In this document: piece by piece, positions 1 through 36,612 of the stretch
Numbering within the stretch: the first letter of the stretch is position 1
Layout: each line of letters begins with the position of its first letter
Assembly (NCBI GenBank): GCA_003224525.1
Contig: QHZB01000208.1
Coordinates: forward strand, 1 to 36,612
Reading direction: 5' to 3'
DNA: 36,612 bases
Source of the DNA: Acidobacteriota bacterium
GTDB lineage: Bacteria; Acidobacteriota; Terriglobia; Acidiferrales; UBA7541
The notes under the pieces: generated by a model
What the model was told of the DNA's origin: nothing
Databases searched by the model: none
Seen by the model: the letters and a program-made list of their open reading frames with translations, nothing else
Translations under genes and position numbers: made by a program

Positions 1-2
1 AT

Positions 3-386
3 TTCACAGTTCTCAGCATGAGTAATGTGATTTCCAAGTTTCTGAATATGGGTGTGTCGCTCGGCGATTTAATCCGGCGTGCCACGGTCAATCCCGCACA
101 CGAAATTCGCCGACCAGAACTGGGAACATTGTCCGTTGGCCGGGAGGCGGACATCGCTGTTTTGGAAGAGTTGCGCGGTCATTTCGGGTACGTTGATTGC
201 GGTTACGCCAAGATGGATGGAACCCTGCGGATCGTGGCGCAAATGACGATTCGCGGGGGGAGAATCCTCTACGACCCTTCGGGCCTCAGCATGGTCCAAT
301 GGGAGAAAGCCCGCCCGCAATATTTCAATCTTCCGATGTTACCAGGCTCGCTTCCAGCGACCGCCGACAACTACCCGAGAAATTAA
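3..386 (+). CDS. Amidohydrolase / dihydroorotase-like deacetylase, C-terminal part
   Basis: The reading frame is already open at the left edge and continues to TAA at 384-386, so only about the last 127 codons are present and the true start lies outside. The visible part has the closing half of a metal-dependent amidohydrolase: an LGDLIRRATVNPA helix, then the GTLSVGREADIAVLE beta-sandwich return typical of dihydroorotase/enamidase-like deacetylases, and a C-terminal tail ending in a GGRILYDP strand. No metal ligand is visible because the barrel is missing. It ends 13 bases before the SelA-like gene, so the two are almost certainly cotranscribed. Amidohydrolase plus SelA-like pairs are a known arrangement (the enterococcal EF_0837/EF_0838 type), which suggests a joint role in breaking down an amino-sugar or acylated amino acid. 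The exact substrate is unknown. Confidence 0.8.
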   Translation, partial: FTVLSMSNVISKFLNMGVSLGDLIRRATVNPAHEIRRPELGTLSVGREADIAVLEELRGHFGYVDCGYAKMDGTLRIVAQMTIRGGRILYDPSGLSMVQWEKARPQYFNLPMLPGSLPATADNYPRN

Positions 387-399
387 AAAAGGAGGAAGC

Positions 400-1659
400 G
401 TGCCGGAATCTATCAGCCGTCGAAAACTTCTGCGCCAGGGGATTCAAGCTGTCGCCGGAGGCGTCGCTATCGGTCGCGCCTTGCCAGCGAACGCCTCTAC
501 GCCTGCTGCCAGCGCCGTAGATTATTACCAGAGACTTGGAGTAACGCCCTTCATCAACGCGGCTGGCACCTACACGATCCTATCCGCTTCAACCATGCCA
601 GATGAGGTGCAAGCGGCCATCGCCTTGGCGGCAAAAAGGCCAGTTCATCTGATGGAGCTACACAAGGCGGCTGGCGAGTACCTGGCCAGGCGTCTACGCT
701 GTGAGGGCGCATTGGTAACTTCCGGTGCTGCCGCTGCAATCAAGCTGGCGACAGCAGCGTCGATTACTCGGGGCAACAAATCTGCGGTTATAAATATTCC
801 CACTGAAATGCAGGGATTAAAGAACGAAGTCATCGTCCAAAAGGCGCATCGCTATGACTACGATCACGCGATTCGAGACTGTGGCGCACGCCTCATCGAC
901 GTGGAAACGCTCGATGAATATGAACGAGCCTTCTCGGAACGCACCGTAATGACACAGTTTTTCAATGCCGCCGAGGGAGGCCGGATCAGTAGGGAAGATT
1001 GGGTCCGTGTAGCCCACAAGCATGGAGTTCCGTGCTTCAACGATGCGGCGGCCGATGTTCCGCCTATTGCAAATCTCTGGAACTATACGGAGATGGGTTT
1101 TGATTTGGTGGCTTTTTCGGGTGGAAAGGGCCTGCGTGGACCGCAATGTAGCGGGTTGCTCTTGGGGAAAAAAGATTTGATCGACGCGGCACAGCTAAAC
1201 AATTCACCCAACTCAAACACAATAGGTCGCGGGATGAAGGTGGGGAAGGAAGAAATCATTGGTCTGGTTGCTGCCGTGGACTGGTTTCTTGAGCATGACG
1301 ATGCCGCAATGGAAGCGGAATATCGCAAGCGGGCCGCGCTAATCGCTGAGCGCGTTAAAAGCGTTCCTAGCATAGAAGCAAGAGTTTTTATTCCTCCCGT
1401 TGCGAACCATGTCCCGCACCTGCTGATTACCTATGACATGAATCGAATCAAGGTCTCGGCAACTGAGGTGGTAGAAAGGATGCGCGAAGGGACCCCGCGC
1501 ATTGAACTGAACCCCTCCACAGGCGGAGGCCCCGCCAGCGCAGGTCTGCCGGGAGGCAGCAATGTAATCGTCGTGGGAGTTTGGATGCTGCAACCCGGTG
1601 AGGATGAGATCGTAGCGAGGCGTCTAGAAGAAGTCCTGCGGGGTGCAATGAAAAGCTAG
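400..1659 (+). CDS. SelA-like PLP-dependent enzyme (D-glucosaminate-6-phosphate ammonia-lyase type) with Tat signal
   Basis: This 419-residue protein starts at GTG 400, with GGAGG at 391-395 as ribosome binding site. Residues 6-30 form a twin-arginine signal (SRRKLL followed by a hydrophobic stretch). The rest is a fold-type I PLP enzyme of the selenocysteine-synthase-like family: the YYQRLGVTPFINAAGTYT start of the family, a VTSGAAAAIKLA cofactor loop around residue 107, Asp215 in FNDAAAD, and Lys243 in SGGKGLRGPQ as the likely Schiff-base lysine. It is not true SelA: that enzyme is longer and cytoplasmic. Relatives such as DgaE eliminate ammonia from 2-amino-sugar acids. The upstream amidohydrolase is 13 bases away and probably supplies its substrate by deacylation. 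Export of a cofactor-loaded enzyme by Tat is plausible but unusual for the family. The function is inferred from family and context only. Confidence 0.82.
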   Translation: MPESISRRKLLRQGIQAVAGGVAIGRALPANASTPAASAVDYYQRLGVTPFINAAGTYTILSASTMPDEVQAAIALAAKRPVHLMELHKAAGEYLARRLRCEGALVTSGAAAAIKLATAASITRGNKSAVINIPTEMQGLKNEVIVQKAHRYDYDHAIRDCGARLIDVETLDEYERAFSERTVMTQFFNAAEGGRISREDWVRVAHKHGVPCFNDAAADVPPIANLWNYTEMGFDLVAFSGGKGLRGPQCSGLLLGKKDLIDAAQLNNSPNSNTIGRGMKVGKEEIIGLVAAVDWFLEHDDAAMEAEYRKRAALIAERVKSVPSIEARVFIPPVANHVPHLLITYDMNRIKVSATEVVERMREGTPRIELNPSTGGGPASAGLPGGSNVIVVGVWMLQPGEDEIVARRLEEVLRGAMKS

Positions 1660-1681
1660 CGCCGCTAAGGAGGGACCGTGA

Positions 1682-1786
1682 AACAGCGAGTGGCGCTGTG
1701 GATAGTCCCTCTCCGTTGCTAGGAGTCCTCACGCCAAGGAGGATCAGGACTTTATCGATGCTGTCTCTGACTGGGGCACGAGGTGA
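1682..1786 (+). pseudogene. Remnant of MazE-type antitoxin gene
   Basis: Immediately upstream of mazF, the frame ending at TGA 1784-1786 reads SVARSPHAKEDQDFIDAVSDW. This matches from memory the C-terminal part of antitoxins that pair with this MazF subfamily (…EDQAFIDAVSDW…). Its TGA overlaps the toxin GTG in the usual toxin-antitoxin manner. Going upstream the frame hits TAG at 1703-1705 where the family normally has Gln, and another TGA at 1679-1681. No MazE N-terminal DNA-binding half is present in any frame before the preceding gene ends. A leftover Shine-Dalgarno (GGAGGG near 1669-1674) and GTG 1678 now drive only a 14-codon ORF in another frame. I infer a 5'-deleted, nonsense-mutated antitoxin. 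Confidence 0.6.
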
Positions 1787-2136
1787 AGCGCGGGGAGATT
1801 TGGACTGTTGCAGGTGGTAAAAACTACGCAGGAAAGCCCCGTCCCGCTGTGATTCTCCAAGACGACCGTTTCGACATGACGGATTCTGTCACGGTGTGCG
1901 CATTCACCACCGACCCAACCGACGCTCCTCTGTTTCGATTGCCCATCGAGCCAAGCCAAGGCAACGGCCTGCGCGCCGTCTGCCAATTGATGATGGATAA
2001 GATCACGACCGTTCCAAAGACTAAGATCGGGGTGCGCGTCGGCCGCCTCTCCGACGAGGATATAGTGCGGCTGAATCGTGCGGTTCTAGTCCTCTTGGGC
2101 ATCGCCGCTCCGGCCGCCGGCGAGCAACTGGAATAG
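1783..2136 (+). CDS. mazF: MazF/PemK-family endoribonuclease toxin
   Basis: This 117-residue protein has the full MazF fold signature: the VKRGEIWTVAGG first strand, GKPRPAVILQDDRF, the VTVCAFTTDPTDAP strand, and an LMMDKITTVPKTKIG strand before a C-terminal helix (SDEDIVRLNRAVLVLLG). MazF toxins cleave single-stranded mRNA at short motifs and arrest growth. The length is normal for the family and the conserved strands are intact. The start is GTG 1783, overlapping the TGA of the antitoxin remnant. With the antitoxin broken, either the toxin is weak or poorly translated, or a cognate antitoxin exists elsewhere. No promoter of its own is obvious; transcription probably comes through from the amidohydrolase/SelA-like unit. 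Confidence 0.88.
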   Translation: MKRGEIWTVAGGKNYAGKPRPAVILQDDRFDMTDSVTVCAFTTDPTDAPLFRLPIEPSQGNGLRAVCQLMMDKITTVPKTKIGVRVGRLSDEDIVRLNRAVLVLLGIAAPAAGEQLE

Positions 2137-2200
2137 TCGCACAGCGAGGTCGAGAAGCTTGATGCTTATTTTTGAACCCGGCCAACTCGTCAAGTTTTTT

Positions 2201-2425
2201 TCAGGGCGTAAGGGATTTGGAGTTAGACGACAAGGGCCATAGCGCCCGTGCAGTGGGATTGGCCTTTAGTTCCTCTAAATTGGCAATCTGCTGTCGTTCA
2301 CGGTCCATCTCCAGGCACACGGAGATGGGGGCACGAGGTCTCGCCTCGGGCGTCACAGTGAAGCACTTGAGGGTAACTTGCGCGCACTCGCAAGTGGGGT
2401 TCTGGCAAACGATGGCTTCAAACCG
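2201..2425 (-). pseudogene. Start-less remnant with a Cys cluster, unknown family
   Basis: On the minus strand a frame without an obvious start is open from a TAG (2426-2428) to TGA at 2201-2203. It encodes about 74 residues with a C-x4-C-x-C cluster (CQNPTCEC), a further K-C, and then a charged helix (LEMDRERQQIANLEEL). The protein-like composition and the Cys spacing suggest the tail of a real zinc-binding or SEC-C-like protein, but I do not recognise the family. No ribosome binding site precedes it and the frame is closed directly upstream, so I treat it as a 5'-truncated remnant. Confidence 0.3.
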
Positions 2426-2642
2426 CTAGCTGCGACCAGCGAGTTCGGCTTGCTGTATGAGCAGTTCACCTCTCCACTCGGGGTTGTCGATAACATTGAG
2501 CACATTAAATTTCATATATTTGAGTGGCGCTCTCTCCATCCGAATTCCATGACGCGGAAGATCACTTCAATCAGTAAACTCTCCGAGGCCGGCGTCGCGT
2601 GGCGCTTGAGCAGCTCTTTCGCCGCTTTCAACTCGGCTTTCG
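2426..2642. other. Intergenic debris, no confident gene
   Basis: This stretch lies between two gene remnants. A minus-strand frame from about 2667 down to TGA 2512-2514 encodes 51 helical, charged residues (AELKAAKELLKRHATPASES and onward) that read like protein, but it has no start codon, overlaps the antitoxin remnant and matches no family I recognise. I see no RNA gene and no convincing promoter. Confidence 0.3.
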
Positions 2643-2889
2643 AAGCTTTCGTCCGGACGACTGGTGGTTATTCCCGAAGAGATCCGCAATACTCTGGGGC
2701 TCAACGAGGGCGACCAATTTGTCGTCATCGGCGAAGGCGATGCCGTGAACCTCAAGGCAATTAGGCCGCCTAAGATCGACGAATTCCGCGGGCTTCTCAG
2801 CCAAGCTCGTGTCGGAAGCGAAAAGAGCTGGCGTCAAGAAGGCGGAGTTGAAAACTGCGATTGCTGGAGTCAGGCGCCGCGAGAAGTGA
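2643..2889 (+). pseudogene. AbrB/SpoVT-fold antitoxin (VapB-like), frameshifted
   Basis: In one frame the sequence reads KLSSGRLVVIPEEIRNTLGL and continues GDQFVVIGEGDAVNLKAI, the swapped-hairpin AbrB DNA-binding domain of VapB/MazE-like antitoxins. After SQARV, near 2812-2822, that frame gives nonsense. The +1 frame instead continues EAKRAGVKKAELKTAIAGV and ends at TGA 2887-2889, which is the expected helical toxin-binding tail. The 5' end is also eroded: an in-frame TGA at 2607 and no ATG before the domain leave only GTG 2664, inside the first strand. So the antitoxin is broken by at least one indel. It sits directly upstream of the matching PIN remnant. Confidence 0.7.
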
Positions 2890-2891
2890 AG

Positions 2892-3046
2892 ATGAAGGCA
2901 ATCCTCGATACTGATCTTTTCATTCCGGGTGTTTTCTGGAAGTGTCCCCATTTGAGATTCTGAAAGCTTGGCAGGAACAGCGCTTTCGCTTAAATTGGGA
3001 TAAAGGCTATTACACCCCGCGGAACTGGCAGACGCGCAAGGCTTAA
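2892..3046 (+). pseudogene. PIN-domain toxin (VapC-like), frameshifted and truncated
   Basis: ATG 2892 begins MKAILDTDLFIPGVFW, the first strand of a PIN ribonuclease with its catalytic Asp. The family usually has LDTN, but here Asn is replaced by Asp. After the Lys-Cys-Pro at about 2948 the frame ends quickly at TGA 2961-2963. The adjacent frame continues with the expected PFEILKAWQEQRFRL helix, then turns into unrelated sequence and ends at TAA 3044-3046. A PIN toxin is normally about 130-150 residues, so roughly 35 residues survive across two frames. The gene starts two bases after the antitoxin stop, confirming an ancestral bicistronic module. Confidence 0.7.
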
Positions 3047-3419
3047 AGAACAAATTCTCGGGCATTGCAAACAAACGGCCTATTTCAGAAACACGCGACT
3101 TTAGCTTACCGAACTACACCGACCCTCATGGCGGTTCCCTAGACCTTCATAGTTCAGAGACGAGTTTTTCGAACGATAGTGAAGGTGGCACCGTAGCCTC
3201 AAGCCGCAGAAGGGTGATCATTATACGGCGGCTTACTGCGCCAGAAGAACGGCGTCGTCGGCCAGCAGCGACGACCCAGGAACGTTTTTTTGATAGAGAA
3301 GCGGCGTTTGGCTCACTCTTTGTGTTTGCTTTGCCGGTGTGGAAAGATGAGGCTGGCAGAATCCCAAGCGTGTTCGTCGGCGAGGTCAAATTCGCTGGTA
3401 CCTGCTGAGAGAGGAGCAT
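3047..3419. other. Intergenic region before the phosphoesterase gene
   Basis: A plus-strand frame stays open from 3004 to 3408, but it has no start codon near its beginning and its residue composition is unlike protein. No repeats or RNA genes were seen. A Shine-Dalgarno (GAGAGGAG, 3409-3416) lies just before the next ATG. A clear promoter could not be picked out. Confidence 0.4.
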
Positions 3420-4565
3420 ATGAAACTCAACGGACGACTGCTAGTCGTTGCAATGTCTCTTGTCGTTTCTGTGTTGGTTCCAAGCGGCTTACTGGGGCGG
3501 GCACAAGATGCAGAACACGTCACACCCATAAAATCTCCGCCAACGCCACTCCCGGATGAAACTGCAACAGCTGGAGTGACGAAATATTCTTTCATCGCGT
3601 ATGGGGACACGCGAGGACGCCGAGACGGAATCGCAATTCAGTACGAGCACTCGTTGATTGTGGATTCGATGCTGGAGCAAATCAAGAAGCTCGAGAATAC
3701 AAAGTACCCCGTACGATTCATTCTGCAGTCAGGGGATGCGGTTGCCCACGGACAGGACGCCAAGGAGTGGAATGTAAGTTTTGTTCCTCTGATCAATCGT
3801 CTAACGCTCGAAGGGAGCGTCCACTACTTCTTGGCGCCGGGAAATCACGACGTGTCCTCGGCGACTACGCAGGATGCTCCGGAGCGACAAGCTCCGCTCA
3901 AGAACTACTTTGATGCGTTATCAGCGTTGATTCCGCCTGATGGCTCGCCACATCGGCTATCCGGCTATCCGACCTTTGCATTTGGATACGGGAATACTTT
4001 CGTGGTCGGATTTGACGCCAATATTGCCGCTGATGAAAAACAGTTCCAGTGGATGAAAGGCCAACTAGAAGCTCTCGATAGAAAGCGGTACGTGAATATC
4101 ATCGTGTTCTGCCATCAGGCCCCGTTCTCTTCAGGACACCACGGTGGGCCGAAGGTGGAAGAGCAAACGGTCGTCCTCCGGAACAAGTACATGCCACTGT
4201 TTCAAACTCATCATGTTCGAGTTGTGTTTTCGGGGCACGAGCACTTGTTTGAGCACTGGATTGAGCACTACACGGATGCGAGTGGAACGCATCGCATGGA
4301 TTTGGTGGTCTCCGGAGGAGGTGGAGCGCCACTTTACTTCTATACGGGCGAGCCAAATTTGGACGACTACCTGAAGGCGGACGAGGCGAGCAAAGTAAAG
4401 CTCGATCACCTGGTGAAGCCGGGTGTGGATAGGGGCTCGAATCCCTTTCACTACTTGATCGTGCGGGTGGATGGCGAGAAGCTCGACCTGCAAGTGGTGG
4501 CTGTTGATTGGGGGACGGGATTTCAGCCCTATCGAAGCAACAGTGTCGAATTGACGGATCCCTGA
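3420..4565 (+). CDS. Secreted calcineurin-like metallophosphoesterase
   Basis: This 381-residue protein begins with a signal peptide (residues 1-29) and carries the full metallophosphoesterase motif series: GDTR at 62-65, GD at 105-106 (SGDAV), GNHD at 141-144, His232 in FCHQAPF, and GHEH at 272-275. These residues bind a dinuclear metal centre that hydrolyses phosphomono- or diesters, here in the periplasm or outside the cell. The Shine-Dalgarno GAGAGGAG places the start at ATG 3420. It stands alone, with debris upstream and 150 bases before the GMC unit. The substrate cannot be read from the sequence. Relatives include purple-acid-phosphatase-like and nucleotidase-like enzymes, but no 5'-nucleotidase C-terminal domain is present. 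Confidence 0.88.
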   Translation: MKLNGRLLVVAMSLVVSVLVPSGLLGRAQDAEHVTPIKSPPTPLPDETATAGVTKYSFIAYGDTRGRRDGIAIQYEHSLIVDSMLEQIKKLENTKYPVRFILQSGDAVAHGQDAKEWNVSFVPLINRLTLEGSVHYFLAPGNHDVSSATTQDAPERQAPLKNYFDALSALIPPDGSPHRLSGYPTFAFGYGNTFVVGFDANIAADEKQFQWMKGQLEALDRKRYVNIIVFCHQAPFSSGHHGGPKVEEQTVVLRNKYMPLFQTHHVRVVFSGHEHLFEHWIEHYTDASGTHRMDLVVSGGGGAPLYFYTGEPNLDDYLKADEASKVKLDHLVKPGVDRGSNPFHYLIVRVDGEKLDLQVVAVDWGTGFQPYRSNSVELTDP

Positions 4566-4606
4566 CGTCAGAGAACTTAAATAAGGGGAAGCTCCAGTGT
4601 GGAATC

Positions 4607-4631
4607 CGATCGGCGGCAAGACCACCGATCG
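4607..4631 (+). other. Stem-loop after the phosphoesterase gene
   Basis: CGATCGG (4607-4613) and CCGATCG (4625-4631) form a perfect 7-bp stem with an 11-base loop, 42 bases after the phosphoesterase stop. No T-run follows, so it is not a standard intrinsic terminator. It could stabilise the mRNA 3' end. Confidence 0.3.
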
Positions 4632-4717
4632 TAAGAGTTCGCGTGGGTTTAGCTGATTCGTAGCCGCTTCCGGGGCGTGCGGTGCTGGTCTCTTGCAAAA
4701 ACACTTTGGCTAGTGGT

Positions 4718-5386
4718 ATGCATTGCAACGTGCGAAGGCGCGAGTTCCTCACCATCTCTGCCGCAAGCCTCGGCGGCCTTCTGAGCTATTCACTCGACGG
4801 CAAGATCTGCCGTTTCGCTGCGGAGCACAAGCCCATCCGCATTCCCCTCAGATTTTTCTCAAAGACGGAGGCCCTCATCGTCTCTGCCGCAGTCTCCCGC
4901 ATTTTTCCAAGCGACGATTCCGGTCCCGGCGCACGCGAAGCAGGTGTCGCCATCTACATCGACCGCCAACTCGCCGGCCCTTATGGCCGCGACCGTTACC
5001 GTTACACGCAGCCGCCTTTCGAAAACGCTCCTCCCGAATTCGGCTATCAAGGCCAAGCCACGCCTCGCGAAATCTATCGAGACGGGCTAAAAAGTCTGAC
5101 CGGATTTCATCTTTTACCACCGGAGCGGCAGGACACCGCTCTTCATCAAATCGCATCCACGCACTTCTTCGCGCTTCTCCGTCGTCACACCATCGAAGGC
5201 ATGTTCGCAGATCCAATCCACGGCGGAAACGCCGGCATGATTGGCTGGCAACTTATTGGTTTCCCTGGCCCCCGAATGAATAATTCAGACGACATCGATA
5301 AACATTACGGCGAAGGATTTCGCCCCAAGCCCGCCGGCCTTGCCGAAGTCACTGGCAGCACAATCCGCCCGAGTGAAGACGAGTGA
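4718..5386 (+). CDS. Gluconate 2-dehydrogenase subunit 3 family protein (GMC partner), Tat-exported
   Basis: From ATG 4718 the protein is 222 residues with a twin-arginine-like start (RRREFLTIS and a hydrophobic segment). It then shows the subunit 3 pattern: a TEALIVSAAVSRIFPSDDSGPGAREAGVAIYID block and a C-terminal ADPIHGGNAGMIGWQLIGFPGP motif. Small subunits of this family accompany GMC flavoproteins and carry them through the Tat pathway. The stop TGA shares its last base with the ATG of the GMC gene (5384-5388), so translation is coupled. An upstream in-frame GTG at 4682 would add 12 residues; I prefer 4718 because it puts the twin arginines close to the N-terminus, but no strong Shine-Dalgarno decides it. 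Confidence 0.85.
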   Translation: MHCNVRRREFLTISAASLGGLLSYSLDGKICRFAAEHKPIRIPLRFFSKTEALIVSAAVSRIFPSDDSGPGAREAGVAIYIDRQLAGPYGRDRYRYTQPPFENAPPEFGYQGQATPREIYRDGLKSLTGFHLLPPERQDTALHQIASTHFFALLRRHTIEGMFADPIHGGNAGMIGWQLIGFPGPRMNNSDDIDKHYGEGFRPKPAGLAEVTGSTIRPSEDE

Positions 5387-7149
5387 TGAAGGCTCTCCCG
5401 CACGTAGACGTCGTCATCGTCGGCGCCGGCTGGACCGGCCTACTCACGGCCAAAGAGCTCGGCTCGCGAACCTCGCTCTCCATCGTCGTCCTCGAGCGCG
5501 GCGCGGCGCACTCCCCCACCGAATATGCAAACGGCATGGACGAACTCGAGCACTCTATCCATTTTCGCATGATGCAGGACCTATCGCTTGAAACCGTCAC
5601 CATCCGCCATAGCACCAACGATCGTGCCTATCCTGTCCGCCAGCATGGTTCCTTTCTTCCCGGCACCGGAGTCGGCGGTGCTGGCGAACACTGGAGTGCT
5701 GTCTTCCCGCGTTTCCTTCCCGACGCATTCGAACTCTATTCCCGAACCGTCGAAAAATATGGCGCAGCCCGCCTTCCTGAAGATCACGCACTCCGGGACT
5801 GGGGAGTCACATACGACGCGCTCGAGCCCTACTACATGCGTGCAGAAAATCTTCTCGGTATCTCCGGCAAGGCGGGGAACATTCGCGGCGAGAAAATCGC
5901 GGGTGGCAACATCTTCGAAGGTTGGCGTAGCGCCGAATATCCCACTCCGCCCACCAAAGTCCCGTACTTTTCCGAACTATTCCGCCAAGCCGTAAACTCT
6001 CTCGGCCACCATCCTTATCCCGTCCCAGCCGCCACCACCAGCACCCTGTACACCAACCCCGACGGCATCACCCGCCCCGGCTGCACTTATTGCGGCTTTT
6101 GCGAAACCTTCGGCTGCATGATCGGCGCAAAATCTCAACCCACCAACACCCTTCTCCCCATCATCAACAAACGCAAAAACGTTTCGATTCGAACCGGTGC
6201 CACGGTCCTCCGCATCGTTCACGACTCGTCGCTAAACCGCGGAAAATCACGCGGCGTCACCTATGTTGATTCGAACGGCCAGGAATTCTTCCAGCCCGCT
6301 GAGCTAATCTTTCTTGCCTCCTGGACACTCAACAACACGCGCCTTCTGCTCCTCTCCAAAATCGGCGAGGCCTACGATCCCATCACCGGCCGCGGCACCG
6401 TCGGCCGCAATCTCACTCACCAAGTCATGCTAACCGCCGCTACCGCCTTCTTCGAAAAACCTCTCAACCGTTTCATGGGTTCCGGCGCCACCGGCATCAT
6501 GTTTAATGACTTCGATGGCGACGTTTTCGATCACACCAATCTCCCTTTTCTGCGCGGCGGCGCCTTTCGTGGCGTCAGCGCGCGCTCCTTGCCCATCGGC
6601 GAATGTGATGTGCTTCCGAAATCAGTGAAAGCTATGTGGGGTTCCGAATGGAAAAAAGCAGTGTTGCACTACTACGATCGCACTGGCCGCATCACCTTCA
6701 TCGGCGACCACCTTGCGTACAAGAGCAACTACTTGGATCTCGACCCAACTTACAAGGATCATTGGGGCGATCCGCTCCTTCGCCTGACAATCGACTGGCG
6801 CGACAACGAACGCAAAATGGCCGAGTTCGCCACGCAAAAGGCGGTAGAGATCGCCCACGCCATGGGCGCAAAAGAAATCAACCCGGGCGTTCCGTTAACC
6901 CACTATGATGCCTCGCGCTATCAATCGAGCCATGTCCAAGGTGGCGCCATCATGGGCACCTCGCCCGACCATTCCGTGGTGAACCCTTATCTCCAGCATT
7001 GGCAAACCCCGAATCTCTTCATTCTCGGCGCTTCATCCTTCCCCCAAAATGCCGCCGCCAATCCCACACCCACCATCCTCGCCCAAGCTCTCCGCACCGC
7101 CGACGCCATCGTGGATCGGTACCTGAAGAACCCCACAGCATTGGTGTGA
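5386..7149 (+). CDS. GMC-family FAD oxidoreductase (gluconate 2-dehydrogenase-like large subunit)
   Basis: The protein is 587 residues from ATG 5386. It has the FAD Rossmann motif VIVGAGWTGLLTAKELG (about residues 10-26), the GTGVGGAGEHWSAVFPRF flavin loop, a Cys-rich CTYCGFCETFGCMIGAKS segment typical of membrane GMC dehydrogenases, and a C-terminal catalytic region with His (SSHVQGGAIMGTSPD) and Asn (FPQNAAANPTPT). It oxidises an alcohol or sugar and passes electrons onward, and is probably exported together with subunit 3. No signal peptide is present, as expected for a hitchhiking Tat substrate. The usual third subunit, a triheme cytochrome c, is not next to it. The gene has a noticeably pyrimidine-rich coding strand, a style shared with the M14 gene at the right edge. 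Confidence 0.9.
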   Translation: MKALPHVDVVIVGAGWTGLLTAKELGSRTSLSIVVLERGAAHSPTEYANGMDELEHSIHFRMMQDLSLETVTIRHSTNDRAYPVRQHGSFLPGTGVGGAGEHWSAVFPRFLPDAFELYSRTVEKYGAARLPEDHALRDWGVTYDALEPYYMRAENLLGISGKAGNIRGEKIAGGNIFEGWRSAEYPTPPTKVPYFSELFRQAVNSLGHHPYPVPAATTSTLYTNPDGITRPGCTYCGFCETFGCMIGAKSQPTNTLLPIINKRKNVSIRTGATVLRIVHDSSLNRGKSRGVTYVDSNGQEFFQPAELIFLASWTLNNTRLLLLSKIGEAYDPITGRGTVGRNLTHQVMLTAATAFFEKPLNRFMGSGATGIMFNDFDGDVFDHTNLPFLRGGAFRGVSARSLPIGECDVLPKSVKAMWGSEWKKAVLHYYDRTGRITFIGDHLAYKSNYLDLDPTYKDHWGDPLLRLTIDWRDNERKMAEFATQKAVEIAHAMGAKEINPGVPLTHYDASRYQSSHVQGGAIMGTSPDHSVVNPYLQHWQTPNLFILGASSFPQNAAANPTPTILAQALRTADAIVDRYLKNPTALV

Positions 7150-7212
7150 AACGCAAATTTGGCTTCTCCAGAAAATGAGTTTCCCAACTTCGAGGGGCCT
7201 CATCGCTTCGGA

Positions 7213-8355
7213 CTAAGGCTCAAGCAGACGCTGGCGGATCCTAGCGAGGTCGGAATCGGGAAGTTTCACGGCGTCTCGCAGGTAATTGGCGAAAGATCCA
7301 TAGGTCTCGTCAATCTTATCGAGAGCCCCTTCCAGGGTCTCGGGCCTTGCGGTCATGATGGTTTTCACAGTGGAGAGATCCGGGAGCTCGGGAAAGCCAA
7401 AAGCGAGTTGCAGATCGGCAGCGGTACTTTGGATGGCGTCTGGGGCAAGCAAAAATTGGTTGGACAGTAAGTAGTCTTGGACGACCGCTCTGCGGGGAAC
7501 TCCGAGCGCGGTGAGAAGAATGGCGCTGAAGACGCCAGTGCGGTCTTTACCGGCCGTGCAGTGCTCGACGACAGGAAGATCGCCCGCAGAGATGCGCTGA
7601 AGGATTTTGCCGTACTGTCCTGCATACTGCACGGCATACGCGTAGGCACGAACGGAGTCTTTAGTGTGGGCGTTTATAGCAGCGACCCTGCGTTTCAGGT
7701 CGTCGGCGGTCGGGCTAGTGATTAGATTCGAGCCGATGGGAACAGAAACGAATTCCGGCGCATTTCCCGGCCAGTGATCGGGTGCCCGTGCGCGCTCGGC
7801 TTCCGAGCGGACATCACAGACCAGACGAATCCCTAAGTTCCTAAGATAGTCAGAGTCGCGAGCGGTCAGGTTTACCAAGTGATTTGAGCGGTACACCAAA
7901 CCCCAGCGGACATAACGCCCATCAGAAGTCCGGTATCCGCCCAAGTCCCGAAAGTTTTTCGCGCCTTCAAGTGGGAGCCTGCGGACAGACACAATCCGCG
8001 TGGCTCCGGCGGCGGGCTTCAAATGAAAATAGATGCGGCCGGAGCGCTCGGGGACGAAGACATCGGCGGGCGCTCTAGAAATAGTGAGAACGGCTTTGAC
8101 GGAATCGATGCGATCGGGCTGCGAGCTGGCAAAAACTTCGACAGGTGCGGCACCCGGAGAAGCCTGAAAATCGATCCGGTAGGCGCCGGGCCTGAGCGGT
8201 TCGCAAGTCGGGTCCTCGATGCCTGTGTCAGCCACCGAACTGAATGCAAGCAAAGCGAGAACGGAACCAGCGAAGAGCAGAGGCCGCGCGACAAACAAAC
8301 GTGCCCGCCGCTTTTTGGAAATTCCTGGTGAAATGCCGCCCCAGCGTCTATTCAT
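7213..8355 (-). CDS. Secreted tyrosine/dual-specificity phosphatase family protein
   Basis: This 380-residue protein, starting at ATG 8355, has GAGGTGG about 11 bases upstream. It has a basic N-terminus and a hydrophobic segment at about residues 21-42, so it is a signal peptide or anchor. Residues 55-125 look like an all-beta domain. The phosphatase domain begins at NFRDLGGYRTSDGRYVRWG (about 134-152) and includes DVRSEAERARAPD (181-193). Its P-loop is HCTAGKDRTG, with nucleophile Cys266 and Arg272 (CX5R). Proteins with this layout (IphP/MptpB-like) hydrolyse phosphotyrosine, other phosphoproteins or phosphoinositides. An upstream in-frame ATG (8421) would add 22 residues without a clear binding site. 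It is convergent with the GMC gene and divergent from the Oar gene. Confidence 0.86.
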   Translation of the reverse strand: MNRRWGGISPGISKKRRARLFVARPLLFAGSVLALLAFSSVADTGIEDPTCEPLRPGAYRIDFQASPGAAPVEVFASSQPDRIDSVKAVLTISRAPADVFVPERSGRIYFHLKPAAGATRIVSVRRLPLEGAKNFRDLGGYRTSDGRYVRWGLVYRSNHLVNLTARDSDYLRNLGIRLVCDVRSEAERARAPDHWPGNAPEFVSVPIGSNLITSPTADDLKRRVAAINAHTKDSVRAYAYAVQYAGQYGKILQRISAGDLPVVEHCTAGKDRTGVFSAILLTALGVPRRAVVQDYLLSNQFLLAPDAIQSTAADLQLAFGFPELPDLSTVKTIMTARPETLEGALDKIDETYGSFANYLRDAVKLPDSDLARIRQRLLEP

Positions 8356-8639
8356 TTTTGTGATATCCACCTCGATGCAAATGACCGTAGTCTTTGAATT
8401 CGTCCGTGCTTGCCTCGACATACTGACGCTTGAGGAATCCGATAATGGCCTGCGCTGTCCTGAGTCTCCGAATCATGAGAGCGGTCGATCCGTATGCATC
8501 CTGCATGTGGATTCGTTATACCACAGCCAGGTAACCTGTAATCAGACTGCTTCTCCTAAGCGGTTAAAAAGATCTGGCGTATGCTTGGCGAAAACACTTG
8601 ACAATCCGCCGGTGATATTCCTAACGTTTAGCACGAGCG
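8356..8639. other. Intergenic region between divergent genes
   Basis: This region separates the phosphatase from the next Oar remnant and gene. The only candidate signal is TTGACA at 8598-8603, with a poor -10 candidate (TAACGT, 8622-8627, 18-base spacer), which would fit transcription toward the Oar gene. No coding sequence was recognised. Confidence 0.3.
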
Positions 8640-8863
8640 TTCAAGGCGAGCATGGGTTGAACATGTTCCGCGTGATCTCGGCGCTTTCTTCGGCGGATTA
8701 TTGTTCACTAGCAGGCAGCCAAGTGAATTTTGTCATGAAAACGGGGACAAACAACTTTCACGACAGCGCGTTTGGGTCCCTCCCGAAACTCATTGATTTG
8801 AGGCTCGAGCTTTTGTGGATCCGCCCCAGATCACACGCTTCCGTTATGGTCGATACGAGATGA
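8640..8863 (+). pseudogene. Internal scrap of an Oar-type TonB-dependent receptor gene
   Basis: Plus-strand frames here read FRVISALSSADY, then AGSQVNFVMKTGTNNFHDSAF. This is the conserved plug/barrel junction of Oar-like receptors; the intact gene downstream has SKTGTDVFHGSAFEF at the equivalent place. After a frameshift the text continues VDPPQITRFRY, matching the FDPP…PFRxNQFG region that follows in the family. There is no N-terminal domain and no barrel. So about 70 codons of a different receptor gene lie directly upstream of an intact one, probably left by recombination between repeated receptor genes. Confidence 0.6.
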
Positions 8864-8900
8864 CATTTAAGGGATCTATCGAAAAATCAGAGGAGTAACC

Positions 8901-11897
8901 ATGCGAACTTTTCTGGCTTCCCTGTTCGTCTTTGTTTGCTCTTTGTTGCTGTCCACAAATACCGAAGCGCAAATCAACCGGGCCAACCTCAATGGGACCG
9001 TGACGGATCCGAGTGGGGGGAGTGTCCCCAACGCGAAAGTCGTGGTCGTCGCAGCCGACACTGGTTTCACAAGGCAGGTCATCACCGGCGAGAGTGGCGT
9101 TTACTCCATCACTAGCCTGCCAACAGGGCAGTACGATCTCACGGTCTCTCACGAAGGATTCAAGACCTTCGAGGAGAAGGGCATAAGGCTTTCCGTTGGG
9201 GAGACACGCACCGTAAACGCGCAGCTCCAGGTAGGCACGAGCACAACGCTTGTCAAAGTGGACGCTTCAGCTCAGACGCTCGAGACGAACAATGCCGAGA
9301 TCGCAACAGTGATCCGATCAGAACAAGTGAGCGATATCCCCATTAACGGGCGCGACTGGGCCACCCTGATGACGCTCGCCCCGGGCGCCGTCAACATCGG
9401 TGGGGGCGGCCAGCGGGACCTGCGATTCGTCGGGCGAGGCATAGACGACAGCAACTACACCTTCGATGGAATCGATGCCACCGGTGTCCAGGAACAAAGC
9501 CAGAAGGCGGGTGCGCGCTTGGCCATTTCGCTGGAATCGATCGCGGAGTTCCGCGTGAGTTCCTCGGTCTACACCGCGGATCAGGGCGGTTCAGCGGGGG
9601 CCCAAATCAGCGTCGTATCGAAGACGGGGACGGACGTGTTTCACGGCTCGGCCTTCGAGTTCTTGCGCAACAACGTATTCGACGCACGCTCGCCCTTCGA
9701 TGTAAGCGTGCCGCCGTTCCGACTGAACCAATTCGGCGGCAACATGGGCGGGCCAATTAAGAAGGGCCGTACTTTCTTCTACGCCGATTACGAAGGCCTC
9801 CGGCAGAGCCTGAACACAACCGTGATCGGGTTTGTGCCGAACGCCGCGTATCGGGCCAGCGTGGCGGCGACTTCGCCCGTTCTCCAAAAATTCCTCGCTT
9901 CCTGGCCCGTTGGCCAGACGCCCGTCGATTCCATAACCGATCAATGGACTTCGACGGGGGTGAACTCTCAGCGCGAGGATAGCGGGATGTTCCGATTGGA
10001 TCACAGGTTCAACGACAGAACTTCGCTGTTCGGCCGCTACAGCATCGACGACGCCAACATCAACCAACCGTTGGACACGCTCGGTGGCCGGGATAACCCT
10101 CGCATCCGCCCCAGCAATATCGCTATCCAGTTAAACCACGTCTTCTCGCCGACGCTGGTCAACGAGTTCAGAGTAGGAATGAACCGCTCCGCCTTGCATC
10201 ATTACCAGTTTGGAACTTCTCCCCTCTCGACCGACAACGGTGAGTCAGGCACTGTGGCGGTGAACGTGTCCGTCTTCGATAGCCCTAGTACAGATTCCCT
10301 CGACACGGAGGTCGGCACCACGATTGACGAATATGACGACCTCACCATTGTTAGGGGACGCCACACCATTAAGATGGGGATAAGCGTCGAGCGTCATCGA
10401 CTTAACAACTCGAGTGGGGGAATTGCTTCCGGGACACTCACATACAGTAGCCCGCAGGATTTCGTCAACAATGTTCTTGATGACTATTTTTTCGTTGGGC
10501 AGTTGACGCTCGGTGGCAACCGGCGCACCTATATCATGCCTTACGTGCAGGATACTTATAAGGTGCGCTCCAACCTCACCCTGACCTACGGATTGCGATG
10601 GGAGCATTACACCGTCCTTAAAGAGGTGCTTGGGCGGCAGGCCGTCGTGAAGGTTTCATGCGGAGGCTTTTGCCCGAAGGGCACGCCGCTCTATTCGCCG
10701 TACTACAAGGATTTCGCCCCGCGCTTGGGCTTGTCCTGGCTGCCCGGGGGACCCGCAGGGAAAACAGTTATCCGCACGGGGTTCGGGATGTACTTTGAGC
10801 CGGACCAGATGGACGACTTCAGCGACGGGCACGAGAGTACGGCTGAACGATTTGACGTTTCATCATCGAGCGTGCCAAACCTCTCGTGGCCGGTTTTTCA
10901 GTCCCAGCTCCCCGCCCCATCATTCTCGCCAAAAGCTTGGGACCCGAATCGCAAGGACGGATACTTCGAAAACTGGGACTTGGCGGTCCAGCGGATGCTC
11001 CCGCATGCCTTTTTGGCCCAGGTTGCTTACGACGGCAGCGAGGGACATAGGCTGTTCTCCGCCACGCGGGCCAATCTCATAGATCCATTGACGGGAACTC
11101 GTCCGTTGCCTGAGTTCGGTCCCTACAACCTGAAAGCTAACCTCGGTAACAGCAACTTCCACTCGCTTCTGCTATCCGTGAAGCGTCCCCTCACCAGTGG
11201 ATGGTTGTGGGAGACGCATTACATGTGGTCGCACGCCTTGTCTGACAACGGGTTCGGAGCCGGCGAGTATCCGCACATTCAAAACATGTCCTGCATCAAA
11301 TGTGACTATAGCGACTCGGCGATTGACGTTCGCCACACGCTCTCAATCAATTCGATCTACGAGCTTCCACTTGGCCCGGGCAGGCGTTTCTTGAATGCTG
11401 GCGGGATCGCGGGAAAGCTGCTGGGCGGCTGGAATCTCAGTGGGATTGCGGCGGCCACGAGCGGTCGCGCGATTGACATCGTAATAAGCCGGTCCGCGAG
11501 TAACCTGCCCGACGGCAACAGTAGAAATCAGCGGCCGGACCTCGTCCCCGGCATGTCCATTTACCCCGCGCAACAGACCATCAATAACTGGTTCAATCCA
11601 GCGGCGTTCGCCGTGCCCGCTGTTGGCAAGTGGGGGAACCTGGGCAGGTACGTTGGACGTGGACCTGGATATTATGAAATCGACATGGCCCTCGAGAAGG
11701 AGACGCGCGTTACCGAACGGCTGGCCGTGAAGTTTGGAGCCGAGGCGTTTAACCTGCTCAACCATCCGATCTACGGGAATCCGGCGTCCAATGTCTCGTC
11801 GGCTAGCTTCGGGGTAATCACCACCCAGCTGAACGATGGCGCTACCGGGACCGGCACGTCCCGGCGCATTCAACTAATGATGCGTCTGCTGTTCTGA
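8901..11897 (+). CDS. Oar-type TonB-dependent receptor
   Basis: The protein has 998 residues, with GAGGAG six bases before ATG 8901. A signal peptide (1-24) is followed by a carboxypeptidase-regulatory-like beta-sandwich (about 28-115; NLNGTVTDPSGGSVPNAKV … GVYSITSLPTGQYDLTV). Next comes the plug (SDIPINGRDWATLMTLAPG, the FDGIDATG loop and SKTGTDVFHGSAFEF) and a long outer-membrane beta-barrel with repeated YGLRWEHY-type strands, ending in the aromatic Phe expected of outer-membrane proteins. Receptors of this family import or bind large ligands using TonB energy and are abundant in Acidobacteriota. The neighbouring fucosidase suggests a glycan ligand, but no SusD partner is present and the substrate is unknown. 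Confidence 0.92.
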   Translation: MRTFLASLFVFVCSLLLSTNTEAQINRANLNGTVTDPSGGSVPNAKVVVVAADTGFTRQVITGESGVYSITSLPTGQYDLTVSHEGFKTFEEKGIRLSVGETRTVNAQLQVGTSTTLVKVDASAQTLETNNAEIATVIRSEQVSDIPINGRDWATLMTLAPGAVNIGGGGQRDLRFVGRGIDDSNYTFDGIDATGVQEQSQKAGARLAISLESIAEFRVSSSVYTADQGGSAGAQISVVSKTGTDVFHGSAFEFLRNNVFDARSPFDVSVPPFRLNQFGGNMGGPIKKGRTFFYADYEGLRQSLNTTVIGFVPNAAYRASVAATSPVLQKFLASWPVGQTPVDSITDQWTSTGVNSQREDSGMFRLDHRFNDRTSLFGRYSIDDANINQPLDTLGGRDNPRIRPSNIAIQLNHVFSPTLVNEFRVGMNRSALHHYQFGTSPLSTDNGESGTVAVNVSVFDSPSTDSLDTEVGTTIDEYDDLTIVRGRHTIKMGISVERHRLNNSSGGIASGTLTYSSPQDFVNNVLDDYFFVGQLTLGGNRRTYIMPYVQDTYKVRSNLTLTYGLRWEHYTVLKEVLGRQAVVKVSCGGFCPKGTPLYSPYYKDFAPRLGLSWLPGGPAGKTVIRTGFGMYFEPDQMDDFSDGHESTAERFDVSSSSVPNLSWPVFQSQLPAPSFSPKAWDPNRKDGYFENWDLAVQRMLPHAFLAQVAYDGSEGHRLFSATRANLIDPLTGTRPLPEFGPYNLKANLGNSNFHSLLLSVKRPLTSGWLWETHYMWSHALSDNGFGAGEYPHIQNMSCIKCDYSDSAIDVRHTLSINSIYELPLGPGRRFLNAGGIAGKLLGGWNLSGIAAATSGRAIDIVISRSASNLPDGNSRNQRPDLVPGMSIYPAQQTINNWFNPAAFAVPAVGKWGNLGRYVGRGPGYYEIDMALEKETRVTERLAVKFGAEAFNLLNHPIYGNPASNVSSASFGVITTQLNDGATGTGTSRRIQLMMRLLF

Positions 11898-12138
11898 GCG
11901 GCGTACAACCGCGCGTGTGCCTAGCTCATGGCCTAAACTTCATGCGGTGCGGCTTGAGCCTGAACAACGAAGCGTTCGGCTCCTATAACGCAAGCCCGCA
12001 GTGTATGGTCCCAGCACGAACATCATCGGCTTAGGATCGCGGCCAGATTCCGCCGGTCAGCGGTGCGCGAGAAATAAGAAATAAGGATGCCCCAGAAAGT
12101 GGAATAATTACGAGCGGGAATGGCAGTTGGGCTTTAGC

Positions 12139-12543
12139 ATGGACAAAAGACAGTTCCTCAAGCTGTTCTCCACGATGGCTGCAGGACCCTTAGTCTCGCC
12201 GCTCTTTGCCCGGCTTCCAGACACGAAAATGAAAAACTGGCCCGGCAATTTCGAATACGGCACCGAAAATTTGTACCGCGGACTCTGTTGAAGAGGTGAA
12301 GGATTTTGTCAAAAGGCAAGCCAAATTTAAGGTACTTGGCACCGGCCATTGCTTCAACAAAATAGCCGACAGCACAAACCAATTTCTATCCTTGAAGTCC
12401 ATCGACGAGATGGTTGCGTTGAACGCTGAAGAGCACACAGTGAGCGGCTGCCGCATTTCCGCATGGGCTTTACCCCAAGCGCGGGGAAGGAGCTGCGCAC
12501 CCGGCTCCGGCTTACCCATATGGGCATTCTCGGAATGCTGTGA
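12139..12543 (+). pseudogene. FAD-linked sugar/alditol oxidase gene, frameshifted and internally deleted
   Basis: ATG 12139 opens a Tat-less signal-like start (MDKRQFLKLFSTMAAGPLVS) and the family's NWPGNFEYGTENLYR, then stops at TGA. At about 12281-12287 the next frame takes over with SVEEVKDFVKRQAKFKVLGT and the GHCFNKIADSTNQFLSL FAD-binding segment. Around 12450 the frame changes again to PHFRMGFTPSAGKEL, a motif that belongs far downstream in the substrate-binding half of D-arabinono-lactone/alditol oxidases, and ends at TGA 12541-12543. These enzymes are over 400 residues; here about 130 codons remain in three pieces. The gene is dead through at least one frameshift and one large internal deletion. 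Confidence 0.75.
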
Positions 12544-12687
12544 GAATCCATTTTTTGTATATAAAAAACAACTTGACCAGCACCATCAAAAGCGCCTATA
12601 AGCTGATCGCGATTTGATCAATGAATGTTTAATTTGCAATACTCTTGTGGAAATTTTCTGAACGTCCGTAGGCATAACATGAGCGAT

Positions 12688-12765
12688 TTCGGGCTGGAAG
12701 ACGTAAGTATCAGAATCATTGGTGACGGTAGCGCGCTCCGCACCAGTGTCCGAGTTTCGGAGGAC
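12688..12765 (-). pseudogene. Possible remnant of an Oar receptor N-terminal domain
   Basis: A minus-strand frame reads VLRNSDTGAERATVTNDSDT followed by YVFQPE. This resembles the middle of the carboxypeptidase-regulatory-like domain at the start of Oar receptors (…TNxxTGAERTxxTNxxGxYVF…). Only about 26 residues fit and the flanks do not continue the domain. It is a weak call made on pattern alone. Confidence 0.3.
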
Positions 12766-12851
12766 TCTCCGAATCTTAATAACCATTGCCCGCTTCTGTG
12801 CGGTAACAGAGCGTGCGCTTTTCTACTCCGGTTCGGCCACGTGGAGATTAT

Positions 12852-14327
12852 ATGAAGAGACTTCCTGCTCTTCTTTTCTTGCTTTGCTTCCCAGCCGCAA
12901 CCATACTTGGGCAAAGATACGAGCCGAATTGGGATTCAATTGACCAACGTCCAACCCCTGAGTGGTTTAGCGAAGCGCGTTTTGGCATCTTTATTCATTG
13001 GGGCACCTATTCTGTACCGGCTTATGCTCCTGTCATTCCCGGCAAGCTCGCCTACGCCGAGTGGTACTGGCACGCGATGACTAATGGCAGATACGATCCA
13101 AAAGCGAATGATCTCGAGAGGGGTACCTGGGCGTTCCATCAAAAATTGTATGGTACCGATTTCGTTTACCAGAACTTTGCGTTGCAATTCAAAGCTGAGC
13201 TCTTTGATCCCGATCACTGGGCCGACGTTCTTGCCGGCTCCGGAGCGAAATACGTTGTCCTAACCTCCAAACATCACGAGGGATTTGCCCTGTGGCCAAG
13301 CAATGAAGCTTCCGCCACATGGGGACGCCCCTGGAATGCGGTCGAGATCGGTCCGAAGCGGGATTTGTTAGGTGACCTTACCGACGCCGTTCGCCGCAAA
13401 GGCTTGCGCATGGGCTATTACTATTCATTGTACGAGTGGTACAACCCCCTCTGGCTTTACAACAAGCCGCGGTACGTGACCGAGCACATGTTCCCACAAT
13501 TCAAGGATATGGTCACGCGCTACAAACCTTCGGTCATCTTCAGCGACGGCGAGTGGGAGATGTCCTCTGCCGACTGGCATTCTCCTGAACTGCTCGCATG
13601 GCTTTTCAATGACTCGCCCGCCAAAGATGAAGTAGTGATCAACGATCGGTGGGGCAGCGATACCCGGCACAAGCACGGCGGCTACTGGACGACCGAATAT
13701 ACCGCGGGCATGAGCGGGATCGACCATCCCTGGGAAGAGAACCGTGGCATGGGCGTGAGCTACGGCTACAACCGCGCCGAGGACGTCAGCGTCTATCACA
13801 CCGGCCGTGAATTGGTTTTTATCCTGGTCGATACCGTGAGCCGCGGCGGTAACCTGCTGCTCGACATTGGCCCCAACACGGATGGAACTATCCCAGTCAT
13901 TATGGAGCAACGGCTCAAAGAAATCGGCGACTGGATGAAGATCAACGGCGAAGCCATCTATGGCGCCAAACCGTGGAAAAATACGCGGCAATGGACGGCT
14001 GGCGAAGTGCCCAAGATCGAATACAACAAGGAATTCTCATCCGCGTACGATGTCACTAAGTTGATCGAGAAGCCTTCGGGCGGCAAAGCGTCTATCGAGG
14101 CGTTCTTTACCGCGAAAGGTAACGATATTTACGCAATCCTGCCGCACTGGCTAGGCCATAGCCTCGTCATTAAAGACCTGAACGCTGCCAAATCAGTCGC
14201 CCTGCTGGGCTCGCCGACACTAGTGAAGTTCAAGGCGATGAAATCAGGCCTCGCCATCGAGCTGCCAGATCTTCCTGACGATCTGAGAGCCGAGCCTGCT
14301 TGGGCGTTGAAGATCACCCTGAAGTAA
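12852..14327 (+). CDS. Secreted alpha-L-fucosidase, GH29
   Basis: From ATG 12852 the protein has 491 residues and a signal peptide (1-20). The GH29 barrel is clear: WFSEARFGIFIHWGTYSVPAY (His49), YVVLTSKHHEGFALWPS (His141-His142), GYYYSLYEWYNP, and SVIFSDGEWE with Asp232 as the likely catalytic nucleophile. The TRGGNLLLDIGPNTDG-like block (here SRGGNLLLDIGPNTDG) closes the catalytic domain, and a short beta domain follows to the end. The enzyme removes terminal alpha-L-fucose from glycans by a retaining mechanism in the periplasm or outside the cell. A GTGGAG lies before the ATG. The gene is convergent with the rhamnosidase operon, consistent with a deoxy-sugar scavenging locus. Confidence 0.93.
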   Translation: MKRLPALLFLLCFPAATILGQRYEPNWDSIDQRPTPEWFSEARFGIFIHWGTYSVPAYAPVIPGKLAYAEWYWHAMTNGRYDPKANDLERGTWAFHQKLYGTDFVYQNFALQFKAELFDPDHWADVLAGSGAKYVVLTSKHHEGFALWPSNEASATWGRPWNAVEIGPKRDLLGDLTDAVRRKGLRMGYYYSLYEWYNPLWLYNKPRYVTEHMFPQFKDMVTRYKPSVIFSDGEWEMSSADWHSPELLAWLFNDSPAKDEVVINDRWGSDTRHKHGGYWTTEYTAGMSGIDHPWEENRGMGVSYGYNRAEDVSVYHTGRELVFILVDTVSRGGNLLLDIGPNTDGTIPVIMEQRLKEIGDWMKINGEAIYGAKPWKNTRQWTAGEVPKIEYNKEFSSAYDVTKLIEKPSGGKASIEAFFTAKGNDIYAILPHWLGHSLVIKDLNAAKSVALLGSPTLVKFKAMKSGLAIELPDLPDDLRAEPAWALKITLK

Positions 14328-14719
14328 TCTTCGGGTGATAGAGGGAATTAGTCGCCGAACTCCCCCAAGGTCTTGCCTAATCCGAAATGCTAGATCGGGT
14401 CAAGAGGCATTGGCGGGGAGCGGAGAGCCTTCGTGCCACCTATGGAAGTGCACACTCCTGGATGGAGCGCCTCCCCCCGCGGTCCCTGAGATTGAACCCA
14501 AGGCGTTGAGGTTTTTTTCCATTTTGAAGGCCTTCGTGCATAGCGATGTCACTATCTCGCTTGCCACGAGGCAATTCCAGAGGTTACGCTCTTTGTTCGG
14601 AACCGCGAATCTTCCGCCACAAATCACTGGAACAAAAGAAGATGCGGCGACATGGCGGCTCCTGCGCGTTCTCCTGACCCATGACTGCACGGACAACTGA
14701 ATTGTCACCCATCGTCACC
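14328..14719. other. Intergenic region between convergent glycosidase genes
   Basis: There are 392 bases between two convergent stops. The open frames here have no binding sites and no recognisable motifs. I saw no terminator hairpin with a T-run, no RNA gene and no repeat. Confidence 0.4.
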
Positions 14720-17467
14720 TTAAGGGACCTCTTCGATGACCAATCGGACCGGGCCGAGCAAACCAGAAGGCAAAGGCTGCAAGTTCTCCATGTCTTGAGG
14801 CGCGAAGCGTTCCCCATACCTGTTGTTCAGTAACCTATAGTTTCGCAGGGAACGTCCCGCCAGCCAATTTATGGCCAGATTTTCGACGGTAATCTTTAAA
14901 TGATTATCTCCAGGACGCAGCGCTCCTGAAATCTCCAGCTCGTAAGGAGGCTTCCAAATCGAACCTCGAGGCTGGCCATTCACGACTACTTGCGCGGCCT
15001 CACGAACGGGGCTTTCCAACCAGGCTCGCATTCGCGGATGACCATGCTGAGGCCGCTCGACAACGATTCCCGGTCCGAAGTCGAGGTACACGCGAACCCT
15101 CGAATTCAAGATCTTTGGGGAAACGTCAAAGTTTTTTTCGTAGACCGCATCTCCAGAATAGAACCGCGTCTCTTCCTCGTCCGCCCATGGGTGCACTCTA
15201 TCCATATGAACTGTTCGACGGAGATTGGGAAACGTCACTGTCCAATCCCGTTCCAGATCGAGTATTTCCCCAGCCGGTCCCGAGACGGATCTCCTTGTCT
15301 TGGATTGATCAGTGGCCGAGGAATTGCCGGTTCGAAACACTATGACCCGTGACTCGTAAGGCTGCAAATTCAGTTCGACCGAAGAGTTTGCGCTAATCTG
15401 TGAGGCATTTCCTGAAGAAGGGTCCCACCATTCTGCATGCGGTTGCGACGCGCGAAATGTAGCGTTCGTGGAAATGGGATGGTTGCTCGTATTTGCGAGA
15501 AAATAGAGGTCCCCAAAGGACAATTTGCGATGAACGAAGCCAATTTCCGGTGCGTGAGGAGAAGTAGTGAAGTCCGGTTTGAGGGAATGTGCCAAGGTAT
15601 TCCTAAGCTGCTTTTCGTCCGAAACAAAAAGGCCTTTTCCGGGTGTTGCGTGGAACAATTCCTCTGAGATTTCTCGCTCCTGGGGAGTGTCTGTTTCCGC
15701 CTCCTCGAGGCCCGGCGCGCGCGAGGGAAGATTTCTTGTGGCCATCACAATGCCGCCATTACGCGCGTAGGTCTCGATTTGACGATAGGTCGCTAGGGGC
15801 AATCGCTCAACACCGGGCAAGATCAGCACCGGATAGGGAATTCCTGATTTGGCGATCGTCTCGCAATCGATAAAATCGAAGTTGAATCCCGCGTCAAGGA
15901 TTTGCGGAATGACCTCCGGCCCCAGCAACCGCTCCATCGATTCGCTCACGGAAACTTTCCCCGGCGTGAATTGCGCCCAGGCATCATCCGTGGGCAAAAG
16001 AAGCGCGACATCATTCGCCGGCCCGCCCTGGCGGAGCACATAGCTAACCCTTTGCAGATACTGCGTGACCTGCGGCATGACCGGCCACCACGGATTGTGG
16101 TCATTGAGAGCCGCGGCTGCGTAAAAAGCCCATCCCGGCTCGCCAGCCTCTTTTGGCGAATATGGCCAACCGTGCCCAATCAACTGATTGACTCCTTGCA
16201 GAAAAAACAAGTCGGCTTCCACTTTCATGTCCAGCGGTGTTGCCCGAAAAGCGGGGGAATGCAACCATGTCCAGGTCTCCGCCGAGGTGACGCTCCTTCC
16301 CTGAAGATGGCTCGCGGATGAGGCCCAACGAGTCGTTGAGAAACCCCGCCATTCTGGGCCTTCGCCTTCCGGTAGATCAACCAAGGAATTACTAGAAAGC
16401 GTGACGGCGGGGATACCGTATGTCTGAGAGCGGAAAAGCGTCTTGTGTTGCGCCGCCCATTCTCGAACTGAAGTGAGATAGCGCTCATTCATCAGTTCGG
16501 TGAGTGTTCTTCCCCAATCGTGGCGGATGTCCGCAGTCTTCGGACCAATGTCCCGAACAAGAGCGGGCAAATACGGCGTTAAATCGTAACCACGGCGCCG
16601 GCGAAATTGTTGCAGGAGGTCACCAGTCCAGTCCGAACCATACACTTCCAGGCTGTCGCTGAAGACGGAATAAGGAGGAGCGTCGCCAAAGGCTTCCATC
16701 AAGCGGTCTCCTACGGCGTGAAGATGATTCTCGATTGCCCCGCGGTCAAAGTGATCGAGGACGAACCCTTCGGCGCCAAAGGCGGGCCGCTTGACCATCA
16801 TCCCTGTCCGGCTCGAGATGAAGAACAGGAGGACGTGCGGGCCGATAAGCTTCCCTGGGACGCGAAGCCGGACATTTTGAATCTCGAAGACCTGCCGCGC
16901 CTCGGATGCGGAAAAGTTCTTCGGTTCGCCGGGCGCCAGGAACGCAGCGATCAACTCCTCTCCAGCACCGATGCTGGGGACGGCTATCGAATGTGCTCCC
17001 CGCGGCACAGTCGTCATTACAATTCGCAGTGCACCTGCCGCCTGCGTTATGGGGATGTGCGGCCCGCCAAAAGGCCAGCCGCTTCCGAGTGTCACATCCA
17101 TGCGCAGGCCGAGTCTGCGTGTCTCGTCCGCCGCAAAGCGCAGATCATCGATAAATTCATCGGAGAGATAGGGGAAGTTGTGGAAGCCGCGGACAGGATC
17201 GTCGAGTTCAAGCGGGTAGACGGGCTGAACTTCAACTCCCCCGATTCCCCCTTCCTTCATCTTGCCAAGTTCCCGCGCGAGTTCCGGCTTTGTCACCGCA
17301 GGCCCGAACCACCACCAGCGCATCAGGATGCGGCTGTCGTCAGGAGGGTTCGCGAAGTTTTGACGCAACGTCTCCCATTCGGCTGCAGGCCCGGTTTGCC
17401 TGGCCGCATGCACAAAGAGAACTCCAACAATCGGTAGCAGGGCCGGCAATCTGCGAAGTGTTTTCAA
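14720..17467 (-). CDS. GH106-type alpha-L-rhamnosidase-like secreted glycosidase
   Basis: This 915-residue protein begins with an apparent signal peptide (1-22). The N-terminal half has the GH106 family signatures: RWWWFGPAVTKPELARELGKMKEGGIGGVEVQPVYP (about 50-85), RMDVTLGSGWPFGGP (122-136), and YSVFSDSLEVYGSDWTGDLL. The C-terminal part has beta-sandwich sugar-binding domains of the GH2 kind (LRPGDNHLKITVENLAINWLAG). GH106 enzymes release L-rhamnose from plant cell-wall rhamnogalacturonan and rhamnosides. The start is a TTG (17465-17467) with only a weak TAGAG before it, nine bases after the stop of the Oar gene, so translation probably depends on coupling. The upstream mutarotase and receptor fit a rhamnoside-uptake unit. 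Confidence 0.87.
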   Translation of the reverse strand: MKTLRRLPALLPIVGVLFVHAARQTGPAAEWETLRQNFANPPDDSRILMRWWWFGPAVTKPELARELGKMKEGGIGGVEVQPVYPLELDDPVRGFHNFPYLSDEFIDDLRFAADETRRLGLRMDVTLGSGWPFGGPHIPITQAAGALRIVMTTVPRGAHSIAVPSIGAGEELIAAFLAPGEPKNFSASEARQVFEIQNVRLRVPGKLIGPHVLLFFISSRTGMMVKRPAFGAEGFVLDHFDRGAIENHLHAVGDRLMEAFGDAPPYSVFSDSLEVYGSDWTGDLLQQFRRRRGYDLTPYLPALVRDIGPKTADIRHDWGRTLTELMNERYLTSVREWAAQHKTLFRSQTYGIPAVTLSSNSLVDLPEGEGPEWRGFSTTRWASSASHLQGRSVTSAETWTWLHSPAFRATPLDMKVEADLFFLQGVNQLIGHGWPYSPKEAGEPGWAFYAAAALNDHNPWWPVMPQVTQYLQRVSYVLRQGGPANDVALLLPTDDAWAQFTPGKVSVSESMERLLGPEVIPQILDAGFNFDFIDCETIAKSGIPYPVLILPGVERLPLATYRQIETYARNGGIVMATRNLPSRAPGLEEAETDTPQEREISEELFHATPGKGLFVSDEKQLRNTLAHSLKPDFTTSPHAPEIGFVHRKLSFGDLYFLANTSNHPISTNATFRASQPHAEWWDPSSGNASQISANSSVELNLQPYESRVIVFRTGNSSATDQSKTRRSVSGPAGEILDLERDWTVTFPNLRRTVHMDRVHPWADEEETRFYSGDAVYEKNFDVSPKILNSRVRVYLDFGPGIVVERPQHGHPRMRAWLESPVREAAQVVVNGQPRGSIWKPPYELEISGALRPGDNHLKITVENLAINWLAGRSLRNYRLLNNRYGERFAPQDMENLQPLPSGLLGPVRLVIEEVP

Positions 17468-17476
17468 TTGGCTGCT

Positions 17477-20400
17477 CTACCAATGCATTTTAAATCCAAG
17501 TTGTAGAATTCTCGGGTCGAATGCGCTGGGAACGAAGCCGGGCGTGGTCGCGCCAATCTGTCGACCAAAGTTGGACGAGTTGATACCCGCCGTTGTGCCA
17601 GGGCCTCCAATGCTCGGATTGAAGTGATTGATAGCGTTAAAAGCTTCGAATCGAAATTCAATCTGCTTCTGGTCGTGGATCGGGAAGACCCGGGTAATGG
17701 CCATATCCACGCTGAACGTCCCTGGTGAACGTAAGAAGTCGCGGCCAACGCTTCCGAAACCGAAAGTGCTGCTGGGAATGGTCGCGAAAGCGGCCTTGTT
17801 GAACACCACATAACACTGTGTGGTCCCCGTTGTATTGCAGGGCTGCCACTGGTTGATGTAAATCGGTTGCCCGGGAACTATGTTGGGCCGGTCGTTGCCT
17901 TCACCGGTGGCGGAAGTGTCCGTCCCTGTTCGAACGTCAATGGGCCAGCCGCTCTGCGCGCGAATTGCCGGTGCGAATTGCCATCCGCCCAAGAGCCAAC
18001 GAACTGCTCCCTCTCCGTGGAATGGGCTGGCTGCAACCACCGTCGCATTAAAGATGTGCGTGATATCAAAGTTGCAGACGGCATAGTCAGCCCGCGGGTT
18101 GTTTTGTATCTGGAAGTACGTGCCCCGCAGGTCTCCGTTGAAATCCCCAATGCTCATGCATTTCGAATAGGTGTAGTTGGTATGGAGTGAAAAGCCTTTG
18201 CGGAAGCGATGCTTCAAGCTGGCGAGCAAACCGTGGTAAGTCGAAAAGCCGCTGTCGAATGCCAGGTCGAGTATCCCAATGAGCCCAGGATTCTGTGGCG
18301 CGCTCGCTCCGCCGGCCGTGAGTGTTAAGAAGCGGCGAGGCGTCTCATTAGCGGCGCTACCTTGGCAAGTGCCTCCCGGCGCAGCCGAGCAGGCAGCCGG
18401 CGTAGCCTGCGGCGAGTTGAAGTCGTAAGACAAGGGAACGTGGACGCTTCGATTGCCCAAGTAAGAAAAGGAAACCGCCCAATCACCAAAGAACTGTCGC
18501 TCCCAGCTCAGATTCCATTGCTGCATGTACATGGGCTTCATGTCTGGCGGGAAGGAAACCCAGAACGAGCCCCCGGGGAAGATGGCTCCACTGCCAGGGA
18601 ATGGGTTCTGATTTGCGTTTGAAGACCCGCAACCCGTTGCCCTCGAATAGTTCAGCCACGGGTTTGAGAACGTGCCACACCCGCTGGAATTGTCAATCTG
18701 GTTGACGACCGGAGGATTCGACGTCAGGCGTTGCGAGTACCATGCCATCGCGGAATCGTAGAAGATTCCGTACCCGGCGCGTATGCTCTGCTTGCCGTTT
18801 CCCGTCGGGTCCCACGCAATGCCAAAGCGCGGCGCAAAATTCGGCAAGTGGTTGTTGGTGAATGCCGCTGGAACGCCCGGGTCTCCAAAAAACAGCATGC
18901 CGGCAGGAGCATTGGGATACACCGCACTGTGAACATTTTGCTGAAATGCGTTCATATTGAAAATGCTTCCGCGGCGAAATACGTCCGAGGGCCACAGCGT
19001 CGGTTCCCACCTCAAGCCGGCCGTTAATGTAATCCTGCTGCTGAGGCGAAACGTATCCTGTCCGTAAAAGCTCGGAATGGTTGAGCGATAGGCCACCTGC
19101 TGCGCGCGACTCTGCGTAAAACCGCTGTACCTGCCGATTAGAAAGTCCGCGAGGCCGTCACCGGTGAACGTTCCATTCCATGTAAACGTTCCGTTTTCAT
19201 CGTAGCCCGTGAGCGTATTGTTTTGTGTCCGGATCACAAGGGCGCCGAAGGCAGAGTGATGGCGTCCGCGAATCCAATCAACGTCATCCGCTTCCGTCCA
19301 AGTATTCACATTGAAATGGCCCGGGGCGCACGTACCGCACCCGAGACCAAAGTAGCCGCTGATCGAAGTGAGCAGAAAATTGGAGATTTCCACGTACATG
19401 TTGCTTCCAAGGGTTGTGGCGTTGATGTCGCCTGGATTCACGCCGCGATTGTCACGGCGGCGCGATGCGGTCACGTGAAACGAGTTGACCAGGTTTCGCG
19501 AGATGGAATAGTTGTCGCCGATCGTAAGGCTTTGCGCCCGTTCCCCGTTGCCGGGTGTCTGCGTCAAGATGAGATTGTGGATATCGAACGGCGGCGGAGC
19601 CTGGAAGTCATCAATGAAATAACGTCCGTAGAGATTGTGCTTGCTGCTGAACGCGTAGTCTACACGTCCGATTTCCTGGTTTTCGTTGTCAATGGCGGGC
19701 AAAGCGTAGTTCAGCAACCCGCAAGGGTCGGTCGAGAGGGGAACGTATCCTGCACTGAACACTTTAACGGAAGCCGGGTCAAAAGAGGTTGGGTTGGCCT
19801 GATTTCCTGAGAATGGGGCCTTCAACGTTCTGCCCGAAGTTGTCCCGGTACAGCCAGGCGATTCGAGAGCGGTAAAATCGCCGGCAAGCGCTGCCGCAGT
19901 CGCCGTGTGTGTCGTTGCTGTCGCCACGGAGTGTTGGCGAGTGCCTTGATAACCTGCAAAGAAAAACAACTTATCCGGGATGATCTTCCCGCCGACCACT
20001 CCACCAAACTGATTGCGTAGCAGATTGTCGCGCTTGGCGCCGCTCGCAGTGAGGAAGCTATGCGGCGCGGCGTTAAGCACACCACCCCGGTAGAACTCGA
20101 ATGCTGCGCCGTGAAGACTGTTCGTTCCGGACTTCGTGACTAGGTTCACGACACCGCCCGGGTGCAGTCCGTTTCGCGCGGGCAACGAGCTTGTTTCCAC
20201 GCTGAATTCCTGAAGCGCATCGGGAAACGGGAAGGGCAAATTGACATTCGAAAAGGTGTCGTTGTTGTCCCCGCCGTCGAGCAAATAGTTTGTTCCGTTG
20301 GCCTGCCCCCCCGCTACGGAGATCGTGACCGAGCTGTAAAAGTTCTTGCTGCCGACTTCGTCGCCCCCCGGTGCGCTCATCGACGCGCCCGAAATCAGAA

Positions 20401-20887
20401 CGAGTTGCGTCACATAGCGGCCGTTCAAGGGCAGTTCGGAGATGCGCTGCGATTCCACGACATTGGAGACCGAAGCATTCTCAGCTTGGATCATGCTGGC
20501 GGCTGCAGTCACCTCCACCGTTTCCGAGACCGAACCGACCGAGAGAACAGCGTTGAGCGTTACGTGGTCGTTCACCTGCAGCACAATTCCCGTTTGGCTG
20601 TAGCTCTTGAACCCCTCTTTCTTGACCTCGAGCTGGTAGGATCCAACGGGTAGGCCAGGCAGAACGTACCGTCCTTGTTCGTCGGTGGTCGCCGTGTGGG
20701 CAATGTTTCGCTGCGTCTCAAGCAGTTTGATCGCGACGCCCGGCACTGCGGCTCCCGAGCCGTCAGTTACTCGCCCGGACACCTGAGCGACGTTTACCTG
20801 CTGCGCTCTGGCATTCGGGGACCAGAGGACAAGCAATGCAGCGTATCCGGCCACACAAATCGCTCGATAGAGAGTCGTACGGCACAT
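17477..20887 (-). CDS. Oar-type TonB-dependent receptor of the rhamnoside operon
   Basis: From ATG 20887, with AAGGAGAT six bases upstream, the protein has 1136 residues. It shows a signal peptide (1-28) and a carboxypeptidase-regulatory-like domain (about 30-120; QVSGRVTDGSGAAVPGVAIK … GRYVLPGLPVGSYQLEV). It continues with a plug (ISELPLNGRYVTQLVLISG, YLLDGGDNNDTF, VNLVTKSGTNSLHGAAFEFYRGG) and a long barrel ending in Trp. An earlier in-frame ATG (20950) is ignored because it would delay the signal peptide. It lies between the mutarotase and the GH106 gene and most likely brings rhamnose-containing oligomers across the outer membrane. The mutarotase reading frame overlaps its first 125 bases. 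Confidence 0.92.
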   Translation of the reverse strand: MCRTTLYRAICVAGYAALLVLWSPNARAQQVNVAQVSGRVTDGSGAAVPGVAIKLLETQRNIAHTATTDEQGRYVLPGLPVGSYQLEVKKEGFKSYSQTGIVLQVNDHVTLNAVLSVGSVSETVEVTAAASMIQAENASVSNVVESQRISELPLNGRYVTQLVLISGASMSAPGGDEVGSKNFYSSVTISVAGGQANGTNYLLDGGDNNDTFSNVNLPFPFPDALQEFSVETSSLPARNGLHPGGVVNLVTKSGTNSLHGAAFEFYRGGVLNAAPHSFLTASGAKRDNLLRNQFGGVVGGKIIPDKLFFFAGYQGTRQHSVATATTHTATAAALAGDFTALESPGCTGTTSGRTLKAPFSGNQANPTSFDPASVKVFSAGYVPLSTDPCGLLNYALPAIDNENQEIGRVDYAFSSKHNLYGRYFIDDFQAPPPFDIHNLILTQTPGNGERAQSLTIGDNYSISRNLVNSFHVTASRRRDNRGVNPGDINATTLGSNMYVEISNFLLTSISGYFGLGCGTCAPGHFNVNTWTEADDVDWIRGRHHSAFGALVIRTQNNTLTGYDENGTFTWNGTFTGDGLADFLIGRYSGFTQSRAQQVAYRSTIPSFYGQDTFRLSSRITLTAGLRWEPTLWPSDVFRRGSIFNMNAFQQNVHSAVYPNAPAGMLFFGDPGVPAAFTNNHLPNFAPRFGIAWDPTGNGKQSIRAGYGIFYDSAMAWYSQRLTSNPPVVNQIDNSSGCGTFSNPWLNYSRATGCGSSNANQNPFPGSGAIFPGGSFWVSFPPDMKPMYMQQWNLSWERQFFGDWAVSFSYLGNRSVHVPLSYDFNSPQATPAACSAAPGGTCQGSAANETPRRFLTLTAGGASAPQNPGLIGILDLAFDSGFSTYHGLLASLKHRFRKGFSLHTNYTYSKCMSIGDFNGDLRGTYFQIQNNPRADYAVCNFDITHIFNATVVAASPFHGEGAVRWLLGGWQFAPAIRAQSGWPIDVRTGTDTSATGEGNDRPNIVPGQPIYINQWQPCNTTGTTQCYVVFNKAAFATIPSSTFGFGSVGRDFLRSPGTFSVDMAITRVFPIHDQKQIEFRFEAFNAINHFNPSIGGPGTTAGINSSNFGRQIGATTPGFVPSAFDPRILQLGFKMHW

Positions 20888-21299
20888 TATTGATCTCCTT
20901 TTGGCGAACACACGAACTTGCCGCTCCGTCGGGAGGCAGAACAACCCCAAGCGCGGGATTTGACGTCATTTCGCCTCTAAGCGCAACTAGAAATACTTCT
21001 TCCAACGGGACCATTGCCCGATCTGGCAAGGCGCCCTCAGGCGGCTCGAAAAAATCCGCCATCTCCCGTTGCCAGCGTTCATGCACTTCTCGTTTGGCCA
21101 TCTCGGCGCGAGCAGGGTCGAAATCCGCGGTTTTCAGATTCCCGACGAGAAGGCCGTCGGGCCGGAGGAACAGCGAGTAGTTGCTGCAACCGGTTTCGCG
21201 TAATGCCGCTCGCATTTCCGGCCACACGACACGCTGCCGCTGTTTGTAGTCCTCGAGACCTTCTGGCTTCACTCGCAGCACAAAACAAACGCGTTTCAT
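20763..21299 (-). CDS. rhaM: L-rhamnose mutarotase, damaged and C-terminally run-on
   Basis: Residues 1-107 match RhaM, which interconverts alpha- and beta-L-rhamnose: a ferredoxin-like alpha+beta fold with KRVCFVLRVKPEGLEDYKQR, WPEM at 26-29, NYSLFLRPDGLLVG, and an ending LEEVFLVAL where the family normally stops at about 104 residues. Here the frame continues another 71 codons, through the Shine-Dalgarno and into the first 125 bases of the Oar gene. The tail looks like random translation, so the natural stop has probably been lost. By alignment from memory with E. coli RhaM, catalytic His22 is Gln here. Both changes argue for decay, though the core is otherwise well preserved. The start ATG 21299 lies 11 bases after the stop of the aldolase remnant. 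Confidence 0.75.
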   Translation of the reverse strand: MKRVCFVLRVKPEGLEDYKQRQRVVWPEMRAALRETGCSNYSLFLRPDGLLVGNLKTADFDPARAEMAKREVHERWQREMADFFEPPEGALPDRAMVPLEEVFLVALRGEMTSNPALGVVLPPDGAASSCVRQKEINNVPYDSLSSDLCGRIRCIACPLVPECQSAAGKRRSGVRASN

Positions 21300-21310
21300 G
21301 AAATCCTCAA

Positions 21311-21463
21311 CTATCGCAGGAACGCTTCAGTCAACCCGCCGTCCACGGGAATGACATGACCGGTCGTCTTAGAGCTTTGGTCGCTTGTCAGCCATACTGT
21401 GGCATTCGCGCAGTCTTCCGGAAGAATCGATCGCTTCGTTAGCGTGCGCTGGGCGTAAAACCA
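21311..21463 (-). pseudogene. C-terminal remnant of bifunctional rhamnulose-1-phosphate aldolase/short-chain dehydrogenase
   Basis: About 50 codons survive: FYAQRTLTKRSILPEDCANA, then VWLTSDQSSKTTGHVIPVDG and a final GGLTEAFLR. This is the end of the dehydrogenase half of the bifunctional RhaD/RhaE-type enzyme, in which an FY..RT helix precedes the PEDVA and SSKTTG…VDGG motifs. Upstream of Phe (about 21463) the homology ends abruptly, and after some 50 bases the DUF6788 gene begins on the same strand. The intact enzyme is about 600-700 residues, so more than 90 percent is missing. The remnant is 11 bases before rhaM, showing it was the first or an early gene of the rhamnose operon. Confidence 0.68.
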
Positions 21464-21515
21464 CCTTCCCCTTCTCGCAAACTCGCCAAGTACACTGAGC
21501 AACTTGCCGTCATCA

Positions 21516-21932
21516 CTAGCAGTGTTTCGATTTCCCGGACGATTTCGTTTTGAAGGTCGGTTTGGAGCCTCCTTTTTCGGCCGCCTCTCGGGAAGCTGCC
21601 TGGGACCGTTCCAGTTGGGCATCCGCCCATTGTTCACAAGCCTCCCGATACTGCTCCACCTGCTCCCGAAACTTATGCCCTTGCTCGATTTGCTTCCGCG
21701 CCAGCTCGGCTTGTTCCGGACTTAAATACCGGGAGTGGGTTTTGCCTGCCATCGGCCGGGTCCAGCTGTAATAAGGGCCGTGACGCGCTTGGGGATCCTC
21801 TTGGCAGGGGCAGCTTGCTTTACCGCATTTCATGGTGCGCTCGGAGACGGACCCCCGGCGCATCGGTTTAGGCTGAGACAAAACTACGGCCAGCTCACGT
21901 ACGGACGAAGGTACCTCAGGAGGAATCTTCAT
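21516..21932 (-). CDS. DUF6788-type small protein, probably mobile-element cargo
   Basis: This 138-residue protein has an N-terminal RGSVSERTMKCGKASCPCQE block with a C-x4-C-x-C cluster, then RHGPYYSWTRPMAGKTHSRY, a long charged helix (PEQAELARKQIEQGHKFREQ and onward) and a basic, disordered tail. I recognise it as the DUF6788 type, whose genes in many bacteria are found beside transposase genes; its role is unknown. No transposase is present in this window, so this may be a fragment or a minimal element. It sits exactly where the 5' part of the rhamnulose aldolase gene should be. The start ATG 21932 has only a weak AGGAT upstream, and an inverted repeat lies just before it. Confidence 0.65.
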   Translation of the reverse strand: MKIPPEVPSSVRELAVVLSQPKPMRRGSVSERTMKCGKASCPCQEDPQARHGPYYSWTRPMAGKTHSRYLSPEQAELARKQIEQGHKFREQVEQYREACEQWADAQLERSQAASREAAEKGGSKPTFKTKSSGKSKHC

Positions 21933-21940
21933 GGATCTAT

Positions 21941-21963
21941 CCTACGGCATATATTATCGTAGG
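21941..21963 (-). promoter_or_regulatory. Inverted repeat with AT-rich centre upstream of the DUF6788 gene
   Basis: CCTACG (21941-21946) and CGTAGG (21958-21963) flank an 11-base AT-rich centre that, read on the minus strand, contains GATAAT, a fair -10 box. It lies 9-31 bases before the DUF6788 ATG. It could be an operator over a promoter or the end structure of the inserted element. Confidence 0.35.
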
Positions 21964-22103
21964 GAAAGATAAAAAAAGGACGGACTTTAGCCTAGCACCC
22001 TACGTCGTGAGCCCGATGCCTACGGCCACCCTTACCAGTTCGGTACCTGAGGCGCTATTACGAAAGATTTGGATGTCACGTGCGAAACTGCGCTGATGAG
22101 TGT

Positions 22104-23807
22104 TCAGGGCGCGTAACCGGGGCCGCGGAGCACCCTTCCCGGATGTGCACCGGTCATTTTGCCTCCCTCGATGACGGGGACGCCGTTGACCAGGACATAG
22201 TCCATTCCTTGCGAAAGTTGATTGGGATTGTCGAAGGTGGCGAGGTCGCGGACCGTGGCGGGATTGAAGATCACGACATCGGCCCACATGCCTGTGCGGA
22301 GAAGGCCGCGGCCTTCGAGCCTCAGGCGTTGAGCAGGCAGGGAAGAAAATTTGCGGATGGCGTCTTCGAGAGTGAGTTTGTGCTCTTCGCGAACGTATTT
22401 GCGCAGGATGCGAGGGAAAGTCCCGTAGGCGCGGGGATGCGAGTGTTCTCGACCGAGAATTCCTTCGGGTGAAACGCCGGAGGAGTCATTGTCAAACGAA
22501 ACCCAAGGTTGCTGAAGCGCCAAAACTACATCCGGCTCGGACATGCCAAAGGCGGCAATGCCGGTGCTTGCATCGTCCTGGATCAGAAAATCAAAGATGG
22601 TGTCCATGGGGTCTTCGTTCCAAAGCTTGGCAACTTCCGCGAGAGTCTTGCCCTGAAGAGGCAAGAGCTTGGGATTCAGGACCGAGGCGATGAGAACGGA
22701 TTCGGGACCCGAGATTTGCTGCCACTCGTTTTCCCAATCATCTGAAGGAGTAAGCATGTCTTTGCGGATGCGCTCGCGCGCACCGGGGTCTTTGAGGCGC
22801 TCGAGCAGTTTGGCTTTGCCGCCATCGTGGGCCCACGGCGGGATGAACGCAGAGAGGCCGTTGCCCCAAGCCGTATAAGCGTAGGTGTCGGCGGCGATGT
22901 CGACGCCTTGAGCGCGCGCGGAGTCGATTTTCGCGACGACTTCGGGCATGTGCCCCCAGGAAGCCTTGCCGGCAACTTTCAGGTGCCAGATTTCTACGGG
23001 TATATGCGCCTCGCGTGCGATTCGAATGAGTTCGTCGATAGATTGCAAGATGGCTGTACTCTCACTGCGCATGTGCGTGGCATAGATGCCGCCGAAGCGG
23101 GAGGCTTCAGCGGCAAGCGCGATCAATTCTTCGGTCTTGGCGTAGGGAGCAGGCGGATATTCGAGAGAAGTGGAGACACCGACGGCGCCGTCGAGCATGG
23201 CCTGGCGGACGAGTTCTTTCATCTGCTCGAGCTGCGCAGGCTTGGGTTGTACATCGTCGTCGCCGAGGACCATGCGGCGGACGCGGGTGGCGCCGACGTA
23301 ATCGGCGACATTGATGCCGATGCCTTGTTTTTCAAGGCGAGCAAAGTATTGGCGAAGGGTTCGCCAGTCGGCTTGCACGTGGAGCTGATCGAAGGCGCCT
23401 TGATCGGTACGGAGAATGGCGTCATTGAGCGGAGCGATGCATTCCCCTTCGCCGGTGATCTCCGTGGTGATGCCCTGATAGATTTTCGATGGCAAACGCG
23501 GATCGACGAGAACGGTGAGTTCGGACTGACCAAGCATATCAATAAAGCCGGGGGCGACAACGAGACCGTGAGCGTCGATGGTGCGCGTGCGAGGTGTTGC
23601 GGCGAGGTTGCCGATTGCGGCGATTCTTCCTTCGCGAATCCCGATGTCACCGGAATACCAAGGCGAACCAGTGCCGTCTATGATTTGGCCATTGGTGATG
23701 ACAATGTCGAACGCCGCGGGCAACCCGGCTTTCACTGGAAGAATAATCAGCGAAAAAAGGAGGGTGAGGGTTGCGGCCTTCCCTTGGGTGCAAATGGCAT
23801 GTCTCAT
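22104..23807 (-). CDS. Secreted D-aminoacylase-like amidohydrolase
   Basis: From ATG 23807 (CTGGAG eight bases upstream) the protein is 567 residues with a signal peptide (about 1-27). It follows the N-acyl-D-amino-acid deacylase pattern: FDIVITNGQIIDGTGSPWYSGDIGI, VVAPGFIDMLGQSE (84-96), EITGEGECIAP, GVSTSLEYPPAPYAKTEELI, YATHMRSES, VEIWHLKVAG, DTYAY, and the closing GMWADVVIFNPATVRD. It is expected to deacylate N-acylated D-amino acids or related compounds. The first metal motif, normally D-x-H-x-H, reads D90-M-L-G-Q here, so two metal-binding His residues are absent; later His residues remain. An in-frame ORF start much farther upstream (24020) is ignored because it precedes the signal peptide by 71 residues. 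Confidence 0.85.
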   Translation of the reverse strand: MRHAICTQGKAATLTLLFSLIILPVKAGLPAAFDIVITNGQIIDGTGSPWYSGDIGIREGRIAAIGNLAATPRTRTIDAHGLVVAPGFIDMLGQSELTVLVDPRLPSKIYQGITTEITGEGECIAPLNDAILRTDQGAFDQLHVQADWRTLRQYFARLEKQGIGINVADYVGATRVRRMVLGDDDVQPKPAQLEQMKELVRQAMLDGAVGVSTSLEYPPAPYAKTEELIALAAEASRFGGIYATHMRSESTAILQSIDELIRIAREAHIPVEIWHLKVAGKASWGHMPEVVAKIDSARAQGVDIAADTYAYTAWGNGLSAFIPPWAHDGGKAKLLERLKDPGARERIRKDMLTPSDDWENEWQQISGPESVLIASVLNPKLLPLQGKTLAEVAKLWNEDPMDTIFDFLIQDDASTGIAAFGMSEPDVVLALQQPWVSFDNDSSGVSPEGILGREHSHPRAYGTFPRILRKYVREEHKLTLEDAIRKFSSLPAQRLRLEGRGLLRTGMWADVVIFNPATVRDLATFDNPNQLSQGMDYVLVNGVPVIEGGKMTGAHPGRVLRGPGYAP

Positions 23808-24070
23808 GAATCTGCTCCAGTTGCGCGTGAGGGCGAGAGCGGAAGCATCCATCTGGCATTTCCATTTTGACTTCCGGGCCGACCGATAACGTACACCCAC
23901 CCTCGTCAGTATGTAATGCTCCAGCCAGGTTTTTGAGGGCGGCAAAATCTCAAAGCCAAAGACTGACGCTTCTCCCACCCATTCCTCAAACACTTTTCCT
24001 TCTCCAGTTTCGCTCAGCACCGAAATCTGTTTCCGTCTACGGATCGTCTAGTTGACCATTGTAAATCAAT

Positions 24071-24907
24071 TTAGTGGAGGTACTCGGGGTCGAGTGTGAA
24101 CTTGCTGTGCACCGCGAAGCCGGCCCCCCGCAAGGTGAATTCCGCCGCATCCAGCCCGGGGCCGAGCAGAGGAGCGCCGTCGAGGGTCCGCGGAAAGAAG
24201 AAATGGACGGAGGAGCTCGTGCCAGTTCCGGTGAACTCGATTTCAAGGGGGGCAACGGTGCCACGGCGGGTTTTGAGCGTCGCACGCAAGTCTGGGCTTC
24301 TCGCCGGTGTGACCGCGAAGGGCTCGAACCCAACGAAGCCGGGCTGCTCGAGTTTCACCGTGATAACGTAGCGATCCGCCGGAAGCCGCGGCGCCTGCGC
24401 CTGAAACGCGGCGAGAGCACGCTCGCCGAGTTCCTCAAGGCGCGCAAATGCCTGGTTCACCGGGGCGGCCGATTCCCAGCGCACGAGGAAGGCGGTGGAG
24501 GGCGAAAGCCGCGGCGCCGCATCCGGCTGCCGGGAGGAATCAACAGGTGCTTCGATTCGCCCTTTCTGCAAGCAGTTCCCGTTTTGATCGATGGCATCGG
24601 GGTCGCAGTGCATCGTGCCCGTGGGGAGGCTGTAGCTCGCTTGATTCTCTCGCCGGAGGAACACCACAACTTCCACCTTCGCCCAAGGCGAGTGTCGCAC
24701 CAGCTTCAGGGCTTCTGCATGAGACCACTGCGCGGGAGGCTTCTGCCTCCAGAAATCGTCCGCGCGGGCGAATGGAGACAGTCCAAAAAACAGGGTCACC
24801 ATTGGGAGAATCGTTCGGAATGCCGCCGGAAGCAGCGCGGCGCGGCGCCCATGTACCCCGCGTGCATAAATTAATCTGTGTATCGTCGTCTTGCCTGAAA
24901 CTCGCAT
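24071..24907 (-). CDS. Secreted protein of unknown function (acidobacterial type)
   Basis: The protein has up to 278 residues. A hydrophobic segment ending FARADDFW acts as signal peptide, followed by DFWRQKPPAQWSHAEALKLV and SPWAKVEVVVF, a pattern I associate with secreted acidobacterial proteins of unknown function. The C-terminal half contains two beta-rich stretches (YVITVKLEQPGFVGF; TAPLEIEFTGTG-like) that could be a sandwich domain. No catalytic motif was recognised. The start is uncertain: ATG 24907 has a poorly spaced CGGAAG, whereas ATG 24802 would shorten the N-terminus to a compact signal peptide. It lies 263 bases upstream of the D-aminoacylase-like gene on the same strand and may be cotranscribed with it. 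Confidence 0.6.
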   Translation of the reverse strand: MRVSGKTTIHRLIYARGVHGRRAALLPAAFRTILPMVTLFFGLSPFARADDFWRQKPPAQWSHAEALKLVRHSPWAKVEVVVFLRRENQASYSLPTGTMHCDPDAIDQNGNCLQKGRIEAPVDSSRQPDAAPRLSPSTAFLVRWESAAPVNQAFARLEELGERALAAFQAQAPRLPADRYVITVKLEQPGFVGFEPFAVTPARSPDLRATLKTRRGTVAPLEIEFTGTGTSSSVHFFFPRTLDGAPLLGPGLDAAEFTLRGAGFAVHSKFTLDPEYLH

Positions 24908-25329
24908 TCTTCCGCTAGCCCGACTGTTTTGACTTTATCAGTCTTCTTCCGTCTCCAACAACTTTTCTCTCAGTCTGGATCGCCCCGCCGCTCTCACTGG
25001 AGACGGCCCTTCGAAGAGAGCCGCATTCGATCTTAGGCAACAAGAAGACGAATAGCCGGTGTACGCGGAATGGTTCTGGTCCGCAAACGGCGGTGCGGGC
25101 AACGAGAGACAAGGTTCTGGACGAATTTTCACCTACTCGGAAGTTATTGTCGGACCCGAGCCGCTGCAGGCCTTGCCTTAGACGCTGTCGGATTACCGCA
25201 ACGCTTGTCAAAGCGCAGGGCGGAGCGGAAACCGTCTCCCCGGGCCGCGCCTAAAGATCGGTCAGAATTCGGCCAATTGAGGATTCACAAAACTGCGCTG
25301 TCCCATTTGTGAAATTATCGAGATTTCAG
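24908..25329. other. Intergenic region between divergent genes
   Basis: These 420 bases contain no recognisable gene on either strand. The short open frames have no binding sites. No RNA gene or repeat was seen. The promoter of the next Oar gene begins at the right end. Confidence 0.4.
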
Positions 25330-25357
25330 TTGACAAAAACTCCGTCCGGCATAGAAT
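25330..25357 (+). promoter_or_regulatory. Sigma70-like promoter of the third Oar receptor gene
   Basis: TTGACA (25330-25335) and TAGAAT (25352-25357) are separated by 16 bases, close to the vegetative consensus in an AT-rich patch. The ATG at 25418 lies about 60 bases downstream of the -10 box. It is the best promoter visible in the window. Confidence 0.65.
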
Positions 25358-25417
25358 TTTAGCTAATTACGCGGTCTTTGGACGGGGTGCTACATTTTGC
25401 CAAAAGGGTGGGGTCCA

Positions 25418-28400
25418 ATGCCTAAGTCTTATTCATTGCGGTTTTCCTGTTCACTCATCCTGATTCTTGGTTGTGCGCTTGGTCTGCCTGCGCAAATTAT
25501 CACCGGTGAAATCACCGGCACGGTGACGGATCCGTCCGGGGCGGCTGTGCCCGGGGCGACGGTCACCGCGACGTGCACCGCGACGAACGCATCGCGTACC
25601 TCCACGACCAGCGACTCGGGGAGTTACGTCCTGTCGAACCTTCCGCCGTGCTTGTATAACCTGAATGTTTCGGCACAAGGGTTCAAGACCTCCCTTAGCA
25701 GCGGGGACGTCGCAGTCGGCATTACCATCAAGAAAGATTTCGCCCTCCAGGTGGGTCAGAAGGCGGAAACGATAATGGTTGAGGCGGCCACGCCTCTGGT
25801 GGACTACGCGCCAGGCGTGAACACCGACGTGGACACCAAGGCCATCCTGGATCTGCCCACCGAAGGCCGCGACTTCAAATCCATTCTCGGCCTCACACCG
25901 GGCGTGCAGCGCTCCCCGGGCGGGGGCTTTATGGACGTTAGCATCAATGGACAACGGACGAGCACCAACAACTATATGATCGACGGCGTCCCCAATAACG
26001 ACCGCTTTTATGGCAACGAGCTGGTCGGCCAGCCCGGACTCCTGGGGGTTCCTTCGGCACTTCTCGGCAACGACTCGATTGGGGAATATACGATCCAGCA
26101 ATTGCCTACCGCTGAGAACGGTGTCAAGGGCGGGGCGGCCATCAACGTGACGTTGAAGAGCGGTACCAATGGCTTCCACGGCACGGCCTTCTATTTTGGC
26201 GACTATGACTGGCTGAACGCAAACAACTTTTTCTCGTCCACGAGGACGGCCTACCACAATCATAATTACGGGGGCACGTTGAGCGGTCCCATTATCAAGG
26301 ACCGAACCTTTTTCTTTATCAACTTCGAAGCGCAACGAAACAAGTCACTCGCTCCTTACAACGTGATCCTGCCGACCCAGGGCGACCTCCAGGTAGTGCA
26401 AAACTTTTTCAACTGCACGCCCGGGAACACAGCCTCTTGCCAGATTGACCCCGTGACCATGAATCCTATCGTCACCAATACGAATAATCTGCCGATGAAC
26501 TCTGCAGGCTTGGCCTTGTTGAAGTATTACCCATGCTCAGACGGGGCAGGCGGCACTGTCCAGTGTACTCCCGCGGCAGCCAGCGCCAGTGTGCAACCCG
26601 GAGGGTTTACGCAAACCGTGTTGCTTCCCGACATCAACACGCTTCCCGGCAGCTTCATTGTCAAGATTGACCACAAGCTGAACAACAAAATGAGTCTCTC
26701 GGGCCGCTATCTTTATGCGGACAGCGTGCAGTCTGGCCCCGCGTTCGGCTACACGATTCCCCCAGCAAAAGGAAGCGGCCTGGGCGCAGACGGATTTAAC
26801 AGCATTGTGCCCACGCGGGTGCAGTTTGCCGGCGGCAATTGGATCTACAACATTGCTGCCAACAAGATCCTCGATGTGCGCTTCAGCTGGTCGCGCTTCT
26901 CCCAGATCCTGGCGCCAAATAACAAGGTTGATCCTCTGAGCCTGGGCGTCGACACCGGTCCGCTGAGCCCTCTCGACTTCGGCGTGCCGCCTGTTTATGC
27001 CAGCAGTGTGACGTATGGAAACATCGGCGGCATCCAGGGCTACCCGCTCAGCACGCGCCCCACGCAGACCTACGATGTTTCGGCCCATGCTACCTGGATC
27101 AAAGGCAACCACACCTTCAAATTCGGTGGTAACTATCAGCGCGGGTCGACGGGCAGCCTGCGGAATCGCGCCCGGACGGGCCTGTTCAGCTTCCAGGGTG
27201 ACAACCAGTATACCCTCACGCCGCCTCCCCCTACGACGCCGCCGACGCCCCCGCCCCCGCCAATTGTAATCCCCGGCTACGACGTTGTCCTCACGCAATT
27301 GCTCCTTGGCCGGATGGACCGGGCTGCGCGCTCTTTCGGCGACACTTCACGTCAAATCTACCAACCCTCTCTGGGACTCTTTTTCCAGGATGAGTGGAAG
27401 GTGACGCCTCGCGTGACGGTCAGCTACGGCATGCGCTGGGACCTGAACGGAGCGCTTGGTGAAGCCGGCAATCGTGGCTCCAATTTTTTCTCCAACAAGG
27501 GTCTAGTCCAGTTAGGCAAAGGAATTTCCCGTCTTTATAACTTGGACATGCATGATTTTGGCCCACGCGCCGGACTGGCCTGGGATATCTTCGGCAACGG
27601 CAAGACCTCTTTCCGAGTTGGTTACTCCATGGCCTACGACGTCGCTAATTTTGCCGCCATCCTCGCGCCTTACCTCTATCAGGGTGCGCGCGCTGGCGCC
27701 TTTACCAATTCCGACTTAGGGGTCTTTTCGGTCACCGCCGATGGGAACGAGGATGTGGGCACGAACCTATCGACTCTTTTCGAAGCATTTGGGCCCAATA
27801 CGTGCTACAACCCTGCGGTCAACACCGGGTCTCCCGACTGGGTTTGCATCGGCCCGCAACCGGGAGGCTCGAACCCGACCACGCCTTTCCAAACCTATGG
27901 CGCCAATCCTACGGGCACCCCGCCCTTCAGCGCATTCGGGACCGTTTCTCCCTTGCGGACGCCAAGAATCCAATACTACAACGCCACCATCCAGCATGAA
28001 CTGTTCCCGAATAATGTCCTCACGGTCAGCTACGTCGGCGCTCATGGCACGAACATGCTCCTGAACCGCCAACTGAATTTACGTCCGATCGGTTGCTGGG
28101 ACGACAACAATCCCGACAATCCCGGCCAGCAGAAAGGGCCGGCCGGTACCATATTCAACACAACTACTCTCAATTGCAGCCGGCCGCTTGACTCGGTCTT
28201 CCAGACTGGCGGTGTGCCTACATTCAAGTACGTTAACCAACTCACTAACGGCGGCTTTTCACGCTACAACTCTATGCAAGTCAGCTACCGGCAGCGCAAT
28301 TGGCACGGGCTGAACTCCATCGTCAACTTCACCTGGTCGAACTGCATCGACACCAATTCCGTCAATCGGGGTGGCAGCTCGACGTTGCCGATCCGTGAAA

Positions 28401-29035
28401 ACCCGTTCGACCCCTCAAGTAACCAGGGCCCGTGCGATACTGATATCCGGCGGAACTTCAACACGGGTATCGGGTACGACTTCCCGAAATGGAGCGCAGT
28501 GGGCCGCTTGGGAGACGGCTGGCAGATTGGGAGCGTCGCCACCTACGCCAGCGGGCGGCCGTGGACAGCGCTGCTCTCGAGCCGCGCGGATAATTCCGGG
28601 CAGGACCTCACCTACCAGAGACCAGACTGCATCGGAAAGCCCACCTACCAGTTTAGCGATCCGAACCACCCCACTATTACGAATGGGCCCGCGGTCTTTG
28701 CCATTCCGGCCGACGGAACCATCGGGACCTGCGGCCGCAACGCCTTCCGCGGTCCGCATATCGTCCAGTGGGATTTCAACCTGAACAAGACCACCAAGAT
28801 CACGGAAAGGATCAGCCTCCAGGTCCGCTTCGAGATCTTCAACCTGTTGAACCATCCTAATTTCAACACGTTACCGGCTGGCGTCACGCTCTCCGCAAGC
28901 AAGTTGGATCCGCTCAATTATCCGACCACCAGCTTCTCCACGTACTCGCAAACGCCAGACGTCTCCTCGGGCAATCCCTTCCTCTCCCAGGGCGGCCCGC
29001 GGGCTGGGCAGATCGGGGCCAAGATCATTTTCTGA
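25418..29035 (+). CDS. Oar-type TonB-dependent receptor with proline-rich insertion
   Basis: From ATG 25418 (GGGTGGGG upstream) the protein is 1205 residues; a TTG 21 bases earlier is less likely. A signal peptide (1-25) precedes a carboxypeptidase-regulatory-like domain (about 28-115; GEITGTVTDPSGAAVPGATV … GSYVLSNLPPCLYNLNV). The plug includes ILDLPTEGRDFKSILGLTPG, YMIDGVPNNDRFYG and LKSGTNGFHGTAFYFGDYDW; the barrel ends in Phe. A proline-rich run (TPPPPTTPPTPPPPP, near 27222-27266) sits in a predicted external loop. The ligand is unknown. The gene has its own promoter and ends at a perfect hairpin with a T-run, so it is probably monocistronic or only partly read through into the sulfatase-like gene. 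Confidence 0.92.
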   Translation: MPKSYSLRFSCSLILILGCALGLPAQIITGEITGTVTDPSGAAVPGATVTATCTATNASRTSTTSDSGSYVLSNLPPCLYNLNVSAQGFKTSLSSGDVAVGITIKKDFALQVGQKAETIMVEAATPLVDYAPGVNTDVDTKAILDLPTEGRDFKSILGLTPGVQRSPGGGFMDVSINGQRTSTNNYMIDGVPNNDRFYGNELVGQPGLLGVPSALLGNDSIGEYTIQQLPTAENGVKGGAAINVTLKSGTNGFHGTAFYFGDYDWLNANNFFSSTRTAYHNHNYGGTLSGPIIKDRTFFFINFEAQRNKSLAPYNVILPTQGDLQVVQNFFNCTPGNTASCQIDPVTMNPIVTNTNNLPMNSAGLALLKYYPCSDGAGGTVQCTPAAASASVQPGGFTQTVLLPDINTLPGSFIVKIDHKLNNKMSLSGRYLYADSVQSGPAFGYTIPPAKGSGLGADGFNSIVPTRVQFAGGNWIYNIAANKILDVRFSWSRFSQILAPNNKVDPLSLGVDTGPLSPLDFGVPPVYASSVTYGNIGGIQGYPLSTRPTQTYDVSAHATWIKGNHTFKFGGNYQRGSTGSLRNRARTGLFSFQGDNQYTLTPPPPTTPPTPPPPPIVIPGYDVVLTQLLLGRMDRAARSFGDTSRQIYQPSLGLFFQDEWKVTPRVTVSYGMRWDLNGALGEAGNRGSNFFSNKGLVQLGKGISRLYNLDMHDFGPRAGLAWDIFGNGKTSFRVGYSMAYDVANFAAILAPYLYQGARAGAFTNSDLGVFSVTADGNEDVGTNLSTLFEAFGPNTCYNPAVNTGSPDWVCIGPQPGGSNPTTPFQTYGANPTGTPPFSAFGTVSPLRTPRIQYYNATIQHELFPNNVLTVSYVGAHGTNMLLNRQLNLRPIGCWDDNNPDNPGQQKGPAGTIFNTTTLNCSRPLDSVFQTGGVPTFKYVNQLTNGGFSRYNSMQVSYRQRNWHGLNSIVNFTWSNCIDTNSVNRGGSSTLPIRENPFDPSSNQGPCDTDIRRNFNTGIGYDFPKWSAVGRLGDGWQIGSVATYASGRPWTALLSSRADNSGQDLTYQRPDCIGKPTYQFSDPNHPTITNGPAVFAIPADGTIGTCGRNAFRGPHIVQWDFNLNKTTKITERISLQVRFEIFNLLNHPNFNTLPAGVTLSASKLDPLNYPTTSFSTYSQTPDVSSGNPFLSQGGPRAGQIGAKIIF

Positions 29036-29060
29036 TCTTCGGCTCCAGACTTTGGTTCCG

Positions 29061-29094
29061 AAAAAGGAGTCTGCTACAATGCAGACTCCTTTTT
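29061..29094 (+). terminator. Perfect 14-bp hairpin: Oar gene terminator that encloses the next gene's start
   Basis: Bases 29061-29074 and 29081-29094 are exact reverse complements with a 6-base loop (TACAAT). The right arm ends in TTTTT, giving a classic intrinsic terminator 26 bases after the Oar stop. The left arm contains AAGGAG (29064-29069), and the ATG 29079 lies at the loop/right-arm junction at a proper 9-base spacing. In a read-through transcript the hairpin would hide both from ribosomes. Confidence 0.8.
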
Positions 29095-31037
29095 CATTTA
29101 TGCGGCGCGCTTGCATCCTTTGCCTCTTCCTTCTGTTACCCGCGCTCGCCGCGGCAGCCGCAGACCAGCCCAACGTTATCCTGATCACGTTGGATACGGT
29201 CCGAGCTGACCGCATGGGCTTTCTCGGCTCAAAGCATGGTTTAACGCCGCAACTGGATGCGCTGGCAAGTCAGGGCGTGGTGTTCGAGCGTGCCTACTCC
29301 CAGGCGCCCATCACGCCGGTCTCTCACGCGACCATACTCACCGGGACTTTTCCGCAGTACCACGGCATCCGCAATTTCGGCGATCGCCTGCCTCCAAGCG
29401 TCCCCTTTCTACCCGATATTCTTCACGCCCAGGGCTACCACACGGGGGCCTTCGTCGGCAGCATCATCCTCGACCCGAAAAACGGGTTTGCCTCCGGATT
29501 CGAACACGGCTTCGATGTCTACAACGCAGGCTTTCACCGGCAGAAAACCGGGGAGCGCCGCGAAGCTTCCATGCAGCGCCGCGGCGAGGTGACCCTGGGA
29601 CACGTGCTCGAATGGCTCGGCCAGCAGAAGGGCAAACCGTTTTTCCTGTGGTTTCACCTGTGGGACGCGCACGACCCCTACAATCCACCCGAGCCGTTCC
29701 GCAGCCGGTTTCCGAACGCCCCTTACAACGCGGGTATCGCCTACGTGGATGCCACTGTAGGGAAGCTGCTTGACTACTTGCGGAACCAGGGGCTGTATGA
29801 CAATGCGCTAATCGCCGTCGCCGCCGATCACGGCGAATCCCTGGGCGACCACGGCGAACTGACCCACAGTATTTTCCTTTACGACGCTACCATCCACGTG
29901 CCCCTGCTCCTCAAACTTCCCGGCAATCGTTTTGCCGGCCAGCGTGTCAATGCCGCGGCGAGCTTGGTGGATCTGGCGCCAACCCTTCTCGAAGCGCTGG
30001 GGCAGACGCCGCCTCCGGCCATGCAGGGCCGTTCGCTCCTCTCTCTGATTGGAAACCGGCACCCTGGAAACCGTCTTTCTTTTGCCACCGGCGACCACTC
30101 CGAACGCTCCTTTGGGTGGAGCGCGCTTGTTTCCCTGCGCATTGGCAACCAGCTTTACGTGCGCGCGCCATTGCCCGAGCTTTACGATCTGGCCTCAGAC
30201 CCTGGCGCGAAGATAAACCTCTATCCGGGCAACCGCGCCGCCGCCGTGCGCCTCGCAATCCAGGTGGATAATTTCGTGAAGCACAGCAGCACTGGGGCAC
30301 CTCAGGCCTTGCAGGACGGACTTGACGAAAAGAGCAGGGAAAAGCTCTCCGCGCTGGGCTACGTGGCCTCTGGAAAGACCAGCCCGCCCACAAGCATTGA
30401 CCCCAAGGACCGCATCGATGTGGCCAACGATATGCACGATGCCAGCCTGGCCATCGAAGAGGGAAAGGAAGCTACCGTCATCCCGCTGCTGCTGCGCGTG
30501 GTGGCCAAAGACCCGCAAATCCAGGCGGCGCAGTATTACCTGGGCATCGCCTACTCGCGGAAGGGCAACTTTGCCAAAGCCATTCCTCCCCTGCGCAAAG
30601 CCGTCGAGCTGCGGCCGGATGCGATGATGGCGCAGTACGAGCTGGCCATCTGCCTCTACGAAACCGGCGATCTGAATACTGCTGCCACGTATTTCGAAAT
30701 CTTGGTGGAAAACCGGCCCGATTGGAGCGACGCCCGCTATTCTTTGGCCTCCGTTTATGCCCGTACCGGACGGCCTCAGGAAGCAGCCAAAAACCTGCTC
30801 GTAGTCCTCCAGGGAGAGCCGGACCATTACCGCGCAAACCTGCTTCTGGGGCGCATGCTGTTTCTGAACGGCACTTTCACCGAGGCCCTGCCCTACCTGG
30901 AAAAGGCCGCAGCGGTACAAACGGATTCCGGCGAGGCGCATTCCTTCCTGGCGGATGAATACGAGAAGCTAGGCCGCGCCGCGGATGCCGCGCGCGAGCG
31001 CGCCGAAGCCGCCCGGCTGAAGACCTCCACTCGATAA
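29079..31037 (+). CDS. Secreted sulfatase-fold (alkaline phosphatase superfamily) protein with C-terminal TPRs; probable Thr nucleophile
   Basis: From ATG 29079 the protein is 652 residues; ATG 29100 is an alternative without a binding site. A signal peptide (to about 28) is followed by NVILITLDTVRADR (metal Asp39), ITPVSHATILTG, and the metal site DHGESLGDHGELTHSIFLYDATIHVP. Where sulfatases have Cys/Ser-x-Pro-x-Arg, this protein has Thr79-Pro-Val-Ser-His, so formylglycine cannot form. Thr nucleophiles are used by phosphodiesterases and phosphotransferases of the same superfamily. From about residue 455, at least four TPRs (QAAQYYLGIAYSRKGNFAKA and similar) follow to the C-terminus. It is probably a periplasmic phospho- or phosphonate-ester enzyme docked to a partner. 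A paralogue lies at 32485-34455. Confidence 0.82.
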   Translation: MQTPFSFMRRACILCLFLLLPALAAAAADQPNVILITLDTVRADRMGFLGSKHGLTPQLDALASQGVVFERAYSQAPITPVSHATILTGTFPQYHGIRNFGDRLPPSVPFLPDILHAQGYHTGAFVGSIILDPKNGFASGFEHGFDVYNAGFHRQKTGERREASMQRRGEVTLGHVLEWLGQQKGKPFFLWFHLWDAHDPYNPPEPFRSRFPNAPYNAGIAYVDATVGKLLDYLRNQGLYDNALIAVAADHGESLGDHGELTHSIFLYDATIHVPLLLKLPGNRFAGQRVNAAASLVDLAPTLLEALGQTPPPAMQGRSLLSLIGNRHPGNRLSFATGDHSERSFGWSALVSLRIGNQLYVRAPLPELYDLASDPGAKINLYPGNRAAAVRLAIQVDNFVKHSSTGAPQALQDGLDEKSREKLSALGYVASGKTSPPTSIDPKDRIDVANDMHDASLAIEEGKEATVIPLLLRVVAKDPQIQAAQYYLGIAYSRKGNFAKAIPPLRKAVELRPDAMMAQYELAICLYETGDLNTAATYFEILVENRPDWSDARYSLASVYARTGRPQEAAKNLLVVLQGEPDHYRANLLLGRMLFLNGTFTEALPYLEKAAAVQTDSGEAHSFLADEYEKLGRAADAARERAEAARLKTSTR

Positions 31038-31143
31038 CGGAAGGATAAACAAAAAAGTCGTTGATATCATCACGAAACCGTGGGGAAGGGGCCCTGCCGC
31101 GCTGACCTGCTCTCCATTCCAGCGGTTTCCAGCGGGCCTTTGC

Positions 31144-31172
31144 TGGACAGCCGCGATTCGCAACTATATACT
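31144..31172 (+). promoter_or_regulatory. Sigma70-like promoter of the NPP-type gene
   Basis: TGGACA (31144-31149) and TATACT (31167-31172) are separated by 17 bases. The ATG at 31200 is 27 bases after the -10 box, implying a short leader. Confidence 0.55.
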
Positions 31173-31199
31173 CAACTTTTTGAAACTGCGGGGTGTCCT

Positions 31200-32426
31200 A
31201 TGGTTCTCAAAAAATTTCCTTTGCTGCTATCTATTCTTTTGCTGGCCCTTCCTGTCTTTGGCCAGCAGCAAAGCAGTTCCAAGCCAAAACCTCGTGTCAT
31301 CGTCGTTGGCGTCAATGGCATGGAGTTGGACATCATCCGACCGCTGCTCCTGCAAGGCCAGATGCCGAATTTGTCGAGTGTGATCGGGAGAGGCGCCTAC
31401 GGAAAACTCCGCACGGTCTCCGCGCCCAATTGCCCGCGAGTGTACAGCACACTGTTTACGAGCACGAATCCGGAGGAGCACGGCGTAACGGGATTTATCG
31501 TTGGCGGGATCACTGCCAACACCAACATGCTGAAGGAAGAGCCGGTGTGGTCGATGCTATCGAAAAGCGGGATCACCGTGGGCATGGCCAACGTCCCGGC
31601 TACTTTCCCGGTCATGCCCGTGAACGGGTACATGATCAGCGGGATGCTGACGCGCGGCAAGAACTGCGAAGACGGCGTGCTTTGCGCACCCAAGCTGAGC
31701 GAAGTGATGGGCGGCGACGCCGTCTATCCCAAGAGCATGCAAGCCGAACTGCTGAAAAATGTCGGCGACTTCTATATTGACTGCGAGCGGATGCCGGCGG
31801 CGGCGGATCTGAAGGGTCACGAAACGGAGCTCATCGACAAGTGGCTTGGCAAGGTGCAGCTCATTCGCGAGCAGCAGACCAAGCTTTTCGATTATCTGCT
31901 GACTACGCACCCCACGGAGTTCACATTCTTGGCGCAATCGTGCGAAGACCGCACCGGGCACTGGCTTTACCCCATCACGCCTTTCAATGTCGGCTACAAT
32001 CCGAGCATCAACAGCGTCCGGATTGATGCCTTCCCGGACCAGTACGTCGCTTTCGACAAGGTGCTTGGCTCGATCCTGAAGCATGTTGACGAAAACACTT
32101 ACTTGATTATCTTCTCCGACCATGGGATCAAGCCCCTGCGCGAGTTCGAAGAGAAAGATCCCCACGCGCACATGGACCACGAGAAGACCACGCCGGTTAT
32201 CGCCAAGCACGATTTTGCCGATGGCGATGATGTCCCCGGCTCGTTCTTCGCCATGGGCCCCGGCATCAAGCATGACCTTCGGCTGATGGGTTTGGGAGCC
32301 AGCGTGTATGACGTGGCACCGACCCTATTGCACATCTATGGCCTCGAGCAGCCGAAGCAGATGCGGGGACGCATTCTGACTGAAATCTTCGAGAGCCCCG
32401 ACAATAAGGTGGCCGTGAAGAAGTAA
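31200..32426 (+). CDS. Secreted type I phosphodiesterase/nucleotide pyrophosphatase-like protein with altered active site
   Basis: The protein has 408 residues and a signal peptide (1-21). The fold is that of NPP-type alkaline-phosphatase-superfamily enzymes: PRVIVVGVNGMELDIIRPLL, MPNLSSVIGRGAYGKLRT, NCPRVYSTLFTSTNPEEHGVTGF, a central insertion, YLIIFSDHGIKP and HAHMDHEK. Two key places are odd. The first metal Asp of the usual G-x-D-G is Asn39, and the position equivalent to the Thr nucleophile (P-x-x-W-T) is Ser83 in PRVYST. The SDHG site is intact. It may be an altered-specificity phosphodiesterase or a low-activity binding protein. It sits between two inward-facing sulfatase-like/TPR genes and has its own promoter and terminator. 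Confidence 0.8.
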   Translation: MVLKKFPLLLSILLLALPVFGQQQSSSKPKPRVIVVGVNGMELDIIRPLLLQGQMPNLSSVIGRGAYGKLRTVSAPNCPRVYSTLFTSTNPEEHGVTGFIVGGITANTNMLKEEPVWSMLSKSGITVGMANVPATFPVMPVNGYMISGMLTRGKNCEDGVLCAPKLSEVMGGDAVYPKSMQAELLKNVGDFYIDCERMPAAADLKGHETELIDKWLGKVQLIREQQTKLFDYLLTTHPTEFTFLAQSCEDRTGHWLYPITPFNVGYNPSINSVRIDAFPDQYVAFDKVLGSILKHVDENTYLIIFSDHGIKPLREFEEKDPHAHMDHEKTTPVIAKHDFADGDDVPGSFFAMGPGIKHDLRLMGLGASVYDVAPTLLHIYGLEQPKQMRGRILTEIFESPDNKVAVKK

Positions 32427-32477
32427 CTCGTTCGAATCTTCCCGCCAGAAAGAGGAACTTGCTTTGATCCCATCGAC

Positions 32478-32507
32478 CGGCCGCTCATTGCGGCCGTTTC
32501 GATTTTT
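32478..32507 (+). terminator. Intrinsic terminator after the NPP-type gene
   Basis: CGGCCGC (32478-32484) and GCGGCCG (32490-32496) form a 7-bp GC stem with a 5-base loop, followed by TTTCGATTTTT on the plus strand. It overlaps the stop codon of the convergent minus-strand gene. Confidence 0.7.
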
Positions 32508-34455
32508 GTAGCGCCCTGGCCCTCGATTCAGCCCGTTGCGCGTCTTGCCGCCGCTCAAGCCCAGCATAAGCCTCCGCGAGCACCTCGAACATTGTTGCAT
32601 CGCTGCTCGAAGAACCAGCAACCGGCTCAAGCAGCTCCACCGCATCGGCAAACTTTTTCTGGCGGATCAGTGCCTTCGCAAGATCGATCTGTGCTTCGAA
32701 ACTTCCGGGCTGCAAGAGTACAGCGTCTACAAACTGGTCCTCTGCCGCTTTCGAATCGTTCAAACCCAGATAAACTCGCCCGAGTGAGAGCCGCGCTGCA
32801 AATTGGTGAGGGTTCAACTTCAGGCTTGCCTGCAGGGCGTCTCTCGCGCCGGGCAGATCGCCGCTCAATTCCAGCGCTCTGCCGTATTCGAACGCATCCA
32901 TCGCATCGTTCGGGCGCGCGTCTTGAGCCCGTCGCAAATAGCCAGCGGCTTTGGCGTAATTCCCTGAAGCCATCTCAAGCCGGCCCAGTTGTCTAAGAGC
33001 GATCGCAGAAGATTCGTCCCATTGCAGCACCTTCTCCAAGGCTACTCGAGCCTTACCTGGCTTTCCGTCTTCTGACGCCATCATCGCCGTGTGCAGCAGA
33101 TTCTGCTCCTCAATCTTGTCCTTGGGATCGGGCAACAACGAGGGTTCGGGAACATCCGTAGCGCTCCGAGCGTCGGCTGAGCCCAAATACCCGAGCGCAT
33201 GCAGTTCATCGATGGTGCTCGCAGAGACAGCGGCGGGCGAAGTTTTTCCTGGCGCTGGTGATTTGGCGCTAAACTCCGCGAGCACTCTGCGCAGTTTCTG
33301 AACCGTGCCATCCCAGGGCTCGTAATGGTTGAGCGATTCGCCAGGGTCGGCATGGAGATCGTAGAATTCCGGTTTCGGCGCCTCGACAAACTTGAAGCCT
33401 TCCATTCGAACCGATCGCAGCGGGGCCCATCCAAACCGCAGCGGATAATCGGATTCACCGAAAACGATCCGGGGAGTCGCCTCGATCCCGTTAAGGAAGG
33501 GCTCCAGAGAATCGCCGTCCAGATTTGCCGGAGCAGCAACGCCAAGCAAGTTCAGAATCGTGGGCATGATATCTGTTGTGCGAACCTGCACGTCAACCGT
33601 CCTGCCCGCCTCGCTTTCATTCGGCAACTTCACAATCAATGGAACGTGGGTCGTCGAATCGTAGAGAAAGAGGCCATGAGTATCTTCGTGATGTTCGCCC
33701 AGTCCTTCTCCGTGATCTCCCACCACAACAATTATTGCTCCCTCATACCATCCTTTTTTCTTGAGGTAAGCAAGGAAGTGACTCAACGCCGAATCCGCGT
33801 AGGCAATTTCTCCGTCATAGAGCCGGTCCTGGTAAACTTCGGAATACGGCGGAGGCGGCTCGTACGGATCGTGGGGATCGTAGAAGTGCACCCAAACGAA
33901 GTGTGCAGCAGTCGGGTGCGCGTTGAGCCACGATTCTGCGCGTTGCTCTACTTCCATACCTCGGCGCTCGAGGCGTCCCCACCGGGACTTGGTTGTCGTA
34001 CGCTCTGGGAAGTTATCGTAGAACTCGAAGCCACGATCCAGACCTGGCGCTAGATTCTTGCTGTCGAGGATCACGGAGCCTATGAATGCCGCAGTGCGGT
34101 AGCCCCCCTTCGTGAGTAATTCTGCCAGCGTGGGATATATAGCTGCCAAAGGGACGCCGAAGTCGCTGACTCCGTGAGAGCTCGGCAAATGCCCAGTCAT
34201 AATACTCGTGTGCGAGCTATTAGTGATGGGGCTGGGTGTGAATGCCTGAGTGAAGCGGACTCCTTGCTTTGCTAACAGATCTAGCGCGGGAGTTCGGATT
34301 CGGTCGTACCCATAGCAGTGAACGTGGTCGGCACGCAGAGTATCGATGGTAATGAGAAAAACGCCAGGACGGGATGCCTTGTCCGGTACGGGCTCGCGGG
34401 CGACGCTAGTACCAACCGCTAAATGGCAGCAGAGGAGAACAAAAAAGATCCGCAT
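32485..34455 (-). CDS. Second sulfatase-fold/TPR secreted protein; probable Thr nucleophile
   Basis: From ATG 34455 the protein is 656 residues with a signal peptide (1-19). An ORF start 81 bases farther upstream would bury the signal, and no strong Shine-Dalgarno decides the choice. Motifs parallel the paralogue at 29 kb: GVFLITIDTLRADH (metal Asp38), SPITNSSHTSIMTG, FVWVHFYDPHDPYEPPPPY, and DHGEGLGEHHEDTHGLFLYDSTTHVP. The sulfatase Cys/Ser position is Thr78 and the motif Arg is His82, so classic sulfatase chemistry is excluded. From about residue 455 TPR-like helices continue to the basic C-terminus. The last codon lies in the loop of the neighbouring terminator. It is divergent from the M14 gene. 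Confidence 0.82.
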   Translation of the reverse strand: MRIFFVLLCCHLAVGTSVAREPVPDKASRPGVFLITIDTLRADHVHCYGYDRIRTPALDLLAKQGVRFTQAFTPSPITNSSHTSIMTGHLPSSHGVSDFGVPLAAIYPTLAELLTKGGYRTAAFIGSVILDSKNLAPGLDRGFEFYDNFPERTTTKSRWGRLERRGMEVEQRAESWLNAHPTAAHFVWVHFYDPHDPYEPPPPYSEVYQDRLYDGEIAYADSALSHFLAYLKKKGWYEGAIIVVVGDHGEGLGEHHEDTHGLFLYDSTTHVPLIVKLPNESEAGRTVDVQVRTTDIMPTILNLLGVAAPANLDGDSLEPFLNGIEATPRIVFGESDYPLRFGWAPLRSVRMEGFKFVEAPKPEFYDLHADPGESLNHYEPWDGTVQKLRRVLAEFSAKSPAPGKTSPAAVSASTIDELHALGYLGSADARSATDVPEPSLLPDPKDKIEEQNLLHTAMMASEDGKPGKARVALEKVLQWDESSAIALRQLGRLEMASGNYAKAAGYLRRAQDARPNDAMDAFEYGRALELSGDLPGARDALQASLKLNPHQFAARLSLGRVYLGLNDSKAAEDQFVDAVLLQPGSFEAQIDLAKALIRQKKFADAVELLEPVAGSSSSDATMFEVLAEAYAGLERRQDAQRAESRARALQKSKRPQ

Positions 34456-34670
34456 AGCATCGAGCGTATCACAGCCCGCGTTTTCGACAGCTTCTATGCT
34501 TCTCCAACGCTGTGATTTAATCGTCGTTCGCCGCACCCGATAGTATCCTCATAACTCTACCTTTTTTTCACGCCTCCTTTTGAAGCCGCACCTCTTCGTC
34601 GCCTTCGGCGACCCCGTGATACACTCCGCTCGCTCAAAGAGAGGCAAATTCTCCCAAACGGAGGCGTGCG

Positions 34671-36612
34671 ATGATTCGATGGCTAGTGGGGATCGCGGCC
34701 CTACTCAGCACTTTGGCGGCTGCGGCGCTCTCCACCGACTCGGCCGCCCCCGACACTCCCGAACCCGGTTCCGTCGAAGCGATCGCGAAAGCCACCGGCG
34801 ATCCGCGTTTCCTTTCTCCTTGGGTTTCTTATCTTCCCCAAGCGCACGGTGTTCCTTCGCCACTTGCCTTTTTTGGCCGCATCCCCGGTGCCCCAGGCGA
34901 ATTCGTCGACACTGCGAAAGCGCACGCCTACTGCCGCGCACTTGCCACCGCGTCACCTCGCGTTCGCATTTTTTCCATGGGCCGCAGCGAAGAGGGCCGT
35001 GAGATATTAATGGTCGCCGTCGCCGATGAAGCCGGCATCCGCGACCTCGACCGCCTCAAAGCCGCAACCGCATCCCTCGCCGACCCTCGCACCGTCACGC
35101 CGGCCGCTGCTGAAGCGCTCATCGCTACCTCCCGCCCGATCTACTACTTCAATGCTGGCTTGCACGCCGATGAAACCGGCTCTGCGGAAGCCGTCCTCGA
35201 ACTCGCCTATCGTCTCGCGGTCTCGGACCAGCCAAACATCCGACGCATCCGCGAACAACTCGTCGTCCTCATCAATCCCGTTTCGAATCCCGATGGCCGC
35301 GACAAAATGGTGGAGTGGTTCTATCGCTACCTCAAGGGTAAGACCAATCGGGCTACCTCCCCCCGCCAGTCTCCGCCGTACTGGTCCAAATACGCCTTCG
35401 TCGATATAAATCGCGACACCCATCAGCAAACTCACGAAACCACTAGGGCCGTTCACCGCATGTTTCACGAATGGCATCCCACGGTAGTCCACGATCTTCA
35501 TGAAGGCTCGCCGCTCATGATGACCTGGAACGGTACCGGTCCTTACAACCCCAACATCGATCCCATCACCTACACGGAATTTCTCGAGCTCAGCTTTCAC
35601 GAAGTCCAAACTATGACCGCCTTCGGCATGCCCGGCGTTTCCACTTGGAATTTCGGCGAAGCCTTCAGCCATCTCTATCTTGATTCCGTGGCCATGAATC
35701 ACAATAGCATCGGTCGCGGCTATGAAACTCTCGGTAACGGCACCGCAGAGACCTTGCATTACTCTCTCCGTCCCTCACAAACCTCTATGGAGTGGTACCG
35801 CCCGGCTCCTCCTCCCGCCGAGTTTGACTGGTCGGAACGCGACAACCTCAACTACACCGAAACCGGCGCGCTTGCCGCCCTTGACTTTTCCGCTCGGAAC
35901 TCCAAAGAAATGCTTCGCAATTTCTACAAGAAAAGCTGGGACTCCTGGCGCAAGGGACTCGACGAACCTCCCTACGCCTATCTCATTCCGGAAGATCAGG
36001 GCGATCGCAAGCGGGTTGCCGATATGGTGGGCCGTCTTCTCGCGCAACGCATCGAGGTCGCTCGCGCCCAAAACGCCATCACTCTCAAAGAGGGCAACTT
36101 CGCGGCCGGCACCTATGTCGTCCGTCTCGATCAGCCCTACCGCAATTACGCCGTCGATCTCCTGTCGCCTCAGGTATTTCCCAAGGACAAAGGCGAACCC
36201 TACGATGATGTCTCCTGGGAGTTTCCCGCGAATTTCCATCTTGCCGCCATCCCCACCGCGGACGCCTCCATTCGATCCGCGGCACTCACACCTCTGAAAG
36301 AGACGCCACGGCCGGCGGGCGCCGTTTCTGGGGAAGGTCCCGCGTTTCTGCTGAAAGATACCGGCCAGGAGAGTCTTTTCGCGGCCCGCTATCGGCTCGC
36401 TACCTTCGATGTGGAAATCGCCGAGCACCCATTCAAAGTGGGCGGCGTCGACTTTCCTGCCGGCTCCTGGTTTTTGCCCGCCAGGGACGGCCTGGCCGGC
36501 GCGATTCGTTCTGTCGCCACCGAGCTTGGCCTGGACTTCGTCAGCACTTCTGCTTCTCCCGGCGTTTCGCATCACGCTGCGAGCGTTCCGCGCATCGGCG
36601 TTTGGGTGCCCT
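34671..36612 (+). CDS. Secreted M14-family zinc carboxypeptidase-like protein, 3' end outside the window
   Basis: GGAGG (34660-34664) precedes ATG 34671, and the frame is open to the right edge (647 codons), so the stop is missing. A signal peptide (about 1-19) leads into an M14-like domain. Zinc motif H165-A-D-E168 lies in YYFNAGLHADETGSAE. INPVSNPDGRD and DINRDTHQQTHET supply substrate-binding residues, and VVHDLHEGSP (His274 or His277) supplies the third ligand. This layout fits large acidobacterial M14 peptidases with a C-terminal extension of unknown role. It would trim peptides in the periplasm or outside. A catalytic Glu cannot be assigned with certainty by eye; GNGTAETLHY (about residue 360-369) is a candidate. 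Its coding strand is C/T-rich like the GMC gene. Confidence 0.85.
   Translation, partial: MIRWLVGIAALLSTLAAAALSTDSAAPDTPEPGSVEAIAKATGDPRFLSPWVSYLPQAHGVPSPLAFFGRIPGAPGEFVDTAKAHAYCRALATASPRVRIFSMGRSEEGREILMVAVADEAGIRDLDRLKAATASLADPRTVTPAAAEALIATSRPIYYFNAGLHADETGSAEAVLELAYRLAVSDQPNIRRIREQLVVLINPVSNPDGRDKMVEWFYRYLKGKTNRATSPRQSPPYWSKYAFVDINRDTHQQTHETTRAVHRMFHEWHPTVVHDLHEGSPLMMTWNGTGPYNPNIDPITYTEFLELSFHEVQTMTAFGMPGVSTWNFGEAFSHLYLDSVAMNHNSIGRGYETLGNGTAETLHYSLRPSQTSMEWYRPAPPPAEFDWSERDNLNYTETGALAALDFSARNSKEMLRNFYKKSWDSWRKGLDEPPYAYLIPEDQGDRKRVADMVGRLLAQRIEVARAQNAITLKEGNFAAGTYVVRLDQPYRNYAVDLLSPQVFPKDKGEPYDDVSWEFPANFHLAAIPTADASIRSAALTPLKETPRPAGAVSGEGPAFLLKDTGQESLFAARYRLATFDVEIAEHPFKVGGVDFPAGSWFLPARDGLAGAIRSVATELGLDFVSTSASPGVSHHAASVPRIGVWVP

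Follow-up and report, generated by a model that had tools for sequence, protein, structure and literature searches.

The alkaline phosphatase (AlkP) superfamily is a textbook case of how the choice of nucleophile and metal sets phosphatase versus sulfatase chemistry, and C-x-P-x-R is known as the signature for formylglycine maturation. Within the NPP/ENPP phosphodiesterases (Xac NPP, 2gsn/7n1s; ENPP1-7), Thr and Asp are found at two positions where the NPP-type protein described here has Cys and Asn. Sulfatases and phosphonate monoester hydrolases (PMH), which carry a Cys-derived formylglycine, share with it a Cys at the nucleophile position. As nucleophiles of the superfamily, a review (PMC11677397) names Ser, Thr and Cys-derived formylglycine. 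Among the open-access papers listed in literature searches, none dealt, by its title or the opening of its abstract, with this NPP protein or with an AlkP phosphodiesterase that has a Cys nucleophile.

The stretch of DNA analysed (the window, 36,612 nt) is a single contig (QHZB01000208.1) of a 6.47 Mb draft genome of an Acidobacteriota bacterium in 516 contigs (GCA_003224525.1). The features of the locus are given below. Residues of NPP are numbered from the Met at 31200, about where similarity to the orthologues begins. Residue counts refer to an alignment of 36 loci from 34 genomes, the window's own included, with one row truncated N-terminally and others elsewhere.

25397..29035, plus strand: TonB-dependent-receptor-like outer membrane protein (CarboxypepD_reg and OMP_b-brl_4), upstream neighbour of AP1
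29079..31037, plus strand: AP1, secreted-looking AlkP-superfamily protein (PF00884) with TPRs, Thr79 at the nucleophile position (Pfam, motif table, codon positions)
31200..32426, plus strand: NPP, PF01663-type protein (Pfam) of 408 aa from its Met, Asn39 and Cys78 replacing Asp and Ser/Thr
31314..31316, plus strand: Asn39 of NPP (AAT) at the metal-2 Asp position; Asn in 35/35 family rows, Asp in 39/39 canonical relatives
31431..31433, plus strand: Cys78 of NPP at the catalytic Ser/Thr position (hhalign); Cys in 35/35 family rows, Ser or Thr in 39/39 canonical relatives
31446..31448, plus strand: Ser83 of NPP, Ser/Thr-variable and outside the nucleophile column; 22 Ser and 13 Thr of 35
31947..31961, plus strand: Asp250 and His254 of NPP, metal-1 ligands, kept; 35/35, aligned with D/H of relatives
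32118..32123, plus strand: Asp307-His308 of NPP (SDHG motif), metal-2 ligands, kept; 35/35
32208..32210, plus strand: His337 of NPP, third metal-1 ligand, kept; 34/34 rows with a letter at this position, aligned with NPPs by hhalign
32485..34455, minus strand: AP2, AlkP-superfamily protein (PF00884) with TPRs, Thr78 at the nucleophile position (Pfam, motif table, adjacency, co-occurrence)

The three central reading frames lie where the original prediction had placed them, on the plus (AP1, NPP) and minus (AP2) strands. As called mechanically, they open at TTG (29052) for AP1 and GTG (31080) for NPP and reach GTG at 34536 for AP2. AP1 and AP2 had been described as paralogues with TPR tails that face each other across NPP. 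Their paralogy is borne out by 35% identity over 656 columns and by PF00884 and TPRs in both, and the facing arrangement is more exactly one in which AP1 and NPP, both on the plus strand, converge with AP2; the TPR tails are confined to AP1 and AP2, as none was found in NPP by the Pfam search. The assignment of the middle gene to the NPP type holds (PF01663, 71.4 bits against a cut-off of 23, E 1.4e-19). A hydrophobic stretch at the N-terminus of all three proteins suggests that AP1, NPP and AP2 are exported. In AP1, AP2 and every tabulated AP homologue that spans the motif, Thr occupies the nucleophile position and the metal ligands are present, so AP1 and AP2 look like phospho-type rather than formylglycine-type enzymes. 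They share a superfamily with sulfatases, PMH and EptA/LtaS and match the models of these below cut-off, but differ in having Thr together with full ligands, and TPRs in addition; no named hydrolase model reached the NCBIfam cut-off among the 25 matches listed for each. The receptor-like protein upstream of AP1 matches PF25183 at 508 bits, along with PF13620 and PF00593. Elsewhere in the window, positions 12813-20950 encode an alpha-L-fucosidase (PF01120), a GH106 rhamnosidase and a second TonB-receptor-like gene, which looks like a fucose/rhamnose glycan utilisation set near the AP1-NPP-AP2 genes, and a plus-strand frame that is open to the window edge (34671-36611) matches a zinc carboxypeptidase (PF00246); the mechanical ORF list has other frames there in its place, as this one continues past the edge.

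Among described proteins, the NPP/ENPP phosphodiesterases resemble NPP in their fold (VIA-align Z about 23-25), their ligand pattern and the HGF/HDF motif of the third His, at 15-19% identity over aligned residues. The canonical PF01663 relatives, COG3379-like proteins of the 'alkaline phosphatase family' such as the one at L073 9036-10658 (genome G448), have the stretches VNVPxT[FY]P..PVNG..(S/T)GMLT, DRTxH and SDHG in common with the NPP family. The L073 protein is longer than the family by about 150 residues between SDHG and the third His, and lacks four Cys that are invariant in the family. At L073 itself, three canonical NPP/COG3379-like genes stand in tandem (9036-13814). Sulfatases and PMH share the fold (2w8s, Z 22.8; 6g5z, Z 23.4), but NPP has NPP-type ligands and matches PF00884 with only 22.3 bits.

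To place the active-site residues, 23 family members, the window's included, were aligned with seven canonical relatives by hhalign (probability 100, E 1.6e-46, 355 columns). In a single register, VVGVNGMELDI is paired with IIGLDGATFDI and APNCPRVYST with HPNSFPGWSS, so that Asn39 falls on Asp and Cys78 on Ser without a gap. That canonical Ser corresponds, in a further alignment of the profile, to the Thr of Xac NPP (2gsn, TFPNHY) and to that of phosphonoacetate hydrolase (3szy). A joint alignment of eight family rows with 39 canonical PF01663 relatives from the same phylum gave the canonical states listed above for all 39, and the third His is common to all 34 canonical rows whose loci extend that far, five rows being truncated before it. 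This 47-row alignment left out L008, L016, L017 and L019 (poor or degenerate), L007 and L009 (the same proteins entered as L150 and L144), and L131 and L139, in which no ORF with a DHG motif was picked. The mapping of Cys78 is taken from hhalign and the 47-row alignment, the nucleophile region being gapped in an alignment with eight NPP-type proteins.

Two earlier assignments were dropped. The original prediction had put the nucleophile position at Ser83; hhalign and the 47-row alignment place Cys78 on the catalytic Ser/Thr, and residue 83, five residues further on, is not fixed, though it bears a hydroxyl group in all 35 rows. A third lost ligand, with Asp343 in place of the third metal-1 His, appeared in a first MAFFT alignment; the NPP-type and 47-row alignments put His337 there, in a HDF motif equivalent to the HGF/HGY of NPPs.

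Set against a catalytic NPP-type phosphodiesterase, NPP thus has the complete metal-1 set of Asp, His and His, a metal-2 set (Asp, Asp, His) whose first Asp is Asn39, and Cys78 instead of a Ser/Thr nucleophile. Exactly one metal-2 ligand and the nucleophile have been altered and have stayed altered, with metal 1 intact. The Asn at the metal Asp position had been anticipated, and its fixation in every row that reaches it shows that it is not a singleton. Since these two changes are fixed and the other five ligands are kept, the site is probably a functional variant rather than a product of decay. The whole protein is highly conserved (84% mean column identity), so two conserved residues are by themselves weak evidence for catalysis. 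A degenerate PF01663-like protein is encoded at L017 1210-3402 (genome G031), with Asp changed to His and SDHG to SPSG, unlike the NPP pattern.

The fold of NPP was modelled with AF2. With the family alignment of 23 sequences the mean pLDDT was 51.6 and the model was set aside; a better one was obtained when the N-terminal part of a relative from a viral contig (L088) was added (24 sequences, mean pLDDT 66.0, pTM 0.76). An alignment with most of L088 looked misaligned and was kept out of AF2. The best VIA-align matches of the model were ENPP7 (Z 24.9, rmsd 3.7 over 281 residues) and PafA (Z 24.4, 3.4 over 297), followed closely by other ENPPs, sulfatases and PMH. Foldseek returned structures of the NPP/ENPP type, the best at E 4.9e-10, with TM-scores of about 0.5. 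The predicted fold is accordingly that of the AlkP superfamily. The model backs this fold but not the geometry around Cys78 and His337, since pLDDT is below 50 at residues 73-80 and 309-345, which include them. A search of PDB sequences with the NPP family alignment gave 0 matches at E 0.01.

The genomic neighbourhood of NPP is conserved mainly on the AP2 side. At 31 of the 36 NPP loci, the window's own counted, NPP has an AP2-type gene (identity to AP2 48-90%) no more than 1.4 kb away; in 29/36 this gene is downstream of NPP and convergent with it. Exceptions in placement are L035 (upstream, same strand), L047 (divergent) and L127 (2.2 kb away, at a contig end). No AP2 is in view at L048, which is cut inside NPP, or at L077, L086 and L087. 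The latter are the sole NPP loci of three genomes (G023, G076, G545); 1.4 kb of downstream contig is visible in L077 and 1.6 kb in L086. AP2 is not obligatory for NPP, because neither G023 nor G076 holds any match to the AP2 profile at 1e-60. The adjacency is found across genera and families (group codes f1, f6, f11). Among 399 genomes of the same class, scored on the best three or four candidates per genome, NPP occurs in 21, an AP2 orthologue (E 1e-170) in 22 and both in 17; AP2 is thus present in 17/21 genomes with NPP versus 5/378 without it (Fisher p 4.6e-22, uncorrected for relatedness). In genome G572, AP2 is in broken pieces and falls below the E 1e-170 cut.

AP1, on the other hand, adjoins NPP in only six of the 24 loci from named genomes, all of them close relatives (NPP 82-93% identical), and these have the order receptor-AP1-NPP-AP2 wherever the contig reaches; a receptor-like gene is kept upstream of AP1 in L025, L026, L027, L030 and L043. 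Other lineages often have, behind AP2, another two AP-TPR genes, then a TPR protein that matches CarboxypepD_reg below threshold, and an OMP_b-brl_4-type receptor; a VWA protein sometimes intervenes. An AP2-AP3-AP4 module lacking NPP was seen in the three AP2-only genomes examined, of five. By adjacency and co-occurrence, what recurs as a unit is NPP with AP2, and NPP looks as if it were added optionally to a set of genes centred on AP2. The genes are therefore neighbours in other genomes as well, though the proposed three-gene neighbourhood stands for the NPP-AP2 pair and not for AP1: the trio is lineage-specific, a pair plus optional neighbours.

Some loci show further arrangements. Where NPP stands without AP2, an Ig-like protein gene is found upstream on the same strand (L086 2929-6192, L077 2209-5889, L087 8135-9262); those of L086 and L077 carry SBBP beta-propeller repeats and DUF7948, and that of L086 also the NCBIfam 'lipo-invert' putative C-terminal anchoring domain. 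The Ig-like protein is a possible second partner for NPP. The window's own genome has a second AP2-like gene, 64% identical and with no adjoining NPP, on contig C196 (L124 9017-11056), and a further AP-TPR-like gene about 10 kb beyond it. In G714, three NPP copies or fragments lie on three contigs (L035, L048, L127) with rearranged neighbours.

The distribution of NPP is patchy. It was found in 10 of the 89 genomes of the source family, and a search of a phylum sample matched 4/396 genomes, one of the four matches being a canonical protein. The best named match is from an Acidobacteria MAG (93% identity). Outside Acidobacteriota, the sequence search covered genome contigs, in a single scan for close relatives with the window's NPP protein as query, as well as plasmids and viral contigs. 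Among viral contigs, the family alignment as query gave no match, and canonical relatives as queries gave one canonical relative, L088. The 51 plasmid records all stay below 60% identity and below 80% coverage of the query; those listed, 15 in number, are haloarchaeal and annotated as 'alkaline phosphatase family protein'. Identities within the family are at odds with the species: a genome of the same genus (G023) is 97.3% identical to the window's in an rpoB stretch and 68.1% in NPP, and one of another family (G312) 75.0% and 78.7%, respectively, with rpoB compared over the part lying inside each locus (the rpoB value of G696, 22.9%, stems from a wrongly picked ORF and was ignored). A tree of 21 NPPs groups G023 with G545 of family f9 (support 100/97) and requires at least two changes of the genus label. 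This conflict is best explained by horizontal transfer or by differently sorted old duplicates. All copies that reach the site have kept Asn39 and Cys78, which argues for selection on it.

The reading we prefer, with a probability of roughly 0.45, is that NPP is an exported enzyme that uses unmodified Cys78 as its nucleophile and works beside AP2; by its sequence it is probably a chemically unusual enzyme and not a decayed one. Several other explanations bear on the cysteine itself. From residue 30 onward, exactly five Cys (78, 156, 162, 195, 248) are present in 33 of the 36 rows, the exceptions being two truncated rows and one with an extra Cys. Oxidation of Cys78 to formylglycine would make NPP a sulfatase-like or phosphonate-monoester-hydrolase-like enzyme, and formylglycine formation is the known use of Cys at this position of the superfamily (PMC11677397). 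The family reads N-C-P-[RK]-[VIA]-[YF], however, without Pro at +2 or Arg at +4, and the absence of C-x-P-x-R from its sequences disfavours this modification; as the nearest profile relatives are NPP and COG3379-like proteins and not sulfatases, formylglycine is highly improbable here. Cys78 might instead be a structural or redox switch that toggles an active phosphoesterase through a disulfide or sulfenic acid, water or another residue being the nucleophile. This would suit a protein that is probably exported and has four further invariant Cys, among them Cys248, two residues from the ligand Asp250. An odd number of cysteines leaves one thiol over, however, if the remaining ones form disulfides, and Cys78 would be that free thiol if 156/162 and 195/248 pair. 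Given also that Ser83, the sole alternative nucleophile considered, varies between Ser and Thr, a switch function is unlikely.

A different question is whether NPP is an enzyme at all. It may, as the original prediction suggested for the middle protein, be a non-catalytic partner: its Asn/Cys site would bind metal and a phosphate-bearing ligand, and its part would be to hand substrate to AP2 and AP1 or to regulate them. The joint loss of the catalytic Ser/Thr and one metal Asp fits such a role, as does the recurrent pairing with an AlkP-type protein of intact ligands, and the L017 protein of a relative makes plain that PF01663-like proteins do degenerate. The loss of the metal-2 Asp is also expected to weaken metal binding, which counts against the enzyme. 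Yet Cys, which is a good nucleophile, is the replacement in every case, all five remaining ligands are present in every row that reaches them, L017 illustrates how real decay looks, and three genomes have NPP with no AP2 adjoining it. The exact exchange of the nucleophile and one metal ligand, with the rest kept, speaks no less for a changed catalytic site than for a binding subunit, and we regard the non-catalytic role as the main alternative, though a less likely one than the enzyme. Finally, the cluster might be no more than an ordinary set of genes for scavenging phosphorus or sulfur, with AlkP genes next to one another merely through their abundance: 28 to 165 loose first-look AP-TPR-like candidates were counted per listed genome. 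Against such chance stands the recurrence of the same type of AP2 gene in the same convergent position, and the co-occurrence of NPP and AP2 far above expectation, albeit uncorrected for relatedness, makes this explanation very unlikely. Chance neighbourhood, redox switch and formylglycine are all less likely than either the enzyme or the binding partner.

If NPP is an enzyme with Cys78 as nucleophile, it would be a hydrolase or transferase of the NPP/COG3379-like branch in which metal 2 had been remodelled in an ancestor of the present orthologues. Metal 1 (Asp250, His254, His337) and metal 2 (Asn39, Cys78, Asp307, His308) would hold a phosphate ester or diester, on which the Cys78 thiolate would attack to give a covalent cysteine intermediate, resolved by water or an acceptor. 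The neutral Asn in place of Asp may offset the extra negative charge of the thiolate. NPP would act together with AP2, which is phosphoesterase-like, with a Thr nucleophile and TPRs, and their substrate would be a phosphate-containing one of the envelope or one imported via TonB and the adjacent receptor; the original prediction had suggested a polymer or lipid. The fuller proposal is more tentative, and as a whole rather unlikely: a natural AlkP enzyme with an unmodified Cys thiolate, charge compensation by Asn at metal 2, phospho- or acyl-transfer through a Cys intermediate, an envelope or imported substrate, a Thr-type partner and horizontal spread.

The fixed and apparently unmodified Cys, together with the change from Asp to Asn at one metal site, constitutes a natural experiment on two residues. 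Through its recurrent pairing with AP2, NPP could also offer a first way into the AlkP/TPR proteins, which are numerous in these genomes.
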